Of a stretch of DNA of 63,439 nt, positions 1 through 63,439 are shown one piece after another. Source of the stretch: a virus. Location of the stretch: IMG/VR virus record IMGVR_UViG_3300044825_001916, positions 1 to 63,439 of that record; one strand, 5' to 3'. Position 1 is the stretch's first letter; every line of letters starts with the position of its first letter. Both the position numbers and the translations under genes were made by a program. A model generated the notes under the pieces. It did no database searches and was not told the origin of the DNA. It was given only the letters and a program-made list of their open reading frames with translations.

Positions 1-167
1 ACGCGGTTGTCGGGGCCTCGCCAGTTGCCGCCGGCTTTCTTGTATTCCTTCGAGGCCCAGGCGTTCGCATAGGCAGAAGGGTAAACGTCGAACTTGGCCT
101 TGGCCGCCGCCTTCTTGGCGCTCCAGAGCTTCGGGTTCGTCGGCTTCGGAGATCCCGCCTTCGCCAT
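1..167 (-). CDS. Small basic protein, C-terminus cut by window edge
   Basis: This is the left-end allele of the gene at 56745-56924. The visible part starts MAKAGSPKPTNPKLW and continues through a conserved FDVYPSAYANAWASKEYKK segment. It is rich in Lys, Ala and Gly. Small lysine-rich proteins with this YPSAYAN signature are common in phage structural regions; the function is unknown. DNA identity to the right copy is about 96% (six differences by eye in 167 bases, mostly third positions). The stop codon lies outside the window. Only two bases separate its start from the stop of the next gene upstream. Confidence 0.75.
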   Translation of the reverse strand, partial: MAKAGSPKPTNPKLWSAKKAAAKAKFDVYPSAYANAWASKEYKKAGGNWRGPDNR

Positions 168-169
168 GG

Positions 170-430
170 TCAGCAGTCCCACTTCCGCAGGGCCAGGGCC
201 TTGCGCGTCGGCCGGCCCTTCTCATCCTTCATGGGGCCGGGAGCCCCGCTCATCCTGGCGCAGAAGGACTTCCGGCGGCCGGCAGCCACCTCGCTCTTCG
301 CTGCCTGCTTGGCCGAGACCGGCGGCTTGATGTCGTGACCCTGAGCCCGCAGAGACGCCCGCCCCTTGGCGTTCAGGCCGCCCTCGGGGTTCTTGCCTTC
401 CTTGCGCTGCCAGGCAGGCGTCTTCGGCAT
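170..430 (-). CDS. DUF6321-like small basic phage protein
   Basis: The 86-residue product begins MPKTPAWQRKEGKNPEGG and carries the signature GGLNAKGRAS, then RRKSFCAR and a terminal LRKWDC. This pattern (GGLNAKGR...KSFCARM...LRKWxC) matches what I know as the DUF6321 family, found in many phages. Function is unknown. It has conserved Cys and many Lys/Arg, and sits among virion genes. The homologue at 57358-57621 has an identical first part but a different middle and end. The Met at 430 is preferred over an upstream Met because family members begin at the MPKTPAW position. Confidence 0.75.
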   Translation of the reverse strand: MPKTPAWQRKEGKNPEGGLNAKGRASLRAQGHDIKPPVSAKQAAKSEVAAGRRKSFCARMSGAPGPMKDEKGRPTRKALALRKWDC

Positions 431-464
431 CCGCTTTCTCCACACAGGCCGAATAGTTGCGCGT

Positions 465-496
465 CCCGGCCACTCTACCGCATGGGGGTGGCCGGG
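465..496 (-). terminator. Hairpin downstream of the left-end fibre gene
   Basis: A perfect 9-bp stem (465-473 with 488-496) has a 14-base loop and lies between the stop of the fibre gene (520) and the start of the DUF6321-like gene (430). No T-run follows on the minus strand, so it is either a weak terminator, an RNA-processing signal or part of a regulatory element. The loop and its 3' arm include the 12-mer shared with 58599-58610. Confidence 0.4.
471..482 (-). promoter_or_regulatory. Shared intergenic 12-mer (left copy)
   Basis: On the minus strand this reads TGCGGTAGAGTG followed, after one extra G, by CCGGGA. The same string occurs at 58599-58610 in the other allele. In both places it lies in a hairpin-prone gap about 40-50 bases before a start codon, although the flanking sequence is otherwise different. 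A promoter or processing role is possible but not shown. Confidence 0.3.
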
Positions 497-519
497 AGCT
501 AGGTCAGAGTTTCCGCGGC

Positions 520-1521
520 CTAGGAGACCTGATTGACCGTCAGGATGACCGCCGGAGCCGCGGGGTAGGCCGGGCTGACGCTCGCCGGGTAGGTCACGAG
601 CGACGTGTGCCCGTCAGGACTGAGCCACTTCATCGTCACCCGATTGCCAGCACTGAGGGGCAAGAAGATGTTCGCCGCGACGATATTTGATGCGGGCGTG
701 CTCTCATTCTCTCGCGACGCGGTCGTGGCCCAGCTGGTGGACGCAGGAACATCCGCCCCGTTGACCGCGAACCAGATGGCAGCCTGGCTCTGGCCGGCGG
801 TGGAGTTGTTCAGCTGCGCGCTGAACGCGAAGTTGTACGTTCCAGCGACGGCCACCGAGACTTCCTGGGTGGCCGTGTTCAGTGTCACCCCGTTGCTGGC
901 GGTCGTCGTATTCAGCTGCAGCAGCGTCGGCGTGTTGGCCACTGCCACCTGCGCGCCGTTCACCGCAGCGCCGGCGAGGTGAGACTTGTTTGGCGAGCCG
1001 GCCGCGCCACGGGTGCAGCCCGTGAACGAGGTGGCCGTGATGCCGGTGTAGGTGATCAGCTCGGCGTCGATGAAGATGGCGCCCACCGCAGAGAAGCCGG
1101 TCGTCGACACGACCGGAATGGTGGTCTGAACGTTGGTGATAGCGCCAGTGAGCGTGGTGCTGTAGTCGAAGTAGAACGCGCCATACTGCGTGTTGATGTC
1201 CGACGGGTCGAGCAGCTCCCAGGTTGGAGCGGCAGACGCGGCCCCGGTGCCCGTCTGCGACAGGAACCTCTTGGTCGTCGTCGTGTTGCCGGCGAGCTTC
1301 GCGAGCGTGTTCGTCGCCGACGCGTACAGCGTATCGCCCAGCGTGTACGTCTCGATGCCAGTGCCCCCCTGCGTAGGGCTCGCCGGGTTCACGTCCAGCA
1401 CCTGCGAAACGTAGTTCGCGGTCGTCACCTGCTTGTTCAGGCCGGCCTGGACGATCGGCGTGATTTCGGTGCCGTCGAGCGTTGCCGCAGCCGGCATCGC
1501 AGAGATTTTCTGGTCGGGCAT
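520..1521 (-). CDS. Tail fibre-like protein with C1q-like tip
   Basis: A 333-residue virion protein, probably an adsorption fibre. The N-terminal part (about 1-100) has the fibre-type PTQGGTGIETYTLGDTLYA module. Residues about 110-180 have a beta-rich TTLTGAITN...ELITYTG...FTGCTRG segment common in phage fibres. The C-terminal ~130 residues look like a C1q/TNF-type jelly roll (VAVAGTYNFAFSAQL, FLPLSAGNRVTMKW). The ATG overlaps the stop of the upstream gene as TGATG. It occurs only in the left-end allele; the right-end allele has no counterpart between capsid and DUF6321 genes. Repeated GGTG modules are shared with the fibres at 44255 and 52155. Confidence 0.75.
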   Translation of the reverse strand: MPDQKISAMPAAATLDGTEITPIVQAGLNKQVTTANYVSQVLDVNPASPTQGGTGIETYTLGDTLYASATNTLAKLAGNTTTTKRFLSQTGTGAASAAPTWELLDPSDINTQYGAFYFDYSTTLTGAITNVQTTIPVVSTTGFSAVGAIFIDAELITYTGITATSFTGCTRGAAGSPNKSHLAGAAVNGAQVAVANTPTLLQLNTTTASNGVTLNTATQEVSVAVAGTYNFAFSAQLNNSTAGQSQAAIWFAVNGADVPASTSWATTASRENESTPASNIVAANIFLPLSAGNRVTMKWLSPDGHTSLVTYPASVSPAYPAAPAVILTVNQVS

Positions 1522-1760
1522 CAGCAGACCTCCAGGGAGATTTTGCTATCGTCTTCCTGGAAGACGTAGCCGGAGCTTTCCATAAGGATGAAGCACGTCG
1601 TGGGCGGAGTTGGCGGCACGAGGCACGAGTAGGTGTCGACGACGCCGGCTCCTCCGACGTCATCGCCATACCCATTGTTCGTGTCCGCCACGACGCGGAT
1701 CGCGCAGCCTGGCGTGGTTGCTGCCTGGTTTGCGACGCCGGAGTAGCCGACGTAGGCCAC
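1521..1760 (-). CDS. Hypothetical protein of the left-end cassette
   Basis: A 79-residue product (MAYVGYSGVANQAATTPGC) of small and beta-prone residues, without a recognisable motif. It is tightly packed between a predicted virion protein (one-base gap upstream) and the fibre gene (TGATG overlap), so it is probably translated from the same late message. It may be a small head or fibre accessory protein. It has no homologue elsewhere in the window. Confidence 0.6.
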   Translation of the reverse strand: MAYVGYSGVANQAATTPGCAIRVVADTNNGYGDDVGGAGVVDTYSCLVPPTPPTTCFILMESSGYVFQEDDSKISLEVC

Positions 1761-1761
1761 C

Positions 1762-2082
1762 TTACTGGATGCCCGCCTGGAGCAGCGTCAGACGCACCGT
1801 GCCGCCGCCGGAATTGACCAGCAGCCGGATCGCCGTCACCGGAAAGGCGTAGTTGCCGTCAGCACTGGCGCCCAGGGCCGCAACGGTGGGGTGATCAAAC
1901 CACGTCGCCGTGCTCGGGTTGAAGGTCGGCGAGAAGACATCGTCGAAGGTATGCTGGACGGTGTAGTTGGCTGTGCCCGTGACAACAGCCGCGAACCCGA
2001 TGTTGAAGGGGCTCGTGTTCAGGTTCATCGGGGACACAGCGGAAGCTCCGACCCCCGTCTGCGTCAGATCAATGCGGCGCAT
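1762..2082 (-). CDS. Small virion protein (capsid-decoration candidate)
   Basis: A 106-residue product with features of small phage head proteins: NYTVQHTFDDVFSPTFNP, TATWFDHP, and a beta-rich C-terminus (AIRLLVNSGGGTVRLTLLQ). I recall similar proteins beside capsid genes in other phages, but cannot name a family with certainty. Its ATG overlaps the stop of the HNH gene (TGATG). In the right-end allele the position after the capsid gene is taken by an unrelated 133-residue protein (58159-58560), which may fill the same role. Confidence 0.6.
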   Translation of the reverse strand: MRRIDLTQTGVGASAVSPMNLNTSPFNIGFAAVVTGTANYTVQHTFDDVFSPTFNPSTATWFDHPTVAALGASADGNYAFPVTAIRLLVNSGGGTVRLTLLQAGIQ

Positions 2083-2801
2083 CAGCTCGCTCCTGGAGGG
2101 CGTTGGTCGGGGGTTCCGACCGGCTTACAAGATAGCACATAGCTTCGAGCCTTGGCCATTAATGCCTCATCGTCGCCAAAGAGCCCGATTGCGGTGTTGC
2201 AGGCAGAACAAAGCAACCCTCGAACGCGACCCGTTGCATGATCGTGATCCACGGCAAGCGCGACCACTCTACCGCGTATCTCGTTACCTTCCGCCCTTTC
2301 GCATATGGCGCAAACCCCATTTTGGGCTGACAGCATTTGATTGTAATGCTCAATGCTTATGCCGTACTTGCGGCGCAAAAACGCACTTTTGTGATAGCTT
2401 GGATTTGCCGCGCGCATTTTTGCTGAATATTCGCGCATGTAGGCGGCCCGATCTTCGCGCTTTTTTAATTCAACTATAGGCTCTTTCCAGTAAAAGTTAT
2501 CAGCTCCCCACGGCTGTCCAGCATCAATTCTTTGCGCTCTTGCGCGGCCTGTCGGTCTTTCGGGCGTTTCAGCCACAAAGCTCCAAAAATCATCGAGCCA
2601 TTTTTGGGGAGTAGAAAGAAAGTGATATCGTCTTAGGCCGCACCACGCCTTGTACTTTGGGTGTTTTTCTTTTGCGCCCCAGTCTTTGGGCCTCGTTTGG
2701 CCGACATTTCCGTGCCGAGCCAGTCGCTTGCGATGAGTGTCGCACAATCCATTAGAAACAGAAGGTCTTGAGCAATTATGTATGTGGCATTTGGTCGGCA
2801 T
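2082..2801 (-). CDS. HNH homing endonuclease, endonuclease VII-like
   Basis: A 239-residue protein. The N-terminus has Cys/His pairs (CHIHNCSRP...CDTHRKR) like a small zinc finger. The C-terminus has CAICERAEG...LAVDHDHATGRVRGLLC..CNTAIGLFGDD, the zinc-binding His-Asp-His arrangement of the recombination endonuclease VII/HNH family. Such free-standing genes are usually homing endonucleases. It lies directly after the capsid gene in the left-end allele and is absent there in the right-end allele. It is visibly more AT-rich than its neighbours, as expected of a recent arrival. An AAGGA ribosome site precedes the ATG. Confidence 0.85.
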   Translation of the reverse strand: MPTKCHIHNCSRPSVSNGLCDTHRKRLARHGNVGQTRPKDWGAKEKHPKYKAWCGLRRYHFLSTPQKWLDDFWSFVAETPERPTGRARAQRIDAGQPWGADNFYWKEPIVELKKREDRAAYMREYSAKMRAANPSYHKSAFLRRKYGISIEHYNQMLSAQNGVCAICERAEGNEIRGRVVALAVDHDHATGRVRGLLCSACNTAIGLFGDDEALMAKARSYVLSCKPVGTPDQRPPGAS

Positions 2802-2815
2802 CTTCTTTGTCCTTC

Positions 2816-2843
2816 GTGGTAGGGCCGGTTAAGACCCTACCAC
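2816..2843 (-). terminator. Hairpin after capsid gene, left allele
   Basis: A 9-bp perfect stem (2816-2824 with 2835-2843) with a 10-base loop, between the capsid stop (2867) and the HNH start (2801). No strong T-run follows. It sits where the right-end allele has the much stronger UUCG hairpin at 58634-58657. Confidence 0.5.
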
Positions 2844-2866
2844 TTTGGACTAATGCCCGTAAAGGA

Positions 2867-3781
2867 CTACACCCCAGGTGTGCCAAAGACGGTGCGCGGG
2901 TCGGTCCAGCCGAACGCGTAACGCTCGGTGGCCTTGTAGCGCATGCTGTCGGTCTCGAAGTCGCCTTCCATGCTCTTCTCGAGCGAGCGGCGCATCAGCA
3001 GCTTCAGGCCTTCCGGCGCGTCCGTCTGCACCCACCAAGCGGTGGTGGAGGTCAGACGCGACAGGTTGGCCTGGCCGCCGGACAGCAGCCCCATGGAGTT
3101 CACGGGGTTGATGTCGTTGAAGTTCGTGCCGGCACGCAGCACGCTCTTCAGCAGCACTTCCGCCTGGAAGACGTTCGACGGCGACACCACCAGCTTCGTC
3201 GGCTGAAGCCGGATGCGCTTGCCGTTGTTGTCGACGGCGTTGCGGATCTGGACCAGCAGCTGCTCGAGCGACGTCTGCGAGAGGTTCGCAGCGGTCGTGA
3301 GCTGGTTGCTGAACGTGCCGTTCACGATCGGGTGCGCGTTGGACACCAGCGACACGCCGTCGCCGCCAACGAACGCGCCGTTGAACGCGCGGTTCAGGAT
3401 GTTCGCGCCCAGCGTTTCCTTGGTCTCGATCAGCGACTGAGCAAGGTGGCGGGCATAGGTCTGCCCGATCTTGATGTGGTCGCCGTCTTCGACCAGCACC
3501 TTCGTCAGCGCGAAGGCGAGGCCGTAGACCTTGTAGAGGTAGCGCTGGATGAACAGCACACCGCCCGACTGGTAGGTGACCGGGGTGCCGTCCGGCAGCT
3601 CAGGAGCCGCGCCGAAGCCGTACAGGACCGGCTCTTCATGGTAGTTGCGCGGCGTGCCGCGGCTCTCCTTGAAGACCTGCTTGTACTCATCAGCGCGCTG
3701 CTCGTAGATGCCATCGAACTCTTCCGAGATGATGGGCTCAACGATCGACCGAAACTGGGTCGAGTTCATCGGCATTGCCAT
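2867..3781 (-). CDS. Major capsid protein
   Basis: A 304-residue protein with the size and order expected of a phage capsid gene: portal, co-chaperonin, scaffold, then this. Landmarks are MNSTQFRSIVEPIISEEF at the N-terminus, an ARHLAQSLIETKETLGANIL helix, the FNGAFVGGDGVSLVSNAHP loop and LQPTKLVVSPSNVFQAE. These resemble the HK97-fold capsid proteins annotated as Mu gpT-like or phage major capsid protein. A GAGGAGG ribosome site precedes the ATG, as expected of a very highly expressed gene. The copy at 58662-59576 encodes the same protein, but the last ~20 codons differ at silent sites, marking the edge of the repeat. Confidence 0.85.
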   Translation of the reverse strand: MAMPMNSTQFRSIVEPIISEEFDGIYEQRADEYKQVFKESRGTPRNYHEEPVLYGFGAAPELPDGTPVTYQSGGVLFIQRYLYKVYGLAFALTKVLVEDGDHIKIGQTYARHLAQSLIETKETLGANILNRAFNGAFVGGDGVSLVSNAHPIVNGTFSNQLTTAANLSQTSLEQLLVQIRNAVDNNGKRIRLQPTKLVVSPSNVFQAEVLLKSVLRAGTNFNDINPVNSMGLLSGGQANLSRLTSTTAWWVQTDAPEGLKLLMRRSLEKSMEGDFETDSMRYKATERYAFGWTDPRTVFGTPGV

Positions 3782-3795
3782 GGCTCAGGCCCTCC

Positions 3796-4350
3796 TCAGA
3801 ACGGGTTCACGGCAGCCGCGAACTGGTGCTTCGCGATCTTGGCCTGAACGATGGTGAAAGCGTCACCGGGCACGTTGTTGATGTCGGTGGCGATGTTGAG
3901 GACCGCGAGCTGCCCCGCCGTGCTGGCGGAGGTCGTCGCGTTCATCGTCGCTGTGGACATGCCGAGCCCGTTGCTCGCGGTGATGTTCGTGAAGTCGGCC
4001 TGCTGGCCGATTTCCGAAATCGTCACCGGGCCGTCCGCCTGGATCTCGTAGACGATCTCCGGGTCAGACGTGAAGTACGCGACGATGTCGGTCGCGACGG
4101 TGTTCGCGGGCCACACGTTCGAGACCACGCGACGGCCAGTGACCGGCGTGTACTCGCAGCCCTGGAACGAACCCACGAAGGCGTCGCCGATGGCGGCGGC
4201 CTGGAGGGTGCCGTCGGTGCCGATCTTCACAGGCTGGCCCGTGAAGATGTTCGCAGCATAAGCGGAGGCGATAGTGCCGGCCTCCTGACGGATCACCCCC
4301 GAGGGGTGCTTCGCCGGGCGGAGCCCGAACGGTGCGTTAACCGAAGACAT
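3796..4350 (-). CDS. Capsid-associated structural protein (decoration candidate)
   Basis: A 184-residue product, MSSVNAPFGLRPAKHPSG at the start, with no signal peptide or membrane segment. It is rich in Ala, Thr and Val with alternating beta-type pattern (TGQPVKIGTDGTLQAAAIGDAFVG, DGPVTISEIGQQADF). Similar proteins lie immediately upstream of capsid genes in many podoviruses and are thought to be head structural or decoration proteins. It is 14 bases upstream of the capsid gene, which suggests coordinated, high-level expression. A second identical copy lies at 59591-60145. Confidence 0.65.
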   Translation of the reverse strand: MSSVNAPFGLRPAKHPSGVIRQEAGTIASAYAANIFTGQPVKIGTDGTLQAAAIGDAFVGSFQGCEYTPVTGRRVVSNVWPANTVATDIVAYFTSDPEIVYEIQADGPVTISEIGQQADFTNITASNGLGMSTATMNATTSASTAGQLAVLNIATDINNVPGDAFTIVQAKIAKHQFAAAVNPF

Positions 4351-4394
4351 CCTATGTCTCTTTCACGCAAGGGGTTGGGGAACCCCACGCTTCT

Positions 4395-4940
4395 CTAGGT
4401 GAAGATGGGCGTGGGAACGTGGCGCCGCATGTCCGCCGTACCATCGCCTTCCATCACGTTCGACCCCATCGCGCGCGCCTGCTCGCGGATCAGGTCGGCC
4501 GTCTCGGCCAGCTTGCCCTCTTCCTCCATTGGCATCTTGTGATGCGCCTCGGCCATGTACCGCTGGTACAGGGACGTGGGCAGCTTGAATGCCAGCATCT
4601 CGTTGACACCGATGAAGCCCTGATATTCGCCCGTCTTCAGAGTGGCATAATCCCAGCCGGGCACGTCCTTCGGGGTGATCGGCTCATATCCGAGACGGAT
4701 GCGAGCCTGGATGGTGTCGCGAGGGTTGGTGGTTGTGAGCCAGCAAACGTGATAGCCGGGGATCTCCGGCAGATCGGGCAGCGCAGACTGCCAGAACGAC
4801 TGGCGGAACATGGACACGCGGTCGTTGTCCGACAGCTCTCGGTCCTGCGTCACAGCGCGATCCTGCATCGCGCGGTCAGACTTGTCCGAGCCCATGCTCT
4901 TCTTCAGGCGTTCGTCGATCGAGTTGGTCATGTCACTCAC
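4395..4940 (-). CDS. Virion-region protein of unknown function
   Basis: A 181-residue product with a charged N-terminus (SIDERLKKSMGSDKSDRAMQ) followed by a compact domain with GYHVCWLTTTNPRDTIQARI and EPITPKDVPGWDY. I recall proteins of this pattern between scaffold and capsid genes in many phages, without a known role. A strong AGGAGTGAG ribosome site precedes the ATG. The gene lies five bases after the scaffold candidate, so it is probably a head-assembly component. Confidence 0.6.
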   Translation of the reverse strand: MSDMTNSIDERLKKSMGSDKSDRAMQDRAVTQDRELSDNDRVSMFRQSFWQSALPDLPEIPGYHVCWLTTTNPRDTIQARIRLGYEPITPKDVPGWDYATLKTGEYQGFIGVNEMLAFKLPTSLYQRYMAEAHHKMPMEEEGKLAETADLIREQARAMGSNVMEGDGTADMRRHVPTPIFT

Positions 4941-4945
4941 TCCTA

Positions 4946-5854
4946 TCAGCGAGTTGCGTTTCGTTCAGCGTCGGCCATGCGCGCAAGAACTCGCTTGCGC
5001 TTCACGGGGTCATCCCACACGCCAGCCTCGACCATGGCCTGCTTGGCCTCGGGGCTGACGTAGACTTCCCTCTTTGTAGACGACGAAGCATGTTCCCGGC
5101 CACCACCAATTGGCGGGCCGCGACGGGTTGCCGGCCCAGGCTTCTGAGGCGCACCGGCACGGGACGGCAGCCGCTTCTCGACGCGGCGCTGCAGCTCGTC
5201 CCAATATTCAGCCGTGGTCGGATCCCAGCCTTCAGCCGCCAAGCGATTGTCGATCGCGTTGACGATCGCGCTGTCCTCGTCCTTGGCGTCGGGATCGTAC
5301 CAGGGGTTATCTTCCATCCACTCCTGGGCGTGGGTCTTCAGGCGCGGGTCCACGCGCTCCGGCGGGGCGTCGGCGCGCTGGAAGCGGGTCTTCACCGCCG
5401 ACAGCTCGCGGGCCTCGTTGAGCGCCTCGTCCCGGGCCCGGAGGGCCTGGGCGGTGCGGGTGCCGTCGCCGGCCTGCACTGCCTCGGCCAGGACGCGCTC
5501 GGCGTGCTGGGCGCGCAGCTGGGCGGTGGAGAGGCGCTCGTCGACCGCGCGCAGATCCTGCTGGACCGTGCGGCCCTCAAGGGACTGCAGGCGGCGCTCA
5601 AGTTCCTCGTTGCGGCGGCGGAGGACGTCCAGCTCCGCCAGCGTCATCTCTTTGCCCTTGCGGCGGCGCTCGCGGGCCCGGCGGCGCTCCTCACGCCGTG
5701 CCGCACGGACCTCTTCGGAGCCGCCCTCCTCCTGACCGTCCTCGCCTTCGGACCCAGCGGAGAGGCGCTCGTCGCGCTCGTCGCCCTGATCGGGCGGCGT
5801 CTCAACGACGACGATGTCGTCGTCGTCCTTCTCGGTGATCTTCTCGGTACTCAT
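4946..5854 (-). CDS. Probable head scaffolding protein
   Basis: A 302-residue, very charged protein. Residues 1-50 are dominated by Asp/Glu (KDDDDIVVVE, GSEGEDGQEEGGSEE). Residues about 50-140 are a long Arg/Glu coiled coil (RREERRRARERRRKGKE, LRRRNEELERRLQSLE). The C-terminal part is Pro/Arg-rich and ends in a short helical domain (SPEAKQAMVEAGVWDDPVKR). Length, charge, coiled coil and position between portal and capsid fit a scaffold; there is no conserved catalytic motif. AAAGGAG precedes the ATG. Confidence 0.7.
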   Translation of the reverse strand: MSTEKITEKDDDDIVVVETPPDQGDERDERLSAGSEGEDGQEEGGSEEVRAARREERRRARERRRKGKEMTLAELDVLRRRNEELERRLQSLEGRTVQQDLRAVDERLSTAQLRAQHAERVLAEAVQAGDGTRTAQALRARDEALNEARELSAVKTRFQRADAPPERVDPRLKTHAQEWMEDNPWYDPDAKDEDSAIVNAIDNRLAAEGWDPTTAEYWDELQRRVEKRLPSRAGAPQKPGPATRRGPPIGGGREHASSSTKREVYVSPEAKQAMVEAGVWDDPVKRKRVLARMADAERNATR

Positions 5855-5877
5855 GCTCGGCTCCTTTCAGCCAAACG

Positions 5878-6306
5878 TCAGATGAAAGCCTTGATGGCCA
5901 GCGGGTCGCCGGTCACCTTTCCGATCACGTCGAGGTCGTTGAAGATCACGAACATCGCCGGCTCGTCGCGGTTCTCAGTGGGCACTTCCCACCGATCGCC
6001 GCCGTACTTGGGCACGCGCACGAAGTCGCCAGGGCCGCACCATGCGCCCTCTTTCCACTCCTGCATGGTGTCGCGGTTGCGGAAGGCGAGCGGTCCCATG
6101 GCGACAACCTTCGCCACCTGGGTGTTCCACTTCTCCGTGTCCTTGGTCTCGGACGTCAGGATGATGCCGCCCGCGCTCTTCATCTTCGGGGTTCGGATCT
6201 GCACCAGGATCCGCGATCCTGCTGGTTCCACGCCCGGATCCGCGGCCGGAAATGCCTGCCGCAGGCGCTCAGTAGACTGGTTTTCCGACGTGACGCTCGA
6301 TGCCAC
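5878..6306 (-). CDS. GroES-like co-chaperonin (Cpn10)
   Basis: Predicted partner of the host GroEL ring for folding the capsid protein, in the manner of T4 gp31. The core shows the Cpn10 order: SRILVQIRTPKMKSAGGIIL (beta strand and start of the mobile-loop region), WNTQVAKVVAMGP, then WCGPGDFVRVPKYGGDRWEV and FVIFNDLDVIGKVTG at the end. At 142 residues it is longer than bacterial GroES (~95), with an N-terminal extension and an insertion after VVAMGPLAF. The GTG at 6306 is chosen because GAGGAG lies seven bases upstream; an ATG at 6348 is possible but deep inside the upstream gene. It lies between portal and scaffold. Confidence 0.75.
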   Translation of the reverse strand: MASSVTSENQSTERLRQAFPAADPGVEPAGSRILVQIRTPKMKSAGGIILTSETKDTEKWNTQVAKVVAMGPLAFRNRDTMQEWKEGAWCGPGDFVRVPKYGGDRWEVPTENRDEPAMFVIFNDLDVIGKVTGDPLAIKAFI

Positions 6307-6493
6307 CGTCCATCTCCTCAAGACGATCTCCGATTGCCATTTCGACAACCTCGATCGCGCGTTGCAGACCGGCGTACATGCCGGTCACCCTCCCGTACTC
6401 GAACGCATCGCGTCCTGCCGGGCTGCTCATGGCCTGATGAGCGATCTCGTTGAGTTCGCGCTTCAGGGCGGACAATATCCGCACTTCTGACAT
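6269..6493 (-). CDS. Small helical protein upstream of the co-chaperonin gene
   Basis: A 74-residue, mostly alpha-helical product (MSEVRILSALKRELNEIAHQ...GLQRAIEVVEMAIGDRLEEM). No motif recognised. Its 3' end overlaps the co-chaperonin start by about 40 bases, suggesting translational coupling. It could be a minor head-assembly protein. Confidence 0.6.
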   Translation of the reverse strand: MSEVRILSALKRELNEIAHQAMSSPAGRDAFEYGRVTGMYAGLQRAIEVVEMAIGDRLEEMDGGIERHVGKPVY

Positions 6494-6532
6494 TATGGTG
6501 CCGCCAAGCAGGACGCAAGCATCGCTCTGGGA

Positions 6533-6685
6533 TTACTTCGCGGGAGCCTTGCCGCCGCCGGAGGATTTGCCGTTGGTCGAGCGGATTGGCGCCTTCGGCA
6601 TGTTGGTCTTGTTGCCCGTCATGGGGTTGTTGCCCATGGCGAGGTTCTTGCGCAGCGGGATCAGGTTGGCGTTCGGGGTCTTCAT
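6533..6685 (-). CDS. Very small Lys/Asn-rich protein after portal
   Basis: A 50-residue open frame starting MKTPNANLIPLRKNLAMG and ending GGGKAPAK. It lies 11 bases after the portal stop, with GGAG just upstream of its ATG, and has a basic, low-complexity composition like the other small basic proteins of this phage. Intact in both copies of the repeat (see 62328-62480). Confidence 0.6.
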   Translation of the reverse strand: MKTPNANLIPLRKNLAMGNNPMTGNKTNMPKAPIRSTNGKSSGGGKAPAK

Positions 6686-6696
6686 GGCACTCTCCT

Positions 6697-9276
6697 TCAC
6701 GGGGACGGGTTGATGCCGGTGCCCGTCGAGAGGCCCGAGCGATTGCCGGCGAGGATCTCGGCGCTGGAGATGCGCAGAGCGGTGTCGTTGTCCTGGGTGT
6801 TGATAGCCTGGCGCGCAGCCAGCTCGGCCATCTTGCGCTTGTCCTCCGCAGCCTGGCGCTCGGCCTGGAGCTGGATGTCGACGTTCGCGCGCATCTGCTC
6901 GACGGCGATGTCGGTCTGCTGCTCCATGGCGCGCTCCTGCATCTTGATCTGGTCAAGCTGCGCGTCGCGCTGGCTTTCGGCCTGCTGGATGGCCAGCTTC
7001 TGCTGGTCGAGCTGAGCGCGCTGGGCGTCGGCCTGGGCGCGCTGCTGCAGGGCCTGCATCTGAACCTGCCCGGGGTCGGTCGGCTTCGGCTGCATGGACT
7101 GCACGTACTGGATCGCCTGCTGCAGGATGGGCGGCAGCTGAGCCAGGGCCTGACCGCCGGCCGCGACGACGTCGTCCGACGCCACCGCCAGGAGCCGGTC
7201 GAAGTTCTGGTTTACCTCGGGATCCTTCGGATCCATGAGCTGCGCGATGTCCATGCCCGCAGCCTCGCTCGTCAGGCTGAACACGGCGTTCACGTACCAG
7301 AGCGCGATGTGGTCGCGCAGGTGCGTGATCATGGACGGCACGAAGGTCGGCGAGATGGCCGGGTTCTGGCCGAACACGGGGCTCATCAGGAAGTCCAGGT
7401 GGACCTTGATGTGGGCCGCGTGATCCTGGTCGGGGAAGGCGACGATCGGGCGCGACATGGTCGCGGCGACGTTCTCGTTCACCGGGTTCATGCGCTCGGG
7501 CTCCGGCTTCGGCAGCAGGAGGCGCTTCGCCGCGTCCGGGATCTTGCTCTGCTCGAGGATCATCTCCTCGACCTTGCGCAGGTCGTACAGCTGCGGCATC
7601 GCCGCGGCCCGCTGCGCGATGAGCGCGACCTGGGCGTGGCGCTGCACGTCGGAGAAGATGTTCGGGTCGGAGACCGGGACGACGTCAAGCGGGCCCTCGA
7701 AATCGGAGCGCCGGACCATGATCTCGCCGGTGTCGTCGTAGACCTCGCTCTCCTCAAGGTAGGTGCAGTTGATCCGGTGCAGGATCCGCAGCGCCCGGCC
7801 CATCGCGGCGTGCAGGCGCGCGTGGATGGAGGAGAAGACGGTCATGCCCTGCTCGATGAGCGCGAGCGTGGTGCCGACCGGCTGGTTCTGGTTCACTTCG
7901 CCCAGCTTGTCGAAGCTGGTGCGGACGACGTTCTTGCCTGCGTCCACCATGAAGCCCAGCAGCTGGAACAGCACCGGGCTCGGCTGGTTGTACGGCAGAG
8001 GCATGATGGCCTTGCGGATGTCGTCGACGTTCAGCGGCGCCTCGATCTCGTTGATCGAAGCCGGGTCGATCGACATCGACTGGCCGCCCTTGCCGGCGGA
8101 GCGCATCCGCAGGAGGGTCTGCGAGTTGCTGATGTGGGCGCTGTCGAGCAGGGCGCGGAGGGCGCCGGTGGACGCGCCCGAGAGGCCGCCGATCATGTGC
8201 GGAAGGCCAATCGGGTACGCGCCGCGCCAGGGGATGAAGGGCCACTCAACGAACCAGTGCAGCTCCTCGCGGCGCTCGTCCTCGGGATCCCAGTTGCGGT
8301 AGATCGAGAGGACCGCGCGCGTGTGCTTGTCGATCGTCACGACGTAGGGGGACGGAGGCTCGTCCTCGTCCTCGTTCTCGATCTCGGCGTGGCAGTAGAT
8401 CTCGAAGATCGTGCGCAGGCCGTCGTCGTTGTAGGCGTCCTGGTCGCGGCCCTCGATCTTGTCGTTGGCCTTGGCCGGACCCGTCTGGTCGATCTGGGTC
8501 TCCGGCATCAGGTCGACGTCGCGGTACATTCCCGAGCGGACGCGTCGGCTATACTCCAGCTCCGTCAGGTACTGGACGTGCGTCCGGCGCTCAGCCGTCT
8601 CGAACGAGGTGGCGGCGAACGGCAGGTACATATCGTCGATCGGCACGAACATGGCGCGCGGGCGCTTCAGGCGCGCGTCCCAGTACAGCTTCAGGTACTG
8701 GGCGCCGCCGAGCGGAACCTGCGTGATGGTCTGCTCCAGCTCGGGCCGGAACTCCGTCATCTGCTCGGTCAGCTGCCAGTTCATGTAGCGCTTCTTGCGC
8801 TCAGCCTTGTCGAGCTTCTTCTGCGTGACCTCGCCCGGGATCTTGGTCTTCACCGGGCCGTCGGGCGGCAGCAGCTCCTTCAGCGCGCGGGCGGCGAAGT
8901 CGACGGCTGCCTCGGTCAGGAGCGGGTGGACAACACGGGACGCGCCCTCGAACTGGGCACCGCCAGGCGCATCGTCACCGAGCCCGGTGCGGCGCAGGCC
9001 TTCCTCATACTGCTCGTCGCGCTTCTTGCGCGCTTCTTTGTCGCGGGTGACTTTGTCGTACAGCTCGGTCGCGACCGTCGACAGCACGCTGTCGGGCAGC
9101 GCCTCCGCCAGGTTGGCGAAGTGGTCGGGGTTGTCCTCGACCTGATCTTCGTCATCGAGGCGCACGATCGCGCCGCCGTCGTCGGTGTCCTCGACGCTGT
9201 CGTCGACGTCGAGCGGCATGAGCTGCCCGTCGCCGTTGTCGTCATCGTCGGGGAGGTCGAGGTCGTCGGGCGTCAT
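6697..9276 (-). CDS. Portal protein
   Basis: An 859-residue protein, the expected size for a podovirus-type portal. The N-terminus is acidic and disordered (DDLDLPDDDDNGDG). The core shows portal features: RRTGLGDDAPGGAQFEGASR, PLLTEAAVDFAARALKELLP, PWRGAYPIGLPHMIGG, SMSIDPASINEIEAPLNVDD and LGEVNQNQPVGTTLALIEQG. The C-terminal ~200 residues are a Gln/Ala-rich helical barrel (QAESQRDAQLDQIKMQERAM), as in the long barrels of P22-like portals. It forms the twelvefold DNA channel at one capsid vertex. A C-terminal partial copy lies at 62492-63439. Confidence 0.85.
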   Translation of the reverse strand: MTPDDLDLPDDDDNGDGQLMPLDVDDSVEDTDDGGAIVRLDDEDQVEDNPDHFANLAEALPDSVLSTVATELYDKVTRDKEARKKRDEQYEEGLRRTGLGDDAPGGAQFEGASRVVHPLLTEAAVDFAARALKELLPPDGPVKTKIPGEVTQKKLDKAERKKRYMNWQLTEQMTEFRPELEQTITQVPLGGAQYLKLYWDARLKRPRAMFVPIDDMYLPFAATSFETAERRTHVQYLTELEYSRRVRSGMYRDVDLMPETQIDQTGPAKANDKIEGRDQDAYNDDGLRTIFEIYCHAEIENEDEDEPPSPYVVTIDKHTRAVLSIYRNWDPEDERREELHWFVEWPFIPWRGAYPIGLPHMIGGLSGASTGALRALLDSAHISNSQTLLRMRSAGKGGQSMSIDPASINEIEAPLNVDDIRKAIMPLPYNQPSPVLFQLLGFMVDAGKNVVRTSFDKLGEVNQNQPVGTTLALIEQGMTVFSSIHARLHAAMGRALRILHRINCTYLEESEVYDDTGEIMVRRSDFEGPLDVVPVSDPNIFSDVQRHAQVALIAQRAAAMPQLYDLRKVEEMILEQSKIPDAAKRLLLPKPEPERMNPVNENVAATMSRPIVAFPDQDHAAHIKVHLDFLMSPVFGQNPAISPTFVPSMITHLRDHIALWYVNAVFSLTSEAAGMDIAQLMDPKDPEVNQNFDRLLAVASDDVVAAGGQALAQLPPILQQAIQYVQSMQPKPTDPGQVQMQALQQRAQADAQRAQLDQQKLAIQQAESQRDAQLDQIKMQERAMEQQTDIAVEQMRANVDIQLQAERQAAEDKRKMAELAARQAINTQDNDTALRISSAEILAGNRSGLSTGTGINPSP

Positions 9277-9313
9277 CGGATCTCGTTACGATCTGGAAGG
9301 GGGAGCGAGGCGG

Positions 9314-10270
9314 TCACCGCAACAGCTCGTCGAAGTGAGGCACCAGCATCTCAAACTCTGGAGCGCCAGGGACAGGATACGCTGCCTCGCGGAGATCGAA
9401 CACCTCGCTGATGCGCGGCTTGCGGGCGCCCGTGCCGACGATGCTGTCGTAACCGTACTTCCTCGCCCGGTTGCCGATGACGTGCTCTTGCAGAGCATAG
9501 CGCATGCGATTGCCGACGCGGCTGTTGTTCACCAGCTCGGTCGCCAGAGCTGGGTTGCCGCCCCAGAGGTCCAGGAAGTCTTCGACGTTGCGGTAATAGT
9601 CGCGGCCGGCAAGAGGCGCGTTCGCGGCGTATCGGCTGTCGGACAGCATCTGCAGTAGCGTCGCCTCGTTGGTCAGCTCGCGGAACGCGCGCTCGGGCAC
9701 CGAGCCGCCCGTGTTGCCGGGAACGGCCAAAGGCGCGCGCAGGAGCGTCTCGCCTCGCACCATCTCGGAGCCGCCGTAACCGGCGGTGTTCGGCGCCCGG
9801 TAGGTGCCGACGCTGCGGGTGGGGAGCGTGGCCGGCAGGTAGAAGACGCCCTCGCGGATGGCCTCGGCCCCGGCCTGCTCGGGCTTCTGGTAACGCAGCA
9901 GCTCCAGCTGGAGGCCGTCGTCGGTGATCCGTGCGCCAGGCGTGTTCTCCACCGCCTGCAGGAAGCGGGCGTCCTGCGGCAAGCGCGTGGTCATCTGGAT
10001 GGCGCGCGCGGTGGCGGGGGAGACGATGCCGCCGAAGCCCTCGCCGAAGCCGCGGGCGATCGTGACGCCGGCGCTGGCGGGGCGCTCGCCGCGGATCTGG
10101 GCCTCGATGTCGCGCAGCTCGTCGCGCAGGGTGCGGCGCGCCGGGCGATCGGCGTCAGAAGCGCGCCCACCAGAGGCGAGCGCGAGCGGAGACCTGCGCA
10201 CAGGCATCGGCGCGGAGGCTGCCGCCCTGGCGAGGGCACCGCGGGTGGCGGTGTGGCGAGGCGTGTGCAT
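9314..10270 (-). CDS. Virion-associated protein, possible ADP-ribosyltransferase-like C-terminus
   Basis: A 318-residue protein. Residues 1-75 are Ala/Arg-rich and probably disordered. The middle has VSPATARAIQMTTRLPQDARF and REGVFYLPATLPTRSV. The last ~90 residues (YRNVEDFLDLWGGNPALATE, ARKYGYDSIVGTGARKPRISE, VFDLREAAYP) resemble the ends of phage ART-type domains, where GYDSIV...EVFD often closes the fold. Its start overlaps the stop of the large enzyme gene upstream (TGATG), so the two are probably made together. The enzymatic assignment is tentative. Confidence 0.45.
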   Translation of the reverse strand: MHTPRHTATRGALARAAASAPMPVRRSPLALASGGRASDADRPARRTLRDELRDIEAQIRGERPASAGVTIARGFGEGFGGIVSPATARAIQMTTRLPQDARFLQAVENTPGARITDDGLQLELLRYQKPEQAGAEAIREGVFYLPATLPTRSVGTYRAPNTAGYGGSEMVRGETLLRAPLAVPGNTGGSVPERAFRELTNEATLLQMLSDSRYAANAPLAGRDYYRNVEDFLDLWGGNPALATELVNNSRVGNRMRYALQEHVIGNRARKYGYDSIVGTGARKPRISEVFDLREAAYPVPGAPEFEMLVPHFDELLR

Positions 10271-13200
10271 CAGAACTCTCGCCGGTAGCCGAGGCGGAGA
10301 CCGCGCGACGGAGCCGGGCGGTCCATCAGCTCGATCGGATCCGCGCCCGGGAGCGTGTCGGGATCGCCCATCATGCGGTCATGGTAGTCGAGCGAGAGGC
10401 GCCCGCCGCTCGGGGTCGTGTAGCCGACGCCGGCGCCGGTCATGCGGCTCTGGTTGCTGCGAAAGCCGCGCCCGCTGGCGGACACGCCCTGCTGTCCGGC
10501 GGAGAAGTCGAGCGCGGCACCATCACGGCCGACCGGGACAGCGGCGCGCGCGTTGACGCCGCCGGCAACTACCCTGCCGCCGCGGATCGGGGTGAAGACC
10601 CCACCGCCGGAGGTCTCGAGGTCCGCCTCGCGGATCAGGTCCAGGAAGCGCTGCGCCTCGTAGCTCAGCTCGGGCGATACCTGGCCGCCCTCGGCGAAGC
10701 CTGGTGTGTAGAAGCTGCGCTCGGCCCCGAAGCCGTAGCGGGTCGGGTCGCCGGAGAGGGGGGAGAAGCCGCGCGTGCCGGGGGCCGGCGCGGGCTGCGG
10801 AACCGGGGTCGGGGCCGACGTAGTCTGCACCGGATCCGGGAGCAGGTTGAAGCCGACACCAGGCGGGTTCGGGTCGCTCTCGCCACCGCCGCTGTCGGGG
10901 TTAGAGGCGGGGCCCTCGCCGGGCGTGTAGCTGACAATGCTCGGCGCAACGCCCAGAGCGTTGCCGAGCTGAGATCCGAGGTAGCCCGCAGCTAGGCCGA
11001 GGCCCGGAAGGCCAGTGGCGATGCCGGCGGCGAGACCAGCAAGCCCAGCCCCGAGGCCCACGGGATTGATTGAGGCGGCCTGGCTCTGCAGCCCGAGATT
11101 ATCCGTCAAAGTGCCGATTTGAACGCCCGGCGGCGAAAGGGCGCTCTGCAGGCCAAAGCCGATCGCCTGGTTCAGGCCGATGTCGCCTCGACCATAGGCG
11201 CCGAGCGCCTCGGCCAGGCTTGGAGCGTTGGCGAACCCGGTCGGGTTCACGCCGCCGGTGTCGGCGATGCCCACGCCGAGGCCGGCCTGCTGAGCGGCGG
11301 TGGCCGTCGACATATTCGCCGCCTGAGACGTGCCTTCGGGATCCGCCGAGGACATCCCGGCAGACGCATTGGGTCCAGGGCCGCCCTGATTGCCGTAGCC
11401 GGAACTCTCGGGGCCGAAGCCGGCGCCAATGGCGTCGCTGACGGCCGCGGCGGCATCGGGACCAGCGCCAGGGCCTTCGCCGGGGCCACTGTCCTCGCTA
11501 CTGCCGCCACCCTCTTCGCCGCCACCACCGCTGTCGCCGCCGCCGCCGTCGGATCCATCTCCGCCGCCGCCATCGCCACCGCCGCCGTCGTCGAACTCAA
11601 GGAAGCCGGTGTACGGGTTCGTGGTGCCGGATCCGCCCATGGCGGCCAGCATCAGCGCCTCGCGGGGCGTGATGTGCGCGACGAGGGTGTCGTTGCCGCG
11701 GCCCATGGCGCCCAGCATCCTGGCCAGGCCACCCTGCGCCATCATAGCGGGCTCCTGCTCCGGCATCGCGGTGGCGTACCGGCGCTGGCCCTGCTGGACC
11801 ATCTGCAGGTGGCGCTCGATCGGGCTGGGCTGACCGGCGCCCGAGCCCTGCATCTCAAGGCCCGCGATCACGTCGCGCATCACGCTCGGATCATCGGCGC
11901 GGCGCTGACGTGCGGCCGGCACCGGCGGGGCAGGCGGGGGCGGGAACGGGATCGGCATGGGCGCCTGAGCGGCCGGAGCAGCGGTCTGCTGCTGGGGCGG
12001 CGGGACGGCGCCGATGCGGGGGATGGGGGGCGGCTCGGCTGGAGCCGCGGCCTGGGGCGGCTGAGCTGGCACGCCGCGGAAGTGGTCGAGCACGCGGCCA
12101 GCGAACTCGGGGCCGGTCATGTTCTCGTTGCCGGCGTTCCAGAGAACGGCGTTCCGGCCCACGATGTCAACGGCCGGGCGGTTGCCCTGCAGCAGGCTGA
12201 CGGCGCCCGTCGCGCCCTGCTGATGCGCGAGGTAGAGCGTCGGGGCGTCGACCTCGAAGCCGCGCCGACGCAGGGCGCGCGCGTTGTCGGCCGCCAGGCG
12301 GGCCGCGGCCTCGGCGGAGGCGACCTCGTCGTAGGGATCGCGCAGGCCCATGGCCGTGGCCGTGCGGGGGATGAACTGGAAGGGGCCGGCGGCGCGCGAG
12401 TTGCGGTTGAACAGGCGCGTGCCGTCGCTGCTCTCAATCGCGCGGACGCGAGCGAGGTAGCCCTCCGGCAGGTCGTACTGCTGCTCGAGGCGCGTGTAGA
12501 GCGCGGCGCGCTCCTCCGCCGTCGGGGCGGGGCGGCGGGGGCCGCCGCGAGCTTGGCCGCCAGCTGCAAGGCGCTGGGGCTGGGCGATGCCCTCGAGCGA
12601 GCGCTCGGTGGCGGTGATGCCTTCGTCGCCGGCGTAGTTCGGGTTTGCCTCGTTCGGGTCGACTTGGCCGCCCATGGCGAAGCGGGGCATGTCGTCCTCG
12701 ATGCCCTGCTCGGCGGCGAGCGCGGCGGCCTCGGGGTAGCTGACGCCGAGCGCGGCTGCCAGACCGGCGATGCCGTACTTGCGGACGATGCGGATGAGGC
12801 GCTCGTCGAAGATGACGTAGTTGCGGGTGTTCAGCTTGTCCGCATGGGCGATCGCCTCGGCCTCGTTCGCGAACTCCGCGATCGGGCGTTGCGCGGCGGC
12901 GCCTTGGTAGACCCCCCAGCTCACGCGACCGTCGGGCTGGACGATGGGCGAGACGTCGACGTTGCGAGCGCCTCGGCTGCCGGCGTCGAGGTAGCGGATG
13001 CCGGGGATGCCGGCCTCGCGGAGGGCGCGAGACGCGCTTTCCCTGCTGCCGAGGATGCCCTCGGCCGCTTCGTAAAACTCTCCGCCAGTCGCGCTTGCGG
13101 GCACTGCGCTTTCGATGCGGCCGTACTGGCGCATGCCGGGCAGCAGTTCGCTGATGTCCTGCCTGAAAACGGGCGCATCCCAGTCGAGCAGGTCGGCGGG

Positions 13201-13872
13201 CTGAACGCCCAGCTCGACTTCGTACATGCGGCCCGGGGCCAGCGCCCGAAGCCGGGCGTCGAGGTCGCCGTAGACGCGCACGAGGTCGTCGGGCGTGGCG
13301 CGCCCTTGCTCGTATGGCCCCTGACCGCGCACGAGGCGGTCGATCATCCGCATCGCCTGCGGGTCGTCCGCGACGCGGCGCGTAGCCGGGTCGGCGAGGC
13401 GCGGCATTTCGGCGAAGGCGCGGAAGCGCTCGGCGACCTCCTCCGGCGAGCGAAGGTAACCCATGTTCGTGTTCACGAAGCGGTTCACGTCGCCAGTCGC
13501 GTCGGCGGACAGCTGGTCGCGATAGGTGCGGGCGGTCGCTTCAGCCTCGCCGAAGTAGCCGCCCGAGCCATAGGCTTGGTTACCTTCGCCCGTGCCCATC
13601 TTGTCGAGCCGGAAGCGGCCGAGCGGGAAGTCCTCAAGCACGGCCGCGCCCTCTGGTACGTCGGGCAGGCGATCGGGCGCGCCAACGAGGTACTCGGTCT
13701 GGCCGCTAGGGCGCCGGATCAAACGCTCGGCGGCGAAGTCGTGCGGGCTGCCGTGGTAGGCGCGAACGCCGGTCGAGGCCTCGGGGGCGGCGCGCTCGGC
13801 GGAGCCAGTGACGGCGCGAGCCAACGCGCCGACAGCTTTCGCGCGGCTCACGCCGTCACCGCCCCGTCGCAC
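10270..13872 (-). CDS. Multidomain virion protein: ADP-ribosyltransferase-like plus lytic transglycosylase
   Basis: A 1200-residue protein, probably packaged and ejected. Residues about 35-380 look like the phage ART/polyvalent-type domain: VRAYHGSPHDFAAE, FRLDKMGTGEGNQAYGSGGY, YEVELGVQPADLLDWDAP, AGIPGIRYLDAGSRG and NYVIFDERLIRIVRKYG. Residues about 470-590 form a soluble lytic transglycosylase domain with the catalytic-Glu segment YLARVRAIESSDG and RAAGPFQFIPRTATAMG. A Pro/Ala linker, an HITPREA...TTNPYTGFLEF module, a long Gly/Asp-rich stretch and a hydrophobic Gly/Ala segment follow. Four GG(Q/L)(V/A) peptides are present. The GTG at 13872 is uncertain; another GTG lies seven codons in. 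Confidence 0.7.
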   Translation of the reverse strand: MRRGGDGVSRAKAVGALARAVTGSAERAAPEASTGVRAYHGSPHDFAAERLIRRPSGQTEYLVGAPDRLPDVPEGAAVLEDFPLGRFRLDKMGTGEGNQAYGSGGYFGEAEATARTYRDQLSADATGDVNRFVNTNMGYLRSPEEVAERFRAFAEMPRLADPATRRVADDPQAMRMIDRLVRGQGPYEQGRATPDDLVRVYGDLDARLRALAPGRMYEVELGVQPADLLDWDAPVFRQDISELLPGMRQYGRIESAVPASATGGEFYEAAEGILGSRESASRALREAGIPGIRYLDAGSRGARNVDVSPIVQPDGRVSWGVYQGAAAQRPIAEFANEAEAIAHADKLNTRNYVIFDERLIRIVRKYGIAGLAAALGVSYPEAAALAAEQGIEDDMPRFAMGGQVDPNEANPNYAGDEGITATERSLEGIAQPQRLAAGGQARGGPRRPAPTAEERAALYTRLEQQYDLPEGYLARVRAIESSDGTRLFNRNSRAAGPFQFIPRTATAMGLRDPYDEVASAEAAARLAADNARALRRRGFEVDAPTLYLAHQQGATGAVSLLQGNRPAVDIVGRNAVLWNAGNENMTGPEFAGRVLDHFRGVPAQPPQAAAPAEPPPIPRIGAVPPPQQQTAAPAAQAPMPIPFPPPPAPPVPAARQRRADDPSVMRDVIAGLEMQGSGAGQPSPIERHLQMVQQGQRRYATAMPEQEPAMMAQGGLARMLGAMGRGNDTLVAHITPREALMLAAMGGSGTTNPYTGFLEFDDGGGGDGGGGDGSDGGGGDSGGGGEEGGGSSEDSGPGEGPGAGPDAAAAVSDAIGAGFGPESSGYGNQGGPGPNASAGMSSADPEGTSQAANMSTATAAQQAGLGVGIADTGGVNPTGFANAPSLAEALGAYGRGDIGLNQAIGFGLQSALSPPGVQIGTLTDNLGLQSQAASINPVGLGAGLAGLAAGIATGLPGLGLAAGYLGSQLGNALGVAPSIVSYTPGEGPASNPDSGGGESDPNPPGVGFNLLPDPVQTTSAPTPVPQPAPAPGTRGFSPLSGDPTRYGFGAERSFYTPGFAEGGQVSPELSYEAQRFLDLIREADLETSGGGVFTPIRGGRVVAGGVNARAAVPVGRDGAALDFSAGQQGVSASGRGFRSNQSRMTGAGVGYTTPSGGRLSLDYHDRMMGDPDTLPGADPIELMDRPAPSRGLRLGYRREF

Positions 13873-13926
13873 GGCCGCGTGGAGGCGATCCGGCCGGCGC
13901 CAGTCAGAGAAGTCGCTGCTCTCGGG

Positions 13927-16503
13927 TCATGCCGCATAGGGGTTGGCCCGCCTCCTGCTAGGCTGCCAGTATTCGTCGATTTCGCGCGGGTTGGCAACCG
14001 AAACCCCCATCTTGTCCACGATCACCCGCAGCGCCTGGGTCGAGCTGTCGACGAGGTCGTCGTGGGCGATGCTCTTCTCGCCGGAGAAGCTGCAGAGCTG
14101 CTCAATGAGGGGATCGGCCCAGGATCGGGGCTGGCCGGGGCGCTTGTCGCTCTCGACGACCCAGACCATGCCGTTGGCGAAGAGGTGGCTGACCATGTGC
14201 AGGCGCTCGAGCTTGCTGGCGCGGCCGGGGTTGTAGGCCACCGCCTGGAGGCCTTCGCGGGCGAGCATCTGGCGCAGGCTGATGCCGCTGCCCTTGTCCT
14301 CGATCACGCACAGGTCGGGCTTCCGGCCCGAGGTGCCGAGCAGGGGCGCGCCGTAGATCGGGGCGATCAGGGGCTTGTCGCGGTCGCCGTACTGCACCGC
14401 CATCTCGCGCTTCGTGCGGTCGATCAGGTCGGGCATGCCGAGGCGTTCCTGCCAGCAGTCGAGCAGGAGGACGCCGTCCTGGCGGTCTTCGCGGAAGAGG
14501 CCCCAGACGCTGCACCCGGTGTAGTCGGCGTCGCCGGTCTTTGAGTTGCGCGTGGCCTCGGTGAAGGCGGTGTCGAGCGAGAGCACGATCAGGTCGAAGA
14601 CCGGCAGCGGCTTGTCGGCCGGCCAGAGCTGGATCCAGGAGCGCTTGATGATGCCCTGATCGGCCGGGTCGAGCACCTCGGCGTGGATCTCCTGCCGGCC
14701 GAGGGCGGTGCCCTCGTACTGCAGGATCTGCTCGCGGAAGGTGGGCGCCAGGTTGGCGAGGTTGGCGTAGGTCGAGGCGCGGGAGACGGTGACGTCCTTG
14801 CCTTCGCGCTTCAGCAGCCGGGTGATGATGGGCTTCGGCTTGGGCGTGGTGGAGATCACGATGCGCGGCCGATCGCCCAGGCGCATGCCAAACATGAGCA
14901 TGTCGAAGGCTTCCTCGGCCCGCTGCCAGGCCGCCAGCTCGTCGAGCCATCCGCCGTGGAACTGAGGGCCGCGGAAGCGCTCGGGGTTCTCGGCGGAGAT
15001 GCCCTTGATGAGGCTGCCGTTCTTGAGGCGCAGCTCGACGTCGGTCTTGTTGTACAGGGCGCCGCTGGAGGTGGGCTCGATCAGCTCGTGCGGGATGACG
15101 GCGAGCAGGCCGCTCTCGCCCTCGAAGCAGGTGCCGACAAGGTCGCCGTAGGTCGGTGCGGAGACGAGCCACCGGGTGCCGGGCATGGACCACGCCCACC
15201 AGCCGATGGTCTCGGCGGAGGTGCGGGTGTTGTGGGTCGGGATCATCGCCCGGCCGCAGAGGTAGAGGCGAGACGGGCTGTCGACCGTGACGCAGCGCAC
15301 GGGCACGCTGGGTACGGGCTCGACGGCGACGATGTATCGACGGCGCTGGCGGTCGGCCTGGCTGCCGTCTCCGGCCTTGATGCGGGCGAGCTTGCGGGGC
15401 AGGCGGAAGACGGGCGCGTAGGGCGTGAAGTTGACGCGGTACTTCGGACCGCAGTCGCGACCGCTTAGGGTCGCGCGGGCTTCGCGCAGCGTCGCCTTCA
15501 TGCCGAGGCCCGACACGAGGTCGAAGACGGCGTCAGCGATCGGGCGCTTGGTCGTGCAGAACTCGGCGATGCCGCGGTCGGAGACGTAGCCGTCGGTGTC
15601 CATGAGCCCCTGCAGTAGGGCAAGGCGCTGTTCGGCGGAGGCGCGCAGGTACGAGGCGGGAACGTGCTTGTTGCGCAGAACGCCCAGCTTACTCAGCCGG
15701 TGGGTAAGCGACGCCGGGTTCGGTTGGCAGCCGCTCTTGCCGGGCACCCACAACGCTTTCGCGGGGGAGATGGCGTAAGTGCGGGATGCGTTTCCGGTCT
15801 CGCGCGACTTTCCGATCGTCTCGCCGCAGCGTTTGATCTCCTCAAGCACCTCGGGGTCGGCGGTGGTGATTTCGCCGCAGGCGGAGCTGCCGTCGCCCAG
15901 CCAGGCCCCCAGGACGTAGGGGTGAATGGGCAGTTGCTGTTCTGGAAGCTCCAAGGGGAGGCAGACGCGCACCGCGTGATTGATCTCGCGCCCGTCCATG
16001 AGCGACGCGCGGATCTCGTCGGTGGTGAACGTGTTGCGATGGGAGGCGGGCTGGCACTGCGGCTTTCGCGGGTCGCCGGTGCCCGCGCAGCGGCCGGCGG
16101 CTTTGCGCGCCTTGCGCGTCTCGGTGCGCCACAGGTGCTCACCGTCGGCTATGATCTCAGATCCGTCGCTGAAGGTGACGCGGTAACACGGCCGATCGAC
16201 CATGACCGGGTGCGCCTCGATGACGCGGCAGGGGCGGCCTTGCTCGTCGAACAGGGTATCTCCGGCCTTGACCTCGCCCATGGTAGTCCAGCCGCCCAGC
16301 GTTGGCAGGGGGGTGTCGAGCGCGAGCGCCTTGCCGGCGCCGCGGCCTGCGAGGAGCAGCCAGAGCGACCACCAGTCGCCGGCGGGGACGAGCTGGTGGT
16401 CGAGGGCCTTGTCCATCCACTCGGCGTGCCAGAGGAGGCCTCGGGCGACGTCGTCGGGGAGCTTGGCGATGAGTTCGATTTCGGCGGGCGTCAGCGCGCT
16501 CAT
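13927..16503 (-). CDS. terL: Terminase large subunit interrupted by an intein
   Basis: DNA-packaging ATPase and nuclease. The 858-residue precursor contains an intein at residues 59-425; the spliced terminase would be about 491 residues, a normal size. Walker A is GRGAGK at 53-58, split from TRTSAE by the intein. A Walker B-like GGWLDELA follows, then nuclease motifs of the RNase H-like domain: VLSLDTAFTEA, LCVIEDKGSG and DDLVDSSTQALR. The ATG overlaps the end of the upstream XF1762-like gene by four bases. Without splicing the ATPase should be inactive, so the intein must be functional or the phage defective. Confidence 0.92.
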   Translation of the reverse strand: MSALTPAEIELIAKLPDDVARGLLWHAEWMDKALDHQLVPAGDWWSLWLLLAGRGAGKALALDTPLPTLGGWTTMGEVKAGDTLFDEQGRPCRVIEAHPVMVDRPCYRVTFSDGSEIIADGEHLWRTETRKARKAAGRCAGTGDPRKPQCQPASHRNTFTTDEIRASLMDGREINHAVRVCLPLELPEQQLPIHPYVLGAWLGDGSSACGEITTADPEVLEEIKRCGETIGKSRETGNASRTYAISPAKALWVPGKSGCQPNPASLTHRLSKLGVLRNKHVPASYLRASAEQRLALLQGLMDTDGYVSDRGIAEFCTTKRPIADAVFDLVSGLGMKATLREARATLSGRDCGPKYRVNFTPYAPVFRLPRKLARIKAGDGSQADRQRRRYIVAVEPVPSVPVRCVTVDSPSRLYLCGRAMIPTHNTRTSAETIGWWAWSMPGTRWLVSAPTYGDLVGTCFEGESGLLAVIPHELIEPTSSGALYNKTDVELRLKNGSLIKGISAENPERFRGPQFHGGWLDELAAWQRAEEAFDMLMFGMRLGDRPRIVISTTPKPKPIITRLLKREGKDVTVSRASTYANLANLAPTFREQILQYEGTALGRQEIHAEVLDPADQGIIKRSWIQLWPADKPLPVFDLIVLSLDTAFTEATRNSKTGDADYTGCSVWGLFREDRQDGVLLLDCWQERLGMPDLIDRTKREMAVQYGDRDKPLIAPIYGAPLLGTSGRKPDLCVIEDKGSGISLRQMLAREGLQAVAYNPGRASKLERLHMVSHLFANGMVWVVESDKRPGQPRSWADPLIEQLCSFSGEKSIAHDDLVDSSTQALRVIVDKMGVSVANPREIDEYWQPSRRRANPYAA
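15229..16329 (-). mobile_element. Ala1-type intein with LAGLIDADG-like homing domain in TerL
   Basis: 367 residues inserted in the P-loop between GAGK and TRT. The N-terminal splicing block starts ALALDTPLPTLGGWTTMGEV with Ala as first residue, which places it with inteins that skip the usual Cys/Ser1 acyl shift. Block B is DGEHLWRT, and the C-terminal end is GRAMIPTHN with the terminal His-Asn pair, followed by extein Thr. Between them are two LAGLIDADG-like segments, PYVLGAWLGDGSS and LLQGLMDTDGYVS, with Asp residues at the expected places, so the homing nuclease looks intact. Confidence 0.9.
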
Positions 16504-16985
16504 GTCGGCACCTGGGCCTCAAAGAGCGAGCGGTTGATCACGTCGGTCTTGTCGACGCGCGGCCTGGACGGGGTATCCCATGATCGCCCCTTGACCTCGG
16601 CGATGAAGCGCCAGCCGGCGGCCCGAAGCGTGGCGCCGGTCTCGTCGGCCCGGATGTAGGTGCCGATGCGGCGATGGCCGAGGGCGAAGGCGGCGCGGGC
16701 GGCGGCCCCGTAGAGAAACGAGCAGGCGTTGCGCGTGCCGTCGCTGCAGAGGCGCGTGACCTCAAGGGTCAGGCCATCATCGCGAGCGCGGGAGACGGGG
16801 CGACCGACGATGCAGACGCCGACGATGCGCCCATCGGCGACGGCGCCGATTGAGAACTTGTGGCCCACCACGGGCCGGTGGTGCCTGTGGTGCCGGGAGA
16901 CGAAGTCGTTGGCCTCCTCCAGCGTCAGGGGGACGGGCGCGAGCTTCGGACCCCGGCGGCGGTCGGCTTCAGTTGGGCTGCCCAT
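16500..16985 (-). CDS. XF1762-like (GNAT-fold) protein between terminase genes
   Basis: A 161-residue protein with the pattern of the phage XF1762 family: LTLEEANDFVSRHHRHHRP, VGHKFSIGAVADGRIVGVCI, GRPVSRARDDGLTLEVTRLC and GTRNACSFLYGAAARAA. The fold is acetyltransferase-like, but the substrate is not known to me. These genes are frequent in phage genomes. It overlaps terL by four bases, and terS ends 15 bases upstream, so the three are one unit. Confidence 0.8.
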   Translation of the reverse strand: MGSPTEADRRRGPKLAPVPLTLEEANDFVSRHHRHHRPVVGHKFSIGAVADGRIVGVCIVGRPVSRARDDGLTLEVTRLCSDGTRNACSFLYGAAARAAFALGHRRIGTYIRADETGATLRAAGWRFIAEVKGRSWDTPSRPRVDKTDVINRSLFEAQVPT

Positions 16986-17000
16986 GCGGGGGCTACGCGC

Positions 17001-17609
17001 TCAGGCGTCCGGCTTGCGGTTGGCGCGGCGGCTTTCGATCGCGGCGACGAGCTTTTCGACGAGCTGGGACTGGACGGAGACCTCGAGGGGCTTCTCGCCG
17101 CCGGAGATCGTGATGTCCTGCTTCTCGGACCAGCGCAGGCGGGACTTCGTCAGCCAGATGGCGGCGGTGACGTCGCCCATGCGGGCGCGCTGGGTGAGGC
17201 CGGCGTGGACGCATTCGGCGAGGAGGTTGTCGACGGCGGGTCCGATTTCGTGGGCGTAGTGGCGGCTGAGCGTGTCGTGGCTGATGGACAGGCAGGCGGC
17301 GATGCGTTCTTGCGGGATCCCGGCGAAGGCGAGGTTGACGACCATTTCGCGGGTTTCGTCGGTCGGGATGTGCTCGATGCCTCGGCCTGCGCGCTGTCGT
17401 TGCTCGAAGACGATTTCGGTCGCGGGTCGCTTGGCGGGCTTTGCGTCGGTGTTTTTTTGGCTACGCAATTGGGTCCAGTGGGGCGTCGGCTCGGCGGGCT
17501 TGGCGGCGTTCTTGCGGGGCTTGGCGTTCTGGGCGCGCTTCGGGCGTTCGGCGTTGGTGGGCTCGGCGGGGGTCTTCGATCGGGCGGTCATGGCTCTGGG
17601 CGCTGACAT
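17001..17609 (-). CDS. terS: Terminase small subunit (DNA recognition)
   Basis: Recognises phage DNA and loads TerL. The product has a long Lys/Ala/Pro-rich N-terminus (KPRKNAAKPAEPTP), then a helix-turn-helix (GIPQERIAACLSISHDTLSRH), and after it GDVTAAIWLTKSRLRWSEKQ, a combination typical of phage small terminases. The C-terminus is a short helix (VEKLVAAIESRRAN). Start choice is uncertain: the frame is open to a GTG at 17693, and Met codons occur at 17609 and 17591, none with a clear ribosome site. I prefer 17609 because the longer N-terminus looks non-conserved. Confidence 0.75.
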   Translation of the reverse strand: MSAPRAMTARSKTPAEPTNAERPKRAQNAKPRKNAAKPAEPTPHWTQLRSQKNTDAKPAKRPATEIVFEQRQRAGRGIEHIPTDETREMVVNLAFAGIPQERIAACLSISHDTLSRHYAHEIGPAVDNLLAECVHAGLTQRARMGDVTAAIWLTKSRLRWSEKQDITISGGEKPLEVSVQSQLVEKLVAAIESRRANRKPDA

Positions 17610-17699
17610 CGGGCTGGGCTGGAAGGTATCGCTGGGCTGGGACGGGGCGCAAGGGGCAATCGGCGGAAGCCCGCAGAAAATAAGGGCTCCCACCGGCTC

Positions 17700-18090
17700 A
17701 ACCCCAGCTTGAACCGTAGATCGGGGCTAAGCCATTGATATTGCTGCCTCTTTTATTAATCATACAATTAAAAATATTCTCTCCTATCTTACTCTCCTCT
17801 AAGGGGGTGGGCTTATAGGTGAGTGATTGAATACCTTTCTCTCCCTGTTCCCTTGTTTACCTCTGAGCTGAAGACTTAAGAATTAACAGTTTGGTTTTTG
17901 GCGGTTTTCTGCGGGTTTCCGGCTTGAGCCATTACCCGCAACGCTTCACGGGCTTGAAGAGTTTCCGGGGTTTTCGCAACCGAATTGCTATTCTTGGGCC
18001 TCCCGGAGGGGCCGAAACTCTGCAGCCGATCGGGCTCTCGGAGGCATAGAAGATCCGAATATTTGCCGGAAAAATAGAGCATCTCGGCCC
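17700..18090. other. AT-rich divergent intergenic region
   Basis: Separates the leftward late block from the rightward early block. Bases 17735-17890 are strikingly AT-rich for this genome, with an AATTAAAAATATT core and a pyrimidine-rich tract (about 17778-17801) next to it. It probably holds the late promoter and possibly a packaging or replication start site, but I could not assign clear -35/-10 boxes on the minus strand. An open frame of 96 codons on the minus strand (17876-18166) is not accepted as a gene. Confidence 0.5.
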
Positions 18091-18120
18091 TTGATGCGCC
18101 GAGCCAATAGTCTGTATGCT
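18091..18120 (+). promoter_or_regulatory. Predicted sigma-70-type early promoter
   Basis: TTGATG (18091-18096), an 18-base spacer and TATGCT (18115-18120). Transcription would start about 18127, upstream of the CGGAG ribosome site and ATG at 18155. This argues against the earlier ATG at 18116, which lies within the -10 box. Confidence 0.55.
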
Positions 18121-18154
18121 GGTCGTCCACCTCAATTTTGCGGAGCTGAATAAA

Positions 18155-18616
18155 ATGGCCGGACATATACAGAAGCAGGCTCGGATGGCCTCAGACGCTG
18201 CCGAGCTGAAGAGGCTGCTGTTGAGCTGCGGGTGGTCTGTGCGCCAGGTTGCGCTGCGCGTTGGGGCTTCGGAGGCTGCTGGGGCTCGCTGGGTGGCTGG
18301 CGCGGAGGCGGTTCCGCCGGAGGTTCTGGCTTGGCTGCGGGCGGTTGCGAGCGCGCTCGAGGCTGCGCCGCCCCCGCAGCTGCCGACGCTGCGGCGTCCT
18401 CGGGGCAGGCCTCGGGGCGGCAGCTATGTGCTGGAGATGCTGCGCTGGGCTGGCCGGCCGATGTCGGTGCGGGAGATGTGCGACCTTGCGCCGCAGTTCG
18501 GTCGGGAGGTTCTCAGCATGACGATGCGTCAGAACCTTGAGCGGCTGTCAGCGACGGGGCAGGCGGTGAAGCTGGAAGGAGACCTGATCACCTATTCGCT
18601 ACCCGACGCAAAATAA
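18155..18616 (+). CDS. Predicted DNA-binding regulator, first early gene
   Basis: A 153-residue protein. The N-terminal part (DAAELKRLLLSCGWSVRQVA, LRVGASEAAGARWVAGAEAV) is a helix-turn-helix of XRE-like pattern. After a basic Pro/Arg linker (RRPRGRPRGG) comes a winged-helix-like segment (GRPMSVREMCDLAPQFGREV, then NLERLSATGQAVKLEGD). A CGGAG ribosome site precedes the ATG at 18155. As the first gene of the rightward block, next to the AT-rich divergent region, it may control both directions. Confidence 0.65.
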   Translation: MAGHIQKQARMASDAAELKRLLLSCGWSVRQVALRVGASEAAGARWVAGAEAVPPEVLAWLRAVASALEAAPPPQLPTLRRPRGRPRGGSYVLEMLRWAGRPMSVREMCDLAPQFGREVLSMTMRQNLERLSATGQAVKLEGDLITYSLPDAK

Positions 18617-18639
18617 TTTACGGATCCGCTGACTGGGGG

Positions 18640-18670
18640 TTGACAGCCCAATCGCAAAACGGCGACAAAT
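18640..18670 (+). promoter_or_regulatory. Predicted promoter for the MarR-like gene
   Basis: A consensus TTGACA at 18640-18645 with a weak -10 candidate (GACAAA/ACAAAT) around 18664-18670 at about 17-19 bases. It lies in the 100-base gap before the regulator gene. Confidence 0.45.
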
Positions 18671-18716
18671 CGTCTCACGGGCGCCGGCTCATCGGCCCCC
18701 GATGGAGATGCGAAAG

Positions 18717-19061
18717 ATGCTCGCTTCTGGTTCTAAGATCCGCCCCGGCAAGAGCCGCGTCGGGCCTCGTCCGGTCGAAAGCCAGGCCTCTGGTATGACG
18801 CTGCCGGACGCGGTGCGTCCCTTCCTGGAGTGGGCGCAGGAGGATCTCCTGACCTGCCGCCAGATGGCGATCCTGATGACGGTGCGCGCCAACCCGGGCG
18901 TGTCGACGGGTGCGATCGCCGAGGTTCTGGGCCTGAACAAGCCGGCGGTGACGCGGACGGCGGACAAGCTGGTCGCGCTCGGGATGCTGCGCCGCATGAA
19001 GGAGCCGAACGACCTGCGGATGGTTCGGCTGGTTCCCGTCACCTCGAAGAAGGGCCGCTGA
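18717..19061 (+). CDS. MarR-like winged-helix regulator
   Basis: A 114-residue protein (119 from the first ATG at 18702). LTCRQMAILMTVRANPGVST is followed by AIAEVLGLNKPAVTRTADKL and VALGMLRRMKEPNDLRMVRL, the helix-turn-helix and wing of MarR family regulators. It is shorter than cellular MarR proteins (~140) and lacks a long C-terminal dimer helix. GGAG nine bases before the ATG at 18717 favours that start. It heads a chain of overlapping small genes. Confidence 0.75.
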   Translation: MLASGSKIRPGKSRVGPRPVESQASGMTLPDAVRPFLEWAQEDLLTCRQMAILMTVRANPGVSTGAIAEVLGLNKPAVTRTADKLVALGMLRRMKEPNDLRMVRLVPVTSKKGR

Positions 19062-19062
19062 G

Positions 19063-19383
19063 ATGCCTGCTGTCGGATATTTCCTCGAGGTCGCCGATCG
19101 CCGCTTTGCGTCGGTGAAGTTCCCCTACCAGATGGAGACCTGGGGCTGGTCGGCTGGCCTGTCGACAGATCCGGCTGCGGCCCAGGCGCAGGCTCTGGCG
19201 AACGAGGCGCTGGCCATGGACCGGGCCGAGAAGGCCTCGGCCATGCGCTACGACGAGCACGAGGTGGCGGCCTACCGCAGCCATCACTGGTTCGAGACCA
19301 TGATGGGCTGGCGCCGCGAGGCGGAGTTCTGGGCCTCGGTTGCTGCTGATGCGGCGGCGGTCTCGGTGCGGGAGGCGGCGTGA
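19063..19383 (+). CDS. Hypothetical early protein
   Basis: A 106-residue, mostly helical product (MPAVGYFLEVADRRFASVKF; many Ala and Trp residues) with no recognised domain. It starts two bases after the MarR-like gene and its stop overlaps the next ATG, so it is co-expressed with the chain of small early genes. Confidence 0.6.
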   Translation: MPAVGYFLEVADRRFASVKFPYQMETWGWSAGLSTDPAAAQAQALANEALAMDRAEKASAMRYDEHEVAAYRSHHWFETMMGWRREAEFWASVAADAAAVSVREAA

Positions 19384-19526
19384 TGAGCCTCCAATTCAAG
19401 CTGATCTGGTTTTTGTTCTGCGTGGTCGTCGCCGTCAGCTTCGACCCGCTCGTGGCCGTCGGGCTTCTTCTGGCGGCGGTTGGCGCGGACGAGATCGTTC
19501 GACGCTTCGGAGGCAGCAAGCCATGA
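19383..19526 (+). CDS. Small membrane protein
   Basis: A 47-residue product beginning MSLQFKLIWFLFCVVVAV. Two hydrophobic stretches (IWFLFCVVVAV and VAVGLLLAAVG) suggest one or two membrane passes, with a short basic tail (RRFGGSKP). ATG overlaps the stop of the previous gene. Confidence 0.55.
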   Translation: MSLQFKLIWFLFCVVVAVSFDPLVAVGLLLAAVGADEIVRRFGGSKP

Positions 19527-19705
19527 GCGATCGGGTTATGGGCCCCGTGCGGGACGCCTTCGCATACGCCCACCCCGGCGAGGTGCAGCTCGTGCTGCAT
19601 GGCGTCGAGAGCAAGGACGACCGCGTCGCGAGGCTGACGCCGATGCAGGCGCTGCGGCTGGCCGAGACGCTGACGCGGTCGGCTCGGGAGGCGCTGACGT
19701 CATGA
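19523..19705 (+). CDS. Hypothetical 60-residue early protein
   Basis: Starts MSDRVMGPVRDAFAYAHPGE. Overlaps its neighbours by four bases on each side (ATGA junctions). The helical C-terminus (MQALRLAETLTRSAREALTS) has no recognised motif. Confidence 0.55.
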   Translation: MSDRVMGPVRDAFAYAHPGEVQLVLHGVESKDDRVARLTPMQALRLAETLTRSAREALTS

Positions 19706-19953
19706 CCGACATCGTGGAACGGTTGCGGGCTTACGCTGTGGAGTGGCGCGACGAAATGCAGCCAGCAATCGGCGAACCGCTGGACGAAGCCGCTGCCGAG
19801 ATCGAGCGGCTGCGGGCCGAGATCCACCGGCTGCGGGGAGTTCTTGAGGAGATTGAGACCCCGCCGATCGACGTTGTCTGTCACGGGTCGTGGGAGGCTT
19901 TTGAGTGGGCGATAGAGCGAGCTGCCGACGCGCTCAAGGCGCCGACGCCATGA
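19702..19953 (+). CDS. DIVERLR-family coiled-coil protein (member 1)
   Basis: An 83-residue product with the family start MTDIVERLR and the second signature AAAEIERLRAEIHRLR, forming a short Leu/Arg coiled coil. The C-terminal half (PPIDVVCHGSWEAFEWAIER) is unique to this member. Proteins with this MTDIVERLR...EIERLR pattern occur in many phages of Alphaproteobacteria as far as I recall; none has a function known to me. Five related genes lie at 22518-24244. Confidence 0.7.
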   Translation: MTDIVERLRAYAVEWRDEMQPAIGEPLDEAAAEIERLRAEIHRLRGVLEEIETPPIDVVCHGSWEAFEWAIERAADALKAPTP

Positions 19954-20153
19954 GCGAGCGCGCGCCCCGCACGGCGGACGAGTTCCTTGAGGCCCTGGTC
20001 AATGTCCGAGAGCTGTTGGCCGACCTGCGTGATGACGCTGAGCGGCTGGCCATGCCGACGGCGGTCACGATGGGCTTGATGTGGTTGCGGGACGACGCGA
20101 CGGGCGTCGCCTGCGACGTGATGATCGCGCTGAAGAAGGAGAAGGCGCCATGA
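19950..20153 (+). CDS. Hypothetical 67-residue early protein
   Basis: Helical, acidic product (EFLEALVNVRELLADLRDDA). ATGA overlaps at both ends place it firmly in the translation-coupled chain. No motif recognised. Confidence 0.55.
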   Translation: MSERAPRTADEFLEALVNVRELLADLRDDAERLAMPTAVTMGLMWLRDDATGVACDVMIALKKEKAP

Positions 20154-20272
20154 ACGCGGACACGCAAGCGGTGCTGATGTGGTTCGGGGTCGGTGCCGCG
20201 CTTGGCCCGGCCGTGGTCTGGGGTGCGTCCATGGTGGGCGCGACATGGCTGGCCCTGCTGGGCTGGATCTGA
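20150..20272 (+). CDS. Tiny membrane protein
   Basis: A 40-residue product, MNADTQAVLMWFGVGAALGP, nearly all hydrophobic and predicted to span the membrane once or twice. ATGA overlap with the previous gene. Confidence 0.5.
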   Translation: MNADTQAVLMWFGVGAALGPAVVWGASMVGATWLALLGWI

Positions 20273-20286
20273 GGAGGAGACGGAAC

Positions 20287-20589
20287 ATGGTCATGGTGAC
20301 GGTGGACGTCGACGAGTTCGATGTCCTGGAGGAGCTGAGCACGCCGCTGCTGGTGGAGGAGCTGCGGGGCCGCGCGAAGGTTGGCGACAAGGTCGCGAAC
20401 AGGGCCCTGGCGGGGGACGTCCTGATGGTCGAGCGGGCGATCGAGCACCTGCAAGCTGGGCGGATCCGAGAGGCCATGGAGGTGCTGACGCTGGACACTG
20501 ACACAACGTCATTTGACGTATCGGCAGCCTGGGAGGCGGCGCGGAAGGGCACGCATCCGTTCCTGAAGGTTCGGGGGAGGGCGCGATGA
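20287..20589 (+). CDS. Hypothetical early protein
   Basis: A 100-residue product with an acidic N-terminus (VTVDVDEFDVLEELSTPLLV) and a basic C-terminus (RKGTHPFLKVRGRAR). GAGGAGGAG provides a strong ribosome site nine bases before the ATG, unusually strong for this region. No domain recognised. Confidence 0.6.
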   Translation: MVMVTVDVDEFDVLEELSTPLLVEELRGRAKVGDKVANRALAGDVLMVERAIEHLQAGRIREAMEVLTLDTDTTSFDVSAAWEAARKGTHPFLKVRGRAR

Positions 20590-21140
20590 TCTCCCGCGAA
20601 ACCAAGCAAGCGATGCTTGAGATGCGCGATGCGGGCATGACGCTCGCGGCCATATCTGAGCGCTTCAAGCTCTCGGTTCAGTCTGTCGATCAGCACATTC
20701 ATCGGTTTCGCGCACGCTTGGCCGAAGAGAAGAACATGGCCGACGGGATCGGGCTTCTCAGCTGTCGTGCGCGCCAGGCCCTGAAGAACATGGGCATCAC
20801 CAGCCGCGAGCAGGCGAAGCGGGTATCGGCGCAGGAGTTCCTGGAGCAGCCCAACCTCGGTCAGGTGACGCTGAAGGAGATCGAGCGCTGGGTCGGAGAC
20901 CCGCTCCTGCGCACCAGAGACGAGTGGGATGGGGTGCCCGATTTCGCTGCGTTTGACGGCTACCACTACGTCGGCCCGTACATCGTCTGGTGGGGTCGAG
21001 CCTGGCAGGGCTGGCTGATGGAGGGCCGCAAGAACTGGCTGACGCCGAGGGAGATACGGGACAAGATTTCCGGCTCCTACCTGGGCCCCGTGCCTTCGGC
21101 GCCGCAGACCTATGCGCGCAAGGGTCGGAGGTGGACATGA
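20586..21140 (+). CDS. Regulator candidate with HTH and RNA polymerase alpha-CTD-like domain
   Basis: A 184-residue protein. Residues 1-45 form a helix-turn-helix (AMLEMRDAGMTLAAISERFK, then SVQSVDQHIHRFRARL). Residues about 55-105 (LLSCRARQALKNMGITSREQ, AKRVSAQEFLEQPNLGQVTL, KEIERWV) follow the helix-hairpin-helix pattern of the alpha-subunit C-terminal domain of RNA polymerase, where LS.R..N.LK..GI and NLG..SL.EI are the hallmarks. The C-terminal part is Trp-rich (YIVWWGRAWQGW). It may alter host transcription; that is inference. Confidence 0.6.
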   Translation: MISRETKQAMLEMRDAGMTLAAISERFKLSVQSVDQHIHRFRARLAEEKNMADGIGLLSCRARQALKNMGITSREQAKRVSAQEFLEQPNLGQVTLKEIERWVGDPLLRTRDEWDGVPDFAAFDGYHYVGPYIVWWGRAWQGWLMEGRKNWLTPREIRDKISGSYLGPVPSAPQTYARKGRRWT

Positions 21141-21343
21141 CGCAGCTCGAGGGGCCTGCGCCGGACGTGGTTGTGGAGGAGCTGCGGCCTGGCTTGCAGC
21201 GGCTTCTGGACGCGGTGGATGCGGTGCTGGCGGTGCCGATCACTGAAGGGGCCGAGGGCCCGCGGTTGCGGCTGGCGCTGGCGCGGGAGCGCTTCCGCCA
21301 GGCGGTGGCGCCGCGTTCTGTTGCCCAGCAGGTTGCCAACTGA
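21137..21343 (+). CDS. Hypothetical 68-residue early protein
   Basis: Starts MTQLEGPAPDVVVEELRPGL with a helical, Leu/Arg-rich remainder (LRLALARERFRQAVA). ATGA overlap with the gene upstream; no motif recognised. Confidence 0.55.
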   Translation: MTQLEGPAPDVVVEELRPGLQRLLDAVDAVLAVPITEGAEGPRLRLALARERFRQAVAPRSVAQQVAN

Positions 21344-21389
21344 GCAACCCCCGTTTTACGATCCGCGGATACGCGGACAGGAGGATGAG

Positions 21390-21518
21390 ATGAACAACAC
21401 GCGTGGGTTCTTTCGGACTGACTTCGGCCAGCTGCTGCTGGCATTTGGTGGGATCATGCTGGCCTCGTTCATTGGCACGATCATCGCGGGCACGCTGATC
21501 CTGGCGCTGGTGCGGTGA
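21390..21518 (+). CDS. Single-pass membrane protein
   Basis: A 42-residue product, MNNTRGFFRTDFGQLLLAFG, with one strong transmembrane segment (FGGIMLASFIGTIIAGTLIL). AGGAGG lies five bases before the ATG. Confidence 0.6.
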   Translation: MNNTRGFFRTDFGQLLLAFGGIMLASFIGTIIAGTLILALVR

Positions 21519-21763
21519 TGGCTGAGATTTACCTGGACAGCATCGAGGTCTGCCGGCGCCTGTCGGCCGCCTGCAAGGCGGCGGGAAGCCAAAAGGCGTG
21601 GGCGGAGAAGCATGGGGTTTCGCCCGCATACGTTAGTGATGTGATCAACGCGCTCCGGCCGCCGGGCCAGTCGATCTTGGACGCGCTCGGGCTGGTTCGG
21701 GTGGTGCGCTACCGGGCAAAATCGGCGACGGCGCCGAAGGGGAAGAAGGAGGAAGGAGCATGA
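21518..21763 (+). CDS. Small HTH (Cro/XRE-like) regulator
   Basis: An 81-residue product. AACKAAGSQKAWAEKHGVSP and AYVSDVINALRPPGQSIL form a helix-turn-helix of Cro type; the tail is basic (KSATAPKGKKEEGA). The start can be the GTG at 21515 or the ATG at 21518, adjacent codons that overlap the end of the membrane-protein gene. Confidence 0.7.
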   Translation: MAEIYLDSIEVCRRLSAACKAAGSQKAWAEKHGVSPAYVSDVINALRPPGQSILDALGLVRVVRYRAKSATAPKGKKEEGA

Positions 21764-22182
21764 GCTGGGAGCGTGTTGTGACGCCGCCTCGCTTTGCGGA
21801 TCAGGTGACGGTCTCGTGGCGTATTCCGGGTGGCCGGGCCACGCCAACGCTGGCTGTGTCGTTGGGGCGCTCGATCTGCGAGCGGCTGGGGCTGGAGAAG
21901 AACGACAAGGGCGCGCCGGTGCCGCGGGTGATCGTTGAGCGCGACCGGATGAGCGGCAAGCTGCGCGTGCAGAGGGCGGCACCGGGGATGTCGAAGCAGG
22001 AAAGCCGGCATGTCGCCTGGAAGGACAAGGCCTGCACGATCACGGTGCCGCTGACTGATGTGAAGCTGGAGGGGAAGAAGCCGGCGCAGGACGTGCCCTG
22101 GTCGTTCGAGGACGGCTGGCTGGTGGTGAAGCTGCCGCACTGGGCCTGCCCGCTCATCCAGGTCTCGGGAAAGGCCGCGTGA
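21760..22182 (+). CDS. Hypothetical protein
   Basis: A 140-residue, beta-rich, basic product (MSWERVVTPPRFADQVTVSW; SGKLRVQRAAPGMSKQESRH; TITVPLTDVKLEG). It has no recognised family. ATGA overlap upstream and GTGA overlap downstream. Charge and pattern would allow nucleic-acid binding, but nothing specific supports it. Confidence 0.6.
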   Translation: MSWERVVTPPRFADQVTVSWRIPGGRATPTLAVSLGRSICERLGLEKNDKGAPVPRVIVERDRMSGKLRVQRAAPGMSKQESRHVAWKDKACTITVPLTDVKLEGKKPAQDVPWSFEDGWLVVKLPHWACPLIQVSGKAA

Positions 22183-22364
22183 GGGTGCGGGTGATGGAGC
22201 GAGATCCGGCGCGTCTGGCGGCCGTGGCTTCGGCTTGGGGCGTCAAGGTGGTGGCGGGGCAGGCGGTGGAGATCACGCAGGTGGCGATTGCAAACGCGTA
22301 CCTGCGCGAGGTCGAGGCGGAGGCGCGGATGCGCGAGAAGGGGAGGAAGAACCATGAGCGATGA
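22179..22364 (+). CDS. Hypothetical 61-residue protein (GTG start)
   Basis: Starts at a GTG overlapping the previous stop. RVRVMERDPARLAAVASAWG then a charged C-terminal helix (EVEAEARMREKGRKNHER). No family recognised. Confidence 0.5.
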   Translation: MRVRVMERDPARLAAVASAWGVKVVAGQAVEITQVAIANAYLREVEAEARMREKGRKNHER

Positions 22365-22521
22365 GACGAAGGTGTGGCTGGCGATCTGCGCTGCGGTGGG
22401 GACGATCGTGCTCTGCGGTGCGGGGCTCATCCTCAATTATAACACCCACCAGGCCGCGCTGCGCCAGGCCGCGTGCGTGAACCCGGAGAGCGTCGCTTGT
22501 ATCATGGCGGTGCGCCAGTGA
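22354..22521 (+). CDS. Single-pass membrane protein
   Basis: A 55-residue product, MSDETKVWLAICAAVGTIVL, with one N-terminal transmembrane segment and a short soluble tail holding two Cys (ACVNPESVACIM). GGGAGGAAG lies upstream of the ATG inside the previous gene. Confidence 0.6.
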   Translation: MSDETKVWLAICAAVGTIVLCGAGLILNYNTHQAALRQAACVNPESVACIMAVRQ

Positions 22522-22937
22522 GCGATATCGTCGACGAGCTGCGGCTGATGCGGGACGGGGCTCAGTGGGCGTGCGGCGCGACGGCGGCGACCCTGAGCCA
22601 GGCGGCGGATGAGATCGAGTGGTTGCGGGGCGAGCGTGATCGCCTGGCGGCGGATCTCGCGAAGGCCCACAAGGACATCCTACCGTGGATCGAGCGGGCC
22701 CAGCATGCGCTCTCGGCGTCGCCGGCGAAGCCGCATGCGGCCGGCAACATCCCTGAGACGCTGCGCGTCCTGATGGGCGCGATCGAGATCAGGCGCCAGT
22801 TCATCAAGCAGGCGTATGACGACAGCCAGGAGTACTGGCAGTGCCAGCGCGAGCTGGCGAACCTGGAGCGGCGCTGGGACGAGGCCGAGGCGCTGTGGGC
22901 GAAGCACGTCTCGAGGGAGAAGGCCGGTGTCGGATGA
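22518..22937 (+). CDS. DIVERLR-family coiled-coil protein (member 2)
   Basis: A 139-residue product from a GTG start that overlaps the previous stop. It opens SDIVDELRLMRDG and has the second signature AADEIEWLRGERDRLAADL. The remainder is a longer helical region (GAIEIRRQFIKQAYDD; ANLERRWDEAEALWAKH). It is the longest-diverged member of the family. Confidence 0.65.
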   Translation: MSDIVDELRLMRDGAQWACGATAATLSQAADEIEWLRGERDRLAADLAKAHKDILPWIERAQHALSASPAKPHAAGNIPETLRVLMGAIEIRRQFIKQAYDDSQEYWQCQRELANLERRWDEAEALWAKHVSREKAGVG

Positions 22938-23343
22938 GGTTCTCGCGCAGGCTCGGCGCCTGCACATGCACGTCATGAACGGCGGCAACGTCACGGCGAT
23001 CGACATGTCGCGCCTGGTGCAGGGCATGGAGCGGCTGCAGGCTGAACGTGTTCACATTATCGACCTCGCCCACCTAGCCATCGAGTACGCCCGCAAGCAG
23101 GCCTATGCCGACGCAAGGGGCCACATCGAGTTCGCTGCCGAGTGCGCGCCTTTCGTTGAGCGGTTCAAGAAGGCCGCCCGCGCTGCTCTTGGGGAGCTCA
23201 ACTCAATCAGCGACAACCCGCCGCCTTGCCCCAACCCAGAGCAAGCTTGCCGCCAGTATCAAGCGACGCCCGGCGTTTGGGTTTGCAGCAATTTCGGATG
23301 CGCGCGAATGCCGAAGCAATTGAAGGAACAAACCCATGAATGA
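22927..23343 (+). CDS. DIVERLR-related protein with Cys4 tail (member 3)
   Basis: 138 residues from a GTG start. The N-terminus differs from other members, but GMERLQAERVHIIDLAHLAI, RGHIEFAAECAPFVERF and ARAALGE match member 6. After ARAALGE comes the Cys4 module NSISDNPPPCPNPEQACRQY...VWVCSNFGCARMPKQLKEQ, with spacing C-x6-C-x11-C-x4-C, which could bind a metal. The module is nearly identical in member 5, also at DNA level. Confidence 0.7.
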   Translation: MSDEVLAQARRLHMHVMNGGNVTAIDMSRLVQGMERLQAERVHIIDLAHLAIEYARKQAYADARGHIEFAAECAPFVERFKKAARAALGELNSISDNPPPCPNPEQACRQYQATPGVWVCSNFGCARMPKQLKEQTHE

Positions 23344-23356
23344 CATCGTGGAGCGT
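23200..23356 (+). repeat. 157-bp direct repeat, copy 1 (Cys4-tail module)
   Basis: Repeated at 23836-23992, 636 bp on, with about seven substitutions by eye. It spans the Cys4 tail of one gene plus the start codon and first codons of the next, so the unit is tail plus next start rather than a whole gene. Confidence 0.85.
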
Positions 23357-23545
23357 CTGCGCTTAGATGCAGAACCTACTGAAAGCGACATGGAAGAAGC
23401 AGCTACCGAGATCGAGCGGCTTCGGGTCGAGCGGGCCCGGCTGCGGTTGGCGCTGCGGATCATCGCTGGTTACGAGCAGTGCCTTGATAACTTGATGAGC
23501 AATGGTGATCTCGCCCGCGCAGCACTCGGGGAGGACCAGACATGA
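23336..23545 (+). CDS. DIVERLR-family coiled-coil protein (member 4)
   Basis: 69 residues, starting MNDIVERLRLDAEPTESDME with the second signature EAATEIERLRVERARLRLAL. It ends ARAALGEDQT, without the Cys4 tail. Overlaps member 3 by eight bases and member 5 by four. Confidence 0.7.
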   Translation: MNDIVERLRLDAEPTESDMEEAATEIERLRVERARLRLALRIIAGYEQCLDNLMSNGDLARAALGEDQT

Positions 23546-23979
23546 CCGACATTGTGGAGCGGCTGCGGGTCGGAATTCACATCAGCGTTGACGAAAACAT
23601 GCTGCGAAATGAAGCCGCCGACGAGATCGAGCGGCTACAGACCGAGCGCGACCTGCTGCAAATCAATATCGTCCTACTTGAAGCAACCGGCGCCGACGCC
23701 TCTGACGAGATCGATCGGCTGCGGAGGGCGCTGCGCGCTTTAGCCGATATCGACGGTAGTCCAGCTAATGTGGCGAACGCTGAAGTGTTGGCCTCAAGGG
23801 TCCGCAACTGCGCCCGTGCCGCACTCGGGGAGGCCAACTCAATCAGCGATAACCCGCCGCCTTGTCCCAACCCAGAGCAAGCTTGCCGCCAGTATCAAGC
23901 GATGCCCGGCATTTGGGTTTGCAGCAATTTCGGATGCGCGCGAATGCCGAAGCAACTGAAGGAACAAACCCGTGAATGA
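23542..23979 (+). CDS. DIVERLR-family protein with Cys4 tail (member 5)
   Basis: 145 residues. Starts MTDIVERLRVGIHISVDENM, with two EI(E/D)RL signatures (AADEIERLQTERDLLQ and SDEIDRLRRALRAL), then ARAALGE and the Cys4 module found in member 3 (CPNPEQACRQYQAMPGIW, VCSNFGCARMPKQLKEQ). The two heads share only the general coiled-coil pattern, so the tail appears to have been transferred as a unit. Confidence 0.7.
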   Translation: MTDIVERLRVGIHISVDENMLRNEAADEIERLQTERDLLQINIVLLEATGADASDEIDRLRRALRALADIDGSPANVANAEVLASRVRNCARAALGEANSISDNPPPCPNPEQACRQYQAMPGIWVCSNFGCARMPKQLKEQTRE

Positions 23980-23992
23980 CATCGTGGAGCGG
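23836..23992 (+). repeat. 157-bp direct repeat, copy 2 (Cys4-tail module)
   Basis: Second copy of the unit at 23200-23356. One of the differences changes the start codon of the following gene from ATG to GTG. Most others fall at third codon positions, which suggests the tail has been kept under selection since it was copied. Confidence 0.85.
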
Positions 23993-24244
23993 CTGCGGGC
24001 CGAGGGCGCGCTGGCCGGGCATTACGACGCGCCGGCCATCCAGCGCGAGGCGGCCGACGAGATTGAGCGGCTGAGGGCAGAGCGCGACAGGCTTATCCAC
24101 CTTGCCCACATAGCCATCGAGTACGCCTACAAACAGGGCCATGCAGAAGCAAAGGGCCACATCGAAGTTGCTGCCGAGTGCGCGCCTCTCGTTGAGCAGT
24201 TCAAGAAAACTGCCCGCGCTGCGCTCGGGGAAAACCAGACATGA
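23972..24244 (+). CDS. DIVERLR-family coiled-coil protein (member 6)
   Basis: 90 residues from a GTG start. NDIVERLRAEGALAGHYDAP, then AADEIERLRAERDRLIHLAH, then the central module shared with member 3 (IAIEYAYKQGHAEAKGHIE, VAAECAPLVEQFKKTARAAL) and a short GENQT end. It therefore combines the head of members 4/5 with the body of member 3. Confidence 0.7.
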   Translation: MNDIVERLRAEGALAGHYDAPAIQREAADEIERLRAERDRLIHLAHIAIEYAYKQGHAEAKGHIEVAAECAPLVEQFKKTARAALGENQT

Positions 24245-24450
24245 TTACTAACACCTGCGTTTGTGCCAGTGTCATTTGCGCCAAGAACGGATGCCAGAAG
24301 TATCCATCCTATTCGATACTGAAAATGGGGTTTGCGGAGCCCGCTCCGATGCAGGTCGGTTGCATCTGCCCACCGGGTGCTAACCGCGAGTGCGAGAACC
24401 CGGCTTGCCCACGCAAGAATTGGCACGCAGCAAAGGATGACCGTGCATGA
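24241..24450 (+). CDS. Cysteine-rich small protein
   Basis: A 69-residue product with nine cysteines (NTCVCASVICAKNGCQKY; GCICPPGANRECENPACPRK). Spacing suggests one or two metal-binding knuckles. It follows the Cys4-tailed family directly (ATGA overlap) and ends in a basic KNWHAAKDDRA segment. No family recognised. Confidence 0.6.
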   Translation: MITNTCVCASVICAKNGCQKYPSYSILKMGFAEPAPMQVGCICPPGANRECENPACPRKNWHAAKDDRA

Positions 24451-24833
24451 CCGACGCATGGGACGGGCGCCCGCAGAACCCGGAGCGTGATGGGTGGCAT
24501 TGGCTGGCAAGTTCCGAGGGGCCGGTACCTGCGCTCTGGGCACGTCCTGCATGGCGCCATTGTCGCGACTTCTGGATATCGCAGGCGGAACCGGAATGGA
24601 TGGTGCGTCAAGGCTGGCGCTACCTCGGCCCCTGCCTGATGCCTGCTGAAGTCGAGGCCGAGCGCGACCGGCTGCGGTCTAGCGCCTTTCCTGCTGCTGC
24701 TGCGGCAGTGCGGCGGATGGCTGCCCGGATGCGCGCGATGGACCCGGTGCGGATCGAGGTGCTGGCGACCGTCGCGGCACTAGAGCAGGCCGCCGACATG
24801 CTGGAGGCGAAGGGCCAGGAGGATCGACCGTGA
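24447..24833 (+). CDS. Hypothetical Trp-rich early protein
   Basis: 128 residues. The N-terminal ~65 residues are rich in Trp and Pro (DAWDGRPQNPERDGWHWLAS; WRHCRDFWISQAEPEWMV; GWRYLGPC), resembling small early phage proteins of the DUF551-like type. The rest is helical (AEVEAERDRLRSSAF). Assignment is weak. Confidence 0.5.
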   Translation: MTDAWDGRPQNPERDGWHWLASSEGPVPALWARPAWRHCRDFWISQAEPEWMVRQGWRYLGPCLMPAEVEAERDRLRSSAFPAAAAAVRRMAARMRAMDPVRIEVLATVAALEQAADMLEAKGQEDRP

Positions 24834-25072
24834 GCGAAGACAACGTGGTGATCTTGCCGGTGATCACCACCATTCCGATTCCCGTGGAGCGCATCCTCTC
24901 GCAAGCCGCGAAGGCTGACCTGAAGCTGTGCATCATCATCGGCGAGAAGGAAGACGGTTCGCTCTACTTCGGAAGCAGCGAGCCCGATGGAGGAGATGTT
25001 CTGTGGCAGCTGGAGAAGGCGAAGATGGCGCTCATGCGGATCGGCGGCGCGTGGCCGGAAGATCCCACATGA
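24830..25072 (+). CDS. Hypothetical 80-residue protein (GTG start)
   Basis: Starts at a GTG overlapping the previous stop (SEDNVVILPVITTIPIPVER). A small alpha/beta product ending QLEKAKMALMRIGGAWPEDP. No family recognised. Confidence 0.55.
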   Translation: MSEDNVVILPVITTIPIPVERILSQAAKADLKLCIIIGEKEDGSLYFGSSEPDGGDVLWQLEKAKMALMRIGGAWPEDPT

Positions 25073-25536
25073 CGGCGGAAGAGTGGGCTGATGCCATCTA
25101 TGAGGCCACCGGGTGGACGGTGGGAGCCAACTTGGCGCAGGCCATTGGCGGCATGATCGAGGCGCAGGCGCATCTGGCGCGGCAGGAGAGGAAGGCGATG
25201 CTCAACAAGGAAGTGACGACGGATTTTGCGGACGGGTTCCGCTCCGGCTTTGAGGCGGCACGCGTGCAGCTCGAGGCGGCGGTGACGAAGGCCCTCGGGG
25301 AGTACAAGTCCGTCCTGAAGGCGATGCGTGCGGTGCAGTTGCCTGAGCCGGCGGAGGAGAAGCGAGAGCTGGACGAGCTGCGCGCGGCGCTGCTTGATTG
25401 TTCTGACGACCTGGCGGCCGAGATCGAGGCGCGCTACGCCGGGACGCAGGATCTGTATCCGAGCGAGAAGCAGCGCTTCGATCGGGACATGGCGTCGGTC
25501 ACGACGGCGCGCGAGCTGCTGGCGAGGGGGGCCTAG
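25069..25536 (+). CDS. Hypothetical helical early protein, end of the first rightward block
   Basis: 155 residues, mostly alpha-helical and charged (MTAEEWADAIYEATGWTVGA; DGFRSGFEAARVQLEAAVTK; AEEKRELDELRAALLDCSDD). No motif recognised. Its stop overlaps by four bases the stop of the leftward gene 25533-25733, so the two blocks meet tail to tail without a spacer. Confidence 0.55.
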   Translation: MTAEEWADAIYEATGWTVGANLAQAIGGMIEAQAHLARQERKAMLNKEVTTDFADGFRSGFEAARVQLEAAVTKALGEYKSVLKAMRAVQLPEPAEEKRELDELRAALLDCSDDLAAEIEARYAGTQDLYPSEKQRFDRDMASVTTARELLARGA

Positions 25537-25733
25537 CCCCCTCGCTCCGGCGGCGGGTTCTTCTCGTGCCAGCGGCCGGCGCGCTCGAGCCAGGCGGCGA
25601 CGTTGTCGGGGATCCTGACGGCGCCGCGGGCCCACTGGCGGACGGTGCCTTCCTGACGGCCGAGGGCGGCTGCCAGGCCGCGCTGCGACCAGCGCAGCGC
25701 GTCGAGGCATTCGCGGAGACGGGTGGGGGTCAT
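25533..25733 (-). CDS. Small HTH DNA-binding protein
   Basis: 66 residues. CLDALRWSQRGLAAALGRQE and GTVRQWARGAVRIPDNVAAW form a clear XRE/Cro-like helix-turn-helix. GGAAAGGAATA precedes the ATG, whose first bases overlap the previous stop (TGATG). Last gene of a three-gene leftward unit; candidate operator-binding regulator. Confidence 0.75.
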   Translation of the reverse strand: MTPTRLRECLDALRWSQRGLAAALGRQEGTVRQWARGAVRIPDNVAAWLERAGRWHEKNPPPERGG

Positions 25734-25921
25734 CAGTATTCCTTTCCAGACTGGTCGGTGATGCGGTGCTCGAAGCCGCGGCCTTCCTGGTGCATGCGGC
25801 GCTCCATCTCTGCGCGCGCTCCATCGAGGCTTCGGTGGCTGGACACGACGCCCCAGCCGAGCGGTGCGGGGCACTTGGCGCTGATGGCCCAGGTGCGGTT
25901 GAGTTCGACGCGGTAGGTCAT
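25733..25921 (-). CDS. Hypothetical 62-residue protein
   Basis: MTYRVELNRTWAISAKCPAP followed by a charged region (LDGARAEMERRMHQEGRGFE). No family recognised. TGATG overlap with the small HTH gene downstream. Confidence 0.5.
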   Translation of the reverse strand: MTYRVELNRTWAISAKCPAPLGWGVVSSHRSLDGARAEMERRMHQEGRGFEHRITDQSGKEY

Positions 25922-25925
25922 GGCG

Positions 25926-26138
25926 TCAGGCCTCGCTCTTGAAGGGGGCATGGAACAGGAAGCTGTGGGACAGCGTGAAGGCGAACCAGGGTGCGATGAC
26001 GCCGTCGGCGCTCAGCGCTGCCCTGGGGAACCACGCTTCGCTGGCGTTGCCCTTCACCAGGATCGCCTTGGGCGTCTCGCGGACGACGGCGACCTTGGTG
26101 CTGCTGCCGGTCTGGCTGGTCAGTGTGATGATCTGCAT
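25926..26138 (-). CDS. Hypothetical 70-residue protein
   Basis: MQIITLTSQTGSSTKVAVVR then TPKAILVKGNASEAWFPRAA. Beta-rich; similar short proteins occur in replication regions of phages, role unknown. AGGAGG lies six bases before the ATG, and a promoter is predicted at 26190-26218. Confidence 0.6.
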   Translation of the reverse strand: MQIITLTSQTGSSTKVAVVRETPKAILVKGNASEAWFPRAALSADGVIAPWFAFTLSHSFLFHAPFKSEA

Positions 26139-26189
26139 GGCGGGCCTCCTGCACCTCGTTGCGCCGGGCGGGGCGCCTCGGCTCCCAGT

Positions 26190-26218
26190 CTTGTACGCAC
26201 CTCGCGGACAGGGCTCAA
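26190..26218 (-). promoter_or_regulatory. Predicted promoter for the three-gene leftward unit
   Basis: On the minus strand TTGAGC (26218-26213), a 17-base spacer and TACAAG (26195-26190). It lies between the primase terminator and the first gene of the unit, so the unit need not depend on read-through from the primase. Confidence 0.5.
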
Positions 26219-26236
26219 GAGAGAAAATTGTACATT

Positions 26237-26275
26237 CTCGAAAAAAGTTTCGAGCGGCCCGGTCAGGCCGCCTCG
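26237..26275 (-). terminator. Rho-independent terminator of the primase operon
   Basis: On the minus strand the last codons of the primase gene form a GC-rich stem (CGGCC with GGCCG, extended by CGAG/CTCG with one bulge), followed by AAACTTTTTT. The T-run is also part of a second small hairpin (CTCGAAA with TTTCGAG). Confidence 0.7.
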
Positions 26276-28581
26276 TAGATCTTGGTCGGTGCGCCCCGCT
26301 GTCCCACCCGCTGCAGCCGCACCGCGATCTGGCCGGCGTCGACCAGCGTCTGCATGACCTCCTCCCGCTCCCGCTTCTTCAGCCACTGCGTCGCCCGCGC
26401 CAGGTCGGAGCCCGTGATCGAGCCCGCACGCTTCACGATCTGCAGCACCTTCTTGTGCGTCGCCTCGGTTTCGTTGTCGGAGACCTGATCGTCGAAGAAG
26501 CCCTCAGCGTAGCTCAGCAGCCAAGCCACGAGATCCCGGCTCATGCCGATGATCTCCTGCGTAATCACGGGCCGCACCGGGTCACGGGCGATCGCCTCGA
26601 TCATCGCGATCTTCGTCGACAGCTCCGTTGACCGGACCCAGATGTATCGCCCCTGGCGGCCGCGCTCGCGCTCCGTCAGCTTGATCGCCTTCAGCTCGTC
26701 GAGCGCGTCAGGATCCCAGGCCACCGAGATCAGGGACACGGCCGACGCTGACAGGTGCTGTTCGCCCGCCAGGTTGCCGCCCGCCTTCTTCACCTCCCAG
26801 CTCGCCTTCAGCGCGTCCACCAGCGCCGGCGGAGGCGTGCGGGTGCGCTCCACGAAGCGGAACTCGGGGTAGTCCTCGAAGGGCGGCACCAGCAGGATGC
26901 GCGACAGCATGCCGTTCTCCGCCATCGCCGGCTTCAGCGCAGGCGCCAGGCTGGAGGGGGTCGTGGATCCGAACACGTTCAGGTTCGGGTTCACGAGGTC
27001 GACCCGCTCGTTGGCTTTGTTGTCGACGTACTCCTGGCCATTGTAGATGCCGGACGACGACGAGAAGAGTTCGAGCAACATCTTCACGATGCCCCGCTGG
27101 TGCGGGCTCGCGGTCTTCATCGCGACCTGCTCCAGCATCAAGCCCAGCTCGTCCATGTGCGAGATGCGGCTGGGGTAGTCCTTCAGCGCGCGCAGCATCG
27201 CGCTGCCGGAGGAGAAGCTGTCGCCGCACAACAGCTTCTCGAGGCCCGACGCCATGAACAGGCTCTTGATGCACTGGCGGCTGTGGTCCTTGCCCATGCC
27301 GGGCTTGGCGATGGCCACCGCGTAGAGGTTGCTGCGCGTGTCGGTGAACTCGGTGCGGTAGCGCCGCCCGTACATGGTGCCGAGCGCGACGATCGCGTTC
27401 ATCAGCGCGAAGGTTGGCAGCGGATCCTGCGCGGTGCTGACGATCCAGCGGGTGATGTCACCCACCAGGGACCGGGTGTCGAACCAGTCGTGCGGGAAGG
27501 TCTCGCGCGAGCCCGGCGGCAGATCCTTCGGGTTCTTCGCCGGAGGAGCGGGAGGCGGAGGAGGCGGCGGAGCCTGGCGAGCTGGCGGGGCTGCTTTCAC
27601 CCGCAGCTTCGAGGTGTCGATCGGGTTCTCGGCGATCTCGGCCTTCTCAGGGTTCAGCGCGACCTCGAAGGGTGGCACCCATCCCTGCTCCATTGCAAGG
27701 TGATAGATCGTGCCAGCCCCGATCCTGCGGGGCGGGCTGCGCCGGTAGCTGGCCCAGCGCTCGCGGCAGGCGGCCGCGTCGTACTTCGACGAGGTCGAGG
27801 ACCAGCCGTCGAACACGTCGAAACCCTGGCCGCCCGTGGCGGCGTAGACCGCCATGCCGACGCGGTTCCAGTCCTCCCAGTGCAGGTCCGGGTTCGGGAT
27901 GGCCTCCAGCGCCAGCGCGACAGCCTCGGGCGTGCCCTCCAGCACGGGGTTGGCCATCGGGGCGCCGGCGGCCGGCCCCTGCTCCAGCGTCCCGGCCATG
28001 TCCGGCGGCAGGATCTCGCGGACGCGCCGCAGAACCTCCTCCAGCTGCTCAGGCGTGCAGGGCGGGAGATCCTCGAGGGGGATGTCCGCCAGGTGCTCGA
28101 TCGGCCACGCGTAGGGCTTCTGCGTGTCGGGGTGCGTGGCATAGGCGACGAACTGCTGGCCCTCGCCGAGCACCTCCAGCGGGCCGACGCGGCGCTTGCG
28201 CATGCGGCCACCGACGGCGCGGTAGTTCAGCATCATCTTCGGCGCGCGACCGACGCGCACGGCGGGCGTCTCGCCCAGCACGCCGACGATGCAGGAGCGC
28301 AGGCGGAAGGACAGCTCCTCGTCGAGCGTGTCGATATCGAACCCGACGACATCGCCGCACATGATGCCGATGCCCGCGCCAGGCCAGCGCTTCCACAGGT
28401 TCACCTGATAGGCGTTCGCGGGCTGGTCGAGGTAGCGCTCCCAGCTCTGCATGTTCCGCCATCCGCCGGAGGACGACCAGACGCCGGGCTTCTTGCTGCC
28501 GGGCATGATGGGGATGATCGAGTAGCCGTTGTCGATCAGACGCTCGCCGTGGAGCTGGAAGTAGTTCGGGCTGTCGGACAT
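26263..28581 (-). CDS. Prim-Pol primase fused to helicase-type ATPase
   Basis: A 772-residue replication protein. Residues about 10-170 are a bifunctional primase-polymerase (AEP) domain: GAGIGIMCGDVVGFDIDTLD holds the catalytic Asp pair and FVAYATHPDTQKP the S/T-x-H motif. Residues about 225-300 form a primase C-terminal domain (ALEAIPNPDLHWEDWNRVGM, DGWSSTSSKYDA). A Pro-rich linker follows, then a DUF3987-like ATPase with Walker A-like AKPGMGKDHS and HMDELGLMLEQ. The end looks like a winged helix (GSITGSDLARATQWLKKRER). It probably primes and unwinds DNA for the host polymerase. Its stop lies in the terminator hairpin. Confidence 0.85.
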   Translation of the reverse strand: MSDSPNYFQLHGERLIDNGYSIIPIMPGSKKPGVWSSSGGWRNMQSWERYLDQPANAYQVNLWKRWPGAGIGIMCGDVVGFDIDTLDEELSFRLRSCIVGVLGETPAVRVGRAPKMMLNYRAVGGRMRKRRVGPLEVLGEGQQFVAYATHPDTQKPYAWPIEHLADIPLEDLPPCTPEQLEEVLRRVREILPPDMAGTLEQGPAAGAPMANPVLEGTPEAVALALEAIPNPDLHWEDWNRVGMAVYAATGGQGFDVFDGWSSTSSKYDAAACRERWASYRRSPPRRIGAGTIYHLAMEQGWVPPFEVALNPEKAEIAENPIDTSKLRVKAAPPARQAPPPPPPPAPPAKNPKDLPPGSRETFPHDWFDTRSLVGDITRWIVSTAQDPLPTFALMNAIVALGTMYGRRYRTEFTDTRSNLYAVAIAKPGMGKDHSRQCIKSLFMASGLEKLLCGDSFSSGSAMLRALKDYPSRISHMDELGLMLEQVAMKTASPHQRGIVKMLLELFSSSSGIYNGQEYVDNKANERVDLVNPNLNVFGSTTPSSLAPALKPAMAENGMLSRILLVPPFEDYPEFRFVERTRTPPPALVDALKASWEVKKAGGNLAGEQHLSASAVSLISVAWDPDALDELKAIKLTERERGRQGRYIWVRSTELSTKIAMIEAIARDPVRPVITQEIIGMSRDLVAWLLSYAEGFFDDQVSDNETEATHKKVLQIVKRAGSITGSDLARATQWLKKREREEVMQTLVDAGQIAVRLQRVGQRGAPTKIYEAA

Positions 28582-29012
28582 CAGAGGGGTGCCACCGTCA
28601 CGATCAAACAGGGCTGCTGGGAATAGGTCTTGCGAGCGACGATCTCGACGACCTGCGCGTCGTCGCGAAAGACCACCGTGTTCAGCGCGTCGAGCGCGGC
28701 CTTCACGGTGTTGTCGAGGTCGGGCCGCTTCATCGGGAAGGCGCGCTGCGCGAGCGCGTCGGCAACGAGCCGCTTCGTGGCGGAGCGCGGGATCCCGAAT
28801 TGCGCGTCGACCTCGATGCGGACGGGGCCCTCGAAGGGCAGCACGCCGGCGTCGGCCATCGCGGTCTGCGCTTCGTGACGGATCATCGCTTCGTACATGC
28901 GCGTCTTCTGCGGCGTGAAGGCGACCGATCGGCCATTCGCCAGGCGGCCGATGCGCGCGCGGCCCTTGGCCTGGGGCTCGCCTGCGATCTTGATGACGAG
29001 CGGCTGGGTCAT
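28581..29012 (-). CDS. rusA: RusA-type Holliday-junction resolvase
   Basis: 143 residues, close to E. coli RusA (120). KIAGEPQAKGRARIGRLAN at the start and KRPDLDNTVKAALDALN with VVFRDDAQVVEI contain the conserved acidic residues of the active site. It resolves branched DNA before packaging. The start overlaps the repressor stop by four bases and the stop overlaps the primase ATG. Confidence 0.92.
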   Translation of the reverse strand: MTQPLVIKIAGEPQAKGRARIGRLANGRSVAFTPQKTRMYEAMIRHEAQTAMADAGVLPFEGPVRIEVDAQFGIPRSATKRLVADALAQRAFPMKRPDLDNTVKAALDALNTVVFRDDAQVVEIVARKTYSQQPCLIVTVAPL

Positions 29013-29398
29013 GTGAAGTCCGACGCCGTCAGCTCAAGGCCCGTGATGATGTTCACCGCCTCAAGGGATGCTGGAGAGGGGACGACGCTGCCTCGGATCC
29101 ACTGATGCACCGAGGTGTGGTTGACGCCGAAGGCGCGAGCAGCTGCCGATGCCGTCATTCCTCGGCTGTGCATCCATCGCACGAGCGCGGCTGCGCCTTT
29201 CGACATATGGCTGGTCTCTGCCCATACGGTCACGGGGACGTGTCCGCGGGTTTTCTCCTCAATGGAAACCGCGAGCCTGGGATGCGGAACGCGAACGCCA
29301 CGCACCCACCGCCCGACGGCAGCTCGAGACACGCCGATCTCGGCTGCAAACGCGGCATATGATTGCTCGTTCCGAGCGAGCCAGTCCTTGAGGTTCAT
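29009..29398 (-). CDS. Repressor-like protein with two helix-turn-helix domains
   Basis: 129 residues from the Met at 29398 (139 from 29428). There are two HTH units in tandem: SYAAFAAEIGVSRAAVGRWV (about 12-35) and MTASAAARAFGVNHTSVHQW (about 80-102), the second followed by IRGSVVPSPASLEAVNIITG. Two DNA-reading heads in one chain would suit the spaced half-sites found just upstream (29441-29491). It is divergent from the recombination block and is the likely switch between blocks. There is no protease-cleavage-type C-terminal domain as in CI. Confidence 0.75.
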   Translation of the reverse strand: MNLKDWLARNEQSYAAFAAEIGVSRAAVGRWVRGVRVPHPRLAVSIEEKTRGHVPVTVWAETSHMSKGAAALVRWMHSRGMTASAAARAFGVNHTSVHQWIRGSVVPSPASLEAVNIITGLELTASDFT

Positions 29399-29440
29399 CG
29401 CGATAGCCCTAACATTTTGGCGCCCCATTCATTGAAAATA

Positions 29441-29491
29441 CGTCCACGCTCGTCCACCGACGTGCGCGGGCCTGCTGGTGTAGCGTGGACG
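29441..29491. promoter_or_regulatory. Probable operator: inverted and direct CGTCCAC repeats
   Basis: CGTCCACGCT at 29441-29450 and its exact inverse AGCGTGGACG at 29482-29491, start-to-start 41 bases (about four helix turns). A third, direct half-site CGTCCACC starts at 29451. It lies between the double-HTH gene and the promoter at 29535. Confidence 0.6.
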
Positions 29492-29534
29492 ATGTACGCC
29501 CCTCCCCCTCGCTGTCAATATGGCGACAGGGGTG

Positions 29535-29564
29535 TTGACAGGTCGGCAACACGGTGCCTATGTT
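29535..29564 (+). promoter_or_regulatory. Predicted strong promoter for the recombination block
   Basis: TTGACA (29535-29540), an 18-base spacer and TATGTT (29559-29564), about 60 bases before the ATG at 29623. Next to the presumed operator. Confidence 0.65.
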
Positions 29565-29622
29565 CGGGACGTGACGCGCCACGAAGCGCACCACAACGCG
29601 AACCTGAACCGGAACCGAGACC

Positions 29623-30024
29623 ATGAACATCAAGAACCGCACCCTCGAGGACGTTGCCGCCGATCTGATGGCCGCCCGTTCGCTCGAGAAGGCCGCCACT
29701 GAACAGCGCATCGCGATGGAGGAAGAGCTGATCGCTCTGCTCGGCGCGAAGGCTGAAGGCGCCGACACCCACAACATCGGCCCCTACAAGGTCGTCATCA
29801 CCGGCAAGCTGAACCGCAAGCTGGACCTGAAGCGCTACGACCAGATCGTCGATCGCATCCCCGAGCAGCTCCGCCCCATCAAGGTGAAGCGCGAGCTGGA
29901 CACGACCGGCATCAAGTACCTCGCGAACAACGAGCCCGACATCTACGCCCTGCTCGCCAACTCCGGCGCGCTGACGGTCGAGCCCGCGAAGACGTCCGTC
30001 ACCATCATCCGCACGGAGGACTAA
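29623..30024 (+). CDS. Conserved phage protein upstream of the RecA-like gene
   Basis: 133 residues. An N-terminal helix (DVAADLMAARSLEKAATEQR, then MEEELIALLGAKAEG) is followed by a small domain (IGPYKVVITGKLNRKLDLKR; IPEQLRPIKVKRELDTTGI). Proteins of this pattern (DUF7173-like, from memory) sit directly upstream of Sak4/RecA-like ATPases in many phages, but their role is not established. Confidence 0.65.
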   Translation: MNIKNRTLEDVAADLMAARSLEKAATEQRIAMEEELIALLGAKAEGADTHNIGPYKVVITGKLNRKLDLKRYDQIVDRIPEQLRPIKVKRELDTTGIKYLANNEPDIYALLANSGALTVEPAKTSVTIIRTED

Positions 30025-30026
30025 GA

Positions 30027-30794
30027 ATGGCCATCAGCCTCAACTCGCTGCGCCGCACCGGCGTGGCCCGGCCGCCGCGCATCGTGCTCTACGGCACGGC
30101 CGGCATCGGCAAGACCACCTTCGCGGCGGCCGCGGAGGCCGCCGTCTTCATCCCGACCGAAGAGGGTCTGGACGCGATCCAGGCGGACGCGTTCCCGCTC
30201 TGCAAGACCTTCGAGGACGTGATCGACTGCCTCACCTCGCTGATCGTCGAGGACCACAAGTTCCGCACGGTGGTGCTCGACAGCGCCGACTGGACGGAGC
30301 GGCTGATCCACGGGCGCGTCGCGGCCGACAACAACGTCGCGACGATTGATGCGATCGGCTACGGCAAGGGCTACAAGGCGGCGGTCGACTATTGGCGGCA
30401 GATCCTCGACGGGCTCGACGTGCTGCGCAACGACAAGGGCATGCAGGTGATCCTGCTGGCCCACTCGCAGATCAAGCGCTTCGACGACCCGCTGTCCGAT
30501 CCTTACGACCGCTACCAGCTCGACCTGCACTCGGCGGTGGCGAGCGTGGTCACCGAGTGGTGCGACGCGCTGCTGTTCGCGAACCAGCGCTACAGCACGG
30601 TGAAGTCGGAAGTCGGCTTCAACCAGAAGGTCACGCGGGCGGTCGGGAATGGCGACCGCGTGATCTACACGCAGGAACGGCCGGGCTGGCACGCGAAGTC
30701 CCGCTGGCCGCTGCCTGACACCATGCCCCTCGACTACTCGAAGTTCTCCGCGTCCCTGATGGACGCGATGACGAACATCCAGTCTGAAGCCTGA
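30027..30794 (+). CDS. RecA-like (Sak4-type) recombination ATPase
   Basis: 255 residues. Walker A is VLYGTAGIGKTTFAAAA near residue 20; Walker B-like FRTVVLDSADW follows, then MQVILLAHSQIKRFDDP, as in phage AAA_24/Sak4 ATPases. These promote single-strand annealing with an ssDNA-binding protein, and the DUF669 gene next door fits that pairing. Confidence 0.8.
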   Translation: MAISLNSLRRTGVARPPRIVLYGTAGIGKTTFAAAAEAAVFIPTEEGLDAIQADAFPLCKTFEDVIDCLTSLIVEDHKFRTVVLDSADWTERLIHGRVAADNNVATIDAIGYGKGYKAAVDYWRQILDGLDVLRNDKGMQVILLAHSQIKRFDDPLSDPYDRYQLDLHSAVASVVTEWCDALLFANQRYSTVKSEVGFNQKVTRAVGNGDRVIYTQERPGWHAKSRWPLPDTMPLDYSKFSASLMDAMTNIQSEA

Positions 30795-30816
30795 AACCGA
30801 GAAAGGATCTCACACA

Positions 30817-31326
30817 ATGGCACGCCTTGGCTTTACCTTCGACAGCTCCAACCAGCAGGGCCAGGACACGAACGACGTCCTCCCCGCCGGCGACTACATC
30901 ATGCATGTCGTCCAGTCCGAGGTCCGCGCGACCAAGGACGGTAGCGGCCAGTACGTCTGGATTGAGTTCGACATCCTCGATGGCGAGCACCAGGGCCGGA
31001 AGTACTGGGACCGGCTGAACATCTGGAACTCCAACCCGACGGCGGCAGAGATCGCCAACCGCGCGCTGACCTCGCTCACGCGGGCGTGCGGCCTGGTGGC
31101 GATCGAGGACACCGAGGAGCTGCACTTCAAGCCCATCAAGGTTCGCATGGGCGTCAGCAAGCGCAAGGACACGGGCGAGCTGCAGAACCGCGCGACCTAC
31201 TTGCCGCTGCAGGATGGGGGCGCCGCCCAGGCTCCCCGCGCCCCGGCCGCTCCGGCTGCTGGCCGCCCGGCTCCGACCGCGTCTGCCGGCGCGAAGGCGC
31301 CGCCCTGGGCCGCGCACCGCAAGTGA
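30817..31326 (+). CDS. DUF669 single-strand DNA-binding-like protein
   Basis: 169 residues. DVLPAGDYIMHVVQSEVRAT, YVWIEFDILDGEHQGRKYWD and NIWNSNPTAAEIANRALTSL match DUF669, a phage OB-fold-like family paired with RecA-like annealing proteins. A Pro/Ala linker leads to the short end APPWAAHRK, reminiscent of SSB tails but basic rather than acidic. AGAAAGGA precedes the ATG. Confidence 0.85.
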   Translation: MARLGFTFDSSNQQGQDTNDVLPAGDYIMHVVQSEVRATKDGSGQYVWIEFDILDGEHQGRKYWDRLNIWNSNPTAAEIANRALTSLTRACGLVAIEDTEELHFKPIKVRMGVSKRKDTGELQNRATYLPLQDGGAAQAPRAPAAPAAGRPAPTASAGAKAPPWAAHRK

Positions 31327-31377
31327 TCTGAACGGGCGGGGCTTCGGCCCCGCCCACCCTCTCGCGAGCGCAGGACC

Positions 31378-32331
31378 ATGGCACCCCTCCCGCCCATCCC
31401 CATCACGACCGTCGGCGCGATCTACGCAGCCTACGAGGCCGCGCGCGAAGACCATCGTCGCGGGCACCTCGGCGCGTCCCTGATCGGCGGCGAGTGCGAT
31501 CGCGCCCTCTGGCTGACGTTCCGCTGGGTGTCGACGCCCCAATTCGACGGCCGCATGCTGCGGCTGTTCCAGACTGGCCACATGGCTGAGGCGCGCTTCA
31601 TCGCCGACCTCCGCCGCATCGGCGTGACGGTCCACGAGACCGACCCCGAGACCGGCCGCCAGATCTCCGTCTCCGCCGCCGGCGGGCATTTCTCGGGCTC
31701 CCTGGATGGCGCTGCGATCGGGATCCCCGAGGCGCCGAAGACCTGGCACGCCCTTGAGTTCAAGACGCACAACATGAAGTCCTTCGAGAAGCTGAAGCGC
31801 GACGGCGTGCGCAGCTCGAAGCCGCAGCACTGGGCCCAGATGCAGGTCTACATGCACCTCTCGGGCATGACGCGCGCGCTCTACCTCGCGGTTTGCAAGG
31901 ACACTGACGAGCTGTACGGCGAGCGGGTCGAACTCGACGAGCCGCACGCGATGAAGCTGGTGGCGAAGGGCCAGAAGATCGTGCAGGCGGCGCGGCCGCC
32001 GGAGCGGATCTCCTCCGACCCGGCATGGTTCATGTGCCGCTACTGCGACCACCGGCCCAACTGCCAGGCTAAGGCGATGGCCGACGTGAATTGCCGCACC
32101 TGCGCATGGTCGACGCCGCTGACGGACGGAACCTGGCGCTGCGAGCGGCATCGCAAGATCCTCTCGATCGGCGACCAGAAGGCCGCATGCGCGGATCACC
32201 GCTACATCCCGGATCTCGTCGCAGGCGTGCAGGTCGACGCGGGCGAGGATGGGGCCTGGATCTCCTACGCCATGCACGACGGCACGACCTGGACGGACGG
32301 GCGCGACGCGAAGCCGGAGCCGACGCCATGA
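31378..32331 (+). CDS. PD-(D/E)XK nuclease, RecB/Cas4-like
   Basis: 317 residues. ASLIGGECDRALWLTFRW opens the domain; GHFSGSLDGAAIG and WHALEFKTHNMKSFEKLK give the D...E-x-K core, with KPQHWAQMQVYMHLSGM as the QxxxY motif. Cysteines in CRYCDHRPNC and CRTCAW may bind a cluster or zinc, as in Cas4-like nucleases. Likely a 5' or 3' exonuclease of the recombination module. Its stop overlaps the helicase ATG. Confidence 0.85.
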   Translation: MAPLPPIPITTVGAIYAAYEAAREDHRRGHLGASLIGGECDRALWLTFRWVSTPQFDGRMLRLFQTGHMAEARFIADLRRIGVTVHETDPETGRQISVSAAGGHFSGSLDGAAIGIPEAPKTWHALEFKTHNMKSFEKLKRDGVRSSKPQHWAQMQVYMHLSGMTRALYLAVCKDTDELYGERVELDEPHAMKLVAKGQKIVQAARPPERISSDPAWFMCRYCDHRPNCQAKAMADVNCRTCAWSTPLTDGTWRCERHRKILSIGDQKAACADHRYIPDLVAGVQVDAGEDGAWISYAMHDGTTWTDGRDAKPEPTP

Positions 32332-33929
32332 TCCAGCTGCGTCCCTATCAACAGGCGGCCATCACCGAGATCTTCAGCTGGTGGGAGAAGCGCCCCGGCA
32401 ATGCCCTGATCGTGCTGCCGACCGGCACCGGCAAGTCACTGGTGCTGGCGGACACCTGCCGCCGCTGCCTGGAGTGGCCCGGCACGCGCATCCTGGTGCT
32501 GACGCATGTCCGCGAGCTGATCCGCCAGAATGCCGAGGAGCTGCTGCGCATGTGGCCGGAGGCTCCGCTCGGCATCAACTCCGCCGGCCTGGGGAAGCGG
32601 GACTACCGATCACAGATCGTGTTCGCCGGCATCCAGTCCGTTCACAACCACGCGACCCGCTTCGGCAAGGTCGACATCGTGCTGGTCGACGAGGCGCACC
32701 TGATCCCGAGCACCTCAAACACGATGTACCGGAAGTTCCTGCGCGAGCTGGAGGTGATCAACCCGTACCTCAAGGTGGTGGGCCTGACCGCGACGCCGTA
32801 CCGGCTCGACAGCGGGCGCCTCGACCAGGGCGAGGGCAAGATCTTCGACGGCATCGCTTATGAGTACGGCATGCGGAAGGCGGTGGAGCAGGGCTACCTT
32901 TCGCCGCTGGTGTCGAAGGCTACTGAGACGAAGCTGGACGTGACAGGCGTCGGAACGCGTGGGGGCGACTTCATCGCTGGCGCGCTGGAGCGCGCGGTCG
33001 ACATCGACGCGATCAACCGGGCGGTGGTCGACGAGACGATTGCGCTAGGCCAGGACCGCAAGGCGTGGCTGTTCTTCTGCGCTGGCGTGAAGCACGCCGA
33101 GCACATCCGCGACCTCGTGCGGGCGCGGGGCTACACTTGCGAGAACATCTTCGGCAGCACGCCGAAAGCGGAGCGCGATCAGATCGTCGCTGACTTCAAG
33201 GCGGGCAAGATCCGGGCGCTGGCCAGCATGGGCGTGCTCACGACCGGCTTCAACGTGCCGGCGGTGGACCTGATCGCTCTCGCCAGGCCGACGCAATCGC
33301 CTGGGCTGTACGTCCAGATCGCCGGCCGCGGGAGCCGCCTGGCGCCTGGGAAGGAGAACTGCCTCGTCCTCGACTTCGCCCGGAACATCGAGCGGCACGG
33401 GCCGGTGGATCTGATCAACCCTCGGAAGCCGAAGCGTGGCGACGAAGAAGGCCAGGCGCCGGTGAAGACCTGCCCGTCCTGCGAGTGCTTCGTGCCGATC
33501 TCGGTGCGCGAGTGCCAGGAGTGCGGGTACGAGTTCCCGCCCCCTCCGCCGCCGAAGATCGACCGCACGGCGTCCACGCTGGCGATCCTGTCGAACGGGA
33601 AGCCGCAATGGACCCGCGTGTCCTCGGTCACCTACCACGAGCACCGCAAGGCCTCGGAGCCTGACGCGCCACCGACCCTGCGCGTCGACTACCGCTGCGG
33701 GCTGGTCACGCATCGCGAGTGGGTCGCACTGGAGCACAAGGGCTATGCGCGGCAGAAAGCGGCGTCGTGGTGGGTTAGTGTTGGGGGTCGAGCCCCTGTT
33801 CCAGACACTGTCGCCGAGGCCCTCGGGCGCGTCGGAGAACTTGCACCCATTGAGGAAGTCCAGCTCCGCGATGTTGGGCGATACGCCGAGATTGTGGGGC
33901 GTCGGGCTCTGCGCTCGGTGCCTGCGTGA
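32328..33929 (+). CDS. SF2 DNA helicase with C-terminal zinc ribbon
   Basis: 533 residues. Motif I is VLPTGTGKS, motif II VDEAHLIPS (DEAH), motif III GLTATPYRLD, and the second RecA lobe has VLTTGFNVPAVDLI and QIAGRGSRLAPGK (motif VI). A Cys4 ribbon follows (CPSCECFVPISVRECQECGY) with a proline tract after it. This matches phage helicases of the UvsW/RAD25-like group. The ATG is at 32328 (ATGA overlap); the frame upstream is open by chance. Confidence 0.9.
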   Translation: MIQLRPYQQAAITEIFSWWEKRPGNALIVLPTGTGKSLVLADTCRRCLEWPGTRILVLTHVRELIRQNAEELLRMWPEAPLGINSAGLGKRDYRSQIVFAGIQSVHNHATRFGKVDIVLVDEAHLIPSTSNTMYRKFLRELEVINPYLKVVGLTATPYRLDSGRLDQGEGKIFDGIAYEYGMRKAVEQGYLSPLVSKATETKLDVTGVGTRGGDFIAGALERAVDIDAINRAVVDETIALGQDRKAWLFFCAGVKHAEHIRDLVRARGYTCENIFGSTPKAERDQIVADFKAGKIRALASMGVLTTGFNVPAVDLIALARPTQSPGLYVQIAGRGSRLAPGKENCLVLDFARNIERHGPVDLINPRKPKRGDEEGQAPVKTCPSCECFVPISVRECQECGYEFPPPPPPKIDRTASTLAILSNGKPQWTRVSSVTYHEHRKASEPDAPPTLRVDYRCGLVTHREWVALEHKGYARQKAASWWVSVGGRAPVPDTVAEALGRVGELAPIEEVQLRDVGRYAEIVGRRALRSVPA

Positions 33930-34218
33930 GGCTCGGGGGTTCGGGTTCAGCCCGGCTCTCGCGAAGCTGAAGGGACCAGACGTCGGGCTGTGCTCGCGTC
34001 ATTGCCAGGAGAGATACATGGTTGACCCCACCCCGAACGAGAAGGCGGCCCTCGGCGAGGCTGCTGGCGCTGCTGGTCGGCACATTGAGATCGTCGGCAA
34101 GACCGACTTCATGGACTGGACGCCAGAGGAGTTCGACGGGCTGATCGAGGCCACCGTCACGGCGTTCGTGGAGAAGCTGAAGGGGCTCGTCGCGAAGGAC
34201 CGGGAAATCCCGCTGTGA
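33871..34218 (+). CDS. DUF6511-like protein
   Basis: 115 residues overlapping the end of the helicase gene by about 60 bases. CARCLREARGFGFSP and VGLCSRHCQERYM form a zinc-knuckle-like part, followed by DPTPNEKAALGEAAGAAGRH and GKTDFMDWTPEEFDGLIEAT, as in DUF6511 phage proteins. Function unknown. Confidence 0.7.
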   Translation: MLGDTPRLWGVGLCARCLREARGFGFSPALAKLKGPDVGLCSRHCQERYMVDPTPNEKAALGEAAGAAGRHIEIVGKTDFMDWTPEEFDGLIEATVTAFVEKLKGLVAKDREIPL

Positions 34219-34430
34219 TGCTGCAGCTGGACCCGCCGATGCCGCTGGAGACCCCACGCGGCAAGGCGATGGCCCACGTCCTGATCGACTACGGCTCAGA
34301 GCATCACCTGCTCTGGGTCTGCTTCCAGGACGAGACCGGCGAGTGCTGGACCTGGGCCAACCCCGATGTGCGGGCCCAGGCCAACCCGAGCATGGGCCGG
34401 CATGCCGTTGAGAAGCCGGCGCGCCGGTGA
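34218..34430 (+). CDS. Small conserved phage protein
   Basis: 70 residues from the ATG at 34218 (or GTG at 34215). AHVLIDYGSEHHLLWVCFQD and GECWTWANPDVRAQANPS are typical of a short protein family common in phage genomes; function not known. It overlaps its upstream neighbour. Confidence 0.65.
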   Translation: MLQLDPPMPLETPRGKAMAHVLIDYGSEHHLLWVCFQDETGECWTWANPDVRAQANPSMGRHAVEKPARR

Positions 34431-34450
34431 GCAGAAAGGAAACAAGCGCC

Positions 34451-34696
34451 ATGTCGCATGGACCTTGGCAGCCTATTGAGACGTTCCCGCAAACATGCGA
34501 GCCCGTCCTGTGGACGGACGGGTTTCGCATGCGCGTCGCCAACTGGACGCTTGAGATGTTCGATCATCCCAACGGAACGATAGTCTGTTCCGCCGACATG
34601 GAAGAGCTTGAAGACGGAATTGCCTGGATGGCAATTCCTATCCCGCCTTCGCCGTCCGAGCGGTGGCCAACCCGCCCTTGCGCTTCGTCTTCTTGA
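34451..34696 (+). CDS. DUF551-like small protein
   Basis: 81 residues from the ATG at 34451, chosen because AAAGGAAA precedes it (a GTG at 34427 is possible). SHGPWQPIETFPQTCEPVLW and GIAWMAIPIPPSP fit the WxPIxTxP...W pattern of DUF551. Its 3' end overlaps the end of the leftward ejection-protein gene by 59 bases, tail to tail. Confidence 0.6.
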   Translation: MSHGPWQPIETFPQTCEPVLWTDGFRMRVANWTLEMFDHPNGTIVCSADMEELEDGIAWMAIPIPPSPSERWPTRPCASSS

Positions 34697-37600
34697 CCTT
34701 GCCGCCCTCGGCGTAGAGGTCGATCTCGCCGCGCAGGAACTTGTTGTAGGTCACGTCGATTGGCTCACCGCGAATGCGGGCGGTGACGCCGATGCGCTTC
34801 TGCAGAGCTTGGAGATACGGGATAGGCTCCGACTTCAGGCCGGTGTCCTTACCGCCGCCGACCCATGCAGCAGACTGGGCCTGGGCGGGCTGCATCTTTC
34901 GACCCTTGGCGACCTTCTGCCCCATGCTCTCCAGGTAGGCGTATTCGCCTGGCAGGAGCGCGCCCTCTTCGCCGAAGCTCTTCTTGGCGCGATCCATGCC
35001 CACGATGTCGCGGATGTAGTGCGTGTCGGAGGTGATGGGGCGCCAGTTGCCGAGCAGGTTCTGCTGGTAGCTGATCGGCTTCGGGTTGCTCACCGGATCC
35101 ATGTCGCCGCCAAGGAACTCGCGGGTGCGCTGCGCGTGCTGCACCTGCGCCTTGGCCCCGTACGGCGGGGGGAGGTCGCCGGCCAGCGTCTGAACCGTCT
35201 TTCCCGTGCGCGGGTCGGAGACCTGCACGACCTGCGGCAGGGGCTCACCGCGGAGTGCGCGGTTCAAGTAGTGCGAGGCCGTGCGGATGTTGCTCTCAAT
35301 CGGATTGGTCATTGAGGTTGAGGCGTTCACCAGCGTCCAGAGGCGGAAGCGCTCGTCGCCTTCGGTCGGACCATACATCGCGCGAAAGTCATCGCGCAGC
35401 TGCTGCAGGTTATACCAGCCCTGGTTCTGCTCGCCGCCCGCTTCAATGTAGCGGCGCAGACGCGCGGGGCCCTCGCGCTCAAGGCCTTCAAGGCGCTCGG
35501 TGACCTTCGGCGCGGCACGGGGGAGGTCGAACTGAGGTACATCCGGCATGCGGTTCAGGGTCGCCGGAGAGAGGTCGTAAAGAACGCCCCTGCCGCCCAC
35601 CTCGGCGTCGTAAGACGTCGCGGCGCGGTTTACCTCGCGGGCGATGCGCGTGCCCTCGGCCAACTTGCCAGAGGCCTCTGCCGCCTCCTGGGAGGGCAGG
35701 CGCATGCCGGGCAGCTTGCCGGCGAACAGCGCCTCGGTCGTCGGCACCTGCTTGGTCTTGCCCTTGCTGTCGGTGAGCGTGACCGTCTTGCCGTGGCGCG
35801 AGATCGCCTCGCCGATGACCTCGCGGTCGGCCAGCTTCAGGCGGGTCGCGGCGTCGATTGCTTCATCGGACTGGCTTGCCAGCCCCTCGCGCACGAGCGG
35901 CGATGCGCCCCCGCCGGTGAGGCGGAGAGTGTCGTACAGCTCGCCGAGCTGCTTATAGGTGAGATCGCCGGATGTGCGAGCCGCGCGATTGATATCTGCG
36001 GCCGATGCCATGCCTGGCGGGGAAATACCGGACAGGGCAGGAGGAGCGTCAGCTGCGCGAGCGGCCGACAAGCCGCCCCTAGTGGCCTCGCTGCCCTCCG
36101 GCACCAGGCGCTCAGCGAGGGCCCGCGCCACCTTCATCACCGCGCCACCGCGGCTGTAGCCGCCGATCGCCGCAGCGCGGCGGGCGCCCTCGGGGGACAT
36201 GCGCTTGCCCATCTCCTCGATGATCGCCTCAATGATCGGGCTCATCTTCGGTTCCTTCACTTGGCCGCCTTTCGCGAAGCCGGGAGGTCCAGGGGGCGGG
36301 AGGAGCGGAGTGCTGGGAGGCGCTCCGATCGTGGGCTCGATACGGGGGGCGGCCGGCCTGGCGGGGGGCGCGCCAGCCCCCACCGCCTGCGACATGGTGC
36401 GCAGGGCGCCCATGATAGCGCCGCCATTCGGGCCGCTCAGGAGCTTGTTGATGCGATCAGGATCGCTCGACGACAGGATCTCGCCGACCTCGCGCATCAC
36501 GTTCTCGTTCACGCGGGTGCGGCCGCGCGCGAGCAGGCCGCCCAGGAGCGCCGTGCCGCCGGTCGTCAGCGGGTCGCCGGACGTGAAGATCCCGACGCCT
36601 GCGCCCGCACCTGCGCCAATGCTCATGTCGCGCAGCTGCTGGGCGGTCGTTGAGTTGCCCTGGGTCGCCGACCGCAGGCGGTTCATGATGCCCTCGCGGC
36701 GAACGAAAGCCTCAAGCTGGCGCAGCTCGTCGGGCGGCATGATGACTTCGAGCTTGCGTCGGTTGGCGCCGTCGAACAGCTTCACCACGTCGCGGCTGTC
36801 GGGCGCATTGCGCACTGTGTTCGCCAGCTCGGCCGCAAAGCCTCGGCGGAACAGTTCCCGCTCCGGCTCGCTCATGGAACGGAAAGCTTTCTGTGTGTCG
36901 GTCAGCTGGATCGCGCGGTTCTGGCGGAAGAAGGTCTGGCCAGCCTCAAGCGCGTCTTCCGCGCCAAAGAACTGACGGGCCGTGCCGCGCGCCTTGCCGA
37001 ACTCCGGCACCGCCGCGTCGAGTTCCTGATTTAGGCGGTTGCGAAGCGCTCTCAGATCGCTCTGCCGAGAGCTGCCAGGCGCCGCGGCCTCGGCCGCCTC
37101 GCGCAGGTTCCGCTGCACCTGATCCCAGAACTGCAGGTTCGGACGGACCTGCCCCCCATCGGGGGTCGTGTTCCAGACAATGCGACCCTGATCGTCGAAG
37201 CTGAAGGGATTGCGAATGACGATGTTGCCTTCAAGCGCAGCACGGTCTGCGGCTTTCGCAGGAACATCGCGGATCGCGGCCTGCACAGATGGCGACTGCG
37301 CAAGCTGCTCCAGCTCAGGGGTCCACAGGTTGGCATTTTCGCCAACCTGATAAGCGGCGCGATAGAGCGGAGCGTTCACACGGCTCGCTGTGGCGCGCAG
37401 GGTGTCGTTGGTCGAAGTCATGTTCAGATTGCCGCCGAACAGGTCTTCGATGAAGTCGCCAAAGCGGGCCTTCTGCTCGGTGTAGCGAGGATCGGTGGAC
37501 GCGCGCAGGCGGGCGGAGGCGTCTTCCGACACGTTGCCGGCGGCTCGCGCCAAGCGAAGCGTGCCGGTGGCGCCGAGGTCGCCCACCACGATGTCCTGGC

Positions 37601-38369
37601 CGGCAGCGCGAGCTGCGGCGATGTCGGCCGGCGAGAGCACGTCCTCGACGCCGCGGGCACGGTCGGCCTCGATCGTGCGACGCACGACGCGCTCGGCGAA
37701 CCTCTGCGGAGCGACGATGCGCTGCCCAGCGTTGAAGACCCCCATGCCAACTGCAGGGATCGCCCCGAAGGCTGCACCGAGCGCGCCCTCGGTTGCGGCG
37801 CCCATAAGGCGATCTTCCGCTCCCTCACCACGGCCGAAGCCGCTGGCCGCGCCAGCACCGCCACCAGCGGCGATGGCGGCCTTCGCTCCTCGGCCAACCA
37901 GACCGAGCGGCATCACCGCAGAGCCAGCAATGTTCGCGCCGAGGTAGGTGTTCGGGAACTGCTCTTCGGCCGCGCGGTCGATCGCGCGCTCGACATCACG
38001 AGCGGGCGCGTAGGCTTCCGTCGCGCGGCTGCCGAAGGTCTGAGGGAATGCGCGTTCGGCCGCCATGCGGGCGCCCCCGACATTCGCGGCGAGCGCGCCG
38101 AGCATGGGAACTCGCTCGGCCACACCGCGAACGGCTTCCGGGAGGCCCGCGACGCCGGCCGCGCGCAGGCCCGCGAGTTCGTCGTTGAAGTTGGCCTGGA
38201 AGCCGGCCCTCGCCGCCTGAGCGGCCGCCTCCATCTGGCTCATCTGCGGAGCCGTCGCTCGGCCGCTCGCGGCCTCCTGCATGACGCGGTTGATCGTCTC
38301 CGGCGACGTGCCCGCCGGAAAGTTGACGACGAGACCGTTCGGGCCGTTGACGCGGATCTGCTCAGCCAT
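34638..38369 (-). CDS. Large internal (ejection) virion protein
   Basis: 1243 residues, last gene of the late block. The N-terminus EQIRVNGPNGLVVNFPAGTS, PETINRVMQEA is a short domain seen at the start of many phage virion proteins. Residues about 140-220 are Gly/Ala hydrophobic (GAGGGAGAASGFG; GALGAAFGAIPAVGMGVF), possibly membrane-active. A middle helical region follows, and the C-terminal ~300 residues hold a conserved phage domain (QGWYNLQQLRDDFRAMYGP, WTLVNASTSMTNPIESN, YIRDIVGMDRAKKSFGE). GGQV, GGAV and GGKV peptides occur between domains. Probably enters the cell with the DNA. Confidence 0.65.
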   Translation of the reverse strand: MAEQIRVNGPNGLVVNFPAGTSPETINRVMQEAASGRATAPQMSQMEAAAQAARAGFQANFNDELAGLRAAGVAGLPEAVRGVAERVPMLGALAANVGGARMAAERAFPQTFGSRATEAYAPARDVERAIDRAAEEQFPNTYLGANIAGSAVMPLGLVGRGAKAAIAAGGGAGAASGFGRGEGAEDRLMGAATEGALGAAFGAIPAVGMGVFNAGQRIVAPQRFAERVVRRTIEADRARGVEDVLSPADIAAARAAGQDIVVGDLGATGTLRLARAAGNVSEDASARLRASTDPRYTEQKARFGDFIEDLFGGNLNMTSTNDTLRATASRVNAPLYRAAYQVGENANLWTPELEQLAQSPSVQAAIRDVPAKAADRAALEGNIVIRNPFSFDDQGRIVWNTTPDGGQVRPNLQFWDQVQRNLREAAEAAAPGSSRQSDLRALRNRLNQELDAAVPEFGKARGTARQFFGAEDALEAGQTFFRQNRAIQLTDTQKAFRSMSEPERELFRRGFAAELANTVRNAPDSRDVVKLFDGANRRKLEVIMPPDELRQLEAFVRREGIMNRLRSATQGNSTTAQQLRDMSIGAGAGAGVGIFTSGDPLTTGGTALLGGLLARGRTRVNENVMREVGEILSSSDPDRINKLLSGPNGGAIMGALRTMSQAVGAGAPPARPAAPRIEPTIGAPPSTPLLPPPGPPGFAKGGQVKEPKMSPIIEAIIEEMGKRMSPEGARRAAAIGGYSRGGAVMKVARALAERLVPEGSEATRGGLSAARAADAPPALSGISPPGMASAADINRAARTSGDLTYKQLGELYDTLRLTGGGASPLVREGLASQSDEAIDAATRLKLADREVIGEAISRHGKTVTLTDSKGKTKQVPTTEALFAGKLPGMRLPSQEAAEASGKLAEGTRIAREVNRAATSYDAEVGGRGVLYDLSPATLNRMPDVPQFDLPRAAPKVTERLEGLEREGPARLRRYIEAGGEQNQGWYNLQQLRDDFRAMYGPTEGDERFRLWTLVNASTSMTNPIESNIRTASHYLNRALRGEPLPQVVQVSDPRTGKTVQTLAGDLPPPYGAKAQVQHAQRTREFLGGDMDPVSNPKPISYQQNLLGNWRPITSDTHYIRDIVGMDRAKKSFGEEGALLPGEYAYLESMGQKVAKGRKMQPAQAQSAAWVGGGKDTGLKSEPIPYLQALQKRIGVTARIRGEPIDVTYNKFLRGEIDLYAEGGKVKKTKRKGGLATARTAKAG

Positions 38370-38370
38370 G

Positions 38371-40119
38371 TCAGGGGGCTCCCGGAGACCAAGTGAACGA
38401 TCCGTCGGCGTTGGGCGTCAGGCCCCCTCCGCCGGCGCCTCGCTGCCGAGCCTGCTCTGCGGCAAAGCGTTCCTGAGCTTCGTTGAAGCGATCAAACGGG
38501 CTGGGAAGCTGATCAAAGCGTCGCAGCGCTTCCTGGCGAGTGATTTCGCCACTCTGCGCCTGCATCGCAATACGCCCGCGCGCGATCTGGTATTCGGCGA
38601 CCGACTTGAGGGTGTCGGAGACCATGCGCCGACCGTCGGGCGTCGACATCAGACGAGGCAGAGAGGCCTCGAAGTTGCGAGCGTCGAAGTCGGACACGGC
38701 GCCCGGCATGCCCTGGCGCTGAGCAGGGATCAGCTGCTTCAGCAGGGCCGAGGCAACCTCGTACTGCGTTGCCTGCGGGCCAAGGCCGAGGCGCGCCGCC
38801 TGCTGAGCGAACCAGCCGGGGATGCCGCTCGGCAAGTCGCGCATGACCGTTTCCAGCTGCTGCAGGCGACCCAGAGCTTGCGTGGCTTCGCCGGCGCCAG
38901 TCGCCAATTCCTGGAACGAGCGAGCCTGCTGCTCGGCAGTGCTCTCCGCGAAGCGACGGTTGGCGGCGTTCGCGGCGTCTTCGTTCTGAACCTGCCTTTC
39001 AGCTCGCTCTCGGAAGAGGGTGATTTCTGCTTGACCCTCCGGGCTTTCGCGCACGATCCGACGCGCGTTCTCCACCAGCTGACGCCCCTGCGGGCCAGCA
39101 TAGCGGCTGGGGTCTGCGGCGGCGGCGGCCAGCAGGCGCTGAGCGGCCGCAACCGTGGGGTCGCTTGAGATGGCGCCGCCGGCGATGGGCTCGGCTGCGG
39201 GAGGCTGCGCGGCTGAAGCAGGCGGGGCGGCTGGGGCGGCCGGAGCGGGGGCGGTAGGGGCAGCAGAAGCGGGAGCAGCTGCGGCAGGCGCTGCAGCAGA
39301 GGCGGCGGCAGGGCGACCGCTCTGAGCCGAACTCCATGCGGCCTCAAGATCCGCCAGGGCGCGGTCGAACTCAGCGGACAGAGCCTGATTTCCGGGATCG
39401 GCCTGCACTCGAGCCTCAAGCTCCCGGGCGCGCGCAATCGCGGACTGGACCTGGGGGGAGGCCTCGGGGTTCACCGTAGCAGCTGCGGCAGGGGCGGCGG
39501 CAGGGGTGGCCGCGGCGGCCGGAGCCGGCAGAGGCGTCTGCGTGACCTGCGGCTGCGGACCAATCGGGGAAGCCGCCGGCATCGGAGGCTGAGCTGCACC
39601 CGGCACCGTGAGCTGGGCGCGCGTCTGCGGAACGCCAGGCTGCCCCTGGCCGCCCTGGAGCAATCCGAGATCTGCCAGCGCGCCCTGGGAGGCCGCAAGC
39701 TGCGTCGGGAACTGCAGGGCCTGCCCAGTCAGCGCCATCCGCTGCTGCGTCGCCTGCAGGCCAAGGTTCGCCGTCGCGGCCTGGAGCTGCTGGATCCTCA
39801 TCGCGCGGTCCAGCTCGCTCTGGCGCTGCTGCTGAAGGGCGCCCGCATATCCTTCCGCACCAGCCGCCAGGCTCTCGCCGAAGCCGCCCGCACGCGTCGG
39901 GCGCAGCAGGCCGGAGGCGAGCTGTAGCAGGGGGCTCGGGCCGGTGCCGCGCTGGCTGTTCAGGAACTCCATCAGCGCGCTGTTCGCGGCCCGCCCCTGC
40001 TCAAGGCTCTGCTGGATGTTCTCCTGCGCCTGGCGATACTGGGTGGGGAAATCGCTCGCCTGCTGTTCGATGAATTGGCGATACGCAGCGAGGCCGCCAG
40101 CCGGATCGTTCTCAGCCAT
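38371..40119 (-). CDS. Gln/Ala-rich internal virion protein
   Basis: 582 residues. The N-terminal ~180 are Gln-rich helices (ENIQQSLEQGRAANSALM; ALQQQRQSELDRAMRIQQLQ). A long Ala/Pro segment (about 190-330) is low-complexity and disordered. The C-terminal ~250 residues are helical (IPGWFAQQAARLGLGPQATQ; VKSVAEYQ-like ends). No enzymatic motif. Composition and position suggest an internal core/ejection protein acting with its neighbours. Confidence 0.6.
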   Translation of the reverse strand: MAENDPAGGLAAYRQFIEQQASDFPTQYRQAQENIQQSLEQGRAANSALMEFLNSQRGTGPSPLLQLASGLLRPTRAGGFGESLAAGAEGYAGALQQQRQSELDRAMRIQQLQAATANLGLQATQQRMALTGQALQFPTQLAASQGALADLGLLQGGQGQPGVPQTRAQLTVPGAAQPPMPAASPIGPQPQVTQTPLPAPAAAATPAAAPAAAATVNPEASPQVQSAIARARELEARVQADPGNQALSAEFDRALADLEAAWSSAQSGRPAAASAAAPAAAAPASAAPTAPAPAAPAAPPASAAQPPAAEPIAGGAISSDPTVAAAQRLLAAAAADPSRYAGPQGRQLVENARRIVRESPEGQAEITLFRERAERQVQNEDAANAANRRFAESTAEQQARSFQELATGAGEATQALGRLQQLETVMRDLPSGIPGWFAQQAARLGLGPQATQYEVASALLKQLIPAQRQGMPGAVSDFDARNFEASLPRLMSTPDGRRMVSDTLKSVAEYQIARGRIAMQAQSGEITRQEALRRFDQLPSPFDRFNEAQERFAAEQARQRGAGGGGLTPNADGSFTWSPGAP

Positions 40120-40135
40120 TCCGATGTCTCCCGGT

Positions 40136-41221
40136 TCAGCTGCCGCCCAGGGCGCGCGCGAGTGTCAGGCCGCCCAGGATCTGAGCGAGGCCCGAGGGCT
40201 GGTAGGTCGACGCAGGGCCCGTCGAGGCCGTGTTCGTCGTCTGCGAGTAGGGCTGACCGCGCACGAGGTTCGACAGGAAGCCGAGCTGCGTCTTCGGGTA
40301 GTCCCGCTGCGCCACGAAGTCCTGGTAGGCCACGTCCAGGTTCCGCTGGTCGAGGGCCTGCTGCTGCTGGCCGATCGCTTCAAGCGCCGCCGTGTCGGTG
40401 TAGCCCATCTGCTGGCCGATGCGGCCAAGCGCTCCGAGCTGCTGCCCAGCAGCGATGAGGTTCTGGTTGCTGACGTTCTGCAGGTTGCCCTGAACCTGGC
40501 CGAGCTGGCCGAGGTTCTGCTGCTCCTGGGTGCCGAGGCCGCCCAGAACGCGGCCAATCTCAGCGCGACGCTTCATGTCTTCCTGGGCCGCCGTCAGCGC
40601 GCCCTGGTAGCCCTTGTTCAGCAGGTCGCCCTGTGCAGCCAGGGCGCTTTCTTGGACATCTCGAAGGGCCTGGCCGGTGGCCTCCTGCATGCGGCTGGAG
40701 CCGAACTGGCCCGCCCGCACGAAGGTGTCGCTCACCTGCGGCATCAGCTTCTCGCGCAGCTGCCGGGCCGCCAGGTCGCCGATGCGGTTCACGACGGCGT
40801 CCTGATAGGGGCTCATGTATTCGCCGACCATGCTCGGGGCGGTAGCGCCGGCGGAGCTGAGATACGGCATCGCAGCGCCGGTCGGGGACATGCCGATCGC
40901 CTGGGTCAGCGTCGGGTTGGCCACCTGAAAGCCGGAGGTCTGCGTCGCCTGGTTGATGGCGCCGATGCCCTGGTTGATCGTCGGCGTGAAGGCGCCCTGC
41001 TGAGCGCGAGTGGCCGCGAAGGCCTCGCGCTGGGCGGGGCTGAAGTCGGCGAGGCGCGGGGCGCCGTAGGTCTGGTAGGGCTCAGCCGCGACGGCGTTGC
41101 CCTTGGCCAGCAGGCCCTGCGTGTAGTCGGACAGCCACTGCGGGATGTTCGCGGTGGTCGTGCCGTAGGTGTTGACCGAAGGCGGAGCCTTGCCTTGGAA
41201 CAGGAAGTCGGTGACGCTCAT
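40136..41221 (-). CDS. Internal virion protein, helical
   Basis: 361 residues, rich in Gln, Ala and Gly and mostly helical (FVRAGQFGSSRMQEATGQAL; ENLGQ-type repeats such as GGLGTQEQQNLGQLGQVQGN). I recall similar proteins (LADFSPAQREAFAATRAQQG) in the internal-protein clusters of many marine and freshwater podoviruses. No enzymatic motif; ejection-complex component is the best guess. Confidence 0.6.
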   Translation of the reverse strand: MSVTDFLFQGKAPPSVNTYGTTTANIPQWLSDYTQGLLAKGNAVAAEPYQTYGAPRLADFSPAQREAFAATRAQQGAFTPTINQGIGAINQATQTSGFQVANPTLTQAIGMSPTGAAMPYLSSAGATAPSMVGEYMSPYQDAVVNRIGDLAARQLREKLMPQVSDTFVRAGQFGSSRMQEATGQALRDVQESALAAQGDLLNKGYQGALTAAQEDMKRRAEIGRVLGGLGTQEQQNLGQLGQVQGNLQNVSNQNLIAAGQQLGALGRIGQQMGYTDTAALEAIGQQQQALDQRNLDVAYQDFVAQRDYPKTQLGFLSNLVRGQPYSQTTNTASTGPASTYQPSGLAQILGGLTLARALGGS

Positions 41222-41225
41222 GGGC

Positions 41226-42488
41226 TCACCCCGCCATCTTGAGGTAGCGCGACGGATCCTTCGCGTCGGGGCTCATGCGCCCGCGTGCGAGACCGCCCGC
41301 TTTGTGCTTGCGGATGCGCTCGCGCATCTCGTCGAGCTTCTTCGCGCCGGCGTCGGACGATCCATCGCCCAGCATGGACACTGTCTCGGCGTCGAAGACG
41401 TACTCGCCGTCCGACAATAGCGCCGGGATCCGATCCTCGCGGCCGTGGCCGTCGCCCTTGACGTAACGGCCTTGAGCGGCGCGCATCAGGCCGCCCATGG
41501 CCGCAGTCGCGCGCGGCGTTTCCGGCAGCTCGTTGTCCTCGTAGAAGTCGCGCTCGCCGCCGGTGATGGCGTAGCGCCGCATGTCGCCATCCGGCTGCAT
41601 GCGAGTGCGGCGGAACTCAACTTCCGGGAGAGGGCGGCCCATGTTCGGGTCGTTCTGCTGGGGCGCTGGAGTGGCGCCGCCAGACTGGCCGCCGCCCTGC
41701 GCGCCGCTCAGTGCGGCATTCGCAACCAACCCGAGCGCCGCTAGTTGGCCGACCCGGTTCAGCATGGAGGTGCCGCCAGCGGCTGCACCGCCAGCCCCGC
41801 CAGCCCCGCCAGCCCCGCCCGCTACTGCGCCGCCAGCGCCGGCAGCCGCTCCGCCAGCGGGTGCGGCAGCAGCCGGCGCTGCGGCGGCGGGGGCGCCGTT
41901 GAACAGGTTGTTGATCGCTGGCGCGATGCCCGAGCCCCCGGTGGGGGAGAAGATGCCGCCGGAGAAGATGCTGCCGTCTGCGGCCGGCGTCCCGGTGATG
42001 CCCATCGCCGGCAGAGCATAGCCCGCCAGGCCGCCGGTCAGGGCGCCCGTCAGAGCACCCCTACCGCCACCCGTTGCGGCGCCCAGGCCAGCGCCGATCA
42101 GGCCGGTGCCGACGGTCGACGCCGCCGTTCCGGTCAGCCCCAGCCCTGTCCCGACAGCGGTGCCCACGCCCGGGGCCAGCGCGCTTAGAGCCACCGTTGC
42201 CACCGGGGCGGCCCACTGCTTGAACCACTTCTGCTTCCAGAATGGCTTGAAGGCATACATGCCCGTGTGCGGGTTCCGCTCGGGAGGGCCGAAGTGCCGG
42301 ACCATCTCCTCGAACTCGGCCTTGTTGACGTGGACGATCATGCTGTCGCCGCCCTCGCCCGCGCCGGCGACCCGCTTGGCCGATCGGGCCAGGCCGCCCC
42401 TGGCGTAGGGGGTCGCGTCCGGGCGGCTCATGTCAACCATGACCGGCGTGTAGCTGACGCGCTCGTAGGAGACTGTGTTTCCGTTCAT
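41226..42488 (-). CDS. Internal virion protein with Gly-rich membrane-active core
   Basis: 420 residues. Residues about 45-75 (SMIVHVNKAEFEEMVRHFGP, NPHTGMYAF) resemble the HITPREA...NPYTGFLEF module of the large enzyme at 10270. Residues 90-260 are Gly/Ala/Thr-rich hydrophobic stretches (AVGTGLGLTGTAASTVGTGL), like channel-forming segments. The C-terminal part has DRIPALLSDGEYVFDAETVS and GDGSSDAGAKKLDEMRERIR, a module common in phage internal proteins. Three GG(L)(A/M) peptides. It may form part of a transmembrane conduit during DNA entry. Confidence 0.6.
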   Translation of the reverse strand: MNGNTVSYERVSYTPVMVDMSRPDATPYARGGLARSAKRVAGAGEGGDSMIVHVNKAEFEEMVRHFGPPERNPHTGMYAFKPFWKQKWFKQWAAPVATVALSALAPGVGTAVGTGLGLTGTAASTVGTGLIGAGLGAATGGGRGALTGALTGGLAGYALPAMGITGTPAADGSIFSGGIFSPTGGSGIAPAINNLFNGAPAAAAPAAAAPAGGAAAGAGGAVAGGAGGAGGAGGAAAGGTSMLNRVGQLAALGLVANAALSGAQGGGQSGGATPAPQQNDPNMGRPLPEVEFRRTRMQPDGDMRRYAITGGERDFYEDNELPETPRATAAMGGLMRAAQGRYVKGDGHGREDRIPALLSDGEYVFDAETVSMLGDGSSDAGAKKLDEMRERIRKHKAGGLARGRMSPDAKDPSRYLKMAG

Positions 42489-42489
42489 G

Positions 42490-42726
42490 TCATACCTCGG
42501 CGAGCGCCATCTGAACGAACCTCTCAGCCCAATCCCGCCAATCGTCGAAGAAGTCCGGGATCGGGGGCAGTGTAGCCGAAATCTTCGGAATAGCTATGAC
42601 ACGGTTGGCCCAGTCTTTCCACATTTCCGGGTCGTCCAGCCGGGAAATGGCGCCGTACCTCTCCAGCGTCAGGGCCATCATGTCCGTCCACTCGGTGACG
42701 GTCATGTTCCGGGTCGGAAGGATCAC
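42490..42726 (-). CDS. Small helical protein between tail hub and ejection genes
   Basis: 78 residues (MTVTEWTDMMALTLERYGAI; DFFDDWRDWAERFVQMAL), acidic and Trp-rich. No family recognised. Overlaps the upstream tail-hub gene by four bases and ends just before the ejection genes. Confidence 0.6.
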   Translation of the reverse strand: MILPTRNMTVTEWTDMMALTLERYGAISRLDDPEMWKDWANRVIAIPKISATLPPIPDFFDDWRDWAERFVQMALAEV

Positions 42727-44255
42727 GACAGGATCCTCGCGTCCGCAGGCTCAAGGTGGGCGATGACCTGGCCCATCTGGTAGTCGCCGCCGATCTCGTT
42801 GCTCTCAAAGATCAGCCGCAGCTCGCGGCGGATCTCCTTCAAGAACACGACCTGCTCGGAGGGGTCGGTGGCGATCGCCGGGAACGTCCGGGCATCACTG
42901 GGCACGGCCGGCGCTCGGGCGTTGTACCGGCCAGTCACGCGCACCGTCATGTTACCCCGCTGAACGAAGTCGGGCTCAATGATTGAGATGCGAATGGCCT
43001 TGTTCGTCGCGTCCTTCGGCAGCGCCGCCAGGGAGACATCGGCAGTCTCAAAGTAGGACCGGATCGCGCTGATGCTGATGCCGTCGATCTCGTCGAAGCC
43101 GGTCTCGTGCTGCCAAAGGTTCTGCGTGGCCGTCATGGGCGAGGAGCCGACCATCAGCGGCTTCGCGCTCACGTTCACGAAGATCCCGCCCGATCGGCCG
43201 GCGTTCGGCAGCACGGTGTCGTACCATGTTTGCTCGCGCACGTTGTAGATCACGGCGTGCGTGCATTCGGTCGCGTTGCCGAAGGGGAAGCACCACCAGA
43301 TCTCGCCGTACCGCGGCACCGCCATGGCGAAGACCTTCTGGCGCTGCTCGAAGTTCAGGTTGTCGAAGAACCAGTTCAGGTTCAGCGGGTTCGGCACCTC
43401 GCGCACGACGCCGTTGAACATCAGGAAGCGATCGACGCCGGCCCAGTAGTAGACGCCGTCGTACTCAATCACGCCCTGGCTCGAGAGGATCGAGCTGGTG
43501 GCGCTGACGGTGTCGAACTGGAACACCGGCGCGCCGCCCACGAAGGTCGCGCGGATCACGCTGTCGAGCGACCAGAAGATGCCGGAGGGCGAGTTGCCCG
43601 GGCCAGCGCGGAGCGGCAGCCCCTTCACGATCTTCTGGCCCGTGACGTAGCCGTCGCCGGATCCGGTGCTCGTCCAGTCGTTCGGGTTGCCAGGCACCGA
43701 CCAGGCCACATAGCCATCGGTGCCGTAGGCGAAGACGTAGGGGTGCAGCACGACGACGCCGCCCGAGACCTGCGGAGCGCTGCCGCCGGCCGCCACGAGC
43801 GCGCCACTGCCAGTCACGTCGCCGACGTAGATCGGCTTGTTCGTGGTCTCGTCCTGGTTCACGAGGTTCAGGCCGGCGTGCGCGATGAGCTTCTGGCCAC
43901 CCGTCACGCTGTCGAAGAGCACGTCGAACTGCCAGAGGTGCGCGGCATTCGACACGAAGCCGGCGGGCGTGCGGTCAGCCACCGGCGACGCGACCGCTTG
44001 GTTGTCGACGATCACCTGCTCGACGCGCGCCTGCTCGCCGACGTGGACGTAGGTCTGCCCGTTCTCGGAGAAGGCGTGCATGCCGCGAGCGACGCCCGCC
44101 AGCTGGTTCGTGGCGCGACGATAGCCGCCCATCTTGCGCGGGTAGCCGCGCTGGAAGCGGCACCACTGTCCGTCGACGTAGTGGTCGCCCTGGAAGATGG
44201 TGCCGTCGCGCTTGATGCCGGGCGTCGAGCGGATGATCGTGGGCGTTGCGGGCAT
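42723..44255 (-). CDS. P22 gp10-like tail hub (packaged-DNA stabilisation) protein
   Basis: 510 residues, close to P22 gp10 (472). The pattern of beta-propeller blades is visible: RFQRGYPRKMGGYRRATNQL, GVIEYDGVYYWAGVDRFLMF, YGEIWWCFPFGNATECTHAV and YNVREQTWYDTVLPNAGRSG. In P22 this protein closes the portal channel and forms the distal tail hub. The stop overlaps the next gene; the start overlaps the upstream fibre gene (434 residues). Confidence 0.8.
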   Translation of the reverse strand: MPATPTIIRSTPGIKRDGTIFQGDHYVDGQWCRFQRGYPRKMGGYRRATNQLAGVARGMHAFSENGQTYVHVGEQARVEQVIVDNQAVASPVADRTPAGFVSNAAHLWQFDVLFDSVTGGQKLIAHAGLNLVNQDETTNKPIYVGDVTGSGALVAAGGSAPQVSGGVVVLHPYVFAYGTDGYVAWSVPGNPNDWTSTGSGDGYVTGQKIVKGLPLRAGPGNSPSGIFWSLDSVIRATFVGGAPVFQFDTVSATSSILSSQGVIEYDGVYYWAGVDRFLMFNGVVREVPNPLNLNWFFDNLNFEQRQKVFAMAVPRYGEIWWCFPFGNATECTHAVIYNVREQTWYDTVLPNAGRSGGIFVNVSAKPLMVGSSPMTATQNLWQHETGFDEIDGISISAIRSYFETADVSLAALPKDATNKAIRISIIEPDFVQRGNMTVRVTGRYNARAPAVPSDARTFPAIATDPSEQVVFLKEIRRELRLIFESNEIGGDYQMGQVIAHLEPADARILS

Positions 44256-45559
44256 CAGCCACCCAGCGCGATTGAGTAGGCGAGGCTGTCGGACGCGACC
44301 TGCGCAAGCTGAGCGTTGGACGGCGCGTCAATGGCCGCGCGAGCCGCAGCTTGGTTGGCGGCCGTGACGACTGCGTCGCCTACCGCAGTAATGCCGACGG
44401 CGCCTCGTGCGGCGGCCTGGGAAGCGGCCTGGAAGACCGCCACGCCCGTACTAGTGCCGCCCAGGTTGATCAGCGCAGCGCCTGCGGTGGTGGCGCCGGT
44501 ACCGCCTTGCGCGACCGAGACCGGCACCGCGAGGCCTGCGGTATCGGCCGGCACGACGTTGGTGCCGTCGCAGTAGAGGATGGCGCTGGCGCCCTGAACG
44601 ACGGCCACGCCCGTGCCGGCGGCCGTCTTCACCGTCAGCGTGAAGGCGCCCGTCGTCGCGTTGGTCACCCAGTACTGCTGCACCGTCGTCGGGACGACGA
44701 TCTCGCGGTTCGCAATCAGCGCGCCGGTGAAGCGGTAGGCGATGCGGTTGAGCTGGCCGCCCGTCAGCACGAAGGGTCCGCCGCCGGAGACGTTGATCGC
44801 GGTGTAGTCGAAGGCAAAGGTCGCGCTCTGGCCGAGACCGATCGTGTAGAAGCCGATGCCGTCGCAGACCACGAAGCAGCTATCGCCAGGCTGCAGCGAA
44901 ATGGTGGTCAGCCCGTTGATCGTCTGCGGCCCGGTCGGGTCAATCGTGAGCGCGCCGGAGCCGGAATTGCGAACCAGCACGAACCAATCCGAGCCGAGCG
45001 TCGAGGCGTCATCCGGCACCAGAGATCCGGCCGTGCCGGAGTAGAGCAGCAGCGACGCGCGGTCGTTAACGCCGGTGATGTAGCCGGAGCTGCTGAAGGA
45101 GATGACCGGAACCGACTGGTTCAGCGTCGTCGAGATCGCCTTGATGCCAGCCCCGGCGAGGGCGGCGGCATTCGCGACGGAAATCGAAGCACCGTATTGA
45201 AACACCCGCCAGGTTCCGGCGGCGGTGGTGTTGTCGGTCAGGTAGATCTGCCAAGCCGAGCCGGGGGCGATGGAGACGAGAGCGGCGCCGGCGGCGCTCT
45301 GGATCACGACGTTGTTGAGGCCGACGTTGTTGAACAGGACAGTCTCGCCGACCGACACCTGCGTCGCGTCAGGCATCCGCAGCGCGAGCGAAGGGGCGTT
45401 CGCGGTCACGTCGATGATCGCGGCCACAGGAAGGCCGCCGCTGCTCTCGAGCGGCCAGCTCAGCTGCAGCGGACTGTTGGCGCCCGTCAGGGCATAGGAG
45501 GCATAGGAGACCTGGGCGGGTCCGATCGGCGTTCCACCGAAGACGGAAGTGTAGGACAC
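44255..45559 (-). CDS. Fibre-like structural protein
   Basis: 434 residues, Ala/Gly/Ser/Thr-rich and beta-prone throughout. An N-terminal head (VSYASYALTGANSPLQLSWP) is followed by repeats of PGDS/APGSAWQIYLTD type and, near the C-terminus, the fibre module VSVAQGGTGATTAGAAL with helical AAARAAID repeats. Likely a tail fibre or a fibre-attachment protein. It lies between the adaptor and tail-hub genes. Confidence 0.65.
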   Translation of the reverse strand: MSYTSVFGGTPIGPAQVSYASYALTGANSPLQLSWPLESSGGLPVAAIIDVTANAPSLALRMPDATQVSVGETVLFNNVGLNNVVIQSAAGAALVSIAPGSAWQIYLTDNTTAAGTWRVFQYGASISVANAAALAGAGIKAISTTLNQSVPVISFSSSGYITGVNDRASLLLYSGTAGSLVPDDASTLGSDWFVLVRNSGSGALTIDPTGPQTINGLTTISLQPGDSCFVVCDGIGFYTIGLGQSATFAFDYTAINVSGGGPFVLTGGQLNRIAYRFTGALIANREIVVPTTVQQYWVTNATTGAFTLTVKTAAGTGVAVVQGASAILYCDGTNVVPADTAGLAVPVSVAQGGTGATTAGAALINLGGTSTGVAVFQAASQAAARGAVGITAVGDAVVTAANQAAARAAIDAPSNAQLAQVASDSLAYSIALGG

Positions 45560-45561
45560 GG

Positions 45562-46215
45562 TCAGGCCTCCCGCCGCTGGGCGTTGCGGTCGATGATCTT
45601 CTGCGCGTCCTCGGCCGCGAGCAGGCCAACCGCCTCGTCGTAGTAGGACTTCCAGGTCGCGATGCGCTCGTCGTTCTTCAGGAACGGCGTGGCCTCGAGG
45701 AGCGACCCATAGAGCAGCGCCTGGGGCGCGTACTCGGTCAGCCAGTTGGTCTGCAGGTCGTCGCCCAGCAGAGGCGGCAGCGCATAGTAGAGCACCTCGA
45801 ACGGGTAGGCCCGGTCGGGCGTCGGCGTGATCAGCCAGTGCTGGTAGTTATAGTCGGCGTAGAACTTCGGGGCGCCGCGCTGCGTCTCGTCCGGCCAGAA
45901 GTTCCGGCAGTACTCGTAGGAGCGGCCGAAGATCGGCGTGCGCTCGTTGAAGGTGGCGCCGCCGCCGAAGTTGAAGGAGATCGTGTCGCGCCACCGATCG
46001 GGCTTGGCGTAGACCGACGTGCCGGCCGCCATGGTGGTGGTGACGACTTCGGTCGTGCCCTGGATCTTCAGCTGCCGCGCAAGGCGGCGCTCGCAGAACC
46101 CGATGAAGGTCGGGATCTCGTTGTGGACGGTCGGGTCGCTCGCCTCGGTCAGGCCGCGCTCAAGGTAGCGGGCGATGTCCGCTTTGAGCGAGGCGTAGGT
46201 CATGGCGGTTGCCAT
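45562..46215 (-). CDS. Head-tail adaptor protein (SU10/P22 gp4-type)
   Basis: 217 residues. MTYASLKADIARYLERGLTE, EIPTFIGFCERRLARQLKIQ and DRWRDTISFNFGG, then PFEVLYYALPPLLGDDLQTN with WLTEYAPQALLYGSLLEATP, match the adaptor proteins that bind below the portal in podoviruses. A catalytic residue is not expected. About 100 bases of non-coding DNA separate it from the lysis genes. Confidence 0.75.
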   Translation of the reverse strand: MATAMTYASLKADIARYLERGLTEASDPTVHNEIPTFIGFCERRLARQLKIQGTTEVVTTTMAAGTSVYAKPDRWRDTISFNFGGGATFNERTPIFGRSYEYCRNFWPDETQRGAPKFYADYNYQHWLITPTPDRAYPFEVLYYALPPLLGDDLQTNWLTEYAPQALLYGSLLEATPFLKNDERIATWKSYYDEAVGLLAAEDAQKIIDRNAQRREA

Positions 46216-46318
46216 TACGACAACTCCTCGGGCACTCGCCCACGCACGCGGGCATCCGCCAGCCTACCATCAGCGGTCTGGATTGGGTAGCGCCGAGAGA
46301 TGGTGCCGGGCCCCGGCA

Positions 46319-46843
46319 TCAGGCGACCTGGCCGCCGACAGCCTTTAGGCCGATCTCGCCCGCCTCGGTGACGCGGCGGGTCCAGCCCTTGCCGAAGGTG
46401 CCGAAGGTCGGGAGGGCCTCCAGGAAGTGCTGGCGGTTGCGCTGGAAGGTGGCGATGAGGGTGGCGGGATCCTGCGCGTTCACCGCGGCCAGGGTCTTCG
46501 GGCCGATCGCCCCGTCGGGCGTCACGCCGACGGCGGCCTGCAGCATGCGAGCCGCTCGACCGGGACCGCTGTTCACCGCCATGTCGAACACGACGTAGTC
46601 GACGCCGGAGGGCAGCTCGTCGCCGCGCACGGCGTCCCAGAAGCGGGCCTTGTAGATCGTCCGCAGGTGCTCGGTGGGGATGGCCCGCAGCTCGTCCTTC
46701 GTGGCCTGGCGGCCAAGCCAGTCGGAGTAGGTCTTGAGCGTGACGCCCTTCATGGTGGCGCCGCCCGGGTCGGCCGGGTGATCAGCCCAGCCGCCCTCGT
46801 GCTTCAGGACGTGAGCGAGGCTGGCCTCGAAGTTCTGCTTCAC
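46319..46843 (-). CDS. Endolysin, glycoside hydrolase 108 family
   Basis: 174 residues. LAHVLKHEGGWADHPADPGG and ATMKGVTLKTY carry the EGG motif with the catalytic Glu, typical of GH108 muramidases. The C-terminal part contains a peptidoglycan-binding-3-like segment (GVTPDGAIGPKTLAAVNAQD, FGKGWTRRVTEAGEIG). No signal peptide, so release depends on the holin. Its ATG overlaps the holin stop by four bases. Confidence 0.92.
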   Translation of the reverse strand: MKQNFEASLAHVLKHEGGWADHPADPGGATMKGVTLKTYSDWLGRQATKDELRAIPTEHLRTIYKARFWDAVRGDELPSGVDYVVFDMAVNSGPGRAARMLQAAVGVTPDGAIGPKTLAAVNAQDPATLIATFQRNRQHFLEALPTFGTFGKGWTRRVTEAGEIGLKAVGGQVA

Positions 46844-47361
46844 TTGCTGCCCTTCAGAACCTGATTGAGCTGCTGGGTCTTCTCGCGGGATCCGGCGGAG
46901 GAGCCGAAGTAGTAGCTGATGATCGCGCCCCAGGCGGTGCCGAGCGTGCCCAGCATCACAAGCATCGCCTCTCCGCCGTTCGCGGGGAGGCCGTAGGCAA
47001 TCATCCAGGAGAGCACGCCGAAGAAGCCGCAGGTGACCGCGGCCGCCAGAAGGCGAGGGGTCCAGTCGCCGGTCTTTACCTCTCGATCGCGGGCGCTGCC
47101 ACGATCGGCGGCGTCGATCCGCTCGAGGTCGATTTCCAGCTCCTTCATCCGCACCGCGAACTCTTGCTCGGCCTGCTTTAGCGCGAGCAGCTGCTCTGGC
47201 GTGGCGTTCTTCGCGGCCTCGGCCAGCTCTGCCTCGGTGCCGTCGGGCTTGCCCAGCAGGGCCTCAGAGATGGCACGCGTGGCCATGCCGGCGAGCGGGC
47301 CGCCGACGGCGGTCGCGATACTGGGGGCGACAGTGCGAACGAGGTTAAGTAGCTGGTCCAT
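46840..47361 (-). CDS. Holin, 3TM superfamily type
   Basis: 173 residues. An N-terminal hydrophobic/amphipathic part (SIATAVGGPLAGMATRAISE), a charged coiled middle (KQAEQEFAVRMKELEIDLER) and two transmembrane helices at the end (LLAAAVTCGFFGVLSWMIAY; MLVMLGTLGTAWGAIISYYF) with the FGSSAGSREKTQ tail of the 3TM holin family. Overlaps endolysin and the 74-residue membrane gene. Confidence 0.85.
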   Translation of the reverse strand: MDQLLNLVRTVAPSIATAVGGPLAGMATRAISEALLGKPDGTEAELAEAAKNATPEQLLALKQAEQEFAVRMKELEIDLERIDAADRGSARDREVKTGDWTPRLLAAAVTCGFFGVLSWMIAYGLPANGGEAMLVMLGTLGTAWGAIISYYFGSSAGSREKTQQLNQVLKGSK

Positions 47362-47585
47362 CAGTCGCGGTCCTCTGAGGCTCGCGCCAAGCGTAGGCCA
47401 CCCAGCAACCCGACAAGCGCGCCGACGATCGTCGAGAAGGCAGGCCCCAGCACCTCAAAGATCTTGTCGTTGCTGACCTTCTCGTCGAAAAGGCCGAACA
47501 GCAGCACGAACACCATGGCGAGCATGACCATCGCAAGCGTGTAGATCGCAACCAGCAGGATGTGCCGCTGGACGACCTGCATCAC
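47361..47585 (-). CDS. Small membrane protein in the lysis cassette (second holin or antiholin candidate)
   Basis: 74 residues with two transmembrane helices (HILLVAIYTLAMVMLAMVFV; FSTIVGALVGLLGGLRLA) separated by a short charged loop. TGATG overlap with the holin gene and ATGA overlap upstream. Two small membrane proteins beside a holin suggest an antiholin or timing role; the sequence does not decide. Confidence 0.65.
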   Translation of the reverse strand: MMQVVQRHILLVAIYTLAMVMLAMVFVLLFGLFDEKVSNDKIFEVLGPAFSTIVGALVGLLGGLRLARASEDRD

Positions 47586-47812
47586 TTATCGGCCTTGCGG
47601 TCCAGGCGGTCGAAGATCTGCTTGAGGATCTCCTTCACTTCCTGGATGTCGGTCTTGTAGTCGTCCTTGCTGACGTACTTCGTGTGCAGCACGCGCTCGA
47701 GCGTTTTCACGTCGCTCTGGAGCGAGTTCACGCTATCCCAGACGACCTTGAGAACCCATCCAATGGCAGCGCCGCCGACCCCGACGATGATGTTGTAGAG
47801 GTCTTGGCTCAT
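47582..47812 (-). CDS. Membrane-anchored coiled-coil lysis protein
   Basis: 76 residues. One N-terminal hydrophobic segment (YNIIVGVGGAAIGWVLKVVW) followed by a coiled coil (SLQSDVKTLERVLHTKYV; EVKEILKQIFDRLDRKADK). This type occurs with phage holins; it might act like a spanin or holin regulator. First gene of the lysis set. Confidence 0.65.
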   Translation of the reverse strand: MSQDLYNIIVGVGGAAIGWVLKVVWDSVNSLQSDVKTLERVLHTKYVSKDDYKTDIQEVKEILKQIFDRLDRKADK

Positions 47813-47815
47813 GGC

Positions 47816-47983
47816 CTACTCCGCAGGAGCAATCGTGAGTTCGCCCGCCGCCACCAGAGCCATGATCGCGGCGTAGTCGGCGTTCGCCGGGTCGAGCGGC
47901 ACGAAGCTGGTCACGCCGTTGATGTCGCAGCGTATCTCAACATGTTGACCATTTCGATCAATCCATTGGGCGTTTGTGTACAT
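47816..47983 (-). CDS. Small protein after a tail fibre gene
   Basis: 55 residues, MYTNAQWIDRNGQHVEIRCD then NADYAAIMALVAAGELTIAP. Many phages have a protein of this type, ending in an acidic AxxELTIxP segment, next to fibre genes; a fibre-assembly role is often suspected. It lies three bases after the fibre stop and just before the lysis cassette. Confidence 0.65.
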   Translation of the reverse strand: MYTNAQWIDRNGQHVEIRCDINGVTSFVPLDPANADYAAIMALVAAGELTIAPAE

Positions 47984-47986
47984 GAT

Positions 47987-49072
47987 TTAGAGTTCCGACG
48001 CTGAGGTGTAGCCAGACGCGACGCTTGCATTGGAACCAGTCACCGTGAATGCAGGAGAAAAACCACCTGTATTCGCGTTAAACGCGTTGAGGCTGGATGC
48101 ATTAGTGTAAGAAGGCGAAATTAGAGCGATGGTTGGGCTGGCCCGCATAACAACAGGCCAAGGCAGCCACTGACCTGTTAACCCGGATGTCTGCCCGCCA
48201 GGACCGTACAGCGTGAAATTGCCCGCTTGATAATATCTCTGGCACAGTGCCAGTTCCTGCCCGAACAGCCTGCGTTCAAACGGCGTTGCGACGGTGCCGA
48301 CTTCAAGCTGGACGCCGGTAATTTGATAGGTCGCGCCGGTCGTGCTGTTGAGTTTGGTCGCTCCGGTCACGCCAAGTGCGTTGGCAGCTTGCCATGCGCC
48401 AGTGGCGTTAATGGACAGGGATGGGCCGGTCCCAAGTTCCCAGAACACAAAGACGCCCACCCCATTGCCGACCGGGAAAGCGGTTGTGCCGCCGGTAGTC
48501 GGCGCTGGAACAGAGATCGTGACAAACTGCCAAGTGTTTGCCGACGAGTAGGTGAACGTCGCGGCAAAGGTTTGTGTGGCATCGCCGCTTCGGAGCGTGA
48601 CGCCGAACGTCCCGGTGATCGAGATTTTCGCCCAGAACGAAAGCCTTGCCGGTGAAGCGCCGCTGCTACCCCAGGCAAAGTCGGAAATATTAAAGCCCTC
48701 GATGCGTTGCGCGATGGTAGAAAACAAGCCGCCAGTCGGAGTTTCGGCTGTCCCGGCGGTGTATCGCAGGCTGCTGATGAAGCCGGTGGGCGCGTCCGTC
48801 ACCTGTTGTGCGGTCGCGGTGTTGACGTACCCGTTGGCCCGGTCCACCAGAAATCGGTCAACCGGGTACACAGCGCCAACGGTAGGAACCGTCACGCTCG
48901 CCCCAGCATTCCGCTGGTCGATCCGCATGTCTCCATTGATGATGCGGTTCCGCAGGAAGCTGCTCGCCATCGCCGCAGTGCCCGCGAAGGTCGCGTTGCC
49001 CGAAGCGTCGAGGACGATGTTGTTGCTCGCGGAGGCGGCGTTCTTGAGGTTAACGGCCTGAATTGTGGACAT
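47987..49072 (-). CDS. Tail fibre/receptor-binding protein
   Basis: 361 residues. Starts STIQAVNLKNAASASNNIVL, then ASSFLRNRIINGDMRIDQRN and AVYPVDRFLVDRANG, a conserved start of tail-fibre tip domains with carbohydrate-binding-like fold (LSFWAKISITGTFGVTLRSG; TWQFVTISVPAPT; GVQLEVGTVATPFERRLF). The end (ASPTIALISPSYTNASSLNA) is a variable beta tip. Notably lower in GC than the assembly genes. Confidence 0.75.
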   Translation of the reverse strand: MSTIQAVNLKNAASASNNIVLDASGNATFAGTAAMASSFLRNRIINGDMRIDQRNAGASVTVPTVGAVYPVDRFLVDRANGYVNTATAQQVTDAPTGFISSLRYTAGTAETPTGGLFSTIAQRIEGFNISDFAWGSSGASPARLSFWAKISITGTFGVTLRSGDATQTFAATFTYSSANTWQFVTISVPAPTTGGTTAFPVGNGVGVFVFWELGTGPSLSINATGAWQAANALGVTGATKLNSTTGATYQITGVQLEVGTVATPFERRLFGQELALCQRYYQAGNFTLYGPGGQTSGLTGQWLPWPVVMRASPTIALISPSYTNASSLNAFNANTGGFSPAFTVTGSNASVASGYTSASEL

Positions 49073-49332
49073 CAGCGGGCCTCCAACTCAGCCTGGACCT
49101 CTGCCGCCGACCTCACCCAGCCCTGCTGGAAGGCAAGCTGCACGATGGCGTCCTTGGTTGCGGGAACCGGGATACCTTCCGCCAAGCACCGCTCAACGGC
49201 GACACGGACGACGTTCTCAACGGCGACGCGGCAGCGTTCCTTTACGGCGTTCTCAACCCACCCGACGGGATCAACCGCCTCAGAGGAGAGGGCCAGAGCT
49301 TCTGCGTCAGTGACGGAAACGGTATAGATCAT
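49072..49332 (-). CDS. Hypothetical helical protein in fibre region
   Basis: 86 residues, mostly helical (VGWVENAVKERCRVAVENVV; DAIVQLAFQQGWVRSAAEVQ). A similar pattern (IYTVSVTDAEALALS) is seen in small proteins next to fibre genes. The stop overlaps the fibre start by one base. Could be a fibre chaperone. Confidence 0.6.
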   Translation of the reverse strand: MIYTVSVTDAEALALSSEAVDPVGWVENAVKERCRVAVENVVRVAVERCLAEGIPVPATKDAIVQLAFQQGWVRSAAEVQAELEAR

Positions 49333-49342
49333 GGTGTGTCTC

Positions 49343-50107
49343 CTAGCTCAGAAGCTGGCCGGTAAACGAACCGTTGCCGGGCTCAAACTGAGGGGCGCCT
49401 GTAAATACGTTAACATCGACGTAATCGTTTGCATTCATCCGCAATACAACAACTCCGGCTTTCCAAGTGTATCCAAAGGAAACACCAACAATTTCAACTC
49501 TGCACGCCGTTGCCCCATTAAGGCGAATGTCAAATCCATATGCGCTGCCTTGACCGCCATTAGCAGTGAACAAATAATTTCCCGTCACAGGGGCGGTAAA
49601 CCTGCCTGTGCTGCTGTTATAGTGGCTGCCAATGTTATGATAGATGTTGTCAAACAACACTACGCCCGTCACGCTATTGGCGTTGCTCCTGCTCACCCGA
49701 AAAGAGGGCTGAGATGATATCGTGAACTGACCATTGGTGTTGATGCGGGCGCGTTCGCCGTTGTTGACATAAAATGTCAACGGGTGGTTCGTCACCGTCC
49801 CAACCGCACCGAGCGTGTTGAGTTGGTCGGTCCACATACCCTGCGTGACCGAAGAAGTCCTTAGCAGGATGTCGGCGTATTGGGTTGTGGACTGAACACC
49901 AATTCTCGCGCCCGGCGTCGTCGTGCCGATGCCTAGGTTCCCACTGGCATCTAGGCGCATGACCTCCGTGCCGCCTTCGGCAAAGGCGATGGTGTCAGCC
50001 GCAGGGAAAAACATCCCGGTGTTGCCGTCAGTGCCCTGCACGGCGGGCGTTGCGGCAGAGCCGTCCGTGCCAGAGATGCCGGTGGAGCCGTTGATGATGA
50101 CGGGCAT
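49343..50107 (-). CDS. Tail fibre with C1q-like C-terminal domain
   Basis: 254 residues. The N-terminal ~90 have fibre shaft repeats (PAVQGTDGNTGMFFPAADTI; ASGNLGIGTTTPGARIGV). The C-terminal ~130 are a C1q-like domain: NIGSHYNSSTGRFTAPVTGN, then YLFTANGGQGS and YVDVNVFTGAP. Lower GC than neighbours, as common for exchanged receptor-binding domains. Confidence 0.75.
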   Translation of the reverse strand: MPVIINGSTGISGTDGSAATPAVQGTDGNTGMFFPAADTIAFAEGGTEVMRLDASGNLGIGTTTPGARIGVQSTTQYADILLRTSSVTQGMWTDQLNTLGAVGTVTNHPLTFYVNNGERARINTNGQFTISSQPSFRVSRSNANSVTGVVLFDNIYHNIGSHYNSSTGRFTAPVTGNYLFTANGGQGSAYGFDIRLNGATACRVEIVGVSFGYTWKAGVVVLRMNANDYVDVNVFTGAPQFEPGNGSFTGQLLS

Positions 50108-50346
50108 TAGCCGGGCGCTCCCAGTGCGGTCTTGATTTCGTCGGGCGTCGCCGCCGCGTCGATCTCGGTTTGCATCGCAGCGTACTTGGACCGGATGCCA
50201 GCGCGAGCCGCTTCGGCCTCAGCCTCAACCGTGCCGGGCAGGCGCTTGGCGATGGCCTCGTCATGCGGCGCAAACTCAGCAGCGCGCATCTGGCGGCGCA
50301 TGTCGTGCGCGATCTGCTTGGCCTTGTCGGTGTTGATGCGGATCAC
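50107..50346 (-). CDS. Tail-fibre assembly-type small protein
   Basis: 79 residues from a GTG overlapping the previous stop as GTGA, with GGAGG just upstream. RINTDKAKQIAHDMRRQMRA, EAEAEAARAGIRSKYAAMQT and AAATPDEIKTALGAP are the pattern of small fibre-associated phage proteins (DUF4376-like end). Putative chaperone for a neighbouring fibre. Confidence 0.65.
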   Translation of the reverse strand: MIRINTDKAKQIAHDMRRQMRAAEFAPHDEAIAKRLPGTVEAEAEAARAGIRSKYAAMQTEIDAAATPDEIKTALGAPG

Positions 50347-50558
50347 TGGCCGCCCTCCACATATTCCCATGCGCCACGGAAGGTGCGGTCGGTCGGGATG
50401 TCCGCGACACTGACGATCTTCCAGGGCTTGCCAGCAGGCACGTCCTTAGCGGCCAGGGCTTCGATGGTGTTGCCCTCTTCGGCCAACCACTCGGGTGCCG
50501 GGATGATGACGGCAACGCCGCCTTCGTCACTCGGAAATATGATGCGCTGATCGGTCAT
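50343..50558 (-). CDS. Small conserved tail-region protein
   Basis: 71 residues: RIIFPSDEGGVAVIIPAPEW, EALAAKDVPAGKPWKIVSV and RTFRGAWEYVEGG. Proteins of this pattern pair with the gene downstream in other phages; function unknown, fibre assembly likely. Confidence 0.65.
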   Translation of the reverse strand: MTDQRIIFPSDEGGVAVIIPAPEWLAEEGNTIEALAAKDVPAGKPWKIVSVADIPTDRTFRGAWEYVEGGQ

Positions 50559-50570
50559 GTTTGGCTCCTA

Positions 50571-51095
50571 TCAGCGGAAAACGGCGACACAGACAATGGT
50601 CGGGTCATATGAGGCTCCGGTCCCCCTTGATATCGTATTTATTGGTCCGGTATTTCCGGCGGAAAAATTGCCGTCAAAAAATATGAGGCCGCCATCGACG
50701 CCAAAGTTTGACCTAGTGGTGGCAATCGTTGAGTAGTTTGCGTCCGACATTGCTGTGGTAAAATTCACTGTGTAAGCGCCAGTTCCGCCGTCCGTGATGC
50801 TGCTGACGTTGCCGCTGCCCCGGATCGCCACCGTGCCGGTGCCGTTGAAGTTCACCCACGCCCGGCAGCCGTAAGCTGTGGCGACGGAGCCGTAGCCGGA
50901 GTTAAACGACAGGTTGCCAGAGCCGTCCCATGCAGGCGCACCAGTCGAAAGCATCGCAGGCGTCACAGCAGCCGTGCTGCCCGTGGTGACGACAGTGCCG
51001 GTGTTCGCCGGGATGGTCGCGGTGAAGGTGCTGGCCGTGCTGGGCACGTCGAGGGTGACGGAGCCGCCACCGGAGGAGTTGAGCTTCAGGGGCAT
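50571..51095 (-). CDS. Tail fibre tip protein
   Basis: 174 residues. The N-terminal SSGGGSVTLDVPSTASTFTA, TIPANTGTVVTTG and then the tip signature CRAWVNFNGTGTVAIRGSGN, VSSITDGGTGAYTVNFTTAM with DANYSTI are typical of short phage fibre proteins. The start overlaps the HNH gene upstream by ten bases. Low GC in the tip. Confidence 0.75.
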   Translation of the reverse strand: MPLKLNSSGGGSVTLDVPSTASTFTATIPANTGTVVTTGSTAAVTPAMLSTGAPAWDGSGNLSFNSGYGSVATAYGCRAWVNFNGTGTVAIRGSGNVSSITDGGTGAYTVNFTTAMSDANYSTIATTRSNFGVDGGLIFFDGNFSAGNTGPINTISRGTGASYDPTIVCVAVFR

Positions 51096-51625
51096 ACCGG
51101 GCCATCCTTAAAGACGGTCTGAGTTCCGTTGGCGATCCGTTTGATCGTGGTTGGGTTACATCCCACGATGGCCGCAAGGTCGTATGAAGATAGCCTAAGA
51201 GCCGACTTCATTTCCATGAGTTCGCTGGCCTCTTCAGCGGTGAAGAGAGCGCGTCGCTGACCAGCGTTAACCCTCATGCGATGGTAGTGATCCTGCGTGG
51301 GCGCTGTCCACAATCCGCTCTCGACGGAGTGAAGCATGTTCTGTTTTGCAGACACCCACTCAAGGTTGCTGGCAGCGTTGTTCTCTTTGTCGCCGTCTTT
51401 GTGGTTGACCTGATCGGCGCCGTCCGGTCGATTGCAGAAGCTCTCTGCCACAAGGCGATGAACCAGTCGCTGCACCTGAACGCCGTTGTGTCGGAGGGTT
51501 ACCTGCGGATACCCGTGCCCGGTGGAACCGCCCGTCATGCGACGCCGCTTGCCGTTCTTGCAGCTAACAACATAGCCGTCAGAATGGACAAGGTAGTCGG
51601 GGAAATCTCGGATATGCTTTTCCAT
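51086..51625 (-). CDS. HNH homing endonuclease with NUMOD4-like start
   Basis: 179 residues from the ATG at 51625 (taATG overlap with the gene upstream). KHIRDFPDYLVHSDGYVVS, CKNGKRRRM is NUMOD4-like; LVHRLVAESFCNRPDGADQV, NHKDGDKENNAASNLEWVSA is the HNH core with NHKDGDKxNN. The C-terminus holds a DNA-binding helix-turn-helix (SYDLAAIVGCNPTTIKRIAN). It lies within the fibre genes and overlaps a fibre start by ten bases. Confidence 0.9.
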   Translation of the reverse strand: MEKHIRDFPDYLVHSDGYVVSCKNGKRRRMTGGSTGHGYPQVTLRHNGVQVQRLVHRLVAESFCNRPDGADQVNHKDGDKENNAASNLEWVSAKQNMLHSVESGLWTAPTQDHYHRMRVNAGQRRALFTAEEASELMEMKSALRLSSYDLAAIVGCNPTTIKRIANGTQTVFKDGPVCP

Positions 51626-51807
51626 TAGGTCACAGTCCAAACGGAACCCGAACCAACCGTCACGACCACCCCGGAGGCGACCGTCACCGGCCCCGCCGTC
51701 ATGGCGTTGTAGTTGGTGGGGATCGTGTAGTTCGCCGACACGATAGTCGGGTTCACGAAGAACGTGGCCGCCACTGGCCCAACGGGCTGGTTGCCGAGAT
51801 AAATCAT
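51625..51807 (-). CDS. Short fibre-region protein
   Basis: 60 residues, beta-rich: MIYLGNQPVGPVAATFFVNP, NYTIPTNYNAMTAGPVTVAS and VVVTVGSGSVWTV. Short proteins with this NYNAMTAGPVTxxSGVxVTVxxGSxWTV end are frequent next to phage fibres and may be short fibres or spikes. Overlaps the HNH gene by one base. Confidence 0.65.
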   Translation of the reverse strand: MIYLGNQPVGPVAATFFVNPTIVSANYTIPTNYNAMTAGPVTVASGVVVTVGSGSVWTVT

Positions 51808-51809
51808 GA

Positions 51810-52133
51810 TCAGGTGATCTCCAGGTAAGAGATCACGAGGTCAGCAGTGCCCGAGGCCGTCCGCGCCCGCACCGTGTCCGTCGGCTGCATGACGACCTTC
51901 TGATCGCCGCCCACCGCCACCAGGGAGCTGCCGATCGGGATCGGAGCGCCCGAGACGATCGCGTAGGGCGTCGTGCCGCCCTTAAGCAGCTCGACCGTCA
52001 CGCTGATGTCAGCGACGGAGGTGTTCGCCAGCGACAGACCGATGATGGTCGTCTGGGTCGCAGCCGGGCAGGTATAGGCCGTCACGTTCGACGTGGTGAC
52101 CGAAGCGCCGTTCGACTTAAAGGTGTTGGGCAT
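51810..52133 (-). CDS. Small structural protein of the fibre region
   Basis: 107 residues, beta-rich: NTFKSNGASVTTSNVTAYTC, IGLSLANTSVADISVTVELL and VVMQPTDTVRARTASGT. This is the pattern of small virion proteins that often occur beside tail fibres. No motif that would give a function. Confidence 0.6.
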   Translation of the reverse strand: MPNTFKSNGASVTTSNVTAYTCPAATQTTIIGLSLANTSVADISVTVELLKGGTTPYAIVSGAPIPIGSSLVAVGGDQKVVMQPTDTVRARTASGTADLVISYLEIT

Positions 52134-52154
52134 CTGGAAGCTCCTTGTGTCAGC

Positions 52155-54614
52155 CTAACCGAGCGCAATGCTCATCGCAATTGCTGTTCCGGCGGGGTCG
52201 ACTTGAAGGTTGTTCTGCGCGCCCGCGATCGTGGTGGCACCAGTGCCGCCATTGGCGACTGCGAGCGTGCCGCCGAGGGTGAGGGTGCCAGAGCTGGTGA
52301 TCGGGCCGCCCGTGAAGGTCATGCCGGTCGTGCCGCCCGAGGCGTCAACGCTGGTGACGGTGCCGTTCGCGAGCGTGGCGATTGAGATCGAGCCGGAGCC
52401 GTTCGTGATGGCAATGCCAGCCCCGGCCGTCAGCGTCGCCAGCGTGTAGCCGGCGCCGTTGCCGATCAGAACCTGGCCATTCGTCGGGGTCGACGACAGG
52501 CCGGAGCCGCCATTCGCCACCGGCAGCGTGCCGGAGACGTGCGTCGCCAGGCCGATCTTGCCCCAGGCCGGATCCGCCCCGACGCCTCCGCTGAGCAGGG
52601 CATTGCCCGCAGCAACGTCCGAGAGCGCCGCCAGCGTGGTCGACGAGGACGCGTAGAGCAGGTCGCCCTGCGTGAAACTGCCGAGGCCCGTGCCGCCCCG
52701 AACCGCGCTCAGCGTGCCGGAGGTGACCTGGCTGGCATCAATCGCGATGGACGTGTTGCTCGCGGAGGTGATCTGGCCGCGCGCGTCGACCGCGATCGTC
52801 GGGACCGAGGAGGCGGTGCCGTAGCTCGCGGGCGTCACGCCGGTGCTGGTGATGCTGAACTGGGTGCCCGTCAGCGTCAGGCCAGCGCCGGCCGTGTAGG
52901 TGCCCGGGCCCGCGAACTGGACGAAGGTGATCGGGGTGGTGCCGATCGTGATCGGAAGCGGCGTCGTGACGACCCAGGCGGTGCCGGCGTTCTGGGTTCC
53001 GCTGCTGACAAAGACGTAGTCGCCGGGCCCCAGCTGAGAAGAGCTGTTGCCCACATCATCCATGTCGGTGGCGCGGGTGAGCACCCAATTCGTCGAGCCG
53101 GAGCCCAGGGTCGTGACGGTGTAGACCCCGTTCTCCGCGCCGGCCGTCTGGTTCTTCACCAGGATGCGAGCGCCCAAGATGGCCGTGTAGCCGTCGACCG
53201 CGAAGGCAGCCTGAGCGCCGGCGTTCGTGAGCGTCGCGCCCACGCCGCTGACGCCGTTGTTGTAGGTCGCCGTCAGGTTCGCCGTCGTAGCGGCTGCGGC
53301 GGGCGCGTGGACGTTCAGCCCCTCGACCGCAGCGTCGACATACTGCTTCGTCGCGGCGTCGAGCGGGTTGACCGGGTTCTGCGTCAGCGTGAGCGTCGTC
53401 AGGCCCGAGATCGTGGTCGCCGTACCGCCGAGGGCGATGGCCGTGCCGCCGATCGTCACGCTGCTGTTCTGCAGGTCGGCGTTCGGGATGGCGGTGACGC
53501 CGGTGAAGGCGCTGGACCCGTTGCCCTTGGCGTAGCCCGTGATGGTGGAGACGCCCGTGCCGCCTCGAGCCACCGGCAGGGTGCCGCTGGCCACAGCCGC
53601 CGCGTCGATCGCCACCGCGACGTTGGCTGCAGCCGTGAGGCGCCCCTGCGCGTCGACCGTGAAGGTGCCGACCTGGGAGGCAGAGCCGTAGCCGCCCGGC
53701 GTCACCGCCGTGTTCGCCAGCGCAATCGTGCGATCGGCCGAGAGGTTGCCGCCGCCCGTCAGGCCCGTGCCGGCGCTGACCTGGCGGGTGGCCGGGACGG
53801 CCCCAAGGTTGGAGACGGCCGTCGGCGCGTCGGTCGCGCCCGTGCCGCCCTTGGTGATCGGGACCACCGGCAGGTCGGCCGCCACCAGCGCGCGGAAGGA
53901 AGGCGCAGCGCCAGCCATGCCGGACGCTGGCCCCGCCAGCACCTGATTGGGCGACTGGAGGTTCAACGTGACGGCGAAGGTGCCGCTGGTCGTGATCGGG
54001 CTGCCAGCGACCGCAAACAGGTCGCTCGGCATGGTGAGCGCCACGAACTGAACCGTGCCGCCGGACGTGATGTCGAAGAAGCCCTTCGTGCCCGTTCCGT
54101 CGGTGCCGTAGTACTTCGACGCGCCGGGCGTCATCTGGTCGCCCTGGAGCGACAGGGTGCGGTTCACATCAAGGCGACCGCCGCCAATCAGCGAGCCCGC
54201 CGTGTCGATGCGCTGATCGTTGTTCACGCCGTCAGTGATGCCGTACCCGGCCAGCGTGGTGGGCTTGCTGCCGACGTTGGCGAAGGTGAGCGACACCTGG
54301 GAGCCGGCATCCACGCGGCCGTACTGGTCGACCGAGATCACCGGGATGAAGGACGCGCCGCCGTAGATGCCCGTTGAGCCGTAAGGCGCGAGCGAAATGG
54401 TGCGGTTCGCGGAGAGGTCGCCACCGCCCACCAGGCCGCCGCCCGTGTCGATCCGACGCGTGACCGGAACCGCAGTCGCCGCGGTCGTGCTCGCCAGGCT
54501 GGCCTGCTTCGTGACGCCGCCCTGCACCAGGATGACCGTGTCCTGGGGCGTCGGGTTCTGCGCCAGCGGGAGCTGCGTGATCCGGGTCGGGATAAGGTTG
54601 GACGGGACCGTCAT
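52155..54614 (-). CDS. Long tail fibre
   Basis: 819 residues. The N-terminus (LIPTRITQLPLAQNPTPQDT, VILVQGGVTKQASL) probably joins the tail; the shaft repeats GGGLVGGGDLSANRTISL and GGTG-type units (VPITKGGTGATDAPTAVSNL; VARGGTGVSTITGYAKG; VRGGTGLGSFTQGDLLYA; VANGGTGATTIAGA). A central DAATKQYVDAAVEGLNVHAP, ATYNNGVSGVGATLTN, GVYTVTTLG segment is a known fibre module. It is the longest fibre and likely the main receptor-contact shaft. Confidence 0.8.
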   Translation of the reverse strand: MTVPSNLIPTRITQLPLAQNPTPQDTVILVQGGVTKQASLASTTAATAVPVTRRIDTGGGLVGGGDLSANRTISLAPYGSTGIYGGASFIPVISVDQYGRVDAGSQVSLTFANVGSKPTTLAGYGITDGVNNDQRIDTAGSLIGGGRLDVNRTLSLQGDQMTPGASKYYGTDGTGTKGFFDITSGGTVQFVALTMPSDLFAVAGSPITTSGTFAVTLNLQSPNQVLAGPASGMAGAAPSFRALVAADLPVVPITKGGTGATDAPTAVSNLGAVPATRQVSAGTGLTGGGNLSADRTIALANTAVTPGGYGSASQVGTFTVDAQGRLTAAANVAVAIDAAAVASGTLPVARGGTGVSTITGYAKGNGSSAFTGVTAIPNADLQNSSVTIGGTAIALGGTATTISGLTTLTLTQNPVNPLDAATKQYVDAAVEGLNVHAPAAAATTANLTATYNNGVSGVGATLTNAGAQAAFAVDGYTAILGARILVKNQTAGAENGVYTVTTLGSGSTNWVLTRATDMDDVGNSSSQLGPGDYVFVSSGTQNAGTAWVVTTPLPITIGTTPITFVQFAGPGTYTAGAGLTLTGTQFSITSTGVTPASYGTASSVPTIAVDARGQITSASNTSIAIDASQVTSGTLSAVRGGTGLGSFTQGDLLYASSSTTLAALSDVAAGNALLSGGVGADPAWGKIGLATHVSGTLPVANGGSGLSSTPTNGQVLIGNGAGYTLATLTAGAGIAITNGSGSISIATLANGTVTSVDASGGTTGMTFTGGPITSSGTLTLGGTLAVANGGTGATTIAGAQNNLQVDPAGTAIAMSIALG

Positions 54615-54913
54615 GGAATGAGATAGCCCTCGCCGTCTTCGGTGGTGATGAAGTCGTCCCCGTCTTGCGAGATGAGGCCTGCCGGGGTGGTCGCGATCGA
54701 GACGTCCGGCCGCACGAACGGCAGCACGATGCGATCAGGCTGACGCGCCGGCAGGCGGTACGGGTCGAGAACGTCGAGATCCGCCTTGCAGACCCGCAGA
54801 CCTGGGGCGTTCGGATCTGAGTAGAGGTCGTCGAGCGACATCTTCCGCGAGCACCGGGCGCAGATCCCGATGCCCAGCGTCGATCGCCCGCGGGTGTCAA
54901 GGAAGACGCTCAT
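54611..54913 (-). CDS. Small protein with Cys pair upstream of the long fibre
   Basis: 100 residues: TRGRSTLGIGICARCSRKMS, DDLYSDPNAPGLRVCKADLD, VLDPYRLPARQPDRIVLPFV. Cysteines in CARC and later RVC could bind a metal. I recall proteins of this sort beside podovirus adaptor genes, function unknown. Overlaps the fibre start by four bases. Confidence 0.65.
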   Translation of the reverse strand: MSVFLDTRGRSTLGIGICARCSRKMSLDDLYSDPNAPGLRVCKADLDVLDPYRLPARQPDRIVLPFVRPDVSIATTPAGLISQDGDDFITTEDGEGYLIP

Positions 54914-55965
54914 CGGGTATATGGCCGCAGGTTCGGGGCGATCTTCATCGGCGAGCTGTCGCGCTCCTCGAAGAAGCAGGTCGCCAGCGCCTCGTCCGCC
55001 AAGCCCTTCAGCGTGCCAATCATGCTCGCCTCGACCTGGGGCGTCTCGAGCGCCAGGCGATAGGCCAGCATCGCCACGAGGCCCTCATACCAGCGCTGCG
55101 GGATGTCGAGCGTCTGCGTCAGGCGGCCGACGTCCATCAGGTAGCGCCGGCGCCAGGTCACGATCTGGTTGAACTGCTGGGCGTAGCCCGGCACCGGCCA
55201 GAGCCGGATGATGGGCACCTCGCGCTGGCGATCAAGCCAGAACTGCTGCGGGCGACCCTGGAAGGTCTTGTTCGGGAAGTTGACGTAGTCGTCCTGGTTC
55301 AGCCGGGCGAGCGGGATCTCGGTCGGGTTGAAGCCGGGGTAGAACTCCGCGACGTTCAGTATCGTGCCGTTGATGGCGCGCAGGCGGTAGAAGGACATCG
55401 GGAGCGCGCCCTCGACGTCGAACCACCGAAAGACGCGGCCCTGGTAGAGGAGCGGCCCGGGCGCCAGCGCGGTCATCCAGGTGATGCCGTCGGTCGAGGT
55501 CTCCACGACGAAGTCGTAGGTGCCGGTCGCGGTCGTCGCGATGCCGTAGGTCGTGACCGCCATCTGCGACTGGCCGGCGAGCGTGATTGAGCCGTTGACC
55601 GTCGCCTGGGTGCAGGAGGTCAGCATGTCGCCATCGAAGGCGTTGTCGGCGATGCCGCTTGAAGAGCTGTAGGAGCCCTCAATCCGCTGCATGGTGCGGA
55701 TGTTCGTGTTCAGCAGGTCGACGGTGCCGACGGGCGTGTCGACGTAGGAGACGCCGTAGGTGAACGGCAGGATGGTCTTCTCGACCGTCCAGAGGGGCAG
55801 GCCCCGGTTCACGAGGTCGGACATCAGCAGGTAGAGCGCGTCGCGCGCCAGATCCTGCATCTCGGCCGTGATCGCCTGCGGCGGGAGCCGGCAGCGACGA
55901 TACGCGTGATCGACGACCTTGTTCGTGTCGAAGACCGTCGTGGATGTCGTACCGGAGACCGTCAC
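54910..55965 (-). CDS. Head-tail connector/stopper-region structural protein
   Basis: 351 residues from a GTG start. An N-terminal adaptor-like helical part (AYRRCRLPPQAITAEMQDLA, RDALYLLMSDLVNRGLPLWT) encloses a central discoidin-like beta domain (MQRIEGSYSSSSGIADNAFD; FDVEGALPMSFYRLRAING) and is followed by PQQFWLDRQREVPIIRLWPV and the helical end WYEGLVAMLAYRLALETPQV. The adaptor halves are typical of podovirus connector proteins; the inserted beta domain may bind sugar or act as decoration. Confidence 0.65.
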   Translation of the reverse strand: MTVSGTTSTTVFDTNKVVDHAYRRCRLPPQAITAEMQDLARDALYLLMSDLVNRGLPLWTVEKTILPFTYGVSYVDTPVGTVDLLNTNIRTMQRIEGSYSSSSGIADNAFDGDMLTSCTQATVNGSITLAGQSQMAVTTYGIATTATGTYDFVVETSTDGITWMTALAPGPLLYQGRVFRWFDVEGALPMSFYRLRAINGTILNVAEFYPGFNPTEIPLARLNQDDYVNFPNKTFQGRPQQFWLDRQREVPIIRLWPVPGYAQQFNQIVTWRRRYLMDVGRLTQTLDIPQRWYEGLVAMLAYRLALETPQVEASMIGTLKGLADEALATCFFEERDSSPMKIAPNLRPYTR

Positions 55966-55983
55966 GTCACGACCCTACCGCGA

Positions 55984-56010
55984 GGAACGGCCCGCAAGCC
56001 GAGCCGTTCC
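55984..56010 (-). terminator. Hairpin between basic-protein cluster and connector gene
   Basis: A perfect 8-bp stem GGAACGGC (55984-55991) with GCCGTTCC (56003-56010) and an 11-base loop. No T-run follows on the minus strand. It is in the 89-base gap after the basic-protein cluster and may limit read-through. Confidence 0.45.
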
Positions 56011-56054
56011 CACCATACACACCGAGCTGGCGAAATGCCAACTTTCGGGCCACT

Positions 56055-56357
56055 TCAGCAGCCGACCTTGCCGCCATTGGCCTTCATGGCCTTCATGACC
56101 GGGCCGCCCTTCTTCAGCCCCTTCATGGACTGCTGGGCGTCGTGCTTCTTGTCGGCGGCCGACATCTCCCACTTCTCCAGGGACATGCCGTGCTTCTTCG
56201 CCAGCTTCCTGTCCTGGGCCAGGTCTTCCTTGGAGTGTTCCCACTCCTGCGAGGAGACCTTGCCGCCGCGGGCGTAGGCCTTGACCATGGTCTTCCCAGC
56301 CGAGCCGGTGAAGCCCTTGTCGGAGGGAAACTGGAACTCGCCGTACTTGATAGCCAT
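56055..56357 (-). CDS. Small lysine-rich virion-region protein
   Basis: 100 residues: [40 protein letters not shown] and [20 protein letters not shown]. Basic and helical, with the GGKV peptide near the centre and again at the C-terminus (NGGKVGC). Frequent in phages of this gene order, function unknown. First of a cluster of five basic genes. Confidence 0.65.
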
Positions 56358-56358
56358 G

Positions 56359-56505
56359 TCAGCTTCCCTTCTTCCGGGTCGCCTTCTCAGCGCCCTTAAT
56401 GGTGCCCTTGTTGATCGAGGCGTAGAAGACCTGCTCGCCCTTCTTCGCCCCGTACTCTTTGCTCATGGCCGCCTTGATCTTGGCGCCCTTCTTCGTGAGT
56501 GGCAT
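56359..56505 (-). CDS. Very small lysine-rich protein
   Basis: 48 residues, [39 protein letters not shown] well-conserved type in phage genomes (KKGxKVFYASxNKGTIKG). About one residue in four is lysine. Function unknown; possibly packaged with DNA. Confidence 0.65.
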
Positions 56506-56506
56506 C

Positions 56507-56743
56507 TCAGCCTTCCTTCCTCTTGCCCGAGGGCGTGACTGGCCAGCTTTCTCTGGCTGGTCCGGTCTTGCGAGAGGCGATCAAGCGCTTCTCGCCCGCA
56601 GACATGCTCTTCGCGGCCTTGGCAGGCCGGCAGGCGGGGTAGGGACGATCGCCCTTCTCGGATCCCGATCGGCCGCAGGCCTTCCCGGTCTTCACGTCCC
56701 GCCAGTTCTCGCCGAACCACTTACCCAGGCCGCCCTTGGGCAT
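56507..56743 (-). CDS. DUF5872-like basic protein
   Basis: 78 residues: GLGKWFGENWRDVKTGKACG, RSGSEKGDRPYPACRPAK and a basic end. The KWFxExWxDVKTGKxCGR...YPACRP pattern fits what I recall as DUF5872, found in many phages and some giant viruses. The two conserved Cys may bind a metal. Function not known. Confidence 0.7.
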   Translation of the reverse strand: MPKGGLGKWFGENWRDVKTGKACGRSGSEKGDRPYPACRPAKAAKSMSAGEKRLIASRKTGPARESWPVTPSGKRKEG

Positions 56744-56744
56744 C

Positions 56745-56924
56745 TCACTTGCCCTTCACGCGGTTGTCGGGGCCTCGCCAGTTGCCGCCGGCCTTCTTGT
56801 ATTCCTTCGAGGCCCAGGCGTTCGCGTAGGCGGAGGGGTAGACGTCGAACTTGGCCTTGGCCGCCGCCTTCTTGGCGCTCCAGAGCTTCGGGTTCGTCGG
56901 CTTCGGGGATCCCGCCTTCGCCAT
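56745..56924 (-). CDS. Small basic protein (right-end allele)
   Basis: 59 residues, MAKAGSPKPTNPKLWSAKKA, the intact version of the gene cut by the left window edge. YPSAYANAWASKEYKKAGGN is the conserved part. The Met at 56924 is chosen because it follows the HNH stop as TGAccATG, the same junction as in the left allele, where the HNH is missing. Confidence 0.7.
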   Translation of the reverse strand: MAKAGSPKPTNPKLWSAKKAAAKAKFDVYPSAYANAWASKEYKKAGGNWRGPDNRVKGK

Positions 56925-56926
56925 GG

Positions 56927-57370
56927 TCAAGACACCCCCTGACAATAAAGCGGCTCATCCGGCCTTCCGCCCCAGGCTACAGCACATTTCCCGCAAGCGC
57001 ATCGGCCGCGAAGATACATGGCCGCCAACTCCATCAGGTCGGGGTCGTCCCGGAAATGGCCAAGCCCCATGTTGCAGCGCTGACAGAGGCGCCCGCGTAC
57101 TCGGCCAGTGCGGTGGTCGTGGTCTACAACCAGATTGCCCGTGTCGCCGCAGATTACGCACTCACTCAGCGTCCGAGCAACAGCAACCATATGCTCTTGA
57201 TCTGGCCGAACGCCTTGGAGCTTCCGGTATCCCTTCCTGTACTCAGAGCGGCACGAACGGCACCAACTATCAAAGCTGTTTGCCTTTTTTTTGTGCCGAG
57301 GAAAAAACTCAAGCGTCAAGGGCTTGATTTCTTTGCAGCGTGTGCATGCCGATGTGGTTAACAATCCCAT
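56927..57370 (-). CDS. HNH homing endonuclease, endonuclease VII-like
   Basis: 147 residues. An N-terminal zinc-ribbon pair (TRCKEIKPLTLEFFPRHKKK; WCRSCRSEYRKGYRK) precedes CVICGDTGNLVVDHDHRTGR, VRGRLCQRCNMGLGHF, the endonuclease VII-type HNH core. In the left-end allele this gene is absent and its two neighbours are only two bases apart. Its start codon lies in the last codons of the DUF6321-like gene. Confidence 0.9.
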   Translation of the reverse strand: MGLLTTSACTRCKEIKPLTLEFFPRHKKKANSFDSWCRSCRSEYRKGYRKLQGVRPDQEHMVAVARTLSECVICGDTGNLVVDHDHRTGRVRGRLCQRCNMGLGHFRDDPDLMELAAMYLRGRCACGKCAVAWGGRPDEPLYCQGVS

Positions 57371-57621
57371 TTGCGCCTCGCTTTACTGAGGCGGCTGTTG
57401 GGATCCTTTGCCGCGTCGGGAAACATCTTCGCCTGCCCAGCAGAACGGGCGCAGAAGGACTTCCGGCGGCCGGCAGCCACCTCGCTCTTCGCCGCCTGCT
57501 TGGCGGAGACCGGCGGCTTGATGTCGTGGCCCTGAGCCCGCAGAGACGCCCGCCCCTTGGCGTTCAGGCCGCCGGTCTCGGACTGGCCCTCCTTACGCTG
57601 CCAAGCAGGCGTCTTCGGCAT
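57358..57621 (-). CDS. DUF6321-like small basic protein (right-end allele)
   Basis: 87 residues, with GGLNAKGRASLRAQGHDIKP, RRKSFCARSAG and end RRKWDC. Same N-terminal half as the left-end copy; the centre and end differ (GQAKMFPDAAKDPNSRLSK), and this copy has the NDPxSRxxKAxRKW-type end usual in the family. It is overlapped at its start by one HNH gene and at its end by another. Confidence 0.75.
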   Translation of the reverse strand: MPKTPAWQRKEGQSETGGLNAKGRASLRAQGHDIKPPVSAKQAAKSEVAAGRRKSFCARSAGQAKMFPDAAKDPNSRLSKARRKWDC

Positions 57622-58153
57622 CCGCTTTCTCCACAACAAGTCGGCAAAGACGGACGAACTCAGCCATGGAGCTGTCAAGCTTCATCGTGTTCGCCACCCT
57701 ACAAACCAACTGAACATTACCAGCAGTGTAGCCCGCTTGGGGGTTTATTCGATCAATGCTGGCATTCGTCGGAACGACGCGCTGCCCGAGCTTTATGGTC
57801 ATCTCCAGCCCAGTCAACGCACATTTGCCGTCCTGACGAGACCAGAGAGCTTGCAAATAACTCAGAGAGACGTCGCACGCGGCTCGCTTGGCAGCCTTGG
57901 CCCGAAGGTATGACAGATACGCGCCAACACTTGAGCTTCTCTTCATGGCCGAAAATTGAAGTTTTTCAGGCCCCCAGGTTCGTTGATGATAAGAGGCCGC
58001 CTTTGCCTTAATGCAATTCTTGCACCATGAGTTATACTTCTTTCCGCCCGAAGCGTTCTTGCCGGTCGTATAATAGCAGGACAGAGGAAGAACTTCCCCG
58101 CACTTTGTGCAGGCTTTCCTCCCGCAAGGCAGAACGGTGGACGGAGGTGCCAC
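57593..58153 (-). CDS. HNH endonuclease with N-terminal zinc ribbon (GTG start)
   Basis: 186 residues from the GTG at 58153, five bases after the stop of the upstream virion gene; the frame upstream of it is a shadow. ACTKCGEVLPLSCYYTTG and WCKNCIKAKAASYHQRTWG form a zinc ribbon; KCALTGLEMTIKLGQRVVP, TNASIDRINPQAGYTAGNVQ and LVCRVANTMK form the HNH core. The end overlaps the next gene's start by 29 bases. It is more AT-rich than its surroundings. Confidence 0.8.
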   Translation of the reverse strand: MAPPSTVLPCGRKACTKCGEVLPLSCYYTTGKNASGGKKYNSWCKNCIKAKAASYHQRTWGPEKLQFSAMKRSSSVGAYLSYLRAKAAKRAACDVSLSYLQALWSRQDGKCALTGLEMTIKLGQRVVPTNASIDRINPQAGYTAGNVQLVCRVANTMKLDSSMAEFVRLCRLVVEKADAEDACLAA

Positions 58154-58158
58154 CGTCG

Positions 58159-58560
58159 TCAGCCGTATGTCTTGATGGCTTCGATGACCACCGTGTAGCC
58201 GTCCCCGACAGACGCGTCGTTGGTGGTGAAGGTGACCGTGCCAGTGGGCGTCACCGCGTTGTTCGTCAGGCCGCCAAAAGACGAGAAATCGTGCTCGTAG
58301 GACATATTCTGAGGCAGCAGGAAGGCGTATCCCGGCGTCGCACCCCCAAAACGGATCAGCACCTCCAGGCCGTGCGTGCCGAACCAGATCTTGTTGATCT
58401 TCACGCCCGTGCAGGCCTGGCCGGCGGCGTTCCGGGACAGGTTGGCCGGGATGATCTTCGGCACGTTGGTCTCGCCCGTGCCGTCGGACAGGTTCGTGAA
58501 CTTCTGGATGACGAGGCGTTCGCCATCGAGGATCGTCTGCGTCGAAACAGTATCGGGCAT
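58159..58560 (-). CDS. Small virion protein next to the capsid gene (right allele)
   Basis: 133 residues: TVSTQTILDGERLVIQKFTN, LSDGTGETNVPKII, INKIWFGTHGLEVLIRFGGA and the beta end TPTGTVTFTTNDASVGDGYT, VVIEAIKTYG. This protein commonly follows the capsid gene in podoviruses and is annotated as a virion structural protein. It stands where the left allele has the 106-residue protein and its fibre. Confidence 0.7.
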   Translation of the reverse strand: MPDTVSTQTILDGERLVIQKFTNLSDGTGETNVPKIIPANLSRNAAGQACTGVKINKIWFGTHGLEVLIRFGGATPGYAFLLPQNMSYEHDFSSFGGLTNNAVTPTGTVTFTTNDASVGDGYTVVIEAIKTYG

Positions 58561-58598
58561 GCGTGCGCCTCAACGGCCGGAGGGTGGAGTATTCCCGG

Positions 58599-58610
58599 CA
58601 CTCTACCGCA
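58599..58610 (-). promoter_or_regulatory. Shared intergenic 12-mer (right copy)
   Basis: TGCGGTAGAGTG on the minus strand followed by CCGGGA, as at 471-482. It lies about 40 bases before the start codon of the 133-residue virion gene and after the capsid terminator. Confidence 0.3.
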
Positions 58611-58633
58611 GGCGTGCGGCAGCCGGAAGGAGA

Positions 58634-58657
58634 AATGGGGGGCCGAAGCCCCCCATT
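58634..58657 (-). terminator. UUCG-capped terminator after the capsid gene
   Basis: A perfect 10-bp stem (58634-58643 with 58648-58657), which on the minus-strand RNA is AAUGGGGGGC-UUCG-GCCCCCCAUU, followed by UCUCCUUCC. The UUCG tetraloop is exceptionally stable. It begins within about five bases of the capsid stop and should cap the abundant capsid message, with partial read-through to the tail genes. Confidence 0.75.
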
Positions 58658-58661
58658 CCAA

Positions 58662-59576
58662 TCAGACGCCCGGAGTACCGAACACCGTGCGCGGGTCGGT
58701 CCAACCGAACGCGTAACGCTCGGTGGCCTTGTAGCGCATGCTGTCGGTCTCGAAGTCGCCTTCCATGCTCTTCTCAAGCGAGCGGCGCATCAGCAGCTTC
58801 AGGCCTTCCGGCGCGTCCGTCTGCACCCACCAGGCGGTGGTGGAGGTCAGACGCGACAGGTTGGCCTGGCCGCCGGACAGCAGCCCCATGGAGTTCACGG
58901 GGTTGATGTCGTTGAAGTTCGTGCCGGCACGCAGCACGCTCTTCAGCAGCACTTCCGCCTGGAAGACGTTCGACGGCGACACCACCAGCTTCGTCGGCTG
59001 AAGCCGGATGCGCTTGCCGTTGTTGTCGACGGCGTTGCGGATCTGGACCAGCAGCTGCTCGAGCGACGTCTGCGAGAGGTTCGCAGCGGTCGTGAGCTGG
59101 TTGCTGAACGTGCCGTTCACGATCGGGTGCGCGTTGGACACCAGCGACACGCCGTCGCCGCCAACGAACGCGCCGTTGAACGCGCGGTTCAGGATGTTCG
59201 CGCCCAGCGTTTCCTTGGTCTCGATCAGCGACTGAGCAAGGTGGCGGGCATAGGTCTGCCCGATCTTGATGTGGTCGCCGTCTTCGACCAGCACCTTCGT
59301 CAGCGCGAAGGCGAGGCCGTAGACCTTGTAGAGGTAGCGCTGGATGAACAGCACACCGCCCGACTGGTAGGTGACCGGGGTGCCGTCCGGCAGCTCAGGA
59401 GCCGCGCCGAAGCCGTACAGGACCGGCTCTTCATGGTAGTTGCGCGGCGTGCCGCGGCTCTCCTTGAAGACCTGCTTGTACTCATCAGCGCGCTGCTCGT
59501 AGATGCCATCGAACTCTTCCGAGATGATGGGCTCAACGATCGACCGAAACTGGGTCGAGTTCATCGGCATTGCCAT
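58662..59576 (-). CDS. Major capsid protein (second copy)
   Basis: Same 304-residue protein as 2867-3781. Differences are silent and confined to the 3' end of the gene. In the genome it is presumably one gene, seen twice because the window wraps around. Confidence 0.85.
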   Translation of the reverse strand: MAMPMNSTQFRSIVEPIISEEFDGIYEQRADEYKQVFKESRGTPRNYHEEPVLYGFGAAPELPDGTPVTYQSGGVLFIQRYLYKVYGLAFALTKVLVEDGDHIKIGQTYARHLAQSLIETKETLGANILNRAFNGAFVGGDGVSLVSNAHPIVNGTFSNQLTTAANLSQTSLEQLLVQIRNAVDNNGKRIRLQPTKLVVSPSNVFQAEVLLKSVLRAGTNFNDINPVNSMGLLSGGQANLSRLTSTTAWWVQTDAPEGLKLLMRRSLEKSMEGDFETDSMRYKATERYAFGWTDPRTVFGTPGV

Positions 59577-59590
59577 GGCTCAGGCCCTCC

Positions 59591-60145
59591 TCAGAACGGG
59601 TTCACGGCAGCCGCGAACTGGTGCTTCGCGATCTTGGCCTGAACGATGGTGAAAGCGTCACCGGGCACGTTGTTGATGTCGGTGGCGATGTTGAGGACCG
59701 CGAGCTGCCCCGCCGTGCTGGCGGAGGTCGTCGCGTTCATCGTCGCTGTGGACATGCCGAGCCCGTTGCTCGCGGTGATGTTCGTGAAGTCGGCCTGCTG
59801 GCCGATTTCCGAAATCGTCACCGGGCCGTCCGCCTGGATCTCGTAGACGATCTCCGGGTCAGACGTGAAGTACGCGACGATGTCGGTCGCGACGGTGTTC
59901 GCGGGCCACACGTTCGAGACCACGCGACGGCCAGTGACCGGCGTGTACTCGCAGCCCTGGAACGAACCCACGAAGGCGTCGCCGATGGCGGCGGCCTGGA
60001 GGGTGCCGTCGGTGCCGATCTTCACAGGCTGGCCCGTGAAGATGTTCGCAGCATAAGCGGAGGCGATAGTGCCGGCCTCCTGACGGATCACCCCCGAGGG
60101 GTGCTTCGCCGGGCGGAGCCCGAACGGTGCGTTAACCGAAGACAT
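59591..60145 (-). CDS. Capsid-associated structural protein (second copy)
   Basis: Identical in sequence to 3796-4350; see there. Confidence 0.65.
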   Translation of the reverse strand: MSSVNAPFGLRPAKHPSGVIRQEAGTIASAYAANIFTGQPVKIGTDGTLQAAAIGDAFVGSFQGCEYTPVTGRRVVSNVWPANTVATDIVAYFTSDPEIVYEIQADGPVTISEIGQQADFTNITASNGLGMSTATMNATTSASTAGQLAVLNIATDINNVPGDAFTIVQAKIAKHQFAAAVNPF

Positions 60146-60189
60146 CCTATGTCTCTTTCACGCAAGGGGTTGGGGAACCCCACGCTTCT

Positions 60190-60735
60190 CTAGGTGAAGA
60201 TGGGCGTGGGAACGTGGCGCCGCATGTCCGCCGTACCATCGCCTTCCATCACGTTCGACCCCATCGCGCGCGCCTGCTCGCGGATCAGGTCGGCCGTCTC
60301 GGCCAGCTTGCCCTCTTCCTCCATTGGCATCTTGTGATGCGCCTCGGCCATGTACCGCTGGTACAGGGACGTGGGCAGCTTGAATGCCAGCATCTCGTTG
60401 ACACCGATGAAGCCCTGATATTCGCCCGTCTTCAGAGTGGCATAATCCCAGCCGGGCACGTCCTTCGGGGTGATCGGCTCATATCCGAGACGGATGCGAG
60501 CCTGGATGGTGTCGCGAGGGTTGGTGGTTGTGAGCCAGCAAACGTGATAGCCGGGGATCTCCGGCAGATCGGGCAGCGCAGACTGCCAGAACGACTGGCG
60601 GAACATGGACACGCGGTCGTTGTCCGACAGCTCTCGGTCCTGCGTCACAGCGCGATCCTGCATCGCGCGGTCAGACTTGTCCGAGCCCATGCTCTTCTTC
60701 AGGCGTTCGTCGATCGAGTTGGTCATGTCACTCAC
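60190..60735 (-). CDS. Virion-region protein (second copy)
   Basis: Identical to 4395-4940; see there. Confidence 0.6.
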   Translation of the reverse strand: MSDMTNSIDERLKKSMGSDKSDRAMQDRAVTQDRELSDNDRVSMFRQSFWQSALPDLPEIPGYHVCWLTTTNPRDTIQARIRLGYEPITPKDVPGWDYATLKTGEYQGFIGVNEMLAFKLPTSLYQRYMAEAHHKMPMEEEGKLAETADLIREQARAMGSNVMEGDGTADMRRHVPTPIFT

Positions 60736-60740
60736 TCCTA

Positions 60741-61649
60741 TCAGCGAGTTGCGTTTCGTTCAGCGTCGGCCATGCGCGCAAGAACTCGCTTGCGCTTCAC
60801 GGGGTCATCCCACACGCCAGCCTCGACCATGGCCTGCTTGGCCTCGGGGCTGACGTAGACTTCCCTCTTTGTAGACGACGAAGCATGTTCCCGGCCACCA
60901 CCAATTGGCGGGCCGCGACGGGTTGCCGGCCCAGGCTTCTGAGGCGCACCGGCACGGGACGGCAGCCGCTTCTCGACGCGGCGCTGCAGCTCGTCCCAAT
61001 ATTCAGCCGTGGTCGGATCCCAGCCTTCAGCCGCCAAGCGATTGTCGATCGCGTTGACGATCGCGCTGTCCTCGTCCTTGGCGTCGGGATCGTACCAGGG
61101 GTTATCTTCCATCCACTCCTGGGCGTGGGTCTTCAGGCGCGGGTCCACGCGCTCCGGCGGGGCGTCGGCGCGCTGGAAGCGGGTCTTCACCGCCGACAGC
61201 TCGCGGGCCTCGTTGAGCGCCTCGTCCCGGGCCCGGAGGGCCTGGGCGGTGCGGGTGCCGTCGCCGGCCTGCACTGCCTCGGCCAGGACGCGCTCGGCGT
61301 GCTGGGCGCGCAGCTGGGCGGTGGAGAGGCGCTCGTCGACCGCGCGCAGATCCTGCTGGACCGTGCGGCCCTCAAGGGACTGCAGGCGGCGCTCAAGTTC
61401 CTCGTTGCGGCGGCGGAGGACGTCCAGCTCCGCCAGCGTCATCTCTTTGCCCTTGCGGCGGCGCTCGCGGGCCCGGCGGCGCTCCTCACGCCGTGCCGCA
61501 CGGACCTCTTCGGAGCCGCCCTCCTCCTGACCGTCCTCGCCTTCGGACCCAGCGGAGAGGCGCTCGTCGCGCTCGTCGCCCTGATCGGGCGGCGTCTCAA
61601 CGACGACGATGTCGTCGTCGTCCTTCTCGGTGATCTTCTCGGTACTCAT
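60741..61649 (-). CDS. Probable scaffolding protein (second copy)
   Basis: Identical to 4946-5854; see there. Confidence 0.7.
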   Translation of the reverse strand: MSTEKITEKDDDDIVVVETPPDQGDERDERLSAGSEGEDGQEEGGSEEVRAARREERRRARERRRKGKEMTLAELDVLRRRNEELERRLQSLEGRTVQQDLRAVDERLSTAQLRAQHAERVLAEAVQAGDGTRTAQALRARDEALNEARELSAVKTRFQRADAPPERVDPRLKTHAQEWMEDNPWYDPDAKDEDSAIVNAIDNRLAAEGWDPTTAEYWDELQRRVEKRLPSRAGAPQKPGPATRRGPPIGGGREHASSSTKREVYVSPEAKQAMVEAGVWDDPVKRKRVLARMADAERNATR

Positions 61650-61672
61650 GCTCGGCTCCTTTCAGCCAAACG

Positions 61673-62101
61673 TCAGATGAAAGCCTTGATGGCCAGCGGG
61701 TCGCCGGTCACCTTTCCGATCACGTCGAGGTCGTTGAAGATCACGAACATCGCCGGCTCGTCGCGGTTCTCAGTGGGCACTTCCCACCGATCGCCGCCGT
61801 ACTTGGGCACGCGCACGAAGTCGCCAGGGCCGCACCATGCGCCCTCTTTCCACTCCTGCATGGTGTCGCGGTTGCGGAAGGCGAGCGGTCCCATGGCGAC
61901 AACCTTCGCCACCTGGGTGTTCCACTTCTCCGTGTCCTTGGTCTCGGACGTCAGGATGATGCCGCCCGCGCTCTTCATCTTCGGGGTTCGGATCTGCACC
62001 AGGATCCGCGATCCTGCTGGTTCCACGCCCGGATCCGCGGCCGGAAATGCCTGCCGCAGGCGCTCAGTAGACTGGTTTTCCGACGTGACGCTCGATGCCA
62101 C
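61673..62101 (-). CDS. GroES-like co-chaperonin (second copy)
   Basis: Identical to 5878-6306, with the same GTG start and GAGGAG ribosome site. Confidence 0.75.
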   Translation of the reverse strand: MASSVTSENQSTERLRQAFPAADPGVEPAGSRILVQIRTPKMKSAGGIILTSETKDTEKWNTQVAKVVAMGPLAFRNRDTMQEWKEGAWCGPGDFVRVPKYGGDRWEVPTENRDEPAMFVIFNDLDVIGKVTGDPLAIKAFI

Positions 62102-62288
62102 CGTCCATCTCCTCAAGACGATCTCCGATTGCCATTTCGACAACCTCGATCGCGCGTTGCAGACCGGCGTACATGCCGGTCACCCTCCCGTACTCGAACG
62201 CATCGCGTCCTGCCGGGCTGCTCATGGCCTGATGAGCGATCTCGTTGAGTTCGCGCTTCAGGGCGGACAATATCCGCACTTCTGACAT
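62064..62288 (-). CDS. Small helical protein (second copy)
   Basis: Identical to 6269-6493; see there. Confidence 0.6.
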   Translation of the reverse strand: MSEVRILSALKRELNEIAHQAMSSPAGRDAFEYGRVTGMYAGLQRAIEVVEMAIGDRLEEMDGGIERHVGKPVY

Positions 62289-62327
62289 TATGGTGCCGCC
62301 AAGCAGGACGCAAGCATCGCTCTGGGA

Positions 62328-62480
62328 TTACTTCGCGGGAGCCTTGCCGCCGCCGGAGGATTTGCCGTTGGTCGAGCGGATTGGCGCCTTCGGCATGTTG
62401 GTCTTGTTGCCCGTCATGGGGTTGTTGCCCATGGCGAGGTTCTTGCGCAGCGGGATCAGGTTGGCGTTCGGGGTCTTCAT
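62328..62480 (-). CDS. Very small Lys/Asn-rich protein (second copy)
   Basis: Identical to 6533-6685; see there. Confidence 0.6.
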   Translation of the reverse strand: MKTPNANLIPLRKNLAMGNNPMTGNKTNMPKAPIRSTNGKSSGGGKAPAK

Positions 62481-62491
62481 GGCACTCTCCT

Positions 62492-63439
62492 TCACGGGGA
62501 CGGGTTGATGCCGGTGCCCGTCGAGAGGCCCGAGCGATTGCCGGCGAGGATCTCGGCGCTGGAGATGCGCAGAGCGGTGTCGTTGTCCTGGGTGTTGATA
62601 GCCTGGCGCGCAGCCAGCTCGGCCATCTTGCGCTTGTCCTCCGCAGCCTGGCGCTCGGCCTGGAGCTGGATGTCGACGTTCGCGCGCATCTGCTCGACGG
62701 CGATGTCGGTCTGCTGCTCCATGGCGCGCTCCTGCATCTTGATCTGGTCAAGCTGCGCGTCGCGCTGGCTTTCGGCCTGCTGGATGGCCAGCTTCTGCTG
62801 GTCGAGCTGAGCGCGCTGGGCGTCGGCCTGGGCGCGCTGCTGCAGGGCCTGCATCTGAACCTGCCCGGGGTCGGTCGGCTTCGGCTGCATGGACTGCACG
62901 TACTGGATCGCCTGCTGCAGGATGGGCGGCAGCTGAGCCAGGGCCTGACCGCCGGCCGCGACGACGTCGTCCGACGCCACCGCCAGGAGCCGGTCGAAGT
63001 TCTGGTTTACCTCGGGATCCTTCGGATCCATGAGCTGCGCGATGTCCATGCCCGCAGCCTCGCTCGTCAGGCTGAACACGGCGTTCACGTACCAGAGCGC
63101 GATGTGGTCGCGCAGGTGCGTGATCATGGACGGCACGAAGGTCGGCGAGATGGCCGGGTTCTGGCCGAACACGGGGCTCATCAGGAAGTCCAGGTGGACC
63201 TTGATGTGGGCCGCGTGATCCTGGTCGGGGAAGGCGACGATCGGGCGCGACATGGTCGCGGCGACGTTCTCGTTCACCGGGTTCATGCGCTCGGGCTCCG
63301 GCTTCGGCAGCAGGAGGCGCTTCGCCGCGTCCGGGATCTTGCTCTGCTCGAGGATCATCTCCTCGACCTTGCGCAGGTCGTACAGCTGCGGCATCGCCGC
63401 GGCCCGCTGCGCGATGAGCGCGACCTGGGCGTGGCGCTG
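62492..63439 (-). CDS. Portal protein, C-terminal part (cut by window edge)
   Basis: The last 315 residues and stop of the portal gene (compare 6697-9276). The frame is open to the window edge and its start lies outside. It is not a truncated gene in the phage itself. Confidence 0.85.
   Translation of the reverse strand, partial: QRHAQVALIAQRAAAMPQLYDLRKVEEMILEQSKIPDAAKRLLLPKPEPERMNPVNENVAATMSRPIVAFPDQDHAAHIKVHLDFLMSPVFGQNPAISPTFVPSMITHLRDHIALWYVNAVFSLTSEAAGMDIAQLMDPKDPEVNQNFDRLLAVASDDVVAAGGQALAQLPPILQQAIQYVQSMQPKPTDPGQVQMQALQQRAQADAQRAQLDQQKLAIQQAESQRDAQLDQIKMQERAMEQQTDIAVEQMRANVDIQLQAERQAAEDKRKMAELAARQAINTQDNDTALRISSAEILAGNRSGLSTGTGINPSP

Follow-up and report, generated by a model that had tools for sequence, protein, structure and literature searches.

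The window analyzed here, meaning the whole stretch of 63,439 bases, is a metagenomic phage contig (IMG/VR virus record IMGVR_UViG_3300044825_001916) to which Caulobacter phage RW and its kin are distantly related (75% identity over ~12% of the query). Its ends overlap by 4.8 kb: positions 2871-7644 and 58666-63439 are 99.8% identical, with 10 mismatches in 4,774 nt, all ten of which fall within the first ~180 nt and none in the next 4.6 kb. The circular map size given by this overlap is 55,795 bp (58666-2871; ~55.8 kb), and the overlap most simply points to an assembly that goes once round a circle of that size and then runs into a strain variant, such that 1-2870 and ~56758-58665 would derive from two coexisting strains joined by the assembler. 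Given the same overlap, the idea of two copies in one genome, or of tandem prophages, was dropped. The original prediction, which saw an occupied and an empty version of one HNH insertion site in the same window, thus described two real alleles, although these are most simply two strains rather than copies in one genome. The strain junction does not weaken the comparison of these alleles, which becomes one of close relatives; the overlap of the ends does call for care with any finding that treats them as separate loci of a single genome. Elsewhere in the window, a small-ORF region (23026-24231) contains tandemly related stretches of 170-187 nt, with 81-93% identical copies ~0.6-1.0 kb apart, likely a local gene duplication.

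All genes at the locus are encoded on the minus strand, with extents taken from their ORFs and starts. The left, empty allele comprises a DUF6321 gene of 86 aa (170..430; PF19846, 86.3 bits), with a native tail of the MSG..PMKDEKGRPTRKAL type, and a next gene that is weakly DUF5872-like (its Pfam match is below the cut-off), the left copy of which (1..167) is cut by the contig end and is 96.5% identical to 56758-56929. Here, the DUF6321 stop and the following start are joined as TGA-cc-ATG (172..165, read on the minus strand), as had been noted. In the right, occupied allele, a 147-aa ORF, HNH1 (56927..57370), is placed between a DUF6321 gene of 87 aa (57358..57621; PF19846, 61.2 bits) and an intact, 59-aa copy of the same next gene (56745..56924). 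The HNH1 ATG overlaps the last DUF6321 codons, and DUF6321, HNH1, and the next gene are all open ORFs. A further endonuclease gene, HNH2 (57593..58153; 186 aa, GTG start; PHROG 1035, endonuclease VII, E 5e-27), lies just 5′ of the occupied DUF6321 gene and overlaps it.

The alleles part company inside the DUF6321 gene. Identity is 98% up to position 257 (left) or 57448 (right) and then ends abruptly after TTC TGC GCC (FCA), the last ~28 codons being of two types, RMSGAPGPMKDEKGRPTRKALALRKWDC in the left allele versus RSAGQAKMFPDAAKDPNSRLSKARRKWDC in the right. The DUF6321 cores of the window pair are 97.4% identical, and their tails show 53.6% nucleotide identity. Identity resumes at the native stop, in that the left match extends to -87 of the empty gene and the right match runs from -2. 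Hence, the native 3′ end including its stop (170..256) is absent from the occupied allele, in which a foreign end of the SAGQ type (57358..57447) is fused in frame to the native core and contains the HNH1 ATG; this carried tail and HNH1 form the first and second halves of the element. From the position at which identity ends, we infer an insertion and cutting point at ~256/257 (FCA|RM codons).

The original prediction had a free-standing endonuclease gene entering exactly between the two genes, with a duplicated T(A/G)ACC and with no loss of coding sequence. The motif is indeed present at both junctions and all of the ORFs are open, but the allele alignment contradicts this reading: identity of the left flank already ceases 84 nt ahead of the stop, behind the DUF6321 FCA codons, and the 84 nt of the native end have given way to a different end. 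The neighbors are intact in the sense that their ORFs remain open, but DUF6321 has exchanged its 3′ end for one that the endonuclease carries along. The right TGACC needs no duplication, since the HNH1 TGA is the old DUF6321 stop, followed by the native spacer, and the left TAACC is part of the carried tail. Alignment with relatives, which had been suggested as a check alongside that claim, put the breakpoint not at the stop but at the FCA codons, both in the window and in every near-isogenic pair. We therefore consider an insertion between unchanged neighbors to be very unlikely.

Near-isogenic relatives showed both the empty and the occupied version of the site, as had been proposed, with flanks 94-98% identical and a clean insertion of ~0.5 kb. 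In the pair L177 (occupied) and L246 (empty), identity was 97.4% in the left flank, which reaches -95 of the native gene, and 96.3% in the right flank, which begins at -90; L177 carries an insertion of ~0.5 kb and retains the native tail GMKAKLTSAATARDPDSRINKSLRAWDCN behind the endonuclease. Left flanks of 96% and right flanks of 94-98% identity were found for L173 and L174 versus L291 (flank identities of 97.8/96.2/97.6% for L174/L291), and here too the native tail, RMKGMK[DE]KLTSAKTANDPDSRINKSLRAWDCN, was kept. L182 had the same insertion as L177, but its displaced tail was gone and the right flank resumed at -9. Further pairs with this site or one close to it were L171/L263, L170/L274, L292/L290, L206/L151 (flanks 96-98% identical), L164/L325, and L165/L332. 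Altogether, a native-type tail followed the endonuclease in eight loci (L173, L174, L175, L177, L186, L169, L180, and L190) from at least six lineages, with scores of 47-171, the highest control score in this search being 45; the displaced type differed from the carried type in 8/8. A displaced tail above the control level was absent in 37/45 occupied loci, and in the window pair, too, it has been lost. At the level of sequence, then, these comparisons show an optional insertion at one codon position, an in-frame foreign end, and the displacement and later loss of the native end.

The displaced native tail in several occupied relatives, together with empty relatives that are uninterrupted through the site, also supports the direction originally proposed, with the empty version being ancestral. 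Were the occupied arrangement ancestral and the empty one a product of deletion, the foreign tail and endonuclease would have to be removed exactly, with the frame restored from the displaced fragment, many times over. Moreover, empty genes are far commoner: 17/230 DUF6321 loci were occupied (4/78, 12/73, and 1/79) in scans run with queries other than the endonuclease, the scan giving 12/73 having used the N-terminal part of an occupied gene and leaning towards its kin. These counts also indicate that the element is optional. Deletions do happen here, as seen in L182, which is without the displaced tail that L177 keeps, yet we regard a deletion origin of the empty version as even less likely than insertion between the genes. 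Least likely of all is an assembly artefact, in which chimeric contigs would make the apparent junctions; the window contig does join two strains, but contigs from several different metagenomes have this architecture too (e.g., L174, L175, L176 and L177, L178).

When comparison was restricted to locus pairs with DUF6321 cores at least 90% identical, tails of empty-empty pairs had a median identity of 92% (1/64 pairs under 60%), those of empty-occupied pairs a median of 55% (12 of the 13 pairs under 60%), and those of occupied-occupied pairs a median of 99%. On the endonuclease tree, in which many forks are weak, carried tail type required 7 changes versus 13.2 with shuffled labels (0/200). Across all occupied loci, similarity of the tail and similarity of the endonuclease showed no significant partial correlation once the core was controlled for (0.07, p 0.137), this being a weak test with 28-residue tails of few saturated types; therefore, the argument rests on the near-isogenic pairs, the displaced tails, and the label test on the weak-forked tree. 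The SAGQ tail is native to many empty loci, and thus the tail alone is no hallmark of the element. Our reading of these comparisons is that the element brings a tail of a different type from that of the gene it enters. Carried tails of the form NFRARMCGM...NVKC, seen in L193-L199 and L206 (L151 is the empty partner), shift the conserved Cys, turning FCARM into FRARMC, as if the target codons had been altered and the Cys retained nearby.

A scan with HNH1 recovered 80 viral loci, the best 54 of which (44-71% identity) were all directly 3′ of DUF6321, while the weaker 26 were not. The endonuclease start lay exactly at -13 from the end of the DUF6321 stop codon in 31/45 dereplicated occupied loci, where an A ahead of a conserved Trp codon gives ATGG, and the DNA downstream of the endonuclease varied between phages. 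Close HNH1 relatives all came from metagenomic contigs, no relative with >39% identity was found in cultured phages among the best-covered matches, and the scan of bacterial and archaeal genomes returned two weak matches only. Two loci (L167 798-1620 and L168 4001-4823) had two tandem HNH1-type genes after DUF6321 (identity to HNH1 of 71% and 52%), perhaps through reinvasion of an already occupied locus. In L504, L513, L517, and L522, HNH relatives adjoined psbA-like reading frames, a setting like that of F-CphI, discussed below.

HNH1 itself belongs to the EndoVII family (PF02945, 61.7 bits with a cut-off of 23.6; PHROG 2633). Its residues C71/C74, D83, H84, H86, R92, C96/C99, and N100 were conserved in 33 relatives, with H86 nearly invariant and the other motif residues invariant. 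The D, H, H, R, and N lie between two zinc-binding Cys pairs, as in the DHHRN (F-CphI) group, and HNH1 is, again as in this group, an optional gene at a fixed site for which empty alleles exist (near-isogenic loci). PF02945 spans residues 63-121 of 147, such that the EndoVII motif is C-terminal, after an N-terminal extension with an additional CxxC...CxxC. The predicted fold (pLDDT 82) matched that of Hpy99I and, weakly, that of T4 EndoVII. The active site and predicted fold are thus those of EndoVII/DHHRN enzymes, with putative cleavage activity. An Rfam search for introns, covering the window and seven loci, gave no match. A group I or group II intron, or an intein, was rejected because there is a stop codon in the frame of the gene and the insert is almost all tail and endonuclease, leaving no room.

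EndoVII Holliday-junction resolvases have the EndoVII motif at the N-terminus and align over the whole length of T4 EndoVII (PMC6083498). The HNH1 motif, at 63-121, is not N-terminal as in resolvases of the T4 gp49 type, and a resolvase function as its sole role was rejected on this basis, the domain order being that of the endonuclease group. The domain order also argues against modular recombination, in which a tail-endonuclease cassette would be swapped by homologous recombination at the FCAR codons and the next gene, with the EndoVII-type protein a bystander or a resolvase. Such exchange would be in keeping with the mosaicism of phage genomes, with left-flank homology that consists of conserved coding sequence, with the presence of resolvases among EndoVII-family proteins, and with the fact that the window alleles differ in unrelated nearby genes too. 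However, replacement would leave no native tail, and the tail persists in six or more lineages, in which flank identity to the empty allele reaches 97-98%; a single site for all of the best 54 relatives likewise speaks against it. We consider modular recombination unlikely.

The explanation we favor, and hold to be probable on these comparisons, is that HNH1 belongs, as the endonuclease, to a compact homing element without an intron, which regenerates the gene it enters with a recoded end and in doing so removes its target site. The element would be ~0.5 kb in size and consist of a foreign DUF6321 3′ end and an overlapping endonuclease gene that starts inside that end. In a co-infection, the enzyme would cut the DUF6321 gene of the empty phage near the conserved FC[A/R]R|M codons, and repair from the occupied genome would insert the tail and the endonuclease, the insertion being read from allele comparison and the cut and repair presumed. 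The carried tail would then restore the gene in frame, and what had been the native tail would end up as a fragment farther downstream, as in the relatives. With a carried tail that is always of a different type from the displaced one, the element would no longer contain the target site and would not cut itself. Finally, the displaced tail would decay and be lost, as suggested by L177 versus L182, which would give the state of the right allele in the window. Three steps of this cycle are our inference: cleavage of the empty gene by the enzyme where the insertion lies, copying of the element during repair, and protection of the donor by its foreign end. Homing, as originally proposed, is the likely process; the original prediction made a real observation and named the right general process, but missed the main feature, namely that one gene is entered and rebuilt.

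The HNH2 family would represent a mirror image of this design at the 5′ end of DUF6321. HNH2 differs from HNH1 and adjoins the DUF6321 start in the window and in relatives. In the window, codons 6-16 of the occupied gene (57574..57606, minus strand) are unlike those of the left allele in the alignment (KNPE to QSET, plus synonymous changes), a small change that is suggestive of a recoded 5′ end linked to HNH2. A clean 5′ insertion of an HNH2-family endonuclease was seen in L174 and L176 versus L291 and L173, the order being a native start MASPAWQRAEGKNPEG upstream that ends in KA and a stop, the endonuclease, and a new start MGYKTEAWQRKEGQAEE fused to the native GGLNEKG; L174 has both the 3′ and the 5′ element on DUF6321. 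In L066 and L207, too, fragments of native starts precede HNH2 relatives. Of the loci with HNH2, 8/9 lacked the Pro at the second position ahead of GGL, versus 47/221 without (Fisher p 5e-5, kinship ignored). The HNH2 scan itself yielded six loci only, all weak.

Other genes emerged when the surroundings of 211 endonuclease ORFs were searched generically for duplicated gene ends. At thyX, a native start of ~50 codons (MNVSLVWVTPQAEELITRMARVSAPKNQGN...) precedes the endonuclease in L237/L493 (one contig) and L499, and in L493 and L499 an intact ThyX with a divergent start overlaps the endonuclease end (EndoVII-type gene at the thyX 5′ end, L493 834-1353 and L499 1116-1635; ThyX PF02511, E 5e-47; EndoVII PF02945, E 2e-22). 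Related enzymes overlap thyX starts without remnants in L496, L498, and others, and in Vibrio phage PJN101 an EndoVII-like gene overlaps the thyX 3′ end, with no displaced tail seen there. Short duplicated heads, MRIALDIETNM and MKVALDIETNM, flank an endonuclease at the DNA polymerase A gene (PF00476) of L238 (3805-4252), a possible though less certain case of the same 5′ design. In the window, HNH3 (2082..2801, minus strand; 239 aa; PF02945, 78.7 bits) is present in the left allele only and sits just 3′ of the capsid gene, as do other members of its family. The last ~8 codons of this major capsid gene (2867..2896, minus strand) differ synonymously from those of the right copy (58662-58691), the last 30 nt being 73% identical and the preceding 330 nt 99.4%, although a comparison over 36 loci showed that one occupied locus can also differ from another there. 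The S-SRM01, 7B11-B, and Rctr197k regions had no convincing duplicated gene ends. Three EndoVII genes and one HNH gene are annotated around the terminase genes of the cultured Synechococcus phage 7B11-B (L490 738-2731), several of them overlapping their neighbors.

Free-standing phage endonucleases are usually described as lying between genes and cutting elsewhere. On balance, we lean somewhat towards the existence of a general class of phage intron-less homing elements that rebuild gene ends, in which the recoded end would provide both rescue and immunity. This class would include the elements at DUF6321 (at both ends, with two endonuclease families) and thyX, probably that at DNA polymerase A, and perhaps that at the major capsid gene, and it may explain many of the free-standing phage endonucleases that overlap their neighbors. 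If this is true, some phage endonucleases enter conserved coding sequence itself, at the price of having to rebuild the gene, and rebuilding would let elements target the most conserved, and hence most widespread, sites. It would also account for chimeric gene ends in phage genomes, and analyses of phage gene ends, both trees and annotations, could be misled by travelling tails. Since near-isogenic alleles of both kinds, empty and occupied, exist, homing can be tested directly.

Searches of the open-access literature returned no mention of DUF6321 and no phage precedent for a carried gene end. Outside of phages, mobile ORFs (mORFs) are known from fungal mitochondria, in atp6 of Allomyces macrogynus and in atp6, atp9, cox2, and nad3 of Glomus (PMC3630166). 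As in these, an endonuclease ORF lies in a protein gene with a foreign C-terminal end fused in phase, and the native C-terminus is displaced downstream and matches that of a close empty relative (PMC3630166), here in eight relatives; unlike in mORFs, the displaced native end has been lost from the window allele. The mORFs are mitochondrial, encode LAGLIDADG or GIY-YIG enzymes, and have been described for 3′ ends only (PMC3630166), whereas the phage element encodes an EndoVII/DHHRN enzyme, is ~0.5 kb, has its endonuclease start in the carried tail, and comes in 3′ and 5′ versions, even on one gene. Given its EndoVII family and phage setting, the element works like an mORF but is not one.

F-CphI, a DHHRN homing endonuclease of cyanophage S-PM2, is a proven homing member of its group (PMC6083498). 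HNH1 shares with it the D, H, H, R, and N between two Cys pairs, a C-terminal motif, a phage genome, and a gene beside its target (PMC6083498). F-CphI is protected by a group I intron in psbA, in collaborative homing (PMC6083498), whereas protection of the phage element apparently comes from the foreign gene end, with no intron. The seg and mob genes of T4 resemble HNH1 as promoterless endonuclease genes that overlap the upstream gene and home without an intron, with co-conversion (PMC2988022); their location is intergenic, their cut sites are hundreds to thousands of bp distant, and the passages of that review covered here describe no carried gene end for them (PMC2988022). Here, by contrast with that arrangement, the insertion point is inside DUF6321 and the gene end is replaced. 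The ShiLan HNH insertion in a phage methylase (PMC11855218) is likewise intron-less, not an intein, and inside a phage protein gene, but it is in frame within the protein and has no replacement end (PMC11855218), whereas the gene entered by the phage element is ended and rebuilt.

Among synthetic systems, the HomeR gene drive targets an essential gene and carries its rescue (PMC7968924), and by analogy the phage element resembles a naturally occurring version of such engineered home-and-rescue drives. HomeR is engineered, Cas9-based, and operates in Drosophila (PMC7968924), while the phage element is natural and enters a gene, DUF6321, that may or may not be essential. If our interpretation is true, the element would offer a natural, very small model of a drive with built-in rescue. 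The closest architectural precedent for it is the mORFs with carried C-termini, and the closest biochemical one is F-CphI.

Follow-up and report, generated by a model that had tools for sequence, protein, structure and literature searches.

A recurrent Gly-Gly peptide in putative virion proteins of an uncultured podovirus-like phage: a candidate docking tag

The stretch of viral DNA considered here (hereafter, the window) is IMG/VR record IMGVR_UViG_3300044825_001916, which has 63,439 nucleotides, a GC content of 66% and proteins rich in Gly and Ala. It comes from a podovirus-like phage, apparently a podophage lacking a long tail. The original prediction had pointed out a short peptide of the form (F/Y/A)Ax-GG-(Q/K/L/A)-(V/A) in four of its open reading frames (ORFs). 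All the peptides it named were confirmed in those ORFs, on the minus strand, and a fifth carrier was found in ORF 9314-10270, with LASGGRA; the recurrence is real and broader than first described (Table 1). The label "virion protein" rests on gene position and PHROG matches, not on proteomics.

Table 1. Motif-bearing genes and related features of the window (ORFs are cited in the text by their first coordinate).
Feature	Position	Strand	Description
ORF 10270-13872	10270..13872	-	1200 aa, multi-domain (ART-like, transglycosylase, linker-rich), polyvalent-type, 4 motifs
Motif FAMGGQV	12661..12681	-	ORF 10270 residues 398-404, right behind the ART-like region
Motif LAAGGQA	12550..12570	-	Ahead of the ORF 10270 transglycosylase domain
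Motif MAQGGLA	11722..11742	-	Behind the ORF 10270 transglycosylase domain and its linker
Module: motif + GRGNDTLVAHITPREA..NPYTGFLEF	11548..11742	-	Homologous to the ORF 41226 N-terminal module
Motif FAEGGQV	10678..10698	-	ORF 10270 residues 1059-1065
Motif LASGGRA	10160..10180	-	Near the start of ORF 9314-10270
ORF 34638-38369	34638..38369	-	1243 aa, 3 motifs; N-terminal core is phrog_5880 (function unknown)
Block GFAKGGQV..YSRGGAV	36138..36281	-	48 aa; two motifs, invariant in homologues
ORF 34638 C-terminal cargo region	34641..36002	-	Other sequences instead in L005, L006/L007
Motif YAEGGKV	34695..34715	-	Near the ORF 34638 C-terminus (YAEGGKVKKTKRKGGLATARTAKAG)
ORF matching "DNA ejection protein" phrog_4287	40136..41221	-	Without motif
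ORF 41226-42488	41226..42488	-	420 aa, ejection / tape-measure-like protein
Motif YARGGLA	42387..42407	-	ORF 41226 N-terminus (residue 28)
Tape-measure-like segment GGLM..G.G.REDRIPALLSDGEYVFDAETVSMLGDG (hook-like)	41304..41507	-	phrog_6090 and PDB matches
KAGGLA	41286..41303	-	Near the ORF 41226 C-terminus
Motif YARGGKV	56256..56276	-	In 100-aa ORF 56055, near the N-terminus
NGGKV	56064..56078	-	ORF 56055 C-terminus

The domain assignment of ORF 10270 is based on PHROG matches to transglycosylases and lytic tail proteins and on a relative, L195, a single protein of 1578 aa with an SLT domain (E 4e-25), two ART-like regions and an ART-PolyVal match (E 3.7e-5; 25 bits, below the cut-off of 31.2). 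Pfam yields no match to ORF 10270 itself at E values up to 1, and hence no recognisable ART-PolyVal domain; the protein can be aligned with each of the two ART-like regions of L195, at 28-35% identity. Modules have been exchanged between L195 and the window protein, and ten motif-like sites are found in L195, most of them between its modules. A DPxxVDxLV helix noticed after the motif in L195 is not a general feature. In other homologues the sites are kept in related forms: Y[AS]MGGQV replaces FAMGGQV in L194 and L196, LASGGRA replaces LAAGGQA in L041 and L194, and FAEGGRV stands at the FAEGGQV site in L039, where the LASGGRA module of ORF 9314 is fused behind FAEGGLA. At the MAQGGLA site L041 retains LAQGG, after which its sequence differs from that of ORF 10270. 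The segments following MAQGGLA in ORF 10270 and YARGGLA in ORF 41226 are homologous (hhalign 94.5%, E 8e-8). The carriers had been described as unrelated proteins; this holds for many of them, but not for these two at that site. Part of the recurrence is ordinary homology (this module and the tape-measure segments), which counts against a docking role.

ORF 41226 matches the tape-measure family phrog_6090 (E 5.9e-7) and, weakly, tape-measure chains in the PDB (E 0.05-0.16). A homologue of the neighbouring ejection-protein ORF, L090_350, ends in FAEGGKVEEKRNPNRRSTRGRKRK. In ORF 34638, homology of the core to GB2A gp62c was not supported. The AlphaFold models of ORF 41226 (mean pLDDT 35) and of the region around the 48-aa block of ORF 34638 are both of low confidence. 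In relation to ORF 56055, its relative in L040 (174 aa) contains six GGx[VA] sites, several of them as tandem units. There are also tiny proteins in which the motif recurs at intervals of a few residues.

Positional conservation in homologues, the lack of which would have refuted the original prediction, was observed in two families. YA[RK]GGL of ORF 41226 is unchanged in 11 homologues, down to 48% identity, and FAKGGQV and YSRGGAV of ORF 34638 are invariant in 7/7 homologues, save one variable x position. The C-terminal region differs in three of these seven proteins, yet both motifs are kept, and the codons at the motifs vary. Since synonymous codons vary while the motifs survive the swapping of C-terminal regions, these alignments indicate that selection acts on the peptide itself.

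The peptide was counted in the 38 window proteins against 2000 rounds of composition-preserving shuffles and, as a second control, against reversed sequences. The pattern first proposed gives 10 matches, versus 0.61 in shuffles (maximum 5 in 2000) and 2 in reversed sequences. The stricter form [FY][AS]xGGx[VA] gives 7 matches in four proteins, versus 0.34 in shuffles (maximum 4; none of the 2000 reaches 7) and none in reversed sequences, an excess over the expectation for Gly-rich proteins whose absence would have spoken against the original prediction. GGx[VA] alone is barely enriched (41 matches, 29.6 shuffled, 53 reversed), and for this reason mere Gly-richness was rejected as the source of the motif. 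Because the pattern was picked after the sequence had been seen, more weight is given to the independent tests, namely forward versus reversed peptides in IMG/VR, residue preferences around GG once the seed sites are removed, and conservation in homologues.

Among 2.9 million viral contigs of IMG/VR, FAEGGKV occurs in at least 120 stretches, versus 25 for the reversed VKGGEAF. With the seed sites removed, the remaining GG sites of the FAEGGKV loci favour M, F or Y at position -3 (10.5, 9.7 and 7.0 sigma), A at -2 (3.4 sigma), K at -1 (4.9) and V at +2 (8.7), none of which is seen in the control loci. The consensus is [FYM]-A-x-G-G-x-[VA]. The motif codons follow the GC content of each genome and vary over 74 distinct contexts, and AT-rich phages carry the same peptide; an origin at the DNA level, such as a recombination site or a repeat, was rejected because the codons vary freely. 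The carriers form at least 28 protein clusters. Locus counts overstate independence, as the scanned loci are partly related to one another. Of 65 YAKGGLA contexts, 19 have the peptide no more than 30 aa from the C-terminus (4.2 expected), and different proteins end in tails such as DYAKGGLAYMLGE and GRYAKGGLASALQG. The ten proteins with C-terminal tags that were scanned, several of them related to each other, have no PHROG family match, and their placement in the virion is putative.

The link to virion genes was seen in the gene neighbourhoods. Structural hallmarks are present in 138/240 motif loci versus 5/111 reversed-peptide loci, and replication hallmarks in 8/240 versus 41/111, the latter count being probably inflated by the two conserved families that make up 54 of the 82 ORFs with the reversed control ALGGKAY. 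A PHROG category is available for 17 carrier families; 14 of these belong to head, tail, portal, scaffold or ejection proteins or to virion-associated lysins. Comparing the functional category of carriers with that of their neighbours was uninformative, because the neighbours are also structural, and the reversed-peptide comparison was used instead. A comparison of late-strand with early-strand proteins in seven cultured phages gave 22 matches in 76,946 aa on the late strand and one in 30,689 aa on the early strand (p = 0.009); reversed matches on the late strand were 11, versus 22 forward. Cultured carriers of the peptide include HMO-2011, CRP-3 and CRP-13. Some cultured phages have few or no copies despite a similar gene content (CRP-212, HTVC035P), and in the Caulobacter phage GB2A only the weaker copies MARGGYA and YMDGGRV are found, in its tape-measure-like homologue of ORF 41226, the second of them C-terminal. 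Virions of this kind can thus be built without the motif; several cultured marine podoviruses lack it or show it only weakly, so it does not qualify as a universal packaging signal.

The function of the peptide has to be inferred. The original prediction proposed a common signal for packaging, for binding to one partner or for cleavage on maturation. The tie of a signal to virion genes is borne out by the forward/reversed asymmetry, the residue consensus, homologue conservation, structural neighbourhoods and C-terminal tails; within that tie, the function that accounts best for the data is attachment to one virion partner shared by the carriers (docking or packaging), and we give about half of our confidence to the peptide being a short linear tag by which virion proteins dock. 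An unlikely, though reasonable, explanation is a flexible hinge, a turn that parts modules, aids unfolded threading through portal and tail and is copied with the modules by recombination. Many copies do follow linkers rich in Pro, Ala and Gly and sit where modules meet, the channel that ejected proteins have to pass is narrow (N4 vRNAP, PMC12633501), and ejection proteins are known to swap domains (PMC8954989). However, a hinge needs neither a fixed aromatic residue or Met at -3 nor Val at +2, copies at the extreme C-terminus join nothing, and the clustering of breakpoints at motifs in ORFs 34638, 10270 and 9314, obvious by eye, is not significant (3 of 13 within 12 aa, 1.2 expected). Quite improbable is that the motif has no separate tag role and is the conserved start of a few homologous mini-domains spread by mosaicism, the candidates being the tape-measure hook-like segment, the NPxTG module and small unnamed proteins. 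The homologous modules of ORFs 10270 and 41226 agree with it, as does GPGTGTSDSIPAxLSxGE, which follows the motif in several phages, two with PDB entries. Nevertheless, the continuations tested (hook or NPxTG, within 40 residues) are present in only 26/206 distinct contexts, the NPxTG and hook modules, which to the eye had seemed of common origin, do not align (hhalign 0.4%), and C-terminal copies leave no space for a domain.

Cleavage after GG, as at LxGG or double-glycine sites, is disfavoured and very unlikely. Gly-Gly is exposed between domains, and P1 polyvalent proteins of the DarA/DdrB type undergo processing ahead of packaging (PMC5512222), but a non-exhaustive Pfam scan of window proteins gave no peptidase family, and copies about 10 aa from C-termini, or runs such as KKKGYAKGGMMKKKGYAKGGMM, would yield trivial fragments; in the tiny proteins with closely repeated copies, cutting would serve no obvious end. 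In double-glycine (C39) substrates GG ends a short N-terminal leader; the motifs stand at other positions, and the leader itself is missing. As for compositional coincidence, the high GC content, the Gly/Ala-rich proteins and the frequency of GGx[VA] alone would favour it, but the shuffle, reversed-sequence and reversed-peptide controls and the same peptide in AT-rich phages make it hardly conceivable. The docking tag suits the data better than a hinge or a cleavage site. Copies of the motif can close a protein at its C-terminal end, separate modules, lie close to the N-terminus or follow one another in tandem.

The T4 capsid-targeting sequence is a short packaging-tag peptide common to several unrelated internal virion proteins. 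It stands at the N-terminus, and the prohead protease, which has a consensus of its own, cuts it off. The motif is likewise a short peptide common to several unrelated proteins, but it differs in sequence and lies inside proteins, at their C-termini or in repeats. The window proteins scanned with Pfam include no recognised peptidase, although a diverged or host protease may exist. In ORFs 10270 and 34638 it is mid-protein or C-terminal, and only in ORFs 41226, 9314 and 56055 is it near the N-terminus. Polyvalent proteins are phage proteins of mosaic build that join several domains, among them ART and lysozyme-type ones, and are presumably delivered with the DNA (Iyer et al. 2017, PMC5512222). 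Relatives of ORF 10270 fit this description, above all L195, which joins disparate domains in one polypeptide and shows mosaic exchange; unlike these, the tag is also found on non-polyvalent proteins. The words "glycine" and "linker" are absent from the main text of PMC5512222, and no description of the peptide was found there. Podophage ejection proteins (T7 gp14-16, P22 gp7/16/20, N4 gp50) are comparable in being internal, with swapped lysozyme domains and membrane-active segments; the passages of PMC8954989 consulted mention no peptide tag common to different ejection proteins. No description of the peptide was found in the open-access literature searched.

One segment of ORF 41226 resembles in sequence the hook that is predicted to anchor siphophage tape-measure proteins: residues 1014-1052 of JBD30 gp46 (PMC11445458), including FASGGHIKGPGTGTSDSIPILASNDEF, align with positions 329-367 of the ORF 41226 family profile, and a hook holding the ejected protein in the baseplate has been predicted for residues 1022-1066. 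The segment GPGTGTSDSIPAxLSxGExV, which comes after the motif in tape-measure-like proteins, would belong to this hook in JBD30. C-terminal residues of T5 pb2* have been modelled between hub subunits after opening (PMC10038345), a possible further parallel. By analogy, the JBD30 hook may be the nearest mechanistic parallel, although it is itself a prediction, the window apparently lacks a long tail, and the SDSIPA continuation is missing in most motif contexts.

Under the docking proposal, exposed copies would bind one shared virion site (portal, adaptor, ejection-protein core or tail conduit), by which multi-domain proteins, cargo modules and small basic proteins would be incorporated or held in the particle, and tagged proteins might be retained during ejection. 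A module recombining into the locus would have to bring or keep a copy of the motif. Only tentatively is it suggested that [FYM]AxGGx[VA], with C-terminal forms such as YAKGGLAxML, is a virion-incorporation or retention tag common to many unrelated lineages and marking particle proteins. Most proteins of uncultured phages are unannotated, and a peptide tied to structural modules would make it simple to recognise from sequence the proteins that are virion-associated and probably ejected, effector modules among them. If the proposal is true, the tag could predict virion cargo, and how podophages choose and hold internal cargo would become directly testable; should the peptide prove sufficient to bring proteins into the particle, it would stand beside the T4 capsid-targeting sequence as a comparable case.

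All the peptides listed in the original prediction, which share the Gly-Gly core (GG) of the heptapeptide consensus [FYM]-A-x-G-G-x-[VA], are present in the window proteins. In 2000 composition-preserving shuffles of the 38 window proteins, with reversed proteins as a second control, [FY][AS]xGGx[VA] was observed seven times against 0.34 expected; no shuffle reached seven and the reversed proteins contained none, so that enrichment goes beyond Gly-richness. GGx[VA] alone was found 41 times against 29.6 expected, and 53 times in the reversed proteins. Since the full pattern is enriched and GGx[VA] is more frequent in reversed than in forward proteins, the signal resides in the full pattern.

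The window, a single IMG/VR virus record, appears to be a circularly permuted phage genome of around 55.8 kb with strain variants at its ends, because bases 2873-7644 recur at 58669-63439 with 99.8% identity (window self-comparison) and the stretches preceding the two copies share only short matches (93-97%). Beyond this 4.77-kb terminal repeat, positions 1-2870 and 55796-58669 differ save for those short stretches, which suggests that the assembly combines two strain variants of a single region. The closest cultured relatives found are the Caulobacter phages GB2A, RW, RLK and KcrB.

Features recognised in the window
Feature	Position	Remarks
Cpn10 (GroES-like) domain protein	5878-6348	PF00166, E 3e-7; gene between portal and capsid genes
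Portal	6697-9276	phrog_1216
ORF 10270	10270-13872	motif carrier
Terminase large subunit	13927-16503	~350 aa with LAGLIDADG domain (PF14528) directly after Walker-like GRGAGK stretch; apparently an intein
Adjoining terminase	16500-16985	weak Mom DNA-modification family match (E 0.0019, below cut-off)
ORF 34638	34638-38369	motif carrier
DNA-ejection protein	40136-41221	
ORF 41226, tape-measure-like	41226-42488	motif carrier
Gly/Ala-rich hydrophobic stretch of ORF 41226	41900-42240	sequence impression of membrane-inserting glycine-zipper segments
ORF 56055	56055-56357	motif carrier
Capsid; SU10-type adaptor; GH108 endolysin		

Back-translated peptide scans of 2.9 million viral contigs, with reversed peptides as controls, indicate that the motif is widespread and not peculiar to this phage; no description of it was found in the open-access literature searched. 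FAEGGKV gave at least 120 stretches against a total of 25 for VKGGEAF, of identical composition. Among the 120 matches listed, its sites are spread over 32 protein clusters (28 carrier clusters by another count) and its codons track genome GC from 32% to 68%. Other genes of these loci carry further copies, and the GG dipeptides in the loci, once seed sites are removed, favour M/F/Y at -3, A at -2, K at -1 and V at +2, preferences absent from control loci. YAKGGLA gave at least 120 matches against 86 for its reversed form, 54 of whose 82 matches in long ORFs stem from two conserved families.

Judged by gene neighbourhood, the motif belongs to structural modules. Among the matches listed, 138 of 240 forward loci include a hallmark gene for portal, terminase, capsid or tail and eight include one for replication, against 5/111 and 41/111 for reversed-peptide loci. 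Conserved families bias the second of the two reversed sets; counted on its own, the first gives 2/25 for either kind of hallmark. A PHROG category could be given to 17 carrier families: 14 fall under head, tail, portal, scaffold, ejection or virion lysin, two (a primase and a regulator) look like chance matches, and one is 'other'. In seven cultured phages the looser [FYM]xxGGx[VA] occurs 22 times in 76,946 aa of the late strand against once in 30,689 aa of the early strand (p = 0.009; reversed pattern, 11 and 1); in CRP-212 and HTVC035P there is at most one such match each. Of the common virion signal proposed, the tie to structural modules held, and its function is what we infer.

Positional conservation in homologues was also found, as expected of a protein-level feature under selection. 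The block GFAKGG[QR]V..YSRGGAV is almost constant across eight ORF 34638 family members: over its 48 codons, every homologue shows 7-11 synonymous and 0-4 amino-acid changes relative to the window. It adjoins a variable proline-rich linker, and in three of seven homologues other C-terminal sequences stand behind it (one kind in locus L005, another in L006 and L007). YA[RK]GGL does not vary in 11 ORF 41226 family members, down to 48% identity. Members of the ORF 10270 family repeat the motif between modules, with ten motif-like sites in a 1578-aa relative (SLT and ART-PolyVal domains; locus L195). In this polyvalent protein (L195:4888-9621), GG motifs separate two ART-like regions, a transglycosylase domain and an N-terminal region similar to a small phage protein that occurs on its own (compare L072_105); another relative (L194:5947-9351) has a very long alternating Gly-Thr run. 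Recurrence in unrelated proteins stands in part: carriers are diverse, but the MAQGGLA site of ORF 10270 and the YARGGLA site of ORF 41226 are not independent, because the NPxTG modules following them are homologous.

The ORF 41226 segment behind the internal GG (REDRIPALLSDGEYVFDAETVSMLGDG) matches tape-measure families and, more weakly, two PDB sequences, Douge gp16 and JBD30 gp46, in both of which the matching stretch falls outside the resolved structure. The matching region overlaps JBD30 residues 1022-1066, predicted by the JBD30 authors to be a hook keeping the protein in the baseplate once the C-terminus leaves (PMC11445458). This is a precedent for an anchoring role, one that applies to a minority of contexts: any tested hook or NPxTG continuation occurs in 26 of 206 contexts among the matches listed. 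NPxTG modules and hook segment did not align, recombination breakpoints were not significantly concentrated at motifs, and structure prediction gave low-confidence models only.

The best discriminator between readings is the C-terminal form. Of the 65 distinct YAKGGLA contexts among the matches listed, 19 have the peptide within 30 residues of the protein's true C-terminus (4.2 expected), against 1/17 for the reversed control (1.7 expected). Tails such as DYAKGGLAYMLGE, DYAKGGLAHMLGR, GRYAKGGLASALQG and GYAKGGLAKILEL terminate proteins of differing length, although the GYAKGGLAKILEL and GRYAKGGLA groups are probably single families each; in the window, ORF 34638 ends in YAEGGKVKKTKRKGGLATARTAKAG and ORF 56055 in a 10-residue tail. 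A flexible hinge is not needed, because such tails join nothing, and cleavage there would take off only some ten residues. A docking peptide binding a common, putative virion component would account alike for tails, junctions, near-N-terminal and tandem copies. Small proteins of six loci (L056, L045, L071, L108, L113, L121), otherwise dissimilar, share a C-terminal tail like SSASKRADGCAIRGKTRGRMV, possibly another tag.

The motif is therefore a real, widespread short linear motif tied to virion modules, and the favoured reading, to which we give roughly even chances, is that it serves as a docking tag.
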